Below are positions 1 through 64,000 of a stretch of 64,000 nt of DNA, in pieces (positions within the stretch are counted from its first letter, which is position 1; each line of letters begins with the position of its first letter). The notes under the pieces were generated by a model that worked only from the letters and a program-made list of their open reading frames with translations, ran no database searches and was not told the origin of the DNA. This stretch comes from Amia ocellicauda. Its lineage: Eukaryota > Chordata > Actinopteri > Amiiformes > Amiidae. The position numbers and the translations under genes were made by a program. Location: contig NC_089858.1 of NCBI RefSeq assembly GCF_036373705.1, positions 18,898,249 to 18,962,248 on the forward strand. Reading direction: 5' to 3'.

Positions 1-275
1 ATTACTAAATGTGATGTGGGTGATGTTTTTCTAAAACAAAATAAAACAAAAAGCAATAAAGATGTCCATCAAACCCTGATCAATACATATAGAATAATTA
101 AATGAATAACATTGGAGATGGAGGTCTGATGGAGGGAATCCAAAAGTCTCCATTCCAAACTGGATGAGGGCAGTTTTATAGAAAACCTTAAAGTGATGGT
201 TAAAGTTTCAAAACCAAAACGCTCAAGACTTAAAGCTCTTTCCGTTCCAGATAGCACTGCAGTGCACAAGGGTAC

Positions 276-878
276 CTCTGGGGGTAGCCCACCACACAGG
301 GTGTAGTTATCACTTCTCATGGCTGCAGAGAAGTAAGTGATCCCAGACACCACCTCTTGGAAGGCATGGCAGGCCTGGTTACGAAGATGCACAGTTTCCA
401 ACTTCACATGATGATAGTCAAAGAAGTCCTTGATCACCATTACTTTAGTGTAATTGTTCTGACAGATGACATTCATCTCCACTTCTGGAAAGGGAGAGGA
501 GATGGGAAAAGGGTCCCAGATGACCAAGTAATATGCAATTCATGTTTAAATCAAAATTGAACTTTTAGAGGTATACTTATCCAGAAGTATGCAAGCTGTA
601 TTCACACGGATGAGATTGTTCTATGCGTTAAAAGATTTAAAAACTAGAGGAGGCAGAATGGGGGGAAAAAAATGCAAAGAGAGCAAAAATCTGAAATACT
701 TGAAAACCTAAAAAAGGCTTAATGACGGACTCGTTTTTATTTATAAATGATTAACAGCAAATTTAAACCATCTCACCTTTACAAGTCTGCCCATAGTGTC
801 CAGATGCACACCTGCACGATACACCGTCACTGGCCAACACGCAATGGTTGGGGTCTGTGCAAAGGACAGGATTACAAC
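276..878 (-). CDS. EGF-like plus zona pellucida (ZP) domain protein, partial, two exons
   Basis: Two minus-strand exons, 878-777 and 484-276, join in phase (phase 1). The first encodes one EGF-like module of 33 residues with six cysteines in EGF spacing, ending in the usual C-x-C...G-x-x-C pattern. Its acceptor is CAG at 879-881 and its donor GTGAGA. The second opens with the start of a ZP-N subdomain: a first Cys, N-Y-T, a beta-strand-like stretch, then a second Cys and a Cys-Gly-Gly where many ZP proteins have Cys-Gly-Thr; two N-Y-T sequons are present. Its donor is GTACCC at 275-270. The rest of the ZP domain, and any furin site or membrane anchor, lie beyond the left edge; the signal-peptide exon was not found. 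EGF directly before ZP occurs in several secreted or GPI-anchored proteins; egg-coat ZPD is one candidate but I cannot name the gene. The domain call is sure, the identity is not. Confidence 0.72.
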
Positions 879-2128
879 CTGCAGGATTGAGGAGCAGAGT
901 TCAACGCCTGGCTGCCATTCATGGACGTGATGTATAACAGAGCAAGGCTGAAAAACAACTTTAAAGACCATTCACATCAACTGGATTTTTTTTTTACCGC
1001 ATCGAAACTATACATTGAGAAAAATGCAGCAGTAACATTAACCTCAAACACATTCAAAAACTTAAACCGTTAAGAGTGCTCACCACGTCCGTTTTGAAAA
1101 TTGCCACTAGAAATTAGAGCTACGAAAAAAAGTACCTGAAGAAAAGAAAGTATAGGATTAGTTTTGTATTCATATACCAGGCGGTTAAGTCAAGAAATAA
1201 AGCAAATTTGCGGAATAAATCCTGATTATACAGCCTTTGTTGCCTTCTACACATAGTGGCGTGTTTGTTAATATCAACCTTGGTGTTTGATACCGCATTC
1301 ATCTTCAACTTTTCTTCTCTCCTCCTACAGTTTCTTTAAGAATTGATTATATACAAATGTATATTTTCCTTTGTTCCCTTTTCTTTCTGCTTGAAAACAC
1401 AAAATTTACCAAGACTGAAAAAAGAACAAGTAGAGGAAAGTGTGTCAATGGGATTTAAAGCTTCTTTTTTCCAGTATCAGTTGACGCAGACAAGGTGCTA
1501 ATTGCGCTAATTATTGCCAACACTAATTGGCCGCGCAGCTGGAGACTCGGAGGACATTGTGAATAAAATGTTATTAAATAATTACATAATTGAACTGCAT
1601 TGTAAAATATCAAAACCACGCCTCGCACTTGTGATCATAGAATTGGCGTTTTATAAATGTATAATAAGTTGTAGGTGATTAATATAGCGAAGGGGGATGT
1701 GCGGTGTTTATAGTAATCTTATATGATTAAGAGTAATCTTACTATTAATCGTAACCATATGTTTCAACAAATTCATTATTCTTAAGGAAAGGAGTACTTC
1801 GTATATTGTTTTACAGTAAAAGTAAAGTAGGGCTGGGCGATTAATCGAATTCAGTTTTTGTTTCAGGATCCCCACAATCTTTTAAAATGTTTCGATATTG
1901 GAAATATAGTCTATATTTTCTAACCGCTACTGTTCTCTCATTCTTGACATTGATTGTTTTTTGTTCATTAGATTTGTATTCAGATTCTTACATAATAAAT
2001 AAATAAAGTAACCCGCACCATGGATTTAAATCGCCTCACTCCGCCGCTTCCTGTGGAGCTGCCTGAACCCAATCGAAAAGGATTTGTTCATTTTTGCACC
2101 TGAGGGCCACCGTACAAGCGTCTGCATG
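879..2128. other. Intergenic or upstream region between the ZP gene and slc7a6os
   Basis: This A+T-rich stretch lies between two head-to-head genes. It must hold the 5' exon(s) of the ZP-domain gene and the slc7a6os promoter, but I could not pin either. Near 1829 an 'AGGGCTGGGCGATTAAT' segment resembles a common fish interspersed repeat. No other coding exon is supported. Confidence 0.4.
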
Positions 2129-4570
2129 ATGGATCCGAGCTCCACGGTGTTGCGGGTGAAGCGGAAGCGCGGTACAGATCCTGCAGATGCCCTTTTGCTG
2201 GCTTGTAAACGGCTGAGACCTGAATCCACGTCCACCCAGGTCGCGCAGGATTGCGTCTCCGAGTCCGCTGATGGCGAGATTCACAACTCCGTCTTCAAAC
2301 TCGCAGCTACTGTCCCATCTAAGGTAAGGGCCGCGGTGAAGCCTCGGTGTTGCGTGAGCAGAGATGCAGGACGTTGGGTGCTGAAATTCCGTAGAGGCAA
2401 GGGGGCGGCGGGGGGAGAGAAACTGCAGTGTTGTGGCATGGACTCCTGTCATGAATTACATTTTCGAAGTTTTCAGTTAAATATAGCAAGCAAGTAATGC
2501 CAAAAACGATATTGAAGGGACCAGATTAAAGACCAATGTAAATGTATAATAACTCCAGATCTGTAGTATTATTTGACAGGCTTTCTGCGTGGTATATGCA
2601 CAGATGCTTAGAATAATATAACTGCACAATAATATGTATTTTGTAGTCGCCAATGCCAAAATAAGGGTAAAACCAACCATTATTTAAATCCATTAAGTTA
2701 TAGAATGAAAAGGTGGTGATTTATAAGCATGCTAAGTGATCCTAAAGACCAGAGGGGGACAGCACTTTATCGGCCTGTGTTTCTGTACATAATCTAAAGA
2801 TCATTTTGATGTGGATTTGCTTCACCTTATGAAGTTCAGAATGGATTCAATTGTATTGTTACACTGAGAGCAAGTGGTGAATAAAGGAGGTATGGTATTG
2901 GGAGTTTGTCCTCTTGCTGAAGCCCTGTGAGAGAGCCAGTGACACAGAAAGACTCGTACTGCTTCATCAGCAGCTTTAGATGAATGGGCTCACTCTCCTC
3001 TTCCACCTCTCTCCCTGTCTGTGTTCAGGATGCTCCAGTGCAGACGCACCTCCGGGAGGCGTTGTCCCGCCAGCGTGCCGTGCAGGCCCTGCGGCCAACT
3101 GCCGGCAGTGCCCAGAGGATTGTGGGAGACCTGCGCAGCGCCAAATGGAGGAGCAGGCGGGAGGAGCGGTACCGTGTGCTGTCCAGCCACCGGCCCAGCA
3201 TTGCCAGGGACACTGTGGCCTCCACGGGCACAGTGGCTACAGATGCCGACCCTACAGACCCTGCTGCTCTGACGGTGCTCCCTGACATCCAGGTGTTTGA
3301 TATCGTGCAGGAAGAAGGGGAGATGGAACCGATCACTGTGAGTTGGCTAAATGGAAAGCAGCCCTAACCAGTCCTTACATTCACTTGAAATCTAATCCTA
3401 GCCTGGACCCAAACGTAACCCTAATTTCATCACTATACTTAATTGTAGTGAAAAATATAACTACAAATGTATGTTTTTTTCATAAGCATCCAGTACTTCA
3501 CTTTATACAAGTTTAACTATTAATTAGCCTAACATCTCAATATTCAATATTCCTAATCCTAATTGTGAACTGTATTATAGAGTAGCATTGAGCCCATGGA
3601 AGATCCCTTTTTGACTAATGGCTGCTCTCCCGATTTCTCAGTCTGTGGCCTCTGATCCGGAGACGATCCTCTGTAACTCGGTGAAGCTGATCCGGGAGAA
3701 GCTGAGTGTGTCAGAGGGGGGTGTGGGCTCGGGGCACCGCGAGAGAGAGGAAGAATACGTCTACGATCTTTACTTCCAAGAGACGGCCGCGCCTGGCTGG
3801 ATCCAGGACATTCTGTCTGTAAAACCTTACATGCAGGAGAGCGAGCTGGTAGGCACAACATTTCTTTATTTTAGCCTTTTGATTTGGTCATGGAAGGTCA
3901 GGAACTTTCTAGGATGGGCATAGTTGGTTGGATGTGCTGAGAAGAGGGTGGGAGAGGGAGCTGCGGGTCAGTCTGTCTGTCTGTCTGTGGAGCCGAACAG
4001 TACTGTGTTACAGGTGGCAGAAGAGAATCCCAGGGAGGAAGAGGTGTACGAGGATGAAGATGATGAAAACGAGGAAGGCAACTGGAGGAATGATTATCCT
4101 GATGAAGAGGACAGCGAGGAGGACTATGAGAGGGAGCAGCGATGCACAGGTGATGCTCTGGTTTCAGAAGTTCTTCTCTTTTCACCATGAGCTAGAAGGC
4201 ACGATTTCTGTAGTCTTAGCCAACATGCAAGAATTGCTAGAATGTGGATTAAAAAAAAAAAAACATTGGATGACATTGTAGAGCGAGCAGACCAAGCCTT
4301 TAAAGATTAATGCTCTAATGATCCCGGCAGAGGTGGCCTGCAGGGTTTAGAGGCCTGTGTCTGAGAGTGACTAGAATGGCAAGCAGTGCAAGCTGATGGT
4401 ATGAAGTTTATTTACTAATGCCTCTTTGCCATGCAGGGTTTGGTAATGGCAGTGAGGAGGAAGATGAGGAGGACACTGGCATGGGGAGGAGATCCTGGGA
4501 GCGATACCGACGGGACCTGCTGAAGGAGATAGAGAACAAGGATGAGATGAAGGAATTGGATTCTGACTAA
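2129..4570 (+). CDS. slc7a6os: SLC7A6OS / Iwr1-type RNA polymerase II nuclear import factor
   Basis: Five coding exons, 2129-2323, 3029-3337, 3642-3848, 4014-4149 and 4437-4570, give 326 aa (human about 309). All introns are GT-AG; three are phase 0 and the last phase 1. The family (yeast Iwr1) binds assembled RNA polymerase II and carries it into the nucleus. Visible hallmarks are a basic N-terminal motif LRVKRKR, then [15 protein letters not shown] as in the human protein, a central ERYRVLSS segment, the Iwr1 core YVYDLYFQ followed by PGW, and a very acidic C-terminal tract around [10 protein letters not shown]. The start is the second of two adjacent ATGs (2126 and 2129); 2126 would add one Met. 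The gene is tail to tail with slc7a6, as the mammalian name 'opposite strand' implies. Overlapping ORFs in other frames of exon 2 are shadows. Confidence 0.96.
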
Positions 4571-4881
4571 AAGATCGACTGGACGTGGAGATTACCTAGG
4601 ATGTTACTGTATTGTGAGTTGGGGGGGGAACCAGGCTCTGATTTCCCCCAAAGTATAAAGAGCAATGACCTGTACTTCTCGAGGGATGCAAGTTTAGTGA
4701 CGATATTTCACCTGCCAAGTCTATGGGATTAAAGATTGTGCAGGCCTCAACAGACCACAATTGCAACACCATCCTTGTGTAAAAACATGAGTGGTGCAGT
4801 TGAGTAGCGCGGACAAGAAAGCATTTTGTGGTGAGGCTAGAACGGACTAATTAAGTGTATATATGTAGATTTGTATTTATG

Positions 4882-4887
4882 AATAAA
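4882..4887 (+). promoter_or_regulatory. Probable polyadenylation signal of slc7a6os
   Basis: A canonical AATAAA lies about 310 bases after the slc7a6os stop, on the coding strand and before the convergent slc7a6 3' region. It gives a short 3' UTR of a little over 300 bases. Confidence 0.6.
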
Positions 4888-4904
4888 GCTATTCTTTGGT
4901 AATA

Positions 4905-7057
4905 AACCCAGTGATAAGATGTGGTTTCTGACTTCAAAGACCTGTTCTAATCCACAACAAAAATAAATGCGTGACCGGAGTAACCAAGAAACGAAGAGGA
5001 AGTCATGCTTGGTTTTTAAGTATAACGAATCTTTTAATCCAGTGTTTTTAAAACCGTAGAATAAATACAGTAGATCTGACCCATACATTGAATCGCAAGA
5101 AGTCTGTTGCATCACCCTGACTAAACTATCCCTCTGCTCTCTGCTGGAGTCTTGCTCGGGGATGCCCTGATATCACAGGCTGGAGTCAAGTACGGTGAAT
5201 GAACCGTGTCCTTGGCAGCGGAGGCCAGGATGTCCACACACTGAACACTTGCCGTTAGAAAGAATAGGGCCACTATTTATTTCATAATTTCTTTGCGTAG
5301 CCCATCACCACATGTATTGCAAACTTTTGTCCCAATGTAAAACAAATGTTTAACTGGGGTTTAAAATGTGTTGATAAATTAGTAAGTGTTGGGAAGATAA
5401 AAACGGCACCTGAGAGTACAAATCCAGCTGCAGAGGGGCGTTGGAGGGTTAAGTTTGTAGGAGTGTAATATGCAACAGATGTGTAAAAGTACCCCAAATT
5501 AATAATAATAATCTAATGTTCACCTCAAGGAAGCCATTACCTGTCAAACACAGGTACTCTAATGTGTAGAGGACATGGTGCAGGGGTGACCGTGTGTCAG
5601 AGAGGAATACAATTTCTAAATAAGGCAATACAATGTGAACATAGAACCTGTAATACAGTGTCTTTACTTAAGAAGGCACTTCCAGCCTCCTTTTAAACCC
5701 ATGATATATGGTAATGCACTGGCCCAAATTCATTATAATAAGCTTTCAACAGCCATACAAAACAAGTGATGTTCATTGTTTCAGCTAGGAAGACAAAAGG
5801 AAATGAGCCATCTTCCTGGGGGATCGCTGCCCCCCCACATACTCGCAAAGTTCCAGTTGTTTTCCACACCACTTTTCTAAGGATCCTTTGAATAGAAGAG
5901 AAAAACAAGGTGCAACTAAGCCACTCCCTTATGCAGAGTGTCTTGTTTAGGCAATCCTGATTAAATGGAAAAGGGAGGGGGAAAAATTAAATTCCTTAAG
6001 TATGGAAAAAGTGCATAGAAAATATTCCCTTTATATACATTCCCTTGATTTTACAAGGGGAAAAAAAATGTCAGCTAATTCTTACAAATCAGTTGTAAAA
6101 ACTCAGTGAAAATCACTAAGTGGTGGCTGATTAATAATATATATGAAAATAAAATTAAAAAGTTGAATTGTCTTATAGTTCAGCATTTTAAAAGGCACTA
6201 GTTACATGCAGGACACAATCTCCTTTTTGCTGTGTACAGTTTAAGCCAACCTGGTGAAACAGTGCGTTGAGATGGGCAGGGCAGTCTGCAGGATTGGTAT
6301 GGGCTGAGTCCACAGGTTTTGTGTATGTGCCAAGATTATACCACATGTATGACAATACATGTGAAAAATGCTTTAACGAATGACCGTTGGTAAGGAGGAG
6401 TGTCACTGACATGTCTTCTGTAGAATAGAAACCGGAAGAAACACTTTTCTGTTGGAAAGAGCTGCAGTGGTGTTTGCCTTCCCAGCACCCAGTATTGCTT
6501 GTCATTATTTTCCCAAATTACATTTCTTAACAGATGCCTAGATGTAGGGTGCCTTGCACAATCACATTATTTTTACATATATTTTACTCTTTGTACGGCT
6601 TGCTTTTTACTGGAGCAATCTCGGTAAAGTCCAGAGCCCTGACCACTACTGACACAATTGGTCATTTAGAATGCAGAGCTGCTGAGCTCCAGGGCAAACA
6701 GTTCCCAACACTGAACTGTTTCCACAGCTCTCTGGGTGAGCAATACTGGGAAATTGCTTGCAAAGTCCAAACTTAGACTGAAATAAATTTTTCAACAGTT
6801 GGCACTGCATTGTGGACCACGGGCGGGGGATCCTTTGTGCATGTAGTGTATCCTAGAAATGAAGATATCAAGATAAACCCTCTCAGTAGTTCAAGTCGAC
6901 AGCTCTCTTCAATAGCAGTGCAGTCCATGGATGGACAACAGGTTATAAGCCTGTGTGGGAGCTGTAGGAGTCCGAGGTGCTGCTCAGTGCGGTGTTTGTC
7001 CAGGAGGGTGGGTGGGCGGTTGTGCTGTCCTACACGTCTGCTGACAGGCTTGGGGGG
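4905..7057 (-). other. Convergent region: long 3' UTR of slc7a6 and intergenic gap
   Basis: No coding exon is visible between the slc7a6os end and the slc7a6 stop. On the minus strand the first AATAAA I find after the slc7a6 stop is at 5281-5276, which would imply a 3' UTR of about 1.8 kb; an earlier non-canonical site is possible. No convincing repeat was seen. Confidence 0.4.
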
Positions 7058-10000
7058 TTACTCACTGAGGTCCATCTCTGTTAGCACACAGAAACAGGTG
7101 CGCTGAGTGATGTGGGTCAGGGCTCCTGTGCACAGAGGACAAACAGGAAGGACAAAATGTGGTCAAGTCACACTGTCACTGATAAAGATGAACACATCTA
7201 CATTGCTGAAGCAGAAGTTGAAGCTACATTGCATCAATGCACCCAGACATTCAGCATTGTAGTTTTCCCCATATATGGTTATTTTTTTTAACAAAATCTG
7301 GTGTTTCAAAACAGTTCTCATCATTATGGTATATGTGCAGAGAGAGTATACAGAGCTGACATTATGCAGTCATGGTTTCACTGCTGGGTTGCCATGTTGG
7401 GGATTTGTTCGGTGTTACACTCACGCAGCAGTTTGGTGATGCAGGGCGGCCGCTTGGACTCGGGCAGGTGGATGCCCAGGAAGTAGACGGGAACCCCGGA
7501 GAGGGCGATGGCAATGCCGATGAGGGAGTTGATGGTGTCGCTGTACAGGGGCACTACCACCAGGAACACAGTGCACAGGCAGAACACAATCGGGAACAGC
7601 AGGCTCAGCTGCACAGACGGGGGGAGAGTTTTTATGATTATTAAAGCAGAAGCATTTGTTCTCCCCTGTTTCCCCACATCGTAAAGACAGGCTGCTTAGG
7701 TTGAATGGCTACTCTGAATCTGTGTGTGTGCTGTGATGAACTGGCAGGCTGTACCCTGTCTTGCACCCTGTGTTTGCCAGGTTAGGCTCCGGCTCAGCCT
7801 GACCCTGCACTGGATGAATTCGCGTTATTGGAATCGGATGGATGGACTTTACTGCAGCGAAGTGTGCGCTTTATTCCCACATTCACCTTGAGCGGCCTGG
7901 GCCTGTCAGGCTCCTTCCAGCGCAGGTAGATCTGCCCAACAATTGACAACCCCATGAAGAACCAGTAGCTGAAGCTGTAGTAGTTGATGAGCTGGAAGAC
8001 GTCCTCTACGGCCAGGTATATCAGCGCCATGGCACACTGTGAAACCAGCACATTGTCAGAGAGAGGCACTGTCTCCTCTGCGCCACAAGGGGGAGACATG
8101 CTGCCAGCAAGGGAGGAAGATCTTTGTGTGGCTTTGAGATTTGTTTTAATTCACAGCAAGTGAGAGGTAACTCATTCACTTGTTGACAAATTCCATGACA
8201 ACACTGCTGGCCTTTTTATCATTCTCTTCCCTGTCCAGAGCTTAATTTATGTTATAGACAATTTTAAATATCAACAAGATCTGCAACCCAGTATTAAAAT
8301 CCTTAAATAAATCCTTATTGGGCGACAGTGCCTTACATTGAAGAGCAGTGCAGGGACAGGTGTAAATCGCTCAACGTGAATCATAGACAGCGCGTCAGGC
8401 AGGTGTCCCTCTCGAGAGCCCACGAAGAACAGTCTGCCAACACAGAGAAGAGAGAGCAGATTTTAATCAAGTTAGGAAATCAGGAAATACAGAAACCCCA
8501 GGACAGAGATTAAATCTGCAGCCTGAAACCCTCTCTGTGTTACTTTTGTGGAACGTCATTGTGCAATTAAGGAGATATCTGGGAGGGATGGGGGGGGGAC
8601 AAAAACACTTTAGGATATAAAAGTGACCTCTTCCTTAACCTAAAAACGAGACTCTTGAGAGCAGGCAAAGGTACAAACGTGAAAACCTTGAACTACAGTA
8701 GTATAGTTGGAGCAGATACAGTGATGGTGTTCATACATCAAATCTAAGGGGTTGTAAAGTACAATGCTGGAGAGCAGTCAGTCACCACACGTTTGACGGG
8801 GGTTGGAAAGGTGACAGGAAGGACAGCAAGCCAGCGTCAGAGCCGCTCACCTGGAGGCTGCGATGATGGAGGCATTGAGGCCGCCGTAGCAGGACAGAGC
8901 CACCGCAATAGGGATGGTCCAGCTCATCACCCCCAGAGTGTGATCAGCGAAAGTCTGCATGGAAAAGACAACATTCAGGCTAGCTCTCCTTACCCAGGGC
9001 TGCCACTTCGCCCACCCACTGTCAGAAAGCATTCCTTAAGAAATTGGGATGAGTCATCAGATGTGTAAGTCATCCGCTGCGCAACACAGGCACTGTATAC
9101 TGTTAACAATGACGACAACAAGAACAGCAACAAAAGAGAAAAAGAAAACCCCCCAGCAGGCCCCCCCCCGCCAACTCACCACAGCAACAGCATCACTGGC
9201 CAAGATGGCGCCCATGTCCAGCACAGCGTAGTAAGCCACATTGGTCAGGATGTAGATGACGGTCACAATTGGCATGGAGATAGCGATGGACAGTGGGAGA
9301 TTCCTGCAGAGAGATAGAGCGAGACACAAGCTCAGCCTCATTCTGTGTCCAGCAAAAGGGGTGGTGGGGGCTGTGTAACACTGTTGCCCTCTTTTCTGTC
9401 TTTTCAGACAGTACTTGTAATATTAGTCCTTTTAATCCCCGTTAGATAGCACTTCACAGCATTTTATCATGCTTCTTGTGTTGATTGATTTCCCCTTTGC
9501 TCCCTTTCCCGTAGCCCTTGACCCCGTAGCCCTGGATAAGGGCGTCTGCCAAGAAATAAAAAATAATAATAATAATAATAATAAAAATAATATTCGCTCT
9601 GTCCTTGTCTCCTACACCACAACACATTCAGAACTAGCTGAGAATGAGATCCCATTATGAATGCACTGGGATTTAAAGTCTAAAATACTTACTGAGTAAA
9701 CAACTCTGAAAACCCTCTCAATAAGTTCAGCTACAAATCAAGAAAGTACCTTACGTGCCAGAGAGCATGAGTGAACCATTTCCTCTCAATGCTGAGCATG
9801 GGAAATGTAAGCACTGACGCAGTACTGCGAGCAGCAGAGGTTAATGTGGCAGCCTGAGCGCCTTCCCACATTCAGTCTACAAGCAAGTGCAAACATCAAA
9901 GCATCAACTGCCTCTGCGTCACGAGTGCAACCCCTCGGGCATCTGATCCGCCAAAATAAGACAGAGGTGTAAAGCTTTTATTTTGTCAGCCTAGTTTTGC

Positions 10001-13000
10001 AGACCTTATAAATGAAAAGCATTAATTCCAGACCCACTTTGGGAGCAAGACAGCTAGTGCAGATAGACACCTATGTGTGTGTTTAGTGAGTGTGTGTCTG
10101 TGTATGAGTGTGTATTGATTGTGTGTGTGCGTGTGTGTGTGAGAGTGAGTTTTGTAAGTCGCCCTGGATAAGGGCGTCTGCTAATAAATAAATATTATTA
10201 TTATTATTATTATTATTAATGTTCAACAGTAACAAAAGTGAACACTGACTCCGGCCCTGACCTGCCTGACATCTATTTGAATATCGGAGTTGTTACAAAG
10301 ATGCTAATAATCCACCAAGGCAAGGCTGTAGATAAACAAAAACCAAATAACACCAAAATGTCACAATGTATAAAGTTTATCTCCTTTGAAAAACACCATA
10401 TTTTGCAATTAATGTTATAGTTTTCATGAGCTTTGGATGTGTCAGGGGTTTCAGCATTGTTAACTGAACAACATTTGTTCAACTGAATAAAAAAAAAAAA
10501 ATCAGAGCCCAAAGAAGAACCAAATGCTGGTCATGTGCAAATTAAGTTTGCAATGAGACTCTGTAGAAAAATTAAATAAATACATAAATAAAAACAACCA
10601 CAGACTAAAAAAAGAAAGTTAGCCAGTAAAAAAGGTCCAATTGGACCTCCTGGAAGGCATTGCAACACAGTTAAAACCCAGGAGCAGCTCTTAAAAAAGA
10701 TCAAGATACAGAAAACATTTGGTTTAAAAATATAATAAGAGTTCAGAAACCTGGAGAGAGAAGTCTAGTGAGCCCCTGATAACCTCCTTCTGTCAGGCCT
10801 GCTCACTGCACTTCCCCTGTTCACCACTTGAGGTCACCCTCATCACCTGAATACTAGCCAGTCTCCCTCTCCAAATTACCAATAATGCAATTAACATTCC
10901 TCATCACCATGTGCACTTGTCCCAACATCCCTCTGCACTCATTGTTTCTAACTCTCCCCACCAGCTCCACTGACTTCCCTCTGCCCTGCACTTAAACCCC
11001 TGTTTGCCCTTCAGTCACTGCTAAGTCTTGTCTTCTTCCCAGAGTCATTACTAAGCATTCCTACATTGCCTGTCTTTTAGTGTTTCTGACCTCTTGCTTG
11101 CTCCTTACGACCTCCCTTTTGGATCTCCATGTTTTTGCCTGTCTGCCCAATCGATTTACCTCTGGACTGTCTTTTATTACGATTATTGGATCTCCCCTTT
11201 GTACCTTTGCCAGCCTTCTGGTTGAGTTTGCACCTGAATCCACCCCTATTAGTCTCTGATACATTACACCTTCCTCTGGTACCTGGCACAGACAAGACCA
11301 AGCCTGGGAAGTCTAAACACACCGTCAGCTGAGTAGGTCTCTGAAATGACAAATCACTAAGGATGGAAACAACCTTAATAAAACTAGTGCCAAAAAGCAC
11401 AAACACCTGCTTCATGTTTTGTACTACAGAGCAAAAATAAAACAAAAATAGTATATGAATGATGTCTCACCAGACCGACTTACACTGTACTAAGTGTTGA
11501 CGTTCAGATGGGATGTGGACTCTGCTACAGGCTAATTCACCTGTTTACTCCCCTAGCTTTAGGGATTAATTAACCGGGCGTTAATTGCTGCGAACGCCAG
11601 CACGGCACCTTTCCTGCACGGCCCAGCCTACCTCTGGGGATTCTTGATCTCCTCGGTGAGGTAGTTCAGCGTATCCCAGCCGGAATAGGAGAAGAGGGCC
11701 GAGTACAGCGCCAGAGCGATGTCTCCAGGGTTCCAAGATGAGCCCTGGAAAGACGCCTCGAAGTGCGCCGTGTGACCTGAGCAGATGGATACATTTCAAT
11801 TCAATTCTAACATACATTCTTAGCAGTGAAGAGATGCTGAAACAGGAGTGATATGAGCAGAAAGTGGGGTTCTGGTTAATGAGCAGTGCAGGGGACACCT
11901 ACCCTGACACAGCTTGACAATCCCAGTGATGATGATGACGATCAGAGCCAGCACCTTGGCGTAGGTGAAAATGTCCTGCACTTTGGTACCCCACTTCACA
12001 TAGGCTGAATTAATGAAGGTCAGGAGACCTGTGCAAAGACAAGGAGGTCGGTCATTAGCACAGTCAGACAGTCAACACACATGGTTACTATGCAATGTAT
12101 ACAAACTATTTAAAGTGGAAAAAGTCACAGAAAATGTTAGGACTGGATAGGAGTATTACATTTCCCTTTAACAGAATTTCAAAACAGTAGTTCACTGGCA
12201 AAATAGATACATAGGAACATAAATAAATAAGCAAATATCCTAGTGATTGTAATTCCTTCTAACATATGCGTCTCACTGTGAAGGTGTAACAATACCACTA
12301 TCCTCTGCCCCCCAAGTGAAACAGTTTGTCTGGCACAAAGATGAAAGACTCTAATTGCAATGCCAGTGATTGTGTTATGACTACTGCACTAAGTGATTAC
12401 TGTTAACAGGTTATCTAGAGGGACACTGAAATGATGCTCCATGTGTCCCAGGCAGTCAGAAAGTGAGAGAAAATGACTTCTATTTCCCAGGATATGGACA
12501 GCAAAACCAAAATCTGAGCAGAGTTAAAAACAGCATGAGCAATTTCAAAATAGCTGCTGGGAGAATAGGAGTGTGGGAGTGTTTGGGCTCTGTAGAGGAA
12601 TGCGAGGCTGCAGTGCAGAAGCTGTCTCTGGGCAGCGCAGGACACGCAGTCAGTCCTAGGTCAAGGTAAGCCAGAAAAACAAGTCCTGTAAAGACTGCTC
12701 TGTGTGTATCCAGTGACATTGAGGAATGACAACCAGAAGCATAGAAGATCAATCCTAATTGCTAATGCCTCAGAACTATAGAAAATGGCTATTATTCCCC
12801 ACAAACTTTGCTTTTGTGACCAGGACTGTGATATTTTGAAATTTAACTATTTCCACTGAGAAAACTGGTGAATTTTCTATACTTTTGAGGCATAAGCAAT
12901 TAAGAAATAATGCTTGACACAGGACAGACTCACAGATGCATGCAGCGGCAATGAGGCGTAAGGCAGAGTAGGGCGGCTCGCAGGAGGGGAAGAGCGGCTG

Positions 13001-13472
13001 CACCAGGTAGTTGGCGAAGGTGATGGCGATGACAGCTTGGCTGGTGGGCTCAATGATGAGCAGGGAGGTCCACAGGCGGATGAAGGCGCTGAAGCCCCCA
13101 AAGGACTCCAGGATATAGGCGTAGCTGGCGCCCGACTTAGGGATGGTGGTGCCCAGCTCGGCGTAGCACAGCGCACCCACAACGGAGATCATGCCCCCGA
13201 TGACCCAGATCACGAGAGACAGGCCATAGGAGGCACTGTAGAACAGCACGCCCTTGGGGGATATGAAGATCCCTGAGCCGATCATGTTGCCCACGATCAG
13301 GCACACCCCGTTCAGCAGGGAGATTTCCTTCTTCAGCTGCATTGTCTCCTGGCCCCCCTGGCTGCCCTGTTTGTCCTCCCCAGATGCTGCCATGCTGCCA
13401 TTCGCCAGCCTGTTCTCTCCTGGACCCCTCTTCATACCTGTCCCTCCTGCTGTCCCCTCCAGGAAGCTGGGT
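7058..13472 (-). CDS. slc7a6: y+LAT2-type cationic/neutral amino-acid exchanger light chain (SLC7A6)
   Basis: Nine coding exons on the minus strand: 13472-12934 (ATG at 13435), 12028-11903, 11776-11632, 9303-9180, 8954-8851, 8433-8337, 8036-7887, 7608-7425 and 7125-7058 (stop TAA 7060-7058). Phases agree at every junction; the product is 499 aa against about 515 in human. The family pairs with the SLC3A2 heavy chain and exchanges cationic amino acids for neutral ones plus sodium at the basolateral membrane. The first TM region begins [15 protein letters not shown] and carries the substrate-binding IGSGIF motif. SGASYAYI and the extracellular Cys in FPSCEPPY, which in this family links to the heavy chain, are present, as is [14 protein letters not shown]7A7 is nearly as similar in sequence; the neighbouring slc7a6os decides for SLC7A6. 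Only the N-terminal 25 or so residues look poorly conserved. Introns hold a solo LTR and SINE pieces. Confidence 0.95.
7735..7850 (+). repeat. SINE tail fragment
   Basis: Sequence such as GTACCCTGTCTTGCACCCTG, then GGATGGATGG, matches the tail of the tRNA-derived SINE at 13896-14226, in the opposite orientation. It sits in an slc7a6 intron just past exon 7887-8036. The head is missing. Confidence 0.6.
9515..9592 (+). repeat. Interspersed repeat tail with (AAT)n
   Basis: Contains CCCTGGATAAGGGCGTCTGC followed by an A-rich tail and (AAT)n. The same tail recurs at 10155-10220 and, inverted, at 30561-30745, so it is the 3' end of a dispersed retroposon family in this genome. Confidence 0.65.
10080..10220 (+). 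repeat. (GT)-rich run and interspersed repeat tail with (TTA)n
   Basis: A GTGT/GAGT-rich run leads into TCGCCCTGGATAAGGGCGTC, then AATAAATAAAT and (TTA)n. The tail belongs to the same family as 9515-9592. It lies inside the slc7a6 intron that also holds the solo LTR. Confidence 0.65.
10791..11268. mobile_element. Solo LTR with intact 5-bp target duplication
   Basis: A 478-bp segment begins TGTCAGG and ends ATTACA, and is flanked on both sides by CCTTC (10786-10790 and 11269-11273). TG...CA ends with a 5-bp target-site duplication are the mark of an LTR retrotransposon; no internal gag/pol region is present, so this is a solo LTR left by recombination between two LTRs. The inside is pyrimidine-rich with no long ORF of note. 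It lies between coding exons 9180-9303 and 11632-11776 of slc7a6. Family assignment is not possible by eye; 5 bp fits Ty3-like elements among others. Confidence 0.75.
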
Positions 13473-13895
13473 CTGTGACCAGGAAGGAGAGCAGAGAAAG
13501 AACAAAAGCAGGTCAACCTCAGACCAAGGCCCAAATCTTTAATTTGCTATTATTACTTATTTGGCCGACGTCTCCTTTCGAAGGCAACTCGCCTAGAAAG
13601 CAAAAAGCATCTAGGATATCAACTGAAATGGAGGAGTAAAGCATTCCACACTGCATGATACATAATCAGGTCTGTCACTTTGCCCCTTCCAGCCTCTGCT
13701 TTCAAACCTTGTGTACTGACCCCCCAGTGCTGTTTTGCCTAATACTTCAGGCAATTCCCATTCCCTTTACTCCCAAATAATTAGTTACCTTCCTGCTAAT
13801 GGGTAACTCATCTATTGAATTGGTAAATTATTTTAAGTTATTCAAATTGGACCTTAATGGGCTATAGTCTACAGATGAAACACAGATTGTGCATT

Positions 13896-14226
13896 TTCCA
13901 TCCATCCATCCATTATCCATGTGGGTCACGGGGGACACTGGAGCTGATCCTAGCAAGCATAGGGCACAAGGCAAGAATACACCCAGGATGGGACACCAGT
14001 CCATCGCTGGGCATACACAGACACAGGACAATTTAGTGTGGCCAATCAACCTAACCAGCATGTCTTTGGATGGTGGGAGGAAACCAGAGTACCCAGAGGA
14101 AACCCACACAGACACCGAGAGAACATGCAAACTCCACACAGACAGACACCCTGAGCCGAGACTCAAACCCAGGACCCCTGAAGCTGTGAGGCAGCAGTGC
14201 TAACCACTGCGCCATGCCACCCACGA
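13896..14226 (-). repeat. tRNA-derived SINE with (GGAT)n tail, near full length
   Basis: Read on the minus strand, the head at 14226 has an A box (TGGCGCAGTGGTTAGCA) and about 30 bases later a B box (GGGTTTGAGTC), the internal pol III promoter inherited from a tRNA. The body includes TGTGTGGAGTTTGCATGTTC and a tail with repeated GGATGGATGG near 13915-13900. It lies in the long first intron of slc7a6. It is not a functional tRNA gene: the tRNA fold is not kept after the B box. Confidence 0.8.
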
Positions 14227-14754
14227 TTGTGTGTTTTAATCTCTAAAATTACTTTATTTGTGCATTCTTGTTGATTTGTTGGCTTGCAGTGAACTGTAGT
14301 AAAAAAAACTGATTATGTTAATTCTTTCACCAATTATCCACAAAACAGCCTGAATGAAGTGAATTGACACCAGGGCACTTTAACTCTGAGTGGTTGAATA
14401 GCAGATTGTAAACTGATTTTTTTGTTTAGATCTGTAATCCTGGCTGACGCGTACATAACATTTGCTACCTGCTATGCATTTTGTCATATTTTTTTTACCA
14501 AGATGATGTTCCCACGCAGTCAGTGAATTTAATCCTTAAATTATATTTCCATATTTCCCTGGTGGCCTTCTGGAGCTGCAGATGTTTTCCATGTTGTCTC
14601 ATGTACTTTTGAACCACTCCTCTACTTGGCCCTGTCGAAAAGTAATGCTTGTTGTTCTGATTTTCATCATTGACTCAATGATTTCTAATACTGAATCTTA
14701 TTGTGTTTGGTGTGAAAGTAACAGATAACAGCTTCCGAAACATCTGTGTATATA

Positions 14755-15120
14755 ATTATAATTATAATTATTATTATTATTTATTTCTTTGCAGACACCC
14801 TTCTCCATGACAAAAGTACAGTAGTATAATCAATACAAAATTCAATAAGCATACATCCTAGTTCAATGAAGTAACGAATGCAGACATAATACTGTTAAGT
14901 CCTAGGTATGTGCTAAAGGGAGGCAGGGCATGGGAGAAGTCATAGTAAAACAATAGAGGTTCCAACAATACATAAGTAAGCAGGAGTATAAGGAAGCATA
15001 GTTACATAAAGTGCAGGACCCTTCCCCTCAGTGGGAAGGTTGTTCCACCACTTGGGGTAAGGGTAGAGAAGGAGCTGGCTCTGGAGGAAGGTGAGCAGAG
15101 AGGAGGTAAGTAGTCATAGT
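14755..15120. repeat. Degenerate interspersed repeat
   Basis: A (TTA)n-like start, TTTCTTTGCAGACACCCTTC, then a body containing GTTGTTCCACCACTTGGGG and GGAGCTGGCTCTGGAGGA are typical of an old retroposon family common in fish. Related purine-rich sequence recurs at 18063-18250. Boundaries are approximate. Confidence 0.5.
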
Positions 15121-16087
15121 TGGTCATCATTTAAAAGTGACAGGTGTCCTGAAGTCCCTCCTTACCCTCCATTTGCCCTTTGAACCGTAACTCCCACCTT
15201 CCCTCCCTCCTCCGGTTGCCCTTTGACCCTCCCCAGTCTGCCATGTTGGTTGTCAGGATGTTTGGCCATTCTGGTAGAGAACACATCTTGACAACAGGCC
15301 CTCTAACCACCATGTTGGTGTTGGTTGTAATGTTTTGACTAACTAACTGTGTTAGTGTTTGTAGTTTAGTAAGGGGTACTGTTTAGTTTAGTAAAGTCAT
15401 GTTTCATTTTTTGTCATGATTGGGATTATTATCATTATCATTATTATTATTAGGGGAGTGGGCATGTTTGTAGTTTTATGTATGTATTTATGGGGCTTGT
15501 TATTAATTACATTGTTACACTTGCTTGTTACATTTGTGAATGTTCAAATGTTGACTTAAAATATATCATATTTAAGAATAGGGACTACATTGCATTGATA
15601 TGAAAACCAAAAATTGTACTTTACTGCAAATTTGAAGTTTCTTAAAATTATTTATATGACTTCTTGTTTAGATCTAGGAGTTATCTGCACACTACATAGA
15701 CAAATACACACATCAGACATACATACAACATGCCTATTTCTATGACCAAAAACTGCATTTTACTAAACCCTTAAACTGTAATTCACAGTTTTGTAAAATG
15801 GTTTACTTAAAATATGATGTAAACTTTAAGGGTTACCAGTAGCACAAGTGTATTTTTAATCTATTCATGCAACTTTTAGACACTTGTTTAATACAGAGCC
15901 AGCAACTGCATTGACAGCTGGTAGGAGGGCTTAGACAATGTTGTGCACTGGGATTTAAAATGACTGTAGGCCAGGGCTTCTAAACTTCACCCCATTTAAA
16001 CATTGTCAAATTTGCCTCCAACCTCAAAAATGTCATGTTTTTGTATCATAACTATTGTATTACTATGTATGTTAATGTGGTTAATAC

Positions 16088-16890
16088 TAAAATAGTTTTA
16101 GTTGTATATTTACAAAAACAGCAATAATCATAAATAATATATAAAAATAATATATAATAATAATTCAAAAACATATTAAACAATACACACCCTGACTTTG
16201 TCACGACCCCAGGGTGGGGAACCTCTGTGGTAGACCCTCATCCACTCTTTCAACTTTCAGTTTTGTAGGTTACTTGTAACGCAAGAGCAGAAACATGAAA
16301 ACTCAGTCTGGGTGGGTGTTTCTGTCCAATGCTCTGATCTTACACAACTGTCCATTACTTTTTTTTATTTTATTAAAAAAGATAAAAGGAGTAGTTCATG
16401 AAGTGTTAAATCTGTTACTCTTACGTCTTTCAATCTACCTGTCCTTCCAGTTGAGTGTCTCTACAGCCCCTCATTCCCTTGAATAACAGTGCGTGACACG
16501 GGCTCTTCACATTGACATTCACATTGATTTTGATGTAGAACTCATCAACACAAAATTGTACAAAAATACATTAAGTAAACCAGACAAACATTAAGAACAG
16601 CAACACTTTCAGTTTGACATTTCACATAAAATAAGTTTTAATTAACCTCATGGTTTTCTTCAGGCTCTGAGTCATGCCCTGTTTTACCAACAGTGTCAGA
16701 AGCCGAGCGCTCTTCATGGGATGCAGAATATAGGTCAGCTGTGCGCAGTGAAGAGGGGAAATGGAGATGCAGATAGGCAGAATGTCTGTGAGACTGGTCT
16801 GTCCTAGAATATGTCCTGTTTGCCCTACAGACCCTCTCTTATCTGAAATGGCACTGGACACACCCAAAGCAGCAACGCCCCCCAAGGCGT
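16088..16890. repeat. Left arm of a large inverted duplication
   Basis: Roughly 800 bp whose reverse complement reappears at about 17170-18062. Landmarks shared in mirror order include AGGGTGGGGAACCTCTGTGG, ACGCAAGAGCAGAAACATG, GACAAACATTAAGAACAGC and CCGAGCGCTCTT. No coding sequence is apparent. Divergence is low and mostly scattered substitutions. The spacer to the other arm is about 280 bp. Confidence 0.85.
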
Positions 16891-17169
16891 TGTTTATTTG
16901 TTTAGCACACTCACAGAAAACCATTTATTAGGCCTTCTTCTTAGTTATTTGTAATAGCAAGAATGGTTAAAATTATTCATTCAGTTATATATCTTTTCTT
17001 TACTGCTCTCATAAAATAACACTTTGTTAATGCAATAACAGGGTAGCGTAAACATACACCATATCTTACAGTTGTGTACAGTTTCAATGCACTTAATGCT
17101 GAGGATTAATACAACTGAAATTTGACTTTTTATTGAATGTTAAATTTGACAGTGTCCTCTCTTAAGGAA

Positions 17170-18062
17170 CTGTTGCCTGGGGGGGCGTTGCTGCTTTGGG
17201 TGTGTCCAGTGCCATTTCAGATAAGAGAGGGTCTGTAGGGCAAACAGGACAGATTCTAGGACAGACCAGTCTCACAGACACTCTGCCTGCTCTGCATCTC
17301 CATTTCCCCTCCACCACGCACAGCTGACCTACAGCTCTGGAAAAAATTAAGAGACCACTCCAAGTTCAGAAATCAATGTTAAGTGGTCTCTTAATTTTTT
17401 TCCAGAGCTGTATATCCTAAATCCCACAAAGAGCGCTCGGCTTCTGACACTGTTGGTAAAACAGGGCATGGCTCAGAGCCTGAAGAAAACCATGAGGTTA
17501 ATTAAAACTTAGTTCATTTCTATAATGTGAAATGTCAAACTGAAAGTGTTGCTGTTCTTAATGTTTGTCTGGTTTACTTAATGTATTTTTGTACAATTTT
17601 GTGTTGACGAGTTCTACATCAAAATCAATGTGAATGTCAATGTGAAGAGCCCGTGTCACGCACTGTTATTCAAGGGAATGAGGGGCTGTAGAGACACTCA
17701 ACTGGAAGGACAGGTAGATTGAAAGACGTAAGAGTAACAGATTTAACACTTCATGAACTACTCCTTTTATCTTTTTTAATAGATAAAAATTTTTAATAGA
17801 CAGTTGTGTAAGATCAGAGCACTAGCCAGAAACACCCACCAAAACTGAGTTTTCATGTTTCTGCTCTTGCGTTACAAGTAACCTACAAAACTGAAAGTTG
17901 AAAGAGTGGATGAGGGTCTACCACAGAGGTTCCCCACCCTGGGGTCATGACAAAGTCAGGGTGAGTATTGTTCAATATGTTTTTGAATTATTATTATATA
18001 TTATTTGTATATATTATTTATTATTATTATTTTTGTAAATATACAATTAAAACTATTTTAGA
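17170..18062. repeat. Right arm of the large inverted duplication
   Basis: Reverse complement of 16088-16890, running from GGGGGGCGTTGCTGC out to AAACTATTTTAG at 18062. It is longer than the left arm mainly because a 79-bp hairpin element is inserted at 17332-17410. Small differences in an A/T-rich run (17770-17800) also separate the arms. Confidence 0.85.
17332..17410. mobile_element. 79-bp hairpin MITE with TA target duplication
   Basis: Starts CAGCTCTGGAAAAAATTAAG and ends with its near reverse complement (…CCAGAGCTG), with inverted repeats of about 30 bp around a short loop, flanked by TA on both sides. The ends and TA target fit a Tc1/mariner-mobilised MITE. The other arm of the surrounding duplication carries the empty site with a single TA near 16731, which proves the boundaries. 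Confidence 0.85.
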
Positions 18063-18250
18063 AGGGGAGTGGATCAGGAGCAATCTCCTGTTGGAGGCAA
18101 GTGAGGAGGGGGTCAAGGATGCACGTGAAGCAGAGAGGAGAGCTCAGAGAGAGGTGAGAAAGAAGAGAAAGTAGGTAGATCAGCAGGAGGATTTTAGAGA
18201 AGAGGGGGGGTGTTGAAGAGTCTGCAGATATCAGTGATGTTAGGGCAGAA
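18063..18250. repeat. Purine-rich interspersed repeat fragment
   Basis: Abuts the right arm of the inverted duplication. Contains GGAGCAATCTCCTGTTGGAG and GAGTCTGCAGATATCAGTGA, resembling parts of the retroposon piece at 14755-15120. Assigned by eye; boundaries approximate. Confidence 0.4.
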
Positions 18251-20660
18251 GAAGGTGGCACAATCATCCACAGATTGAGGATTTGGTTCTTTTGTTTTGT
18301 GACTGACCTAATGAGGAATGTATAGACTATGAAGATTGTCATTCATGGCTTATCTCTCCCATGTGAAAGGGCCACTAGAGCAGGTCCCCCAGGAAGTCTC
18401 AGAGTTTGTGCTCTGATCAAGTAAATAAACATGTTTGTGTGTGAAAATGTTTGCTCCATGCAGTAGATTTCCAATCTGATGGTGTAAACTTCTTTCACAG
18501 GGTCTGTGTCAGTGTTTGTGGAGGGCATGTCTGCTCTGCACACCTGCCTCTTAGCTGCATTCAATCAGTAGTGAGCCTGGTGTTCAATAATCATTGCTGA
18601 CCAGAGAATCATGTTTACTTTAAAAAATAAATAAGTAGGAGTATTATTTAATTATGCTATTGTGTGATATTATAATTAAATGTGTGCATCTATGGACACA
18701 TTACATGAATGGTACCCTGGTAGTCTCTAGTTGTAAATGCAAACTGTTTGCTTCATGAAAGGATGCTTAAAAACAAATAATATTTTCATGGTCCTGTCTA
18801 TCCTTCGTCAGCCACTGTATCTGACTCACACATTCCTGCAGGACTGTACTCGTTAATCCTGTTGTCTCTCAACTGTCAGTAAAGTCCAGTCCCGCTTGGT
18901 AACACCTCCAACTACTACAATATGAAACCACGGTTCTCATAGTAACTTGTCTTTTCCTTGCAACAGTACTCATACTCTGGAGAGGTGATTGACACACAGC
19001 TAACACAATTATATCATTATTTATCTCACAAAGGTGAGAAGCAGTGGTTGGAAAGGAGAGAAAAAATGCTGCCTCTTTGTAATCTAAAACCTGTATCCCC
19101 CACTCCCACCCCCACCACCACCCATGGGGTCTTCTAATCAGGTGACGTATTACAGAGTATTCGTGGTAAATGAACAGCTGTCCCCCACACACACTACATA
19201 TGCATACACACACACTTCAACAGACATTCTACATCCTGGATGAAACTGGCAAACATGTTTAAAGGGCCTAAGGAAGAGTCATGCTGCCTGGAAGTGCACT
19301 CATGACTGGCCAATTAAAGCTGCCATACAGCTGCTTGTACCTGGCTGTGTCGTCAAGATCACCTCAATATCTGTTCACAGAGGACTCAGCTGTCACAATA
19401 AAACATCTTCACAAAGCCTTCAATCAAGTAGTCAACACATGTCGTAAACCTCCCTAAGGGCCCCCATGATTGTGGTGTGAGTTTGTTTTGAGGCGAACAC
19501 ATGTAGCTGCAATGAAGAGGACGCATCTCTCTGGCAGCCAAAAAGAAAGATAAAAACAGGACGAAAAGGAAATAAAACATGACAGTGTACACCGTACAAA
19601 AAGTAAATTAGCAGTGGGTGTATTTTTTTTTTTTTATGGATGTAGCTAGCTAATGTAGACCAATGTCAGCTGCTAGCTAAGTAATGTGACACAATCATTG
19701 GCACTGTACTAGCAGCGTTAAAGTTAATAGTATAGTTTGCTAACTTAGCTTAACTAGATTGCATCACTATTTTTCTACAAGCAGTTACCCAAATTGACAT
19801 TGTTTTTGGTTGTTCGAGCAAAAGTTATTGTGCTTGAAATGGTGTCTATTGTAAAGTCTCATTTGCATTTAAAAATCTAAAAATGTTATATAGGCCTATG
19901 TGAAATGTAGGTCTAAATTGAGATTAATACAAATATAGGCCTAATGGAGACTATACTGGTTTGTGAAACCAGCATGTGAAAACTATTTTGTAAATGAAAT
20001 TGTATGATGATAGATATCTCTCTATCCCTCATCCAGATTTATTTAAAAACAAATGTTTTCAACTGCTTCAATTTCTGTTAATATTCTGGTAATATAATAT
20101 AAAAAAATCTGTTCATATTCTGCAACAATCATTAGCTATACTCAATTGTTTGATTCATAAGTGGTAAATTGACTATACAAACATGCTATTTTACAGTCAA
20201 CGCTTTCTCATCTTTCCACAGGAGCATTATTAAATTTCCTTTCGGGAGGAGAACAAAAAGCAGTCCATCCTCCTGTTCATGATGAAGAATGCAAACTTTT
20301 TGAAAAAAGACCAAGAGCACTAAAGGTGTATATAGATTGTATAGTTATTCTCCTATTTGTATAATCTCAGGTCATCTTAGTGTTATTACATTTGCTTTAA
20401 TTTTTTTCAGATAGTTATTTACAATTATTTTATTGTCCTGTTTTTGTCTGCTATGTTAATATGTTTTTTTTTTTTTAATTTGTTACTGTTAACCAATGTG
20501 GAAATAAAACTCTGATTCTGTAAATGATTCTGTAATTTGATTATTTAATGGGGATTTTGGGTATATAATGGTAATGAACATTAGTTAAAAGGGTTATGGA
20601 AAAAAAATGGAATTTTCTGCCTAGGACTCTAGAATCACCTCTGTGTGCCATACTCACACA

Positions 20661-20750
20661 CACATATAATATACATATTATTTATGTGTGTGTGTGTAGT
20701 ACATACACATATAATATACATATTATTTATGTGTGTGTGTGTATTACATA
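20661..20750. repeat. Two tandem copies of a 45-bp unit
   Basis: CACATATAATATACATATTA starts at 20661 and again at 20706, each copy running on into a (TG)n stretch. Each unit is itself partly self-complementary (ACACATA.../...TATGTGTG). Confidence 0.75.
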
Positions 20751-21733
20751 ATTTGCAATGCCACAGTTTCTCTTTTTTCAGGTGGATGTGTATAATAGTA
20801 TATAAAGTTGATCGATTGAATCTTATAGCCAAGGTAGGATTAAACATTGCATGACAAATACTCATGTTTCGGAATAAGCAAGTTTGGACGGTTGACACCA
20901 ACAGCCAGCAAAATCCGTCCTCCCTTCCCCCCACTCGTATGGCCAAGCCAACTACAAAAACATCACCCTTGTTTTGTGAGCAGTGCTATTGTCTCTGAGA
21001 TGGTTCACTTTGTATTTACTCCAGGTCTGGCTCAACTATACATTCATATTACACAACTCTCCTAATATTAGTTTAGGATATTATTTTTCACACACACCTG
21101 ACAGCAAATGTTGAACCATGCAATGGAATGCATAGTAGCCTATTGAAAAGTCATGACATAAAAAAAAAAAAAAAAAATCAATAGGAAATCTGCAACAAAC
21201 AAAATTAAAAAGGCTTATTTTAAAGTCACCATATGCATATTCAAGACAGCCTGTACCTTTTCTGTGTCTGTCCTGTGAATATATCAAAATAGTCCCTAAA
21301 GGTAAGATGTGAAAGTTACATTATTCAAGACTGATGCAGTATTTCACAGTTCATATATTTTGATATTTTTAAGATCTTTAAGTATGTCCCAGTAGCTGCT
21401 TTACCAACACACACACAATCCCAAAAGGAAAACTACCCCCAGAAAATAGTCAATGTCTGACAAAGCAAAATACATTTTTTCTGGCTCTCAAAAGCATTCT
21501 TACATCCTGTTTCTAGGACGATGCCAGTTTTGGGACATAGTGACTGACAGAAACGGGGAAAAACACAATACCGTAAAACATCGACAATACAAGCCAGCCT
21601 AATCCTATCTGCATTGTACCTCTCAAAGTACCAGTACAATAGTTTCCGCTCTTCCAGTCGCCAGAACGAAATGGTTATTTTGGTCACTACTTTGGTATGT
21701 AATCTGTCATTGTCACTTGGCGAAATCTCTTAC

Positions 21734-21850
21734 CTGTCTGTGTCTGTTCTTGTGCAGAAAGCCGAAGCTACAGCCCGTCGGTGCTGCTCATCACCCTGTG
21801 TCTCGGTGAGCCGGGATGCGCGCTGAGGTTAGAGAGGCGAGCTGCCAGAC
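21734..21850 (-). other. Probable non-coding first exon of slc7a6
   Basis: On the minus strand a strong donor (CAG then GTAAGA at 21733-21728) follows a CpG-rich segment, in contrast to the A+T-rich DNA around it. No other promoter-like block exists upstream of the slc7a6 coding start, whose exon is preceded by a good acceptor at 13473-13474. The 5' limit is a guess; a transcript is needed to confirm. Confidence 0.45.
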
Positions 21851-21854
21851 AGAC

Positions 21855-22000
21855 CACGTGATGCCGGCAACACAGCGGCTTCAAAATCGGTCACGTGTTC
21901 TGGGCAGAAAATCAAACCTCGTCGTGTCGTCACTCGGGCGCTCAGGAACCTCACATTCCAAATCAGCTGTTTAGGAATTTAAAGAGCTATGTCACGTCAT
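21855..22000 (-). promoter_or_regulatory. Candidate slc7a6 promoter with two CACGTG boxes and a CRE-like site
   Basis: Two palindromic CACGTG E-boxes lie at 21855-21860 and 21892-21897, the first followed by AT (CACGTGAT) and the second preceded by GT (GTCACGTG), close to the CLEAR/USF consensus. A CRE/ATF-like GTCACGTCAT is at 21991-22000. They lie just upstream of the proposed first exon. Role inferred only. Confidence 0.4.
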
Positions 22001-22234
22001 GTTAAGCTGGGGTGGTGGATAAATGCTCCGCACATTTTAGACATGTTTCAGAGGCATTAGGGTTGGGCAGTAATGTAGGCACTGCATTATCAGAACTCTT
22101 GACAGTGCAGTGTGCACAAAAAATAAGGAGTACAAACAAAATACAGGGATATACATATAAAATCCCTAGTTTATTGGATCCAACGTTGTCTCAGATGTTA
22201 CTAGATAAAAGGACAACAGTTTTGGAAAACAATA

Positions 22235-23132
22235 CACCGATCAGCCATAACATTATGACCACTGACAGGTGAAGTGAATAACACTGATAATCTCATTATC
22301 ATGGCACCTGTCAGTGGGTGGGATATATTAGGCAGCAAGTGAACATTTTGTCCTCAAAGGTGATGTATTAGAAGCAGGAAAAATGGGCAAGCGTAAGGAT
22401 CTGAGTGACTTTGACAAGGGCCAAATTATGATGGCTAGATGACTGGGTCAGAGCATCTCCAAAACTGCAGCTCTTGTGGGGTGTTCCCGGTCTGCAGTGG
22501 TCAGTACTTATCAAAAGTGGTCCAAGGAAGGAAAAGCGGTGAACCGGCGACAGGGTCATGGGCGGCCAAGGCTCATTGATGCACGTGGGGAGCGAAGGCT
22601 GGCCCGTGTGGTCCGATCCAACAGACGAGCTACTGTAGCTCAAAATGCTGAACAAGTTAATGCTGGTGCTGATAGAAAGGTGTCAGAACACACAGTGCAT
22701 CGCAGTTTGTTGCGTATGGGGCTGCGTAGCCGCAGACCAGTCAGGGTGCCCATGCTGAGCCCTGTCCACTGCCGAAAGCGCCTACAATGGGCACGTGAGC
22801 ATCAGAACTTGACCACGGAGCAATGGAAGAAGGTGGCCTGGTCTGATGAATCACAAGTTCAAGGTGTTGACTTGGCCTCCAAATTCCCCAGATCTCAATC
22901 CAATAGAGCATCTGTGGGATGTGCTGGACAAACAAGTCCAATCCATGGAGGCCCCACCTCACAACTTACAGGATTTAAAGGATCTGCTGCTAACGTCTTG
23001 GTGCCAGATACCACAGCACACCTTCAGAGGTCTAGTGGAGTCCATGCCTCGACGGGTCAGGGCTGTTTTGGTGGCAAAAGGGGGACCTACACAATATTAG
23101 GCAGGTGGTCATAATGTTATGGCTGATCGGTG
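22235..23132 (+). mobile_element. Internally deleted Tc1-like transposon, family A
   Basis: Terminal inverted repeats of about 26 bp (CACCGATCAGCCATAACATT...) are flanked by TA (22233-22234 and 23133-23134). Inside, a plus-strand transposase relic begins near 22384 (MGKRKDLSDFDKG), has an in-frame stop near 22440, keeps paired helix-turn-helix sequence and the first catalytic Asp region (VAWSDES), then jumps by an internal deletion near 22858 to the C-terminal part with [12 protein letters not shown]. The middle of the DDE domain, with the second Asp, is missing. Non-autonomous, 898 bp. Confidence 0.9.
22440..23100 (+). pseudogene. Broken Tc1 transposase of family A
   Basis: Two ORF remnants in different frames (22476-22850 for the DNA-binding part; 22846-23100 for the C-terminal part) belong to one Tc1-type DDE transposase of which an internal block is gone. 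An upstream stop cuts off the start. It cannot make active enzyme. Confidence 0.85.
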
Positions 23133-23134
23133 TA

Positions 23135-24170
23135 TATATTGATGGATTGCATTGAGCATTTCTCTTGATTTCCAAAATACCAACATACCCCCCCAAGGCC
23201 ATATTTGTGATTCTGAAAAACATCCACATTCTTTTGATTTTGAACTTCTTATGCTCCATTGCGGTTGTTCAACTAGGATGTCCAGGTGGATGTGTGACAT
23301 GCATGACAACACCTCCCACACTAAAGAGAAATGTTAAAAATCAAACACTCACTTCATGGTTTGTCTCACTGCCAGGAATAACCCTGGAATACTAAAGTAT
23401 TTTTCCAGCAAGCTGACAGCTGAAAAAAAACAAAAAAACAATCACACTTTCTTAGCAATATTTCATGTGGTGGGCACTGCCCAGTAAAAGGTGGTTATTG
23501 TAGGGAAAATTGAGTTACATTTTCTACACATATTTAAGGTATTATGTTATATAAAAAGGTATATGAAAATAAGCTAAAATATTGTTAATTTAAGTTGGCA
23601 ATGTTCTGGTACTAACAGAAATAGAATATGAATGATCTTCATTCTAAGGAGATGAGTATGAACCTCATTTGTCTGAGGCAGTCACTTAGGTGCGTGGAGC
23701 AGACAGTAAGATCGATGGTAAACCCAGTGCCAAGTAAATGTAAGTACTGTAATTTGCATATTCTTCTGAGAATGTGGCCCTTGTTGCAAAATTTCACAGG
23801 GTACCTTCATATGCTGCCTGCCACTGCACAGGGCAATGTTCTCCTTGAGAGGCACAGAATTCAGGGATGAATGTGCTGATCACGGGTTATTCACACTGGC
23901 ATTAGACCTCTGTCTTATTAAAACAGGGTGTCCACAATACTTTGGAGTCAACCAACTCATACTGCATAAGGACTATACATCAGCTGATCCATAGTGTACA
24001 AGTGCATCAAATACAGAGGTGCAGAACTTGCCCTCTCCCTCCATGTCACCAATTTAGAAAACATAACAACATCTTATATTTTGCAACTAATACTATCACT
24101 TTATATCCCACATCCCTAACTGCAAGATGAACGCATCTGAATAATTAAATACTTTAAAAGATGCAATAAA
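23135..24170. other. Intergenic region, nothing recognised
   Basis: A+T-rich DNA between two transposable elements. Short ORFs here have no recognisable domain or splice context. Confidence 0.4.
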
Positions 24171-24445
24171 GGGGCAAGCCAAATTATCAAAAAAAAATGT
24201 CAGGAATGTCTGTACAGCGCATAACAATCTTATATCATCGGATCTGAACTTTTCTGAGTTTTATAGAACAAAAAACATTATACATAATATATACTGGATT
24301 TAAGGATGTTCTGAACAAAACAAGCCTATTTGGAAAGAAATCCGACCAAATGTGAGGGATCTGTGTGTGTCTGAGTGCCACCCCCTGTCTACTATATAGG
24401 CTACTATATATAGAGGTGCCTTTTTTAGGTGATGTGAAACATCAA

Positions 24446-24620
24446 TCAATTTTTATTTGTATAGCGCCCTTCACAGGGTAGCCACAGAGCGCTTTACAGA
24501 CTGGTAAACATACAACAAACGTACAGCAAAATTAAATAATACATAACTACAATAAAATAAAAAAATACATAAATACAATAAAATAAACTATAGACCTGTA
24601 AACATTTACAGGTAAACATG
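24446..24620 (+). repeat. Dispersed repeat with 'TTTTATTTGTATAGCGCCC' signature
   Basis: ATCAATTTTTATTTGTATAG, then CAGAGCGCTTTACAGACTGG and an A-rich stretch, is a common fish interspersed repeat. It is nested inside the element at 24172-25183. Confidence 0.55.
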
Positions 24621-24892
24621 ATTTTGCATATTAAAACAATAATAAAAAAAAGGTTTTTCTGCACGTTGTATTGTTGTATCTGTTGTATCTGTTGTATTAT
24701 GTTTATTTTGTTATTCCAAGCTATGTTCTAAGCATATATAAAAATTAAACAAGTGATTTACTTTCAGATGATACCATTCTAATGCATGTGATGCAAATAT
24801 TTACAGAGTTATGGGCTTTTGAAATAGGGCCGGTCCTATTTAGTTTAAGAGGTTAACAGGAAGTGATAATCTTGGGCTGCATACAGGAAGTC

Positions 24893-25168
24893 ATTTGAAG
24901 ATATCTCAAAATGATTTGCATATATCTAGAAATGATTAAAATATATCTTTAAATCATTTAAATATATCTGCAAATCATGTAGAGATATCTCTAAATGTAC
25001 TTTTAAATTAGGTATTTTAAATTATTTGCAGAAATCTCAAATTGATTTGCAGATATCTTTAAATTATTTTGAGATATCTTCAAATATCTGAAGATATCTG
25101 GAATTATTTGAAGATATCTTGAAATATTTGCAGATATCTTTAAATGATTTAGAGACATCTCTAAATGA
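24893..25168. repeat. Degenerate tandem array of an AGATATCT-centred unit
   Basis: Around a dozen degenerate units of roughly 20-23 bp share a palindromic core AGATATCT (or TATATCT) joined by AAATGATTTG-like spacers. The array ends at the right inverted repeat of the surrounding element, so it is probably part of it. Confidence 0.75.
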
Positions 25169-25183
25169 TAATTTGGCTTGCCA

Positions 25184-26326
25184 TAGGATACAAGATTTCA
25201 ACCTTTAGATGTTTATCTGTCTTAAACTTTTAGAGGGAACCCTGTCAGTGGTGAGGGAGGATTTGATCCTGGCTATTTGTTACATTGAAAACACTAGACA
25301 ACACATATTTTTCAGTATATACTTTTATAATAGATTTTCTTACAACAAAGTTTTTTAAATGTAAAACACTATGTTATCACACTAATAAAGAAAGATTTCT
25401 ATATTAATTTCAATATAAAAAATAGCAGCAGTACTTTAGTTCTTGATGCAAGATACCAACATTCAGCACTAAAAAAAAGATTTTCAAAACTCATGCAAAG
25501 CTAATATACTTACTGATCTGCTATGTTGATCCCATTGAACTGCCTCTGTACAAAGGGTGCAGAATATAAAAACCACATGCCTTATGTATTACAACTTGAA
25601 TAATGAAATATCAATCCTGCTACACTGCAGTTTTAGAGATTACATACGATTTCAATTTTGTGAAAATGCAAATCAAAATGAATAACTTACATTCCTTCAA
25701 AAAACAGATGATAATAGGTCATAACCATTTCCTCTAACAAGGAAAACACCACGCTCTTTAACTACAGCAAAAAAGCAAATCAGAGCACTGCTACAGTATA
25801 CATACATCACTCTGTGCCCTGCTGCATTGAATCTGAGAACTTCCATATCATTGTGATGGAGACAAACACATGCACACCTGTCAGGAGTATAATAAACAAT
25901 ACAGTGCAAATAGTTTTATGAAAACTACAAAATCTGAGTTGATAATACAGTATTTAATTTATAACCATAAAATACTCATTTGAAAGGCAGGGGTCCACAT
26001 GACCCATACATATGGTAGCTAAATGGCTGCATCCACACCCACTGGATACAACAACTCCCACATCTGCTATAACGGTCCAACTGGCATCCACCTTAACACA
26101 GCTATTCCTCTCAATCACTCTTCTTCAGATTGGGTGATCCGTTTGAAAAGCTGCCCTGTGACGAAAACGTTGAAGACCAATATGAATTTACTGGCGGTCG
26201 GCAGCCACCGTCTTCATGTTTTCAGCTCCACCAGCCACCGTGCACAGAAAGTAGCAAGCTCTGCCGTCTCGGTGACGTGACTCTCCACTGGTAGTTCCCC
26301 TCGGAGGCTCACTGGGAATGGTACCC
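25184..26326 (-). other. Intergenic DNA and probable 3' UTR of the RIPK2-like gene
   Basis: No coding exon. A minus-strand ATTAAA at 25958-25953 could serve as polyadenylation signal about 370 bases after the RIPK2-like stop. The part from 26180 to 26326 is G+C-richer than the rest, in line with UTR sequence. Confidence 0.35.
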
Positions 26327-29300
26327 TCAATAGGAGAGCTGGGAGGGGCTGCGGCGGGCGCTCGTGGACACCAGACCGAGGGCCATGGCAACTAACCCGG
26401 CCGCCCCCTCCCCCAGACACACGCAGGTGTCCAGCAGGCAGCGTGTGCGAGCCACCAGCGTCTGGGCGGCGGTGATGAGCTCGTAGGCCTCCCGTGTCAG
26501 GGCCTGTCGGGAGCGCAGCACATCCAGGATGTAGTTCAGCCGGCCCTCTGTCATCCCTCGCAAGATGGACTCCCGGTAGTCCTGCAGGATCTGGCAGCAG
26601 CTCTTCCCTGGGAGGGAGTCTGAGGGAGGCAGAGGGAGAGCCAAGAAGGGGTTAAAAGTGGTCACAGCAGTCAGATCTCTCTTCCTTGTTGTTGATTGTG
26701 CAGAGCCAAGGAGATCAATTTATTAATTCCTGGAGATGGTGATCGATTTTCATTATGCGTTCGTCTGGTTAATCATTTTGTATAATACATAAACAATTAT
26801 TCACCTCAGAGGACTCCCATCTAACTACCAGGGATATCAGACAACGCAGAGCCAGTTTAGTAAGTGTTTATAATCCTAACTTCCTGGCTATTTATTATGG
26901 ACAGTATATGTCTTCCAGGAAGAGCCTGATCATAAAACAGTAACAAACAGCAAAACGAAGGGTGCCCCACCTTTCACTGAGATCATATTTATGTTTGGGA
27001 CACAACCTTTTTCTCTTTCTTGACTGTATCCAAATATTTAAATTATATATAATTGCATTTAGTATTCCAATAATAAAATGTTATTATTGGTTTGAGAATA
27101 AATTTTGATGACTCAATTTCCTAAAAAAAGATATACAAACAAAACCACAAAACATTTAAAAAAAATTCTCTGCAAGGGAGGAAATGTTTCTTGAAAGCAA
27201 AGATAAACAGAGGCTGTAGACATGAGAGATGCGGGAGACAGAGAGACAGGGACCGTCTTACAGGAAACCACACAGATGGAAACCAGAGACATGCTTACTT
27301 TGCGTAACACTTAAAAAAATGGACAAATGTAAATATAGTTAGTATACCTTTTTGTGGCTTAAATAAACCAGTTTTATTAATATTACTATTGTTGTTTAAA
27401 ACTTAATTGATATATTAACTACCAGTTGTAATTATACTGAACACTATTATGCTGAATGTAAAAAAATTATATATGAGTGCACGTTTTATATCTACTGCAC
27501 ATAATTATTATATCTGTGATTAACTTTAAAAACATGTGAAACAAAGCATATTGTATTGGGATTACAACTTGTTTATATTCAAAATTCATGTCCATGACTC
27601 AATACATATGAAGAAACACAGTTTAAAATAGTTTAAATGGGAGAATAGGTTCTCTGAATGTAGACTAAATTATATTTCCAAAACAAATCCAGACAGACAC
27701 TTTTCTTACAGGAAGAGGGACGACACGCAAAAAAACGCTGAAATTATGCCTAAAGCAAAATGAAGCAGAACTGACAGAGCATCTTACCCAAGGAGCAGTG
27801 CTGGGGTTGGTCACAGGAGACACTTCGGTGCAGTCGGGCAGTGCCAGTGGGTGGAGAGGGTGGAGGAGGAGGTGGGCTATACCGCAAATTACCCCTGTTC
27901 AAACTACTTGGCCTGCTTGGTGATACCCGAGCGACTCGACATGCTGGCTGCAGGGGAGAAGCGCAGGGTGGGCTCCAGGAGTCTAAAAAGACAAAGGATT
28001 ACGGGGGGCGGATTAGATCAGACCAATCAAAAAAACCTGCCACAATATGGTTACAAAGACAAGGCCATGCTGGCCTAAATCTCAGTCTTTATTAAATGTG
28101 GATATTAGAAAACAGATGCTAGAATTGTAGTGGACACTTAAAGCACTGTAGATCCATTTAAATGTTTGCAAATTAATAAAAAAACACTATATCTATCAAA
28201 CTATCTATGGATCTTTCTATATACACCTATACATACATACATACATACATACATACAAACATTACCTATTCTACAAGCAGTCTGGAGGGCACCGGGAACT
28301 GGCAGGGGGGGTGAAGGGCCGTTGGGTTTTCGGGAAGAGGTCCGGGCAGGATTGGGTCTTTCTGGTACGGAGGTCAACATCTGCACCGTCTCCAAGCGAA
28401 CAGACTTGGTGCCAGCACTTTTGGACTCACAGCAGCAGCCAGACAGCTGGGAAAGAAAACACCATTCTGTTCACATCCAGGAGAGGGAAAAGGTAATAAC
28501 ACAGGATCTGACAGCAACCTCCTGAATGGGCAAGAGGAAGTCAGCTGGCTGTACTGTTTGACGTAGGATCACTGCAGTTCAGTTTAACATGCCACGTCTT
28601 CACCACAAATCATAAAATGTGTGTCTCTTTCTGAGAAGGTAGTTTCAGGGTTGGGTTCACTCTCACAGACAACACGCACAGAGGTCAGAATCCTTTGTGC
28701 ACACAGTTCCTCTGGGATTACCCAGTCTTGTGTTAATAACTGCATTCAAACAGTACACCAAGGTCAAGCTGCAGCCATAGTTACAGATACTTTAACATGG
28801 CTGTTCTGTAATCCAATTCCAGCACAATGGCTGCTGTGATTCTAACCGCAGACGGGAACAATTTCCTGGTACAGCGATGATGTGTGAACTTAAGCAACAC
28901 AAATAGGATTGTGTGGGTGAGTTTTGTGCACTCCCAGCTCTTTCCTATAAGAGAAGCCCCCCCCTTTGTTCACATTATAATGCACATATTCTGTGTTTTG
29001 TTGCTCTGCTGTTGTTAGAGAACCTATTTTCTGAAACCTTATCCTTAATCTGTAAAAGAGGCGTACAATGACTCCCTCACCTCCAGGTTGTTCACCTCCA
29101 CATGCAGGTCCTGAATCAACTGCTCTTTACTGTACAAGAGCACCCTCTCCTGGAGGAGAGACAGAACACAGATTCATTAGCACACAGTTTACGCACCACT
29201 GCTCAGGTTACTTAAACTGGAACAATAGCCTGAACCCTAAACTAGCCACCACCAAAATGTCATGTTAGGCCCACACAAATCTACAATCAATTAAGGTAAA

Positions 29301-30559
29301 TCAGTGCAAAATCTACCCTAAATTTAACAAAAGCCTAAATCTACTTGGGACTCTAACCCTAACCCAGAACACAAGTTTATCCTAAAATGATCACAATAGA
29401 TGTACAACATGTAGAACAAGATTAAGATCAAGATTCTTTATTGCCACTAACCATGGTTGGAGGTATTTGGGTTTGGTACAGCTATGAATACAAAGACATT
29501 AAACAAAAAACTTCCCTTCATACATACCCATCATAAATCACCATCATTAACCCTGTAGGCCTAGTACCAAGCTAGAATGTACTGGGTTAATTACTGTCTT
29601 GGAATCCATCCCCAGGGCAGTGTGGGTAACTAAATTAATCTTAACTTGACCAAACATAAAATGTATTCAGAAAGGTGTGCTGGGCTACCTTATTCTCCTT
29701 CAGCTGGACAGCAGCCCTGGCCACTGCGTCTGGGTCAACTGTCTCCAAGACTCTCCGTAACGCCAGCACACAGTCTGGGGGGAGAGAAGTGAGGCTTAAT
29801 TTAATTCATTTGACCCTTGATCAAGTCACCATCACACTTGGATTCTTCTTTACCATTGTGTTTGGCTACTGCAGTGGATTTACAGCCTAGCTCTCTCATC
29901 CGTATTGGTTTAATGTAGCTCAGAGTCTGTAACAATGATATATAATGGTCTGTAGGAAGGCCGTAGGCTGACAGTATAAAGTACAGTATGATTTTCAGAG
30001 ATAACCTTATCTGAGTAACCACAATACAAACATGTATATCATCGTCTGTGTTGATATCAGAAAGAATGCCGTACTGTGATAAATCCTCAGGGGCCGGTTG
30101 CATAAACATAGACTAAGTCTTTGTCTTAGTATGATAATAAGTCCTACTAACGATAGACACTCTGTTGCATAAAAGTCTTTCACTGGTCTTAGACTGGTCT
30201 TAGACTGGTCTTAGACTGGTTTTACTTAGTCAATTACGCATTGCATCCTGGGAATTTTAAGACACCTGAAGAAAAAAAAAACATTTATCTATGCACATTT
30301 ATCTAAAACAGCGATCACAGTTAACTGATAATCTATGCTAGTTATTGAAATATAATGTAGAGAAATGTATCAATTGTTCGCTATTTTCGGAAACTTTCAT
30401 TAACGCATTCAAACACAAGGCATGGGATAAAATGAAGAAAAAGTTAACACCGTCAAACTGTTGTGTGGGTGCTATGAGGTCTGTAAAGATGGGAGAAAGG
30501 ATTAAATAATATGCTAATTTAAGAGGAAACATCCGCGTACTAAACGCAAAGCAGCGCAG

Positions 30560-30606
<47 letters not shown>

Positions 30607-33600
30607 GTATTCCTTTGCCATGCGCCCTTATCCAGGGCGAATTAGGATAGCAAATAGCAAAACAAAAGTGCTAAATACAGCACACAATTACTAATCGGTC
30701 ATAATACAAATTAAAGTTTAGAAATTACAGAAGTGCAGGTAAAATATACAGTTGGTTATTGAAGTATATCGGGAGGGGTCTCGATGTTTGTGGGGATTGC
30801 AGGGGGCGGGACAGGGGGTGTGAGAGCTGGCGGGAGGCTCCGACCGGTCAGCGTCAGTGTCGCAATAGACTCAGGCAGCACTTTCAATGGAAAGATAGAC
30901 TTAAGTTCCAAGTTAACCTGGGGGTGAGGAGGCTGACTTTTCAGTCTAAGTCTTAGTCAGTCTTAATTTTTATACAACTGACTAACTTGCATAGACTAGT
31001 CTAACTGTCAAATTAAGACCAGTCTAATGGTTTAGACCAGTCTTATATAGTTTTATGCAACCGGCCAAAGAATAGAAAAGAATTGGGAGAATTGAAGGAA
31101 CTGAACTCGGTCTAAAGCAGACAGAGATCGGGTTGCTTTGGCGCAGGGAAACATAGCTCTGGCAATTTCACTTCCACTGAAATAGCTTTTGGCTTAATGA
31201 ATCTTAGAAGTCCTGGGTATGCAATGCCCAGCCCTGGTGTAGAGAACAGCTGACTTTTGCAGTGTGCGAATCCCAGGGAGACAGTTTACCTGATGCCTGA
31301 GGGCGCGTGTGAGGCTCATAGCTCCAGCAGTGGACGATGAGCTGGGAGAGGACGGGAGCCTGGGTTACGGCACGTGGCACCAGCTCCTCCCCGATGCCCG
31401 GTCCCACACCACTCTGCACCGACAGCAGCAGAACCTGAGGCTGAGAGATATCTGCACCAAAAAATCACAGAAACACAGGGTTCACATTGTTTCTCCCCGA
31501 CCACTGCATTCAGGCTCGTAAAAAAATTAAAAATAGAAATGTCCCTGGCTCACCTCAACACTGTGCTGAGTGCACTAAAAAATCTGCTTCTCGTTTCAAT
31601 TCTCGCTCTTACACTGCACAGAGGCTGTCCCGTAAACTGAAGCAATGCACTGGCATGTAACTCAAACCCAAAGCCTTATGAACACATTAGGATGTGACAC
31701 TGTGTAGGATGTGAAACTGGTCCTCTCTGGACCATAGTCATAAAACTCATGACGGTGATCTACCACTCCTTTTTTAAATGCTGTGGAACAAACACCCAAC
31801 GGTATTTTTACATATACATTTATATTTGTTATGCAACAAAAGGATATTAATGACCTTTCTAAAATTAAATAAGCACCCTGAAAGTTTTATGGGACTCTTC
31901 CACACTTCTTTGTGCTTTATTTCCTCATAAAAAAGCTGGAGTCAAGTTGAGGATGGTAAAGGTTTAATGAATATGGCCCTCTAGGACTCACTGCATATTT
32001 TAAAGCTTGAGACAGCCTTTTACAGGTTAAATGGAGTCCCAGAACTGAATCAAGCAATGAAATGCACTGCCACTGAGAAGAGACCTTGCCACCTCGGAAA
32101 GACAGGTGTCTTAGCGAGGGAAGAGAGCTCTAACAAGGAGGGGAGATGCAGAGCGCTGATCTCTGTGCGCACTGGCTTCTTCCCCTTCCCACAAGGCTGC
32201 TCAGCAGAGCAAGGTTAAGCAATCTGATGTCCTTAGCATCATGCACTGTGCTAAAGGGTAAAGGTGCTCCGATACTGACTCATAGTTCACAATAAGGTCA
32301 CTCATAGTCATCGTGTTATAACAAGACATTATAACAAAGTTGGGCAATAATTCACAATGACTCCTTCAACTGTGCTAAAGGTTACTTGTTCATAAAAGCA
32401 AAAATATATATATATTATCCTGATGCACAGAAAAAAAAAAAAAGCAAAATGTCCTACCTTCATATGGTGGTCTTCTGTTGAGGGTCTCCCACAAGAGCAT
32501 GGCAAAACTGCAGGAGAAAGAGACAGTATTTTCTCTCAACATGTTAGTTGTTTTTTTGTTCCTATTGAACATTCAGGGTCTGTGGCTTTGCGAATTCCCC
32601 GCAGTGTGCATCTGCTTGGGTATCCCTGTTGCTGCAACTCGACATCCTTGCGGGCCTTACGAGGGGCACCACAGAACCTACACCTTCTGCTTTCACAGTG
32701 AAGCAAGCTCCTTAAAAGTCAGCTCCATTTGAGGAACTGTGAATCTTGGGAAATCTTACACCATTGCGCTTGACAAGATAAGAGTAGTCTGATATTATCT
32801 GTGAAGTGTTAAAATGCTTCTTCAGGCACGTAACTGTTGCATTTTCCCTTCTTTTTTCTGCAAAAAAGCAGAACTCCTTCAAATCTACCCTTATACCGCT
32901 TTTGAAATTACACTAGATGTACTGAAATAACCCTCAACATTATTTCTTGGTCTTATTTGTTTCAATTTTAAATGACAATGAAACAGATTTTAATTTACTT
33001 TGGACAAACATCCCCATTGCATTACCATGTAATGCATGCTTGCACAGAAACACTCACCTGTATATATCTCCCTCTGTCGAAGGTTTCTCCCCACAAAGGG
33101 TCTCTGGGGACAAATACACTAGGTCCCTAATGCAAAGCCCATTACAATCAGCAGGGACAGACTTTAGGTTCCATTTCTTCCACTGAGACAGGCCAAAGTC
33201 ACACACCTGAAAGCCACACACAAGAAATGTGTGAAATTCTAGTTATTTTCACAGACTCACTTAAATTAGAGTTTCTTATCTTTAAAAATGTCTCACTGAA
33301 CAGGCAAGTCAGACTACCTGGATGCACGCTGTCTTGTCATCTCACTAGCAGGAAATCAATAAATCATTAATTAAATAAATACAATGAATAATCATGTTTT
33401 CATTATTGCTGTATATAACATCACATCCCATGGCTTTCAATAAACATTGCAATTACACTAAAATAAACCCAAATTGCCTCAGGGGTGTTGAATGAAACGG
33501 AGGAAACGATCTCCTCCAGCCGAGTATCTGCAACAATCCTCTCCCTTACAAAAAAGGCCTCAGCACAGGGAGGCAAAGGGAGCCCTCGTGTTTCCCCTCC

Positions 33601-36116
33601 AGGCACGGTTACCTTGGCACGGTACTGGGCATCGAGCAGCACATTGGCAGGCTTTAGGGCCTGATGGGCAAGGAGCAGGCTGTGCAGGTGGGACAGTCCT
33701 TCCGCCACATCTTGCATGATACGGAGGAGCAGGGTACAGGGCACCTCTTGGTGCTGTTGCCGCTGAAAACACAATGGGAAAGGCACCTTGAGCTGTCTTC
33801 AGCACACAATATAATTTAAGTTTTAAAGGTTCAAGTAAAAGAAAGAAAAGCACACACACCCCAAAACTCCCATGCTTTTAGCCAGACGAGGATGTCCTAG
33901 ACTCCACAGAGAAAACTGAGCCTTTTCTTACCTTTATAAGAACACATACAAGGTGTGCATTGTGATATGATGTACATTGTTTGTCCATTGGAAAATAGGC
34001 CTACATATGTTAAAATAAAGATCCATTGACTTTCAGAGGTGATTTTAACCCCCCAACAAAAATGCAACAAAATGATTTACTTCTGTACAATAAAGGGGTT
34101 TACTTTAAATTTTAAATGTCACCTGGGAGTATTTCCCTATTGTGAGGAGAGATTTCGTGATTTTACCCCCTTTCCTGTGGCTTTCCTTTGTTACAGCATC
34201 TTCTCCATCAAAACATAGAAAAGGGATCAGCTTTTCCAATACGTGTAGAGGATGTTGGGATTTCCAAAACCTTTATATCTATACATTTAATTCTAATGTC
34301 AGGTACACTACCAGAATATTTTTCTTTATATTCCCAGTAAATGTCCCTGTTTATTTTAAACTTAAACATGACTAATAATAATAATAACTATTATTATAAA
34401 TCATTATTATTATTATTATTATTATAATACGTTTTAGAACACCCCCCTTTTTCTAGTTTTTATTGAAATCTTCGCAGTTTAAAGTCTCAATGTACTATGA
34501 ACAAATAGAACTATTGGAGAAAAAAAGAAATGATCGAATCATTTTGTTTAACAAAATTGAACCCCTTAAGCTGACAAACCCCTTTGGTACCCTTAAAAGG
34601 GCACCAAATCCGTGTGCTTCTCTTTAATCCCATGTGTACTCTTCACTGTTGTCTTGTTTGCCAAGTGTTTGGTATCCCATGAAAGCTGAGACTCTCAAAT
34701 GATTTCACAACTTTGGTATATAGATAAAGATGGCACTGTCCCTCTGATAATACCCTACCTCATACAGAAGAGAGTGAAGAGAGCCCTCGTCCATCCAGTC
34801 TGACACCAGGCCTAGGAGCAGATGAGACCTGTACACACCCAGGGGAACCAGGACCCTCTCTGACTGAATCCGTCTGACCTTCGCAATCTCCTTCAGGCTC
34901 TCACTCCACTGGCTGAGGACAGAGAGGAACCCAACACAAATTAAGCATTCTGCCAAGCGAGCTCCAACGCATTGTCTTATCACCCCCAAAGTGAAAGCAA
35001 GACACAGGATTTCCCGCTGTCTGACTTGCCACTTTCCCCATAGAAGAGGTTACACCATGTGGGAGACTGTTGCCACTACACACAGGTAATTATTAATCAG
35101 TGAAAGTGTAAACACAGCTCATACTGGCGAGCTGAATGATAACAATTCACAGCTGAATGGGGGGGGTGGTTATGAGGTGTTCTATTTTGTATGCATTTAT
35201 TCATCCATTAATAGATTAATCTAAAGTGAATCAATATTGAACTTGGGTAGATTCCATATCTGATTTCTGGCATCAGTCCTGGGTTGGGGACACTGCTGTT
35301 GTACCCTTGGGCATGCTACTATATCTAGGGTGGTCCAGTAAAACCCCAAATAAATTTGTAATTGTATGTACAAAAATTATGTGTTATATTGTAAGTTGCC
35401 AAGGATAGGAATGTTGGGTAAGAAATATTATAACAAAACCTGACCTCTTTGAATGTAATAGGGCAAAGCAACTGTAAATGATTACAGGTTGAAATCTAGC
35501 ATAATTATGGAAATACAAATAATCTATTGTTGTTTTTCTTTTTAAAATGTTGGAATTCTGGAGCAAAAAAATACAATAAAAATGGATACCCCAGGACAAG
35601 ACTTGACTTGGCTTACACACTTCACAACATAGCAAACAGCAGCTCTGATCACTATGCTAACTCTTGGCAGCGGGGCCAAGCCAGTTTAGAGATCAAGAGC
35701 AGGTTGTTTCAAAATAAAGAATGTAAGAAACAGGTAACTCTCTGTTGTGGGTGCAACATACCCACACAGTTTGCTACATGTGTGCCAAGGTAACGCCCTT
35801 GAGCTACAAAATGAGACAGAAAAGAGTAACAAAGCTTGTCATGGTTCACGCAGTGGATGGAAATGACAGCTTCCTTTCTTCCGCAGGCATACCAAAGCAG
35901 AAAGACTGAAAGGCAACGCAGAAGGTCCCTCCTTAGGCCTATCTCACCTCTCCGCAGTTCTTTGGATGGACAGCACTTTCACAGCCACCTGGCACCCCCC
36001 TGCTCTGCTATAGCTGCCTCTGAGACAGGAGCCTGCACTGGTGCGAGTCAGAACCATCTTCATTACATCATGCTCAGGGATTGTAGGCAGGGGGCTAGGC
36101 TGGGCCATTCTCATAT
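26327..36116 (-). CDS. RIPK2-like protein: predicted pseudokinase domain plus C-terminal CARD
   Basis: Eleven coding exons on the minus strand: 36116-35948 (ATG 36114 or 36108), 34912-34759, 33762-33613, 33206-33058, 32507-32458, 31451-31290, 29774-29689, 29149-29081, 28446-28266, 27982-27788 and 26619-26327 (stop TGA). All phases agree; 551 aa against 540 in human RIPK2. RIPK2 links NOD1/NOD2 to NF-kB. Start LPTIP, lysine VAVK (K46), an alpha-C Glu (E64), DFG (D160) and SPE are present. The catalytic loop reads H-Q-A at 140-142 where RIPK2 has H-H-D, and the glycine loop is eroded. A linker with a short coil-like exon (29149-29081) and a proline-rich exon (27982-27788) leads to a CARD of about 90 residues with MTEGRLNYILDVL and EAYELI, as in RIPK2. 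Human RIPK2 is on 8q21, not beside SLC7A6, so a paralogue is likelier than the orthologue. Confidence 0.88.
28229..28260. repeat. (ATAC)n microsatellite
   Basis: A run of CATA units immediately after the splice donor of the RIPK2-like exon 28446-28266 (donor at 28265-28260). Length change here would alter the sequence just inside the intron. Confidence 0.8.
29428..29480. repeat. Short interspersed repeat fragment
   Basis: AGATCAAGATTCTTTATTGC is a frequent 3'-end signature of fish retroposons. It lies in an intron of the RIPK2-like gene; only a fragment is recognisable. Confidence 0.35.
30094..31066. mobile_element. Non-autonomous DNA element with GGCCGGTTGCATAAA terminal inverted repeats
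   Basis: GGCCGGTTGCATAAA at 30094 is matched by its near complement TTTTATGCAACCGGCC ending 31066. Sub-terminal regions are also complementary in an imperfect way (CTAAGTCTT / AAGTCTTAG). Four copies of an 11-bp unit TTAGACTGGTC sit at about 30184-30225. No transposase is encoded. A (TTA)n retroposon tail is nested at 30561-30745. It lies in the RIPK2-like intron between exons 31451-31290 and 29774-29689. Confidence 0.7.
30561..30745 (-). repeat. (TTA)n and retroposon tail nested in the DNA element
   Basis: (TTA)n at 30561-30606 followed by ATGCGCCCTTATCCAGGGCG, the reverse complement of the tail found at 9515-9592 and 10155-10220. It interrupts the element at 30094-31066, so it inserted later. 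Confidence 0.65.
35255..35425 (+). repeat. SINE tail fragment
   Basis: Sequence with CCCTTGGGCATGCTACTATA, GGTGGTCCAGTAAAACCC and TTGTAAGTTGCCAAGGATAG matches a common fish SINE tail. It sits in the first coding intron of the RIPK2-like gene. Confidence 0.5.
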
Positions 36117-37187
36117 CTAGGGCACTTGACGGGTGGAGAAAAGCAGGTTTCCCTCGATTACAAAAACAGATAGATGGTTTTAATTTGTGCTAATCACTTA
36201 ACATCTTACACTGCAGAAAGCACAAAAGTTAATCTTGCCTGGTCTTACCAGCCTGGACTCTGAGCTGCTAAGGAGCCAAATTAGCAGATTTTAGACATGG
36301 TTCTATTAAAAGTGTGATTCAGTGTTTATCAACAAAACAAAATAGATACAATAAAATCGTAAAAGATGCAAAAGTATTGGAAGAATAGTATTGGAAAAGT
36401 TTAGTTAGGTAGTTTATGTGCATTATTTCCTCAAAAGAAAAGCTCCACTAATTCTAATGGTACCCAGCACACTCCCTCAGATCTGCAAATGCCCCCTGAA
36501 TGTCTTATACTGAACATTTAGCTCTTCTACTACCACATAATTTATTTCACACCCTACCAATCCTGAAAAAATATTTTTTTAAACCATAAAAGTTGACTAT
36601 TCCTTCATAAACACTCACACATTCTTTATCAACTATATATAAAATTAGATATTGGTAAATTCTTCATAAATGCACCAACATCTGAAATAGTCTGGTGTTT
36701 CTGCATTCAAAAGGGTAAAACTGCAAGACGAAAAACACCCCAAATAAATAAATAATCGCCTACAAATGACTAAAGCCATGTGTCTTAGGCTGGCATTTCC
36801 CGGCTGTGTGCTGCAGCGCTGCGATGGGTGGACGCGGAAAGTCCCTGCTACTAGAAACGATCACGAGTATGTGGCACACACCACCATCCACAGCACAGCC
36901 GCAAAACATGATCTTCTTCTTATTATTATTACTACTACTTCCGACAAAGCTTTAAACACCACAGAAATAGATCGCATATTGTAATGCAACTGCCTAAAGA
37001 CTTCTATCAAGACATTAAACCCTCTTCAATATGTTCAAGTTAAGGAGTGTGCACGATAAACGATGTTACGTAATAAATCATTTTATATATCGCATTAAAT
37101 AAAATAACATCAATGCAAACCTTCCTTTCCCTATTCAAATACGGCTATTTATTGCATTAACTGAAGGCCACCGAGCTCCTGTCTTAC

Positions 37188-37350
37188 CGAGGTCAGCCTG
37201 CCAGTCTCCGCGCTGCTGGGCTCTGCGGCTCTGCGCGGCTCCGCGGCTAGGACGTGCGTGCGTGACGCGCTGTGTTTACCTGCTCTCTGATTGGCTGCTG
37301 CCGCCACAGAATTCCCCTGCTCAACCCCGGGGCAGGCGCAGGCGCAGTGA
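37188..37350 (-). promoter_or_regulatory. GC-rich first exon and promoter of the RIPK2-like gene
   Basis: A CpG-rich block (GCGGCTCTGCGCGGCTCCGC) ends on the minus strand at a strong donor, GTAAGAC at 37187-37181. The first coding exon has a good acceptor at 36118-36117 two bases before its ATG, so this is the likely non-coding first exon (37188 to roughly 37270) with the promoter just beyond. The exact start site is unknown. Confidence 0.5.
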
Positions 37351-37430
37351 AGTCATGCTGTCATGTTGATAGATTGCATGGGGTTGCGTCCTGGTTTCGT
37401 TTGTCAATTCTAGTTCTAATTCTGTTGTTT

Positions 37431-37466
37431 TATTATATTATATTATATTATATTATATTATATTAT
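37431..37466. repeat. (TATTA)n microsatellite
   Basis: Pentanucleotide run of about seven units upstream of the RIPK2-like promoter. Confidence 0.85.
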
Positions 37467-40400
37467 TGTTAATGTTTTTCGGTTACGTTATTGTGCATTC
37501 ATAAAGACAACTGCAGTATCACTGAAAGGTGGTTATGAGTTCAGTTACCTTGGCATAACTGTACAAGACCTTTTTATACACAATTACATGTAACAGACCA
37601 TTCCTACCTGAAAAGCTGAGTTCAACTTGGTCACATTCTCTGATTTCACATTTTATATTTGATTTGGTTGTGACTTTTTTCTTTAACATCCAAAGCTTTC
37701 ATCTCATACCAGTGTGAGGGTAGTCTAGCGCCTAGATAATATTTACAATCTTTATGCTAGCCTTTGATATTACATTGCTGTGCAGAAAAGAGAGAGTAAC
37801 TCATTGTATTACATCAGAAGATGAACTGCCACTATTTTAAGGCCAAAAAACAGCCTGAACCCCAACCCAAGCCAACAGCATCATTTCAAGATTGGCCCAT
37901 GCAAATAAACACATGATTCAGTTATGTGAGTAGAAACACAACCCTTGTCATAACGAAACCCGGAGTTTACTGGGGACTCGAAGGCAATCCCTAGACCACA
38001 ACAAAATGGAAGTAATTTAATCATTTAACTTAATTGTAGTGCAAAAAATGTATAGCATTTCTCATTCTAAACAACCTAAATATAACCATTTAGCAATTTC
38101 TGCCTTCATCTGTATCCCCAAATTAAACATATCTTAGTCAGGTTTTCTAATTTCATATTTTCCATGTAATTGTATTTAGATATTTTTTTCTTTATTTAAT
38201 ACAAATATGACAATTAAATATCATAAGAAAATACTTTATTCTGAACTGTGAATCTGCATGGCAATGTTGAAATGAGAAACCTTTGATTGTATCTGATTTC
38301 AAAAAGACACACATGAGACAATAATACATAAAATAAATAAGCCATTTCTACCACACCTCTATACACCAGGACAAGCTCAGGTTTCTCACCGAAAGTATTA
38401 TTTTCAAAATGGTGTTGCAGGTGGTAGGCATCGGTGTGCTGCAAATAATGTTGTGTGAAGTAGGTGTGACTTGATTTTCTTCTAAAGCTTTCTCTCAAAG
38501 ATAATGTGGGTAAAAAGATTTTGTATTGATCCAACATAGCATAGGTCCCTGCAGATGTTGAGTGTTTGATTATTTATTTACTTATTTTACCTTTAACATA
38601 TCTTAACATGGGGTATGAGTTGTACTGATTATCATTCACATAGGATGATATTCTATATGCATTTTAGGATTTCCTAGAGTAAGCCCTGTCTTTCAATTAT
38701 TTTCGGTCAATGTGTGTTTGCTCATCTCTTTCACTATGATGTCTTCTTCTCCCACTTCCCTCCATTATTTTATGATGTGAGCCCATAACTTCTTCATGTG
38801 TCACTATAGCCTAACAAATTGTACAGGTTTCATACTGTCAGCTGTCTTCATTATACTGTTCCCAAAACCTTTTCTGGTAACTGGTATTATTCTATATTAT
38901 GTAGTAGTCCATGGGGGACAAAGTCTAAATGTTGTGCCATAAGCAAAGCTGGAACTTTATGTGGAGGTGCATGACTGTCCATTTATAGTGAAAGCCCAAT
39001 AGGTATGTATAAGTTTTACAGGTTCTCACACAGTAAGAATAAGAAAGTTGTGATTAACAGTCCACACTTCCTTGCAACCTCTTCAATGACATTTTCGCCA
39101 TGCCTACACAGAGAAAAAACATTGCCTAATTACGTGCACTTTCTACCTGCATAGCTTAAATGCTTAGAAGAAGTTAAAAAGATACTGGTTTAAATATTTC
39201 CACCTGATTGTATAGGTTGTAACGAACAGTTTCAATTTCTCCTGCCAACTCTGACGCAAGCGGCACGTGCACTCCCTTGCTTACCTCCCACTCTCCCACA
39301 CCTGCCCATCACACCCTTTTGTGCTTCTAGTGCAGACTGCCTCTCTCTGCCATTGTGGTTGTGACAGCATGTTTACCTATTCTCCCCTACACTAATTGTT
39401 CCAGTTTCATTCTCACATGCAAGGGAAACCATTTTTTTGTTTTTATTTTATCTTTTCAAAACATGTATTTTTAGATGTTCTTGAGGGATTGGTATCAGGA
39501 AATTCCACAGAAGTTAAAAAAAGAATGTCTCTATATAGTACCCATGTAGTACTCTTTATTAAATCTATTATGTTTTAAATAAATTAATTGCAGATGGGGG
39601 TGGTATTCAAAGCAACACACTGATCAGATGCACAGCTTCCTTCGTAGGGCTGGGGGTTTCCCCACCGTGATTACCCCTATGGACTGAACTTTAACATAAC
39701 ACTTTTTTTAATCTGTGATTACACAACAATGGTAACTGCACTAGCCTTGAAATACAATGGTTATATCGCTATCTCACAGTGAGCATGTGGTCTGCTTTGG
39801 TTTGTGACCCTTTATCATGGCAGGCATCACCCTAAAAGGCTGACACAACAGCCTCCAAACTTCCCCTTTCAGCTTGAAATCTTTTTTCCCACAGGATGTG
39901 GATGCAATGATGTAACCACAACAGCCTCTGGCACTCTTTTCAGGTCTGCAGCTCAAAGTCCCAGCTTCCCTGTTGACTGGCACACTGCACTGACCATGAA
40001 CTCAAACAGCTCTATATTCCTCCTCCAGAGCTGTACACTGAAAGCAGAATACCAAATCCATTTGTTCCTAACAGCCCAGCGATATAATTTTGTATTGTTA
40101 ACCTTCTTCCAGTGAGGTGAACAAGGGCAGCATTTTTGAAGTGAAGTGAAACGTGAAGTGAAATGCTCTGGAATGTGATTGGATGGTGGGTATAATGATG
40201 ATAGCATCTGAATGCCATTCTAAGAGATCCTTAGTGTGTTTTGCCCTCAGGTGAAGCGTTTGTGTTTTTTGTTTTATTACTGTTTTACTATATTATTATT
40301 ATTGTTATTGTTCTAGTTGAATTGGATAGTCACCCATCCAGTGTTCTATATATTACTACAAATAATAATACTAGTAATCATAATAACAATAATAATCATC

Positions 40401-41419
40401 ATCATCATAATCATCATAATAATCCTATTTTCAAGACTAGCTTCAGAACATTTGCTGTCTTGTGTATAAATACATAAAAGCAGTTTAACAGAAGTCAAAT
40501 ATGGTAATTTATCCCTGTATCCTCTATGACTTTTTTTTCCTTTTGGAAAACTTTTTTTGGAAATGCCTAGAGCTACAGTGCGAGTTCCTCTCATTGTTTC
40601 TTCAGCTCTTTCAACTCTGTGCTGAACAGTGGATTTAAAGCAACACAGCTGAATGTGGGGCCAACACATGGGGCTGGAATTTCCCTTTCTCTTTTGGCAG
40701 GGAGGGTGAGAAGGTCACTGAATCAGGCCTGCCGTATTGCGGGGGTGGCAGCACACACTGCAAAACACACTGCAATTCTTTATGCATCTCATCATCTGTC
40801 AAGCAGAGGTAGTGAAATTTCACGAGGGTGGGGATATATTTCAGGGAATCCTTAAGAGGGGACCAAAAGAAAGTTACAGATAGTTTCAGCATCTGTCACT
40901 GCAGCCCAGTCAGAACAGGTGTAAGAGGTCTATTTGATTTTACAACTGTACTGCCATATTGTATGTTGGACCGTACGCACATTGTGTGTTGGGTTTGCAC
41001 CACTGTCTGCCATGCAAATCCCGACAGCCTCAGGATTGTACTAATGAGAGACTGCTTCAGCTCCAGTGCCATCAGCACTGCAGAGTATTTATCCCCTACC
41101 ACTCTCAATACCACTAGGATGAACACAACACTGTGTGAAACAAACAGTAAAACCACACAGCTGTAGCACCACCTACAGATGAACACTACCATTCCCTCCT
41201 GACCAAGTGACCCCCCCCCAAGTAATCACTTCATCAGCACCACCCCTGCCCTAATTGTCCTCTGCACGCTACTGCTGTTTTCAAAGAAATGTGTTTTGAA
41301 GATGTCCTGCATACAATATTTGAAAGACAACATTTTATTTAAAACATACTTATAGCACCATCACTAGCAGCAATGGCAGTAGTAGTAAATGTCTTCTGCT
41401 TCTCCAGGTGAAGTTTGTA
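37467..41419. other. Intergenic region, no gene recognised
   Basis: Mostly A+T-rich DNA with a trinucleotide-rich run (about 40358-40422, ATA/ATC units). An ORF on the minus strand at 38537-38214 shows no recognisable domain, and no splice-phase series was found. Probably intergenic between the RIPK2-like gene and the adhesion receptor. Confidence 0.4.
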
Positions 41420-42484
41420 CAGTGAGGGAAAAAAGTATTTGATCCCCTGCTGATTTTGTACGTTTGCCCACTGACAAAGAAATGATCAGTCTATAATTTT
41501 AATGGTAGGTGTATTTTAACAGTGAGAGACAGAATAACAACAAAAAAATCCAGAAAAACGCATTTCAATAAAGTTAAAAATTGATTTGCATGTTAATGAG
41601 GGAAATAAGTATTTGACCCCTTCGACTTAGTACTTGGTGGCAAAACCCTTGTTGGCAATCACAGAGGTCAGACGTTTCTTGTAGTTGGCCACCAGGTTTG
41701 CACACATCTCAGGAGGGATTTTGTCCCACTCCTCTTTGCAGATCCTCTCCAAGTCATTTAGGTTTCGAGGCTGACGTTTGGCAACTTGAACCTTCAGCTC
41801 CCTCCACAGATTTTCTATGGGATTAAGGTGTGGAGACTGGCAAGGCCACTCCAGGACCTTAATGTGCTTCTTCTTGAGCCACTCCTTTGTTGCCTTGGCT
41901 GTGTGTTTTGGGTCATTGTCATGCTGGAATACCCATCCACGACCCATTTTCAATGCCCTGGCTGAGGGAAGAAGGTTCTCACCCAAGATTTGACGGCACA
42001 TGACCCCGTCCATCGTCCCTTTGATGCGGTGCAGTTGTCCTGTCCCCCCAAAAGCATAATGTTTCCACCTCCATGTTTGACGGTGGGGATGGTGTTCTTG
42101 GGGTCATTCCTCCTCCTCCAAACATGGCGAGTTGAATTGATGCCAAAGAGCTCGATTTTGGTCTCATCTGACCACAACACTTTCACTCAGTTCTCCTCTG
42201 AATCATTCAGATGTTGGCAAACTTCAGACGGGCCTGTACATGTGCTTTCTTGAGCAGGGGAGCCTTGCGGGCGCTGCAGGATTTCAGTCCTTCACGGCGT
42301 AGTGTGTTACCAATTGTTTTCTTGGTGACTATGGTCCCAGCTGCCTTGAGATCATTAACAAGATCCTCCCGTGTAGTTCTGGGCTGATTCCTCACCTACC
42401 ATTAAAATGATAGACTGATCATTTCTTTGTCAGTGGGCAAACGTACAAAATCAGCAGGGGATCAAATACTTTTTTCCCTCACTG
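41420..42484 (-). mobile_element. Tc1-like transposon, family B, copy 1, with N-terminal deletion
   Basis: Ends CAGTGAGGGAAAAAAGTATT and its complement, flanked by TA (41418-41419, 42485-42486). The transposase relic runs on the minus strand (42395-41627, broken into frames). Compared with the copy at 60121, about 500 bp covering the start of the gene and the 5' palindrome are missing, so the right inverted repeat directly follows NQPRTT-coding sequence. Confidence 0.92.
41627..42395 (-). pseudogene. Broken Tc1 transposase of family B, copy 1
   Basis: ORF pieces at 42395-42207, 42186-41950 and 42013-41627 follow the Tc1 order: part of the DNA-binding region, LWSDETKIELFG (first catalytic Asp), then [13 protein letters not shown] and the C-terminus. 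Frameshifts lie near 42200 and 42040; the N-terminal helix-turn-helix is missing. Confidence 0.9.
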
Positions 42485-43313
42485 TAAGTCTTCTGTGACA
42501 TGTGGGTTACCAGAAGCAAGGTCTGTCTCCCTCTTACTGATGGGGATATGTGTCCTATGGGAATTGCTTCCAACTTCAGACTGGGCTTGGTGTTGAACAA
42601 ACAGGTCTCTGTGTGCTCCTGACAACATGCGCCTGAGTCACACTCCAGAGAATGACTCCTTTTCCCGAAAATGAAATTAAGAACGTCTGGAATTGATTCC
42701 TGTCTAAAAAGTGAATCAGATACCTAAATCAAAATCTTAGGAGCCATATATATAAGAACAAATATAAGAGCAAGTCTGAAACCAAAAACAGCCTTCCTTT
42801 TCTCCTGAAAAATGATTTGTCAATGATCTGAGCCACCCCCTCTCCCCACTTACACATCATAAAGGGGCTTTTAATTTACTCAGATTGCTTCTTCCACAGG
42901 AAGAAGGTGAAATTAGCTTGGTTTGGGTTCCGTTTTCAATTTAGTTTGACATTAACATCCTACAGTGGCTCAGCATTTCCTGATTTAGTTTTTTGCTCCA
43001 AGTCTAGCCTTTACAGCGCTGTAGATGCTGAGAAGAGAGCCAAAATGACTGAAAAGAGGGTAAAGTCATCTGATAGGTGACATCACAGGGGCCAACCAAT
43101 ACAGCTTAGGCAAGGTGAGGTAATGTTTAATTCATTTTAATTCCATTGAGATTGAAATGAGGAAACGATTACTGCCGTTAGAAATTATTTGAATTAGTCT
43201 AAAGCCCTTTATCTCTCCCCTCTGGTATCTTGTGCCAGATTACATATATATTTTTAAACAAACACAATGGCATCTACATGCCTATACAGTTCATACACAA
43301 ATACTCACCTACA

Positions 43314-43335
43314 GTGGGGGGGGGGTGGGGGGGGT
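43314..43335. repeat. G-homopolymer run
   Basis: Two runs of nine or ten G broken by a T, on the plus strand. Could form a G-quadruplex; no gene context. Confidence 0.7.
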
Positions 43336-43677
43336 AGCATGCTAATAATAGCAATGTTACAGCTGCAGGATACTTCATAAGTAATACAAATTGGCAACAG
43401 ACTTGGGTAAACTGGGACAGATTTGCTTTTTTATATATACATATTATTTTCCACTTGCTATGGGTATTTGATGAAATTGAGTGATCCCCCTCCTTGTGGA
43501 AAGTAGAACTTGTTAGGAAGTTGTGCAATTTCCCTCTTAGTCCCTGTAACAGCCTCATGACTAGGCTGTGGAAATACATCCCTATCACATCACATCATCT
43601 GCACTGCTGCACACACCCTCACTGCCTTTCAATAAAGAACACACAGAAAAGACAGCGGTGCGAGCAATGACAAAGGC

Positions 43678-43683
43678 TTTATT
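43678..43683 (-). promoter_or_regulatory. Probable polyadenylation signal of the adhesion GPCR gene
   Basis: AATAAA on the minus strand about 970 bases after the receptor stop at 44652, followed downstream by T/G-rich sequence. It gives a 3' UTR of about 1 kb. Confidence 0.55.
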
Positions 43684-44651
43684 AAAAAATAAACTATCTA
43701 GATTAAATAAATACATTTAGAGACAACAATAGAGAAGTTAAATTTTACAACATAGCTTCCCAAAAAAAGGGGAAAGCCATAGAGGGTAATGCTTGATGAT
43801 TATACACATTAGTATAACAAACTATACATTTTTTAACAGAGAAACAATTTTGAATCTCAAATCTATAGAAAACAGCATGGGCTTTTAAAAGTATTTATAT
43901 ACATTATTTTCAGTGTTTGGCTTTAACAGTTGTGCTCTGTATGTACAGGATTAACGAGAATAATGGCCAAATTGTGCCAGTGGTGTGACATTGCCCAAGT
44001 CCATGTCCTCTTTAGTTTGGAACAAGAGGGAGTTTTCCTCACTGCTGAAGAGATTCCTGCCACCTACTGGTGACACTTGTACTTTTTATGTTTTTTTTGA
44101 TTTTTTTTAATGGGCTGTCTGGCAAAATACAGAGACTATTCAAACAGATAAATAAATAAAATTCACAGATTTAAACTCTCATGTGCAGGGATATTCTTAT
44201 TTACCATACAAATTCTGAAAGATCGATGGAATGCTTAATGCATAACTTATTGTGGCAGTGTTGCCACAAATTTTCAAATAAAGTCCAATTTCCAAACACA
44301 GGCAGGTAAAAGCACAATACAGCGCAGTTTGATTTGCGGCAGCACATCACTTTCATGTCTTTCTTTGCACATGTGAGGGGATCCATAATTCACTGCAACA
44401 GACTTCTTGCGCTTGCTTCTAGTTCAGATTAGATCCACAAAACAGGGTCACAAATACCATGTCTCTAAATAGCAATTCGGTTATTGATAACCCTTGTTTT
44501 TTTCGGATGCACAGCATGTGAGTGGCCTGTGTTTTATAGTTTGCTGCCTTTCCCTGAGATTCAGTCGTGAGACAGGACAGGAGTGTCCGCCCCTGCCACA
44601 GACAAAGAGCGACATGACCCAGTCTCTGAAGTCCTTCCCTCCGGTGTCCCT

Positions 44652-47600
44652 CTATTGTGTCTGCGACACTAAGTGTGCGTTGGCCCCAGTCTGATTCCCA
44701 CGCAAAGAGTATCGCTCTGATCCAGACCCGGAGAACCCACTCTGGTTGGAGGAGGAGCGGCGCTGGAAAAGGTAGAACCGCAGGCAAAGGAAAAACCCTG
44801 CAAGAAAAAGAGGAGTTTGACCTTCTCCAAAAACTGCACATCTTTTCATTCTTCATTAAAGTCAAAGGCACATACATAGTCTTTCAAGTTTTTCAGACTT
44901 TCTCAAAAGCTACATTTGCTCCAAACGTTTTGTGTTAAGCTACAATATTAATTACGTTAAGCTGAATGGCACACTGGGACACTTTTCTATTCATTCCTCA
45001 GTAATGTGAATTTTGTTTAGTCATGTAGAAATGTACAGTACATTACAAGATTGACATGCTTGTCTTCAGCAGGAGAGTCCTGCTCTACAGTGTACAGGGT
45101 GTGATGTAATGTATGCTGACAGTCCAGAGCTGCACGTACCCTGGAGGGAGTTAACGATGCAGAACAAGAACTGAACAGGCACGGTCAAGGGTCCGAAGTT
45201 AAAGAAGGCCAGGCCCCATGTGATCCCGAACAAGCAGTTCATTCCCCAGATGCTGATGAGCATAATGTGCTTATCCTTCCAGGGCCCTCTGTCCTGAATA
45301 TTGATGACCAAGCACACCAGCATGGCCAAATTGAAAAAGAAGATTACTGAGAAGACGCCGATGTTTGTAATGTAGTGCACCAGGTCTTCTGTAATCCAGC
45401 ACCTGATCAACAGCGAGAACAAACCATGAGTGCATTACACTGACAGACAGACAGCCTGCACCAACACATTCCAGAGACCACTGACAGGGAAACTGCCTCC
45501 CCCAGTGCAGACTGAGAAACCTTTCTATTCCTTTCTACTGGGTTTCCACATCCTGCAGAGAGCAAAGCTCAGTTGCACTCCCATGGCGAGATTGTCACAA
45601 GCCAATTTTCATCGGGCAGGACACACCCTGTTCTTTGGTCACATGAACTTCACCACAAGCCTGTAATAGCTCCCCACTGTTACTACACAAACCAGAGTGA
45701 ACTCCAGCACACAAATGAAGACTTGCTCTAACAGATGCTTTTTTCTGTGCAGTGCAGATACAGTCTTTCAAGATAGTTTTCATTCACGTGCTGCTTTACT
45801 TACATTGAGGCCTCCGTGTTTTCCTCCGATATGATGCGGAGCTCTCCGTAGAAATTACCACTCAATAAAACCACGGCCACCACAATTAGCGGTAAGCCTA
45901 GGAAACACAATCCAAATGTATTTATGTGCAACACACCACCACAATGCATACTACCAACAAATTAGAAATTATGCTTTTTTGGACCCAAAAAACCTAAACA
46001 GATATCCCTGACCACTTCTAGAATTACTAGAATATATGGGAAGGCCCATTCAATATTTATTGTCAACACACACCCCCTTTCAAAACCACCACTGCTACAC
46101 TTACCATAGCCCAAAAGGCAGAGTTTTGCAATGTAGTGTGGTATATAGGATGCCATCGGTTTGTACACCAGCCTGAAGGCATTGAAGGCCTCATTCCCCA
46201 TCCACATGAAGGAGCAGAGCAATGAGTAATGCAGTAGGACAGCCAAAAACCTGCACAGGTGTGGCTCCTTCAGAGAGGCCAGAATCCCATTGAAGAAGAA
46301 GGAGAGGCTGAGCAGAAGCAGGGCCACGGTGAGGTTACAATGCACAGGGGTGCACTCCGAGCTGGAATTTCTTCTGCTGTAAGGAAAGCACTTTGGATTA
46401 GACTGATGGAAACTGCTCCACCCACGACTCTGAGGGAGATGGGCGTTTGAGTTCTGCAGTCTCAATCAATAAGCACCTTCACTAGATAGAACTACTTAGT
46501 AATATTATTATTAACACTGACAAAGGCAGAACTGGAAATATACAGTATATACTAGAAGCAACCAAACAAAAGGCCTAGGCCAAACCTTAGCTAGGTTGCG
46601 AAGGGGCTGCATTTGCCATTTTCTGGGAACAGTAGAAAATGAAAAGGTACCGTTGTCGTGTGAAGAGCACCAGGAGGCAGATGCAGCTGATGGCAGAGAG
46701 CATACAGCCCAGAGACGTGATGAAAGTCAAGGCTGTCAGGTATCGAACAGGTTTCTGCTCCAGTTGCTGTAAATAAGCAAATGAAACGTAATGAAACTAA
46801 ATGTCCGTCCGGCTTTCTGACGCTTTTTAAAGAAGAATAAACAAATCAGTTACTTTCAAACAAGGTTTTCGATATGTAATGTTTAGTGTAATGTTTATTA
46901 ACATTAAGGTTTCGATGTTGGTTAGTTAATGAGTTATTGTTCCACAAAATTATCTAAGACCATACAGACCAGCAGAACTGCGAAGTAGGTGAGGTGATTG
47001 CAAAGACATTCAGTTTCCTCTTCTGATACATCATTCGTTTTACATCCAGAATTATTCCAAGACATTCCTGTTATCACAGCAATACATATTTGTGTCACAT
47101 TACTATTTTTATTATTAATATGAATTACATCTTTATCAAATACAGTGAGGGAAAAAAGTATTTGATCCCCTGTTGATTTTGTACGTTTGCCCACTGACAA
47201 AGAAATGATCAGTCTATAAATTTAATGGTAGGTGTATTTTAACAGTGAGGGACAGAATAACAACAAAAAAATCCAGAAAAACACATTTCAAAAAAAGTTA
47301 TAAATTGATTTGCATGTTAATGAGGAAAATAAGTATTTGACCCCTTCGACTTAGTACTTGGTGGCAAAACCCTTGTTGGCAATCACAGAGGTCAGACGTT
47401 TCTTGTAGTTGGCCACCAGGTTTGCACACATCTCAGGAGGGATTTTGTCCCACTCCTCTTTGGAGATCCTCTCCAAGTCATTAAGGTTTCGAGGTTGACG
47501 TTTGGCAACTCGAACCTTCAGCTCCCTCCACAGATTTTCTATGGGATTAAGGTCTGGAGACTGGCTAGGCCACTCCAGGACCTTAATGTGCTTCTTCTTG

Positions 47601-50600
47601 AGCCACTCCTTTGTTGCCTTGGCTGTGCGTTTTGGGTCATTGTCATGCTGGAATACCCATCCACGACCCATTTTCAATGCCCTGGCTGAGGGAAGGAGGT
47701 TCTCACCCAAGATTTGACGGTACATGGCCCCATCCATCATCCCTTTGATGCGGTGCAGTTGTCCTGTCCCCTTAGCAGAAAAACACCCCCAAAGCATAAT
47801 GTTTCCACCTCCATGTTTGACGGTGGGGATGGTGTTCTTGGGGTCATTCCTCCTCCTCCAAACACGGCGAGTTGAGTTGATGCCAAAGAGCTCCATTTTG
47901 GTCTCATCTGACCACAACATTTTCACCCAGTTCTCCTCTGAATCATTCAGATGTTCATTGGCAAACCTTGCGGGCGCTGCAGGATTTCAGTCCTTCACGG
48001 CGTAGTGTGTTACCAATTGTTTTCTTGGTGACTATGGTCCCAGCTGCCTTGAGATCATTGACAAGATCCTCCCGTGTAGTTCAGGGCTGATTCCTCACCG
48101 TTCTCATGATCATTGAAACTCCACGAGGTGAGATCTTGCATGGAGCCCCAGACCGAGGGAGACTGACAGTTATTTTGTGTTTCTTCCATTTGCGAATAAT
48201 CGCACCAACTGTTGTCACCTTCTCACCAAGCTGCTGGCGATGGTCTTGTAGCCCATTCCAGCCTTCTATAGGTCTACAATCTTGTCCCTGACATCCTTGG
48301 ACAGCTCTTGGGTCTTGGCCAAGGTGGAGGGATTGGAATCTGATTGATGGATTGCTTCTGTGGACAGGTGTCTTTTATACAGGTAACGAGCTGAGATTAG
48401 GAGCTCTCCCTTTAAGAGAGTGCTCCTAATCTCAGCTTGTTACCTGTATAAAAGACACCTGGGAGCCAGAAATCTTGCTGATTGATAGGGGATCAAATAC
48501 TTATTTCCCTCATTAACATGCAAATCAATGTATAACTTTTTTGAAATGCGTTTTTCTGGATTTTTTGTTGTTATTCTGTCTCTCACTGTTAAAATACACC
48601 TACCATTAAAATTATAGACTGATCATTTCTTTGTCAGTGGGCAAACATACAAAATCAGCAGGGGATCACATACTTTTTTCTCTCACTGTATGTTAATGTA
48701 TAATACATTCCATTACATTACTTTACATTCTAAAATACATTTGATCAAATGGTATCTTCAATTACACAAAATTAAAACTTTTATTTTAAATACCTTTTGT
48801 TGTATCCCAGAAAACGCACTGTCTTGTCATGGTTTTCTAAAAACATACAAAAAATACAATTTAAATAAACCAGTAGAGGGCTCTGTGGTGCCATGTGCAG
48901 CTGTGAATATTGAAAAGTGGCTTCTGATGAGAACACAAGATCACACAGAAACCTTTATTGCTCATAAAGGCCTTTGATATATAGAGCATTACAAGATCAA
49001 AACATGTAACCACTTTATGACCACATTGAGAAGCAGAGCATCCTGCAATCAAAACTGTTTTTAAATGGCTTTGCAAGGATACGCACAGTAGCCCGTGAGC
49101 GGCACAGTCAATCCAAGAATGTCACCTATGGGAGCTGTAAATGACAGGATTAATGTCTATAGTAAAATTAGGAGAGAGGTGGAAAACACTCTACTGTGTG
49201 TATTGTTGTTATTCATTTTGTTCAGTAGTATTAGTTGTAACAGCAGTAGCAACAATATTACTACTACTACTTGTAATAATAATTTAAATGTAATTTGATT
49301 GTGGAGGGTGAGACAGTGACAAGTCCTAAGATCACAGTTCCTCCGTGCAATCTGACTCCATGCCTTCAATGACTCCAGCGTTTGTCTTCGGAGGAGACCT
49401 CATCACATCGTGGCTGCGGCATGTTGGTGGCGGCGGTCTGAACACTCACGAGCAAGGGCTCCTGGTGGTGAAAGGTGATGGCAACAGGGTCTGGCAGCTC
49501 AGTGATGACCTCATTCTGCACAGTGATACCCATGACCTCACGGTTGAGAATCACACTATGGTCCATGGCCTGTATACAATACACAACGCATGCAAATATA
49601 TTGAATGTGCAGGATCCTTATGCAAACGTATTTAAAACCAACTGGAACTGTTGCTTTCTCTTTCATACTTTACTGACTTACATCCTTACTTACTATGTGT
49701 CACCCTTCAATATGTGAATCAACAACGTTAAGAAAACTACTACAAGAAAAGGGCGTAATGGATGTTTTGTTTCTTAATTCGGTTTATAAATACAGAATCT
49801 GCAACAATTCTATTCCCTGAATTCAGGTGTTGCTACACTACAGGGAACAGAGTTGTGCCCAGCTGCTGTTCCCTCACCCTCCCTCCATCCCTCAGAAGGA
49901 AACTGTATGCCAGCCTTTGGGAACTCTAAGCCAAAGCTAGCAATAGCAGATCTAGCAATCTAGCAATCAAGATCAGATGGCTCTCACCCTTGCTAGGCAC
50001 CTGCACTCAGAGGTACCATTCATTTATTAGGAAAAAATACAAAATATAACAGACTGTTTTACCTGGAACAGACTGAAGTTTCTGTAGTAGGTGATGATCA
50101 CTTTGGCAGAGCTTCTAGCTTTTGAAGCTAGCAGAGTGGGGGGGATTCGGACTGAAGGGGACTTTGCGGAGGGCACATCTCGCGGAGCCTTGATCATGGA
50201 ACAGGTCAGACAGAGAGAGAGAGGGAAGGGAGAGAGACAAGGAAGGGAGAGAACCCAGATAGGAAAGACAATTAAATTACTTAAATATAAGTGCTGTGTG
50301 CTCAAACATTTACTGATGCAATCTAAACTCATTGTTACCTCATAGTTTCATCACAATAAGTAGAAATTACTTTTAAGCCCAAAAGTTTTTTCCACTGATG
50401 TAACACCGGGGTGTCTTTTATGCACTAAAGGGCATTGCAATACTTTCATATTATGGAAATTATTTGCATGCTAACGCAAAAGATCAACAACTCCCTCAGG
50501 TTCTAAAAGGTGTTGACCACAAGCTCAAACAGCAAATGAGCATGCAATACATTCAAAAACAGCAAAGGGATCTTGTGCAAAAGTTATGTACAGTTGCATT

Positions 50601-52881
50601 ACCCAGGTTTGGTGGAGCTGATATTTATCAGCATCGATACCTACAGCATTCAAGCATTTCCTGCTTTAAGCTCCCACCCCAGTGATGAATACGGTTATCC
50701 CTCCTTGCTGATTATTAAAATAATAATATTCACAAATCATGCTAAGCTGATCATACTCAGAGTGTGGGATTACACTAACTAAACAGAGTAGTAGTCAGTT
50801 ATTAAAAATGAGATGTTTATTATTCACTCTTTTGTCAGCAGTGTGACAGAAAAGAGAATGAAAAGACCTGTTCTTACAAACATGGAGGTGCTGTAGCCTT
50901 TAAATCCTGCCTCTATGTTCAGGACTGTAGCTTTTGCACACTGCAAGTCCACGCTGCCATTGACATTTGCCCTCATCAGCGTCTCCTCTATTCTGCAGTG
51001 CGGACACACACACAAACATGAGAGATTCAGTTCCGTTTAGCAGCTGCACTCATCCCCAATGCACAGTTACTGGAGTTTTAAATGCGTTTAGATCTACAAG
51101 ACATGGAGAAGGACGTGGTCTTCATCCCTATTGAGCTGTCAATAACTTTTCCAGCTCAATTAGCAATGCAATCGGTGTGGATGTGTCTTAACTGCCCTGC
51201 AGATATCAGCTGTACATCCTGATCACTTCCTTACTGTTTTAATCTGCTATGCACTGCTTACAAGGACATTAAAATAAGTGGTTCGAACATAAAAAAAGCA
51301 ATCAGAAACTGACAATAATCTCACGCTGGTATACAGTTTTGAAAATATTATTAGAATTTCTAAAAACTGCCCCTACTTCAGCTTCCTCTTTCCACAAACC
51401 TCAGCATCTCACTTGGGCTGCCTCATATCAAAACTTTGCATATAGCCACACCTTCCTATGTATCTATTCACACCCCAAACATTTACTTCCTTTGATAAAT
51501 GTGCAAAATATGATACCACTTAGTTATCTGTAGGAGCTTATGTTAGACTGCACTGAACCGACACCAACAGGGCTAGAGCAGCAGGAGAAATATTGGTGTT
51601 TTCCATGCTGTTTGTGTGGGTATCTAAATATCTATGAAGAAGTTTGCAAAGTAAAAACATATATAAAAGTCTAAATACGAAAGCAGAATCAATAATTAAT
51701 TAATACATTGAAAATGTCATCACTTACACATCAACACGGTTTGATCTCTCCGCGGTTACTTTACGTGCCTCTTCACATAAGTCCTTCACTACAGTAAACC
51801 AAAAAAACACACATTCAGTCCAAACTCATGCAAATGCAGTCGATGGGGTGGGTGTATTTTACTCAATGTAAAGGTAAAAATAAAAAATCCCTTACCACAA
51901 CTAGAAGATTCTCCAAGAAACGTATAAGAATCCACAAGTTTCTCTGTTATAAGGTCTCCACGAATTCTTCCATTAAAAATGCCAAAACCTGTACTAGGAT
52001 TTGGGCCTCCTTTATCCGTCAGGCCAGTGTAGCAGGTGGGTTGTAAACCAGGGGATGCACACAGTGTATATGTCCAATTGTCGTACTTAACCTGTAACAA
52101 GTCCAGAAACCCATCCCAGGTGACACTGAAAGACGTCTGTGTAGACTGGTTTGGGTGAAGTTCAATGTTTGACTCATTTTTGCAGACCATCGAGATTGTG
52201 GCAATGACAGTCAGAGTTGTCTCGTTGGTGCTGATGTAGAGAGTGTCGCCGCCGGTGCTCACATTGAACTGAAGAGTCAGAGGGTTGCTGCCGTGCTTCC
52301 AGTTTCCGGTAAAGTTGAAGTCCCTCTCGCTGAAACCTGTTAGAACAAACCATGGGAGAGCGTGTGTGTAGGTGTGTGTTGCTTATGGAGAGCATGTGTG
52401 AAGATGTATGTTGCTCGTATGGAAAGCATGTGTGTTGCTTGTATGGCAACATTCGTGAAGGTATGTGCTATTTTTTGGGAGAAGTGTTTAGGTGTGTTTG
52501 CTTGGTTGAATAGTCATAGGTCCCCTCTATGTTGAGAGAATGTTAAATTGTCCCCCCTAATAATGTATGCCAGAGGTGTACCCCCTTGCTCGATAAGAAT
52601 ATTGATGCTCCCCCTCACCCACCCACCCAAAACCAAACGTATGCCACTGCTTGTATATGAGTAAAGTATGTTACTGGTTAACAATTATAGATTATTATTA
52701 TAGATGTACACTGTTGTATGTTTTTGGTGTTTAATTGTGTCACAATGTAAGCTGAAAACTAATTTCCATTATTTAATGGACAATAACGTATTATTATTGT
52801 TATTATTTACTTACCGTGCACAATGCATGCTGAGAGTACTATGATAAGACTTTGCAGGTCTGCCGTCTTCACACCACGCAT
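44652..52881 (-). CDS. Adhesion G protein-coupled receptor, ADGRG1/3/5 type
   Basis: Thirteen coding exons on the minus strand: 52881-52815, 52336-51896, 51788-51728, 50992-50878, 50188-50063, 49569-49450, 48836-48794, 47067-46970, 46766-46651, 46376-46105, 45897-45804, 45402-45140 and 44797-44652. Phases agree throughout; 653 aa. A signal peptide (residues 1 to about 22) leads to a PLL-like domain (GFSERDFNF start, six N-glycosylation sequons in one exon), a GAIN-like region ([17 protein letters not shown]) and the GPS: CVFWD, then W...GC, then [13 protein letters not shown]. Expected self-cleavage is between L350 and T351, exposing a tethered agonist TYFAVLL. Seven helices follow, with [16 protein letters not shown] and [11 protein letters not shown] as in GPR56, and a Ser-rich tail. 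Human ADGRG1, G3 and G5 cluster at 16q21, near SLC7A6 at 16q22. I cannot choose between the three. Confidence 0.92.
47351..48330 (-). pseudogene. Broken Tc1 transposase of family B, copy 2
   Basis: The C-terminal 191-residue ORF (47926-47351) keeps [12 protein letters not shown], two further DDE-type regions and [13 protein letters not shown]. The N-terminal part (about 48330-47950) is frame-broken. The ORF is well kept for a relic. Confidence 0.88.
48371..48463. repeat. Palindrome with TATA-like core in Tc1 family B, copy 2
   Basis: TTTTATACAGGTAACGAGCT...GGAGC on the left is complementary to GCTCC...CTTGTTACCTGTATAAAA on the right, with a short centre CTTTAAGAG. Each arm carries a TATAAAA box, facing outward in both directions. 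It sits just upstream of the transposase start region. Confidence 0.8.
50063..50188 (-). other. GAIN-domain exon with purine-rich upstream intron
   Basis: This 126-bp phase 0 exon of the adhesion receptor has a weak acceptor (…GATCAAG) behind a long CT-rich tract (50200-50240). The reading frame (VRIPPTLL…) matches ADGRG1-type GAIN sequence, which supports it despite the weak acceptor. Confidence 0.6.
52370..52460. repeat. Degenerate minisatellite, ~30-bp unit
   Basis: About three imperfect units of TGTTGCT(T/C)(G/A)TATGGA(G/A)AGCATGTG lie just upstream (gene sense) of the receptor's PLL exon acceptor. Confidence 0.55.
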
Positions 52882-53396
52882 AATTGGTTCTCTAACTGCT
52901 GTGGAGGAAAAACATCAGGAGATGAAGAGCTGTATGATGCCCTTCCTCGGATTTCGTTCGTGTTACGCAGATGACTGCAATTCTGCGCGGATCTGCGCTG
53001 CTCCACCAATGACATCGCTCGGATTCTGCAAATCTGCGCAGAACTGCGGGAAATGTGCGCTACAAAGAATGCGACATCAGTTCTAAGAGCGAACAAGCGT
53101 CATGCGTTCTTATCTTCAACAATACACCATTCTCCCAGCTCAGAGATGTAAGGAGTGCTTCAGTCTACACACGAAACCTCTCGGTTTTATTTCAATTATT
53201 CACTTTTTTATGGGACTGACTTGTGACAGTAACCTGTTAATTACTGACACCTGATCCCCCCCCCTCCCGTTTTTTTCTTCTAAAATCAACAAATCAAGTG
53301 AGACTGGGTCGATTGGACATGTAGTAACTGCAAATATCTACACAAAAATATATTTCATACTCGTTTTCATAATGATTTAAAAAAGAAAACACTCAC

Positions 53397-53640
53397 CTGC
53401 TTTGTCTAGAGTGCAATCAATGGACGTCGTGTCGGTTTACCTGGGGAAGGACAGTGGCCTTTGTTATGCTTTGTAGGTGCATTTGAGCGCAATTAATAGG
53501 TATTCTCACACAAAGTCAACACACCGCAGCACAATGTGCGCCTGCGTCAATGTGCGCGGCTGTGCGGGTGTGACTGCGCTCAGCTGCTGCTCGGCTGGAG
53601 TCCCGGGCGGAGCTGTGTCCGTGTGAGTACTCTTACAGTC
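53397..53640 (-). promoter_or_regulatory. Probable non-coding first exon and promoter region of the adhesion GPCR
   Basis: A strong minus-strand donor (GCAG then GTGAGT at 53396-53391) lies 0.5 kb upstream of the coding start, whose exon has a CAG acceptor just before it. The region at 53530-53640 is G+C/CpG-rich (GTGCGCGGCTGTGCGGGTG). Exon start not determined. Confidence 0.4.
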
Positions 53641-54579
53641 CAGCTCGTAACATGTCCGTCTGTGTGTGCGACCCGACCGCACCGAGCCTGCTTCGTGTAC
53701 AGTGTGTGTGTGTCAATGTAACGTGTAGCTATCACCTCCACTTCGTATAGTGTGCCTGCGGATAAAGGCAAAACTCTGACCAGCTCCTAAAAGATGATCT
53801 GTTCAGATAGTTCTTATTTTTCTAAGATTACATTTGTTCCCAATCCTGAATGTATCGGCTACATTGCGCAAATGTGCCTTTAAAGGATTATGTGTTTTAT
53901 TGATTTAATCCACCCAATGTGCAGTGCACACAGCTCATGCACCGTGCTGGCTTTGCAAGCTACGCAACCATATATGCCTGTACACATGCCATAAATATCA
54001 TCCAGACGTCTCCATGCTTTACCTATTCGTGTAAATATGAATAACTGCAATTATACTGTATGTTTAGGCTACAGCCGCTTTGACAGCAGCGTCACTCGAT
54101 GCAGAGATGCATCAGTTATTGAAAACCTGATATGTCCGCATGTCGATTACAAATTGCAATCATTAGATACAGGTTAGATACACATTAAATACACATTCAA
54201 TCTGCAGTGAGTGCGTTACTGGACGGGCTTCTAGGGTACAGATGCACTAAGAAAGGAGACTTACGGGTTTCTAGGCTGTATCTGGATGTGAGTGACAGTG
54301 AAGCTCAACTCGTGAACTGCTGTAATGCTGATATATTTGAACAACAATGTCTGCTAACCTAATATACACGGATACTGGCCGGCATTACCTTTGCCCTTAT
54401 GTTGGATATACCCGTCTGCAATAAGCCACTGGTGAGGGCATTTTCTCATTTTAAAATGGAAAGGAACACAGCCCACCTTTCTGTTACGTGTAAAACTGTA
54501 CACCTTTTACGAATAAATACGTAAAAAAGCAAAACCCAAAGGAACACTGACACAGTACTGAACAAAACATAGTGTAAAA

Positions 54580-54710
54580 CAGGGGCGGTTGGAGACTTCA
54601 GGGTTTAGGGGGCTAGGAAACACTGTCTAGGATCGATGGAGCTGACGGTGTTTTGCGGAGCTGCTTCTTCATTCTTGGATTATTTTGTCGTGGGTCCAGC
54701 GCCGCCACTG
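54580..54710. mobile_element. Short hAT-like MITE
   Basis: The left end CAGGGGCGG and right end CCGCCACTG are inverted repeats (8 of 9), flanked by 8-bp sequences GTGTAAAA (54572-54579) and ATATAAAA (54711-54718) differing by two transitions. CAG...CTG ends and 8-bp duplications are hAT hallmarks. The 131-bp interior is non-coding. Confidence 0.6.
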
Positions 54711-54719
54711 ATATAAAAT

Positions 54720-55140
54720 GACATTCAATAACAACATATTTTCTAACTGTGCACGAACAATAGGCAACATGTGTTTCGTTCCCGCCCTGCACACAGAGCC
54801 GCGACCTGCCAACCCGAGCTGCGCCTGTGCGAGAGCGAGCCGCGAGACGGCGGTTCTGCGGCGCAAATGCTCAGATTGAATACCGCGATATTCAGCGGCG
54901 CGATTTCCATTCTCAGACATGCGCAGATGCGTCTGCTTCTAGTTCTTAGTTTTAAATTAATTTAATCCCGACCCTAGATGAAACATCATGATACGGAACA
55001 CCGGTTGCACTCTTCCGTTTTCAAAACGTCAAACGTCAAAACGCTCAGTTTTGAGCAGCAAGGCGTGAGACCCGTGCAGCCCCAGTGCGCCGGACCAGAG
55101 AGCCGAGCGGTTAGGACGTGCGACCTACCTGTGCCCTGCT
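54720..55140. other. Isolated CpG-rich patch
   Basis: Two CpG-rich blocks (about 54780-54910 and 55020-55140) stand out in A+T-rich intergenic DNA. They could be a distal regulatory element or a promoter of an undetected transcript; no coding exon or splice series was found. Confidence 0.35.
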
Positions 55141-58100
55141 TGTCAGCGCCTCATCGAGGAAATCATATGATGGTTTTGAACTGGTATCAAGGATATTCCA
55201 TACACAATTGCAAAAATAATTGTATTGTAATAAACAAAAGTGGAAATGCATGAAAAAAACATCATAGGACATTTATTTATTAATGTATTTGTTTTTTCAA
55301 CGTGCATAATGTAGCGATCTGGGACTTTATGGACTATTGTTATTAATAAAGTACGTAGTCTAAAGAGAAGCACAGATTAGTAGAATTAGCAGGATTATAG
55401 CAGGGCAACAACCTGAAGGTATTCTATGTGTATATGAGTTTATATGGCTGAAAATCTGAAAAAAGTGCATACACTATTCCAATTAAAAAGTATCTAGTTT
55501 GGTGATTTGGTTCATTTTTACATTATTCCATCATCTTCAAGTTTTTCCTAAAATGTCTGCAAGGTTTCCCCTTGAAGTGAAATTAGATGTGAATTTATAA
55601 TTTGTCAAATGAAATGGATACATTTTCAGTTTGTATTGTGCAATATTTTGTGTCTGGTGTTTTTAAAAAAAAGTATATTGCATTCGCACTTTGTCAATCA
55701 CTATTATCGTAAGAACTGATGATGTCATTAGGTTATTAGTTCCTGAAAATGTAAACCTCGTCGCAGACACTGGTTTCCACTGAATACATATAGCCAGTAT
55801 TATAGTGGTTTGACATTGGTTTGCATATTTCTAATGCTATGAGTTATAGGTTGAATTCTTAGTTTCGCCATTTAAGTGAAACGTGAATGCCTGTGTCTGC
55901 AGCCCACACACCAACAAATGATTCAGCAAAACAGTACATGGTTAGGGTAAAAGGTTACCCCAATACTCCGTCAAATCCCATGTAGTACAATTTTTTTGGT
56001 TCCTCAGTCTCTCTCTTGCGTATTGTAATATGCTTTATTCATGCTGATGCTGAAGCAGACACACCACAGCAGGAAGAAGGAACCACATACATACATGAGG
56101 CCCGTCTACATTCAGAGCCCTACATCTCACGACATTTCAGTGTTGAAAGAGAGAAGGGATGCATATGATAGTGTTGATGTTGGTGGTTACTATTAACAAT
56201 ATAAATATCTGTGGGGTTTACAATTAATAGCATTTTAAATGTCTTACATATTTGATATATAGTTACCACTAATGCAATACATGTCCATTCTGTATTTTTA
56301 CTACATTATAGCCCTTTTTCCCATAAGGATGACATTATTTTGCAGTCATTTTCTTTTTGAATGAAGGAATATCTGAGTATACAGAAGCAAAATAATTTAT
56401 CTGAAATAGAATTCTCTCAACACAAATTATGATCTGTATTTTACAATTCCATTTCATGTGTTCTGTTAACCCATACCACTATTCAGGAAGATATTAACAA
56501 CCTTCCTCTTTATTTCTTAAGCAACATTTAAATGCGTAATTGTAGTGTAATAGTATCCACAATTAATCTTAACATTAATGTATATGTGTCTGACATTACA
56601 TTAATCTAAGGATAAAGCTAAACGAATAAAAGATAATGCTTTCATAGATACAATTGGCCTACCATAACCAAATGATCAAAATGGTCATCCTCATCCCTTT
56701 ATGCTGGACATAATATCCCCTTCGGATCAGATGTTGTTATTGCAGATCAATGTAAGCCAGGTACCAGAACTCAGAGACACAAAATGTCACTCCTACTGTA
56801 ATTTCCTCAGGTTGCGACACTGACTCCCTTGGTGAATTCCTCTAACAAAAAAAAAAACCTCACATATTCAGACCTTCCCCATTATACTGGCAAGTCTAGA
56901 CAGGCATTCAAATAGGCAGCTAGGGGGTTTGGTATCATAGAGACTGACAGAGAAAGACAAAACTATACAATGGTGCAAAACTGTTCAAGAGCGAAAGAAA
57001 ATAAAATCAGGTTTGTATTTCTTTCTACCATTTTTTTTAAAGAGCAATGGCAAATTTGTACCGCCTTTTCTCATACGATAGACAAAAGGGTCATCTAAAT
57101 TGAACAGATGTCTAGTTCACTGTATGGTAGATTTTGTGTTTGGGGTGAATAATAATATTCAATGAGAATAAAAATGAGTCAATATTTTCTTTGTTTACTT
57201 CCAGTAGCTGTAAATTGGGTGCGGTTCATTGTTGACTGTGAATGATGTACAACCATATAACTCAGTCTTGCTTCAGTCATTTTTTTACAACCCTATAAAC
57301 TTGTCTGGAGCTTCAGTCACAGACCATTAGTACGTTCCAGATCAGCAACAGTACAGTACTTCCATTAACACGATGCTTTTCCAGTTTTTACTCTATTAAA
57401 ATGTTCTAGAATTAGCCATTTATATCCAATGAATGTGGTACAGTAATGATTAGTTCCCAATTACCAGTCACAAATTGGCAATTTACACTTCCATATCAGC
57501 AAGTCTGATATATTTAATAGTTTATGTAGCTGAAAATCTGCACAACAGCACAAATACTAGTTAACTGCTAACTATTTTAAAAAGACATTTCAGCAAAGGC
57601 TCTTAATACCAAAATATTTTGAATTTGCATATCTAGAACCTTAAAAAGGAAAGACAGTTATCTCTTGCTGTAACTTTGCCTGCATCACCACTGCTTTGTG
57701 AAAGTCTATGTTTGCAGCCTGTGGCCAAGCCAACAGACACTAGCCCTAACGCATCGTGACCTGCCACATCTCTTCAGATCAAGGTTTACTCTGCTAAAAC
57801 TTATGGGCAATGAGAAATAACTCTGCGTAAACCCCTGAGTATGTGCTGGACTATTATATGAGTCTTAAGGAATGCTTTAACCTTGGGCCGGATTAAATCA
57901 AGCCATTGACCCACCCGCTAATAGAAAACTACAGAACTATATTCAGTTGCGGCTGCATTTTTAGTAAGATGTCACTTTCTTCTAATCATAAATGTAACCA
58001 TTATGATGTACAGGTTTGTAGTTTGCTATTAGCGGGTGGGTCAAAGTTTTGATTTAATCTGACCCCTTGTCTCTTTCATTCCTGGTTCTGTCAGATACTC

Positions 58101-60120
58101 TAGCACAATGTTTTTGTGGAAGAAGACTGAATGAGAGGCTTCATTTAAAACCAGTAAGAGGATCAGTGAAGATAATGGGATGTTATCTCCAGTCCCCAAT
58201 GTGAATCTGACTGAATTTTGTTTACTTTTAATCCTTGTCTCTATCAAGGGGGCAAAAACATTGGGGTTGATTGGACAAGTAATGAAGTTCAGTATCCCTA
58301 AGTGGTATTAATTATTGTTGAGTACCAGGACTAGTCATATATGAGTCAGGACACACATGAGAATGCAAATCTACCCCCTGGAGCCTTCATGAACACATGC
58401 AAAATTACTTTATCACCCCCACACACATGTTCTAGCTGTCTAAACATCAAGGTCAGACGGGGCACACCTAAAATAGACATTATTGTGGACTCATTCAAAT
58501 CTAAATGTATAAGAAAAAACAACAATTAATCACTGAACTGAAGTATTCAGTGAATTGGTCAATAGCCTACATTAAAGGGTAAAAACGATAAAAACAATAT
58601 TTCCAGTCATCTACTTCCACTGTACATGATTGTTATTCTGCTCCAATTTTTGTTTTTTTACATGTCACAGTCCACATAAAAAAAGAAAACAGTAATATCA
58701 GTTTTTATAATAGACTTTTGTAGCATTACAAAAATAAACACTGAAACAAGCTCTACCTCTTTTCTAGCAAGCACAGAGGCATGTTAATTATGCAATGAGG
58801 CTGCCTAACACAAACGAATTTTACACTGCATTCCCTGTGTATGTGCTCATTTATTTCAACACCGCCTCTTAAATAAGAGCAGACTCTATGTGCAGAGCAA
58901 AGGACAAAATTAATTTCACTCATATATATTGATGTCTTGTACAGGGTAATGCTGCGATGTCATGAAAGCAATTGTGCTGATATTTCCAAAGGTTGAAATG
59001 TGTAGGGCTCAGCACTAGCCTCAGGTACTGACTGTAGGAGTTTATGTTTTATAAACTGGACCATGGTGCCATGAACGTCGTAGAAAAACAACTTTAAAAG
59101 GACATAACTTTCCACGAAGTTCCCAGATTCTCGACTTGTACTTGTGTAGTTCATGCCTTTTTAATCTTAAAATGCACACAGCCATACTATAGCCAAAACA
59201 AAGCCCAATTTTTCGTTCTGTATTTTCCATGCATGGTACTAATAGCAGCAGACTTTTGCATGTGTGTCTGTGCCAAGCCCTGCACACTGCCAAGGCCAAG
59301 CTACCTGATAACAGATGGTGTTTGTATCTGCAGTGTTCTTGTGTTGCATGGAACATTATCTCTGTCGATCAAGTTTGCTAATTTTGCTACAGCAGGACTT
59401 CCCCCATTATTTAATGAAGTATAACTGCATTGGATTGATTAGCATGTTGGTTAAACTGGGGGAGCAGATGTATACAAGGACTGAGAAATAAGTGACAAAG
59501 TGACTAATATTGAGATGTCCGTGCTTACACATCAATTTCCAGTTCTCCTTCAGCTGAGGTTAACCTGCTGTAGCAGTGTTGACACTCAGGCTGCTTCTCA
59601 TTCCTGAGCTCCCTATGTTAGCCAGAAATTAAAGTTCATGCCCTCTGGTTTTTATAATACGGAGGTTGACTCATTTACCTTTCTCTCAGTGTTGACAATA
59701 CAGTGTTAGTAAAGATGTAGAATCATGGATTTGGTTACTTATTTATTTTTAATTACACAATCTCAAAGTATCACTTTCAGTTATATCTACTGCTTTTAGA
59801 CCTATGAGTCACAAAATAGCCCCAAATGAGGTATACATGTTGGAGACACAAATTGATAAAGATAACCTGCAGCCCTTGTTATAAACCATGTGGGTTGTCT
59901 TATTGTTAATATCTGAAATGTTAGAGCATTGCCATTGCATGGTGTATAAAACAGAGCTACCAGCTATAGACTGATGCAGACACAGATGTGGACATTTGTC
60001 AGACTTTGAAGAGGCCGCTTTATTTTGGCAGGCATGTACAGATCTGTCTGCCTTCTTAGCACCTGTCAGTGTGCAGGGACAGCAGCCAGATGTGGCCACT
60101 TCTCTTATTTTGCCTATATG
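55141..60120. other. Intergenic region, no gene recognised
   Basis: A+T-rich DNA. Apart from the inverted-repeat element at 57886-58066, the ORFs are short and random in look. Confidence 0.45.
57886..58066. mobile_element. Small inverted-repeat element (MITE-like)
   Basis: GGCCGGATTAAATCAA followed by GACCCACCCGCTAATAG on the left is mirrored by CTATTAGCGGGTGGGTC and TTGATTTAATCTGACC on the right. Inverted repeats of about 35-40 bp (with a small loop-out) flank a ~100-bp centre. No coding capacity; target duplication unclear. Confidence 0.75.
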
Positions 60121-60235
60121 CAGTGGGGGAAAAAGTATTTGATCCCCTGCTGATTTTGTACGTTTTCCCACTGACAAAGAAATGATCAGTCTTTAATTTT
60201 AATGGTAGTTGTATTTTAGCAGTGAGAGACAGAAT

Positions 60236-60274
<39 letters not shown>

Positions 60275-60352
60275 CAAGAAAAATGCATTTAAAAATAAGT
60301 TATAAATTGATTTGCATGTTAATGAGAGAAATAAGTATTTGACCCCTTCGAC

Positions 60353-61405
60353 TTAGTACTTGGTGGCAAAACCCTTGTTGGCAATCACAGAGGTCAGACG
60401 TTTCTTGTAGTTGGCCACCAGGTTTGCATTCATCTCAGGAGGGATTTTGTCCCACTCCTCTTTGCAGATCCTCTCCAAGTCATTAAGGTTTCGAGGCTGA
60501 TGTTTGGGAACTCGAACCTTCAGCTCCCTCCACAGATGTTCTATGGGATTAAGGTGTGGAGACTGGCTAGGCCACTCCAGGACCTTAATGTGCTTCTTAT
60601 TGAGCCACTCCTTTGTTGCCTTGGCTGTGGGTTTTGGGTCATTGTCATGCTGGAATACCCATCCACGACCCATTTTCAATGCCCTGGCTGAGGGAAGGAG
60701 GTTCTCACCCAAGATTTGACGGTACATGGCCCCGTTCATCAACCCTTTGATGCAATGCAGTTGTCCTGTCCCCTTAGCAGACAAACACCCCCAAAGCATA
60801 ACGTTCCACCTCCATGTTTGACGGTGGGGATGGTCTTCTTGGGGTCATTCCTCCTCCTCCAAACACGGCGAGTTGAGTTGATGCCAAAGAGCTTGATTTT
60901 GGTCTCATCTGAGACCACTTTCACCCAGTTCTCCTCTGAATCATTCAGATGTTAATTGGCGAACTTCAGACGGGCATGTACATGTGCTTTCTTGAGCAGG
61001 GGGACCTTGCGGGCGCTGCAGGATTTCAGTCCTTCACGGCATAGTGTGTTACCAGTTGTTTTCTTGGTGACTATGGTCCCAGCTGCCTTGAGATCATTAA
61101 CAAGATCCTCCCATGTAGTTCTGGGCTGATTCCTCACCGTTCTCATGATCATTGAAACTCCACAAGGTGAGATCTTGCATGGAGCCCCAGACCGAGGGAG
61201 ACTGACAGTTATTTTGTGTTTCTTCCATTTGCGAATAATCGCACCAACTGTTGTCACCTTCTCACCAAGCTGATTGACAATGGTCTTGTAGCCCATTCCA
61301 GCCTTGTGTAGGTCTACAATCTTGTCCCTGACATCCTTGGACAGCTCTTTGGTCTTGGTCATGGTGGAGAGTTTGGAATCTGATTGATTGATTGCTTCTG
61401 TGGAC
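60353..61405 (-). pseudogene. Nearly complete Tc1 transposase of family B, with frameshifts
   Basis: Order matches a Tc1 enzyme of about 340-350 aa: ATG near 61361, paired HTH, GxPxK-type linker, first catalytic Asp region (DETKIKLFG), then [13 protein letters not shown] and the C-terminus. One-base indels near 60800-60810 and around 60925-60950 break it into three pieces. Inactive as it stands. Confidence 0.88.
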
Positions 61406-61412
61406 AGGTGTC

Positions 61413-61503
61413 TTTTATACAGGTAACGAGCTGAGATTAGGAGCATTCCCTTTAAGAGAGTGCTCCTAATCTCAGCTCGTTACCTGTATAAAAGACACCT
61501 GGG
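61413..61503. repeat. Palindrome with TATA-like core in Tc1 family B, copy 3
   Basis: Arms with AGACACC/TATAAAA/CAGGTAACGAGCTGAG and their complement flank CTTTAAGAG, as in copy 2. The left arm's TATA box faces the transposase start, about 50 bases from the ATG region. Confidence 0.8.
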
Positions 61504-61727
61504 AGCCAGAAATCTTGCTGATTGATAGGGGATCAAATACTTATTCCCCTCATTAACATGCAAATCAATTTATAACTTTTTTGAAATGCGTTTTTCTGGA
61601 TTTTTTTGCTGTTATTCTGTCTCTCACTGTTAAAATAAACCTACCATTAAAATTATAGACTGATAATTTCTTTGTCAGTGGGCAAACGTACAAAATCAGC
61701 AGGGGATCAAATACTTTTTTCCCTCAC

Positions 61728-61733
<6 letters not shown>

Positions 61734-61768
<35 letters not shown>
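61734..61768. repeat. (TA)n microsatellite
   Basis: Pure TA run directly outside the right end of Tc1 copy 3. Confidence 0.9.
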
Positions 61769-61772
<4 letters not shown>

Positions 61773-63406
61773 ATCTTCCTCAGAAGCCCATCCTTGACAT
61801 ACTGAACACTTTTAACCTGGAACATTTTTATAGAGCATATTAGCAACTGAGCGAAGGATCTATTACAATTTAGCTCATGCAATTCATGTTTGTGTTTGTG
61901 TTCCTTCTTTAAGGCATATAAGTGAGTAAGGGTGAGAGACTTAACCAAATCATTCTTGAAACAGGAAAACCATGAAAAGCAGAAAATGTCTCAGATCCTG
62001 AAAGTGTTTGCTCTGCAAGTAGAAGGCACTGAGACCTTGCACAGAAAAGTATTTATCTCCTAGTTAAAGATCCATTGACATGTCCTTGAGTATGTTTCTA
62101 TTACTATAACCAATCAGTACCGCAATAGTGACATAATCAGGATCAAGGAAACAAAACCATTTTTAACATTTATGTTGAACTTCAGTTATCAGAATAATGT
62201 TACAAGAAACACACGCAGCTACACGTTGTTTTAAAACTGCGTTAATATTGGTTCAATTATTGTGCAGGGTCTTGGTTGATTGCAATCTGAAATAATTTGT
62301 ATCTGCTAAGTTCTGTATACTGTATATTCCAATAACTTGCTTACATTAATAAATTCCTCTTTGAAAAGTGTAACATGGTGACAGCATAGTTCAAGTCAGT
62401 TGACATGACTTAAAGCAGTCTCAAGAACTACCAAAAAAGCTGCTGTATCAAAGTATTTAGCCGGTCTTTGATAACCACATACCACATACTGTGCATATGT
62501 TCCCAGGCCTATGGATAACAGTAATTTTCTAATTTGCATGCATTTCAAAACCACTGGCACACCACAAAGTAAATATGAAATAAAATAAAACAGAAACAAA
62601 AACTCACCATCTTATATATATTTTTCTCATTGCAGTTAATTAATTAATTAATTAATTAATTCTCTTTATATTAAAACACGGGAACACAAGATAAATCATC
62701 ACTAAAGGCAGAAATAGCTGTGTTGAAATGATTAAATGTATCTGCCTCTTCTTCTGTCTTCTGGTATTTTAATACAAGACATATTATAATAAAGCTTATT
62801 GTTTAATATCAAACTTGGTGCTAACTGGTAGATTTTTTTTTTTGAGTAACTGTTATACTTTATATAAAAAAACTTTATATAAAAAGTATTTATATTGTTG
62901 ATATAGCACACATAAATAAATTAACCACTTATAATTTGTAATTTACAGCATGATTAATTCTTAAGGGACCATTAAACTAATTATTACCAATATGTGGAAC
63001 TGTATACATCTTCTACTAAGCTGACGGATCTTCAGACACTTAAGAAAAGTACTTGAAACAAAACAAAACGGCAGAGACAGAAGAAATCCTGTACGGGACT
63101 ACAGTTAAAATATGTGACAGGATTACATTGTCACCCCTCTGTGTTATACATTTTTTTCTTAGGAAATAATTAACCAAATGAAAGACAAAGTGAAGCTTGT
63201 CCTACCTTTAGTTAAGTTCCTTATCACTACTTTGTGTGCTGCTCAGTGCTCAGAGCTGATTGCCACTCAGGAAGTGGCAGGGAACCTTAAAAGACTTGAT
63301 CGACGCTGGCAGCTGCTTTGCTTAGAGGCTGACATTCAGATAGTCAGGTTTACTGGCTGTCTGAAACATATTCAGAGAAAGAGAGAGAGAGTTTGTGTAT
63401 GTCAGC

Positions 63407-63446
<40 letters not shown>

Positions 63447-64000
63447 CAAAGAGAGAGAAATAGAGAGGAGAGTCGTTTTATGTGAAAGAAACATTATTTT
63501 GTGATTCCCACTAACCCCAGCAAGTTTAAGAGTTACTCACATGAAAAGTCCTGTCCAAAACCACCTCTTTTCAAGCATTTCTAAAAAATCTTCCTAGACA
63601 AAAAAAATCTATCCTGTGGCTGGTGTGGCACAATCACATGACAGCATTTTCTTTTCCTCTAGAATGACTACTCCAATACCAGGGTATTCATGCGTTTGAA
63701 TATTTGCATGAGAGAGAATGAGTCTGTGTGTGTGTGTGTGTGTGCCCCCGCGCGCACGCATAAATGAAAAGAGGAGAAATGAACAAGGAACAAAGCAAGG
63801 GTGTGAGAGAATAATAGGTAACCATAGCGCTGCTCTCAGATAGCTCAGTGTTTGCATTTCAGAGCTTTCATTGCTGGGTCAGCACTGGCAATAGCTGAGT
63901 GTATGTTCAGAAACTTGAAGTGCTGAGCTGCAGGGTGTTCAACAACTTCATGTTGGAATTCTGGGCTACAGTTTGTCCAGTATCTCCAATTTTAGAGTTC
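61769..64000. other. Intergenic region with microsatellites, no gene recognised
   Basis: A (TAAT)n run at 62637-62660, a GA/GT/GA compound run at 63374-63470 and (GT)n at 63724-63744. The plus-strand ORF at 63178-63504 overlaps the microsatellite and has no domain, so it is not called. Confidence 0.5.

Follow-up and report, generated by a model that had tools for sequence, protein, structure and literature searches.

RIPK2 is a drug target, and the shares of catalysis and scaffolding in its function are debated. The DNA described here (C9:18898249-18962248 of a 988-Mb vertebrate assembly, probably from a fish; we call this whole 64,000-nt stretch the window) contains a RIPK2-like gene with a CARD, in which the catalytic aspartate of the kinase domain has been replaced. 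The locus raises the question of whether such a gene still works and, if it does, what its product could contribute to NOD signalling. From a splice-consistent model, we observed a gene on the minus strand with 11 coding exons (36114-26327), whose coding sequence of 1656 nt including the stop encodes 551 amino acids. All 10/10 introns have GT-AG borders and there are 0 internal stops, which reproduces the intact 551-aa ORF over eleven exons that an initial annotation of this DNA had proposed. The 11-exon structure is a prediction from DNA, that is, a transcript-independent model. The coding exons below come from this model, combined with the alignment for exons 1, 2 and 4 and with the CARD searches for exon 11.

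35948..36114, minus strand: coding exon 1, starting MRMAQ..., with the altered glycine loop T25-S-A-G28-S-C30 and the VAVK lysine K46
34759..34912, minus strand: coding exon 2, with the alpha-C glutamate E64 and the serine gatekeeper S93; 154 nt, the size also found in own RIPK2 (the RIPK2 gene of the same genome)
33613..33762, minus strand: coding exon 3, with the catalytic loop H140-Q141-A142-L143-K144-P145-A146-N147, in which the HRD Asp has become Ala
33058..33206, minus strand: coding exon 4, with D160-F161-G162, the activation segment, the SPE motif and E202 at the position of RIPK2 K209
32458..32507, minus strand: coding exon 5; 50 nt, the size in own RIPK2
31290..31451, minus strand: coding exon 6; 162 nt, the size in own RIPK2
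29689..29774, minus strand: coding exon 7, end of the kinase domain; 86 nt, the size in own RIPK2
29081..29149, minus strand: coding exon 8, linker
28266..28446, minus strand: coding exon 9, linker
27788..27982, minus strand: coding exon 10, linker, proline-rich
26327..26619, minus strand: coding exon 11, CARD and C-terminus, stop TGA

The coordinates first given for the catalytic-loop exon were exact, with minus as the coding strand. This exon 3 is 150 nt long, lies between the acceptor ...ttttcag and the donor gtaacc..., and encodes ...LLLAHQALKPANVLLDAQYRAK. Its codons are CAT for H140 (33666-33664), CAG for Q141 and GCC for A142 (33660-33658), confirming that the codon at the Asp position specifies Ala. 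On the plus strand, the translated frame of 33613-33762 contains a stop. GCC is one base from GAC, and the apparent HQA could on that account be an assembly error or the product of a mis-modelled exon. We find this barely credible, because the splice sites of exon 3 match the consensus, no stop is present and the catalytic residues next to the site line up correctly; moreover, additional independent errors would be needed to explain the altered glycine loop and the Gln in the second place of HRD.

Alignment to human and own RIPK2 placed A142 at the HRD aspartate, D146, and Q141 at the second HRD residue, H145. In the glycine loop, human G27, which we equate with glycine two of the generic GxGxxG, is replaced by T25, whereas G30 is kept as G28; the beta-2 valine V32 is replaced by C30. 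The loop had been described as lacking its first glycine; the loss is real, but RIPK2 has two glycines in this loop, of which the first (G27) is the one missing, and V32 is gone as well. Kept relative to RIPK2 (human numbering) are G30, A45, K47, E66, H144, K148, N151, L153, the DFG motif and the alpha-F aspartate D211. In the numbering of the candidate, the kept catalytic residues are K46, E64, K144, N147 and D160-F-G, and LSPE stands at the place of human MPPE; all the residues listed as retained by the initial annotation (Lys46, Glu64, Asp160, Asn147 and SPE) are thus present. The gatekeeper is a serine, S93. At the positions of the human activation-loop serines S174, S176, S178 and S180, in a loosely aligned loop, Ser is found at 0/4 in the candidate and at 2/4 in own RIPK2.

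As judged from these residues, phosphotransfer by the candidate is unlikely. ATP binding is plausible because the candidate retains the Lys, Glu, Asn and DFG, but the absence of the loop Gly and of the beta-2 Val would weaken it. Some pseudokinases, e.g. HER3, keep weak autophosphorylation, and the retention of the VAVK Lys, the alpha-C Glu, the catalytic-loop Lys and Asn and the DFG would similarly allow for a weak or unusual kinase activity that survives the loss of the HRD Asp. However, other residues now stand at the positions of the catalytic Asp, the loop glycine G27 and the beta-2 Val, and we regard residual activity as very improbable.

The family membership of the product is clear from profile and pairwise searches. 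Pfam gave PK_Tyr_Ser-Thr (118.1 bits), Pkinase (112.1 bits) and CARD PF00619 (27.0 bits against a cut-off of 23.9). In phmmer comparisons with PDB chains, human RIPK2 was the best match of the kinase domain (2.3e-45), followed by the plant kinase CTR1 (6.1e-29), RIPK1 (2.3e-26), RIPK4 (1.3e-24) and RIPK3 (1.9e-24), and it was also the best match of the CARD (1.9e-9), followed by caspase-1 (5.9e-5). We rejected RIPK1, RIPK3 or RIPK4 identity, as their scores are below that of RIPK2 in this comparison, and the 10 introns exclude a processed pseudogene. Viral contigs scanned with exon 4 yielded no relative. AlphaFold2 run on the CARD exon as a single sequence returned a poor model (mean pLDDT 62.3, pTM 0.41).

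A genome search with the CARD family listed, from up to 70 scored candidates, at least 47 matches, which included the exon of the candidate (2.8e-4) and an exon on C2 (1.6e-14) whose translation is plainly a RIPK2 CARD. The 47 listed were all compared with RIPK2 CARDs on both strands. Among the matches listed, the human RIPK2 CARD scored 118.0 bits with the C2 exon and 49.3 with the candidate, and the CARDs of own RIPK2 and the candidate were mutual best non-self matches (53.5 bits both ways). Own RIPK2 lies at C2:34714021+; seven kinase exons upstream of the CARD exon give LLHHDLKTQN and a GGFGTV loop, and our model of this gene covers kinase exons 1-7 and the CARD exon. Therefore, the Asp change is specific to the RIPK2B-candidate copy. 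The candidate is a CARD-bearing paralogue, as had been supposed, and not RIPK2 proper carrying a mutation, since RIPK2 itself sits elsewhere in the genome and has a normal catalytic loop. The kinase domain of own RIPK2 is identical to that of human RIPK2 at 202/307 positions (65.8%), whereas the candidate reaches 97/300 (32.3%) with human RIPK2 and 87/305 (28.5%) with own RIPK2. Identity to the human CARD is 55/70 for own RIPK2 and 28/70 for the candidate.

Traces of the duplication are preserved in the two genes and around them. Intron phases are identical for exons 1-7 (0,2,0,0,2,1,1), and exon sizes are equal at 4/7 (exons 2, 5, 6 and 7: 154, 50, 162 and 86 nt). Downstream of the candidate lies the following gene.

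7381..13546, minus strand: y+LAT-type amino-acid transporter (SLC7A6/7-like; PF13520), extent by eye from ORFs

A y+LAT-type counterpart (~34739914-34748828) is located on C2 downstream of own RIPK2, on the same strand as it, and Y+L transporters are the best PDB matches of both (1 and 2 for the gene in the window). An MT-type MMP gene is found ~270 kb from own RIPK2 (C2:34431216-34441015; best match MMP16, 1e-100) and another ~94 kb from the candidate (C9:18826959-18831036; MMP14 2e-87, MMP16 5.5e-83). We read the latter as MMP15, which was absent from the matches shown. The MMP gene is on the SLC7A side of the candidate but on the opposite side of own RIPK2, and gene order is kept only in part. 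In human, RIPK2 is presumably near MMP16 on 8q21, with SLC7A6, ADGRG1 and MMP15 on 16q, an arrangement that fits two rounds of vertebrate genome duplication. RIPK2 and the candidate thus look like whole-genome-duplication copies, because they have in common the intron phases, the order and orientation of the y+LAT neighbour and a nearby MT-MMP gene.

A second RIPK2 gene is not new, since two RIPK2 genes were described in lamprey, zebrafish and anole, the second copy being 34.5%, 27.2% and 35.0% identical to human RIPK2, respectively, over the whole protein (XP_032816536.1, XP_005166455.1 and XP_008112157.1 in the same order; Lv 2022, PMC9573974), and the name RIPK2B was given to a paralogue that is present in many vertebrates, is lost in therian mammals and retains the kinase domain and the CARD (Fay 2025, PMC12119088). 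The candidate likewise is a RIPK2 paralogue with an N-terminal kinase, a C-terminal CARD and low identity to human RIPK2. Its family, its low identity and its locus together make the gene very probably RIPK2B, which is likely to be the sister of RIPK2 from a whole-genome duplication. The portions of Lv 2022 and Fay 2025 consulted report no loss of the HRD Asp, the XIAP contacts or the filament type II residues for RIPK2B, and a search of portions of open-licence main texts found no description of RIPK2B as a pseudokinase. As far as these literature searches show, the gene class is known, and the pseudokinase state together with the changed scaffold surfaces is apparently undescribed.

The loss of catalysis has to be weighed against what catalysis does in RIPK2. 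Human RIPK2 D146N and K47R restore NOD2 signalling, in which XIAP binding matters (Hrdinka 2018, PMC6120666), and catalysis is therefore dispensable; this bears out the initial statement that RIPK2 signals largely as a scaffold. These engineered proteins resemble the candidate in missing a catalytic residue, but their XIAP and filament surfaces are unchanged, whereas in the candidate those positions are changed too. Mutation of R36, R41, K209, E279, S282 or K285 cut or abolished binding of XIAP BIR2, in the case of R36 and R41 possibly via dimerisation (Lethier 2023, PMC10485824). At these positions the candidate has S34, G40, E202, T272, Q275 and D278, i.e. 0/6 are kept (P = 0.09 given 97/300 identity), which as a real signal is suggestive only. 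Own RIPK2 keeps 4/6 (R41, K209, S282 and K285).

We compared the CARD using the contact lists of Pellegrini 2018 (PMC6168553) and Gong 2018 (PMC6255760). Type I contacts are kept at 8/13 positions (P = 0.07), type III contacts at 4/8 (P = 0.39), NOD2-contact residues at 4/5 (P = 0.075), and type II contacts at 3/11, a count no lower than expected (P = 0.29 for so few). Statistically, these comparisons of surfaces are weak. A type I core of R444, E445, N457, D461, Y474, R488 and D492 is kept entirely (7/7, P = 0.0009), this set having been picked after seeing the result. C455 and M470, type II residues taken as specific to the homo-filament, are C and M in own RIPK2 but R and T in the candidate; human RIPK2 mutated at C455 or M470 binds NOD2, while filaments and signalling are spoiled (Pellegrini 2018, PMC6168553). 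The candidate thus has in common with human and own RIPK2 the domain order, an LPTIP-like N-terminus, the QLKxxK kinase end and the CARD type I core, and differs from both at the HRD Asp, G27, V32, the activation-loop Ser positions, K209 and the other XIAP contacts, C455 and M470. The CARD exon of the candidate also encodes 1 Lys and 10 Arg, compared with 8 Lys in the own RIPK2 CARD segment (Fisher P = 0.036). We rejected selection against ubiquitination as the reading of this depletion, because at a GC3 of 0.87 Arg is favoured in place of Lys, and base composition may explain the difference.

Could the Asp have been lost recently, in this species alone, from a gene whose constraint is relaxed and which is heading for loss? 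The fast divergence of the kinase domain (32.3% against 65.8% identity to human RIPK2) would agree with this, as would the loss of RIPK2B in therian mammals (Fay 2025, PMC12119088). However, 551 codons and 10 introns are free of stops, frameshifts and broken splice sites; 189/4959 possible single-base changes in this frame would give a stop, none is present, and the 20 splice sites are intact. The separate changes at G27, V32, HRD, K209 and K285 suggest, besides, that the non-catalytic state is long-standing. A further counter-argument comes from the region upstream of the first coding exon.

37081..37450, minus strand: CpG-rich stretch, probable promoter, from the CpG scan
37187/37188, minus strand: GTAAG donor of a probable non-coding 5' exon, from the splice motif

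The CpG-rich stretch and the donor at ~37187 suggest a promoter with a first exon that does not code for protein, the CpG threshold being one that 108/6375 sliding windows of the 64 kb pass, at several places. The start of an SLC7A6OS-like gene is among the sites in the window that pass it. The unbroken frame, the splice sites and the CpG-rich stretch argue against decay, and we consider relaxed constraint improbable. The 11-exon gene probably encodes a functional CARD pseudokinase belonging to the RIPK2B group.

Our favoured reading, to which we assign a probability of roughly 0.4, is that the candidate is a non-catalytic modulator, which would join NOD/RIPK2 CARD assemblies without extending the filament or bringing XIAP, and would damp signalling. 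This reading builds on the observed sequence changes, the intact frame and the coexistence with RIPK2. With the HRD Asp changed to Ala and the glycine loop altered, the candidate would transfer no phosphate, and its CARD would enter NOD/RIPK2 CARD assemblies by way of the polar type I contacts, which are conserved, and some of the type III ones. It would neither extend the filament nor recruit XIAP as RIPK2 does, because the XIAP-BIR2 contact and filament-specific type II residues are absent, and in consequence it might cap, dilute or tune RIPK2 signalling, most likely damping it. Since human RIPK2 works without kinase activity, the loss of catalysis alone does not make a brake. The initial proposal of a paralogue that joins or blocks NOD-type CARD assemblies without catalysis holds as regards the absent HRD Asp, but it overlooked the changed XIAP-contact and type II residues, which move the expected role away from scaffold and closer to modulator. 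The candidate could have acquired compensating surfaces by co-evolution.

The main rival, which we hold to be possible but unlikely, is that RIPK2B is a catalysis-free positive scaffold, forming CARD assemblies of its own, using another ubiquitin ligase or adaptor and activating NF-kB in parallel to RIPK2. Such a role is in line with the signalling of kinase-dead human RIPK2 (Hrdinka 2018, PMC6120666), with NF-kB activation by human RIPK1-4 (Fay 2025, PMC12119088) and with the kept CARD type I core, and the diverged linker and C-terminus could carry new motifs. It agrees poorly with the 0/6 XIAP contacts, which include the charge reversals K209 to E and K285 to D, with the replacement of C455 and M470, and with the single Lys of the CARD exon against 8 in own RIPK2, though the GC3 of this exon favours Arg.

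Returning to the damping modulator, a wider form of this reading would make RIPK2B a conserved vertebrate CARD-pseudokinase, produced by whole-genome duplication as a dedicated NOD-RIPK2 brake that docks by type I contacts and makes no filament, XIAP contact or phosphorylation, so that the therian loss would have removed a natural RIPK2 antagonist. We consider this extension rather improbable. In MLKL and other RIPK-pathway pseudokinases, too, a pseudokinase domain is joined to a domain with an immune effector or adaptor role. MLKL is like the candidate in this design, but belongs to another clade and damages membranes via a four-helix bundle, not a CARD.

A natural paralogue that would lack catalysis, and in which the XIAP and filament surfaces are changed, would be a ready-made separation-of-function variant of RIPK2, and the little-studied RIPK2B gains a testable role. 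If it is inhibitory, non-therian vertebrates would possess a brake on RIPK2 that has gone from therian mammals, and the reading of NOD signalling would change in fish and other vertebrates keeping RIPK2B.

Among the matches listed, the next-highest score with human RIPK2 after own RIPK2 and the candidate was that of a CARD on C19 (42.7 bits), which may be an additional, distant relative.

On the 5′ side of the RIPK2B-like gene, the CpG scan marked this stretch:

37081-37450, CpG-rich stretch

We observed a GTAAG splice donor at ~37187 inside it, and an acceptor motif, CTTTCTGCAG, ending at ~36211, upstream of coding exon 1. Judged from sequence, the stretch together with this donor and acceptor is likely to be the promoter and a non-coding 5′ exon of the gene.

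At the other end, the CARD exon (26327-26619, -) encodes one Lys and 10 Arg, while the CARD segment of the genome's own RIPK2 has eight and seven, respectively; GC3 of the exon is 0.87. Either base composition or avoidance of ubiquitination could underlie this Lys/Arg bias, the two being inseparable here.

Among the 47 matches listed by the genome-wide CARD search, at least nine CARD exons were clustered within 32 kb on contig C20 (C20:8068162-8100129); these may represent a family of immune genes with CARDs that has expanded. A match on contig C19 (C19:28270538-28270744, -; locus L006) ranked third with the human RIPK2 CARD query (42.7 bits), and may be a NOD or caspase CARD.

The SLC7A6OS/SLC7A6 pair is flanked on either side by adhesion-GPCR-like genes; their ADGRG type and the SLC7A6OS-like gene were recognized by eye:

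2030-4191 (+), SLC7A6OS-like gene
45069-52382 (-), ADGRG-type adhesion-GPCR-like gene(s)
C9:18878838-18894313 (+), ADGRG-type adhesion-GPCR-like gene(s)

In Pfam, one of three adhesion-GPCR-like window exons matched GPS (PF01825); the SLC7A6OS-like gene, queried with its first exon only, gave no match.

Tc1/mariner-like transposase copies were recognized by eye at four places:

22443-23111 (+)
41630-42250, mainly (-)
47354-48374 (-)
60356-61479 (-)

Similar copies, also seen by eye, sit inside own RIPK2 on contig C2 and adjoin it. The same contig carries, in locus L022:

C2:34650001-34652688, long ORFs

By eye only, these resemble a DNA polymerase of family B, such as a large mobile element would encode.
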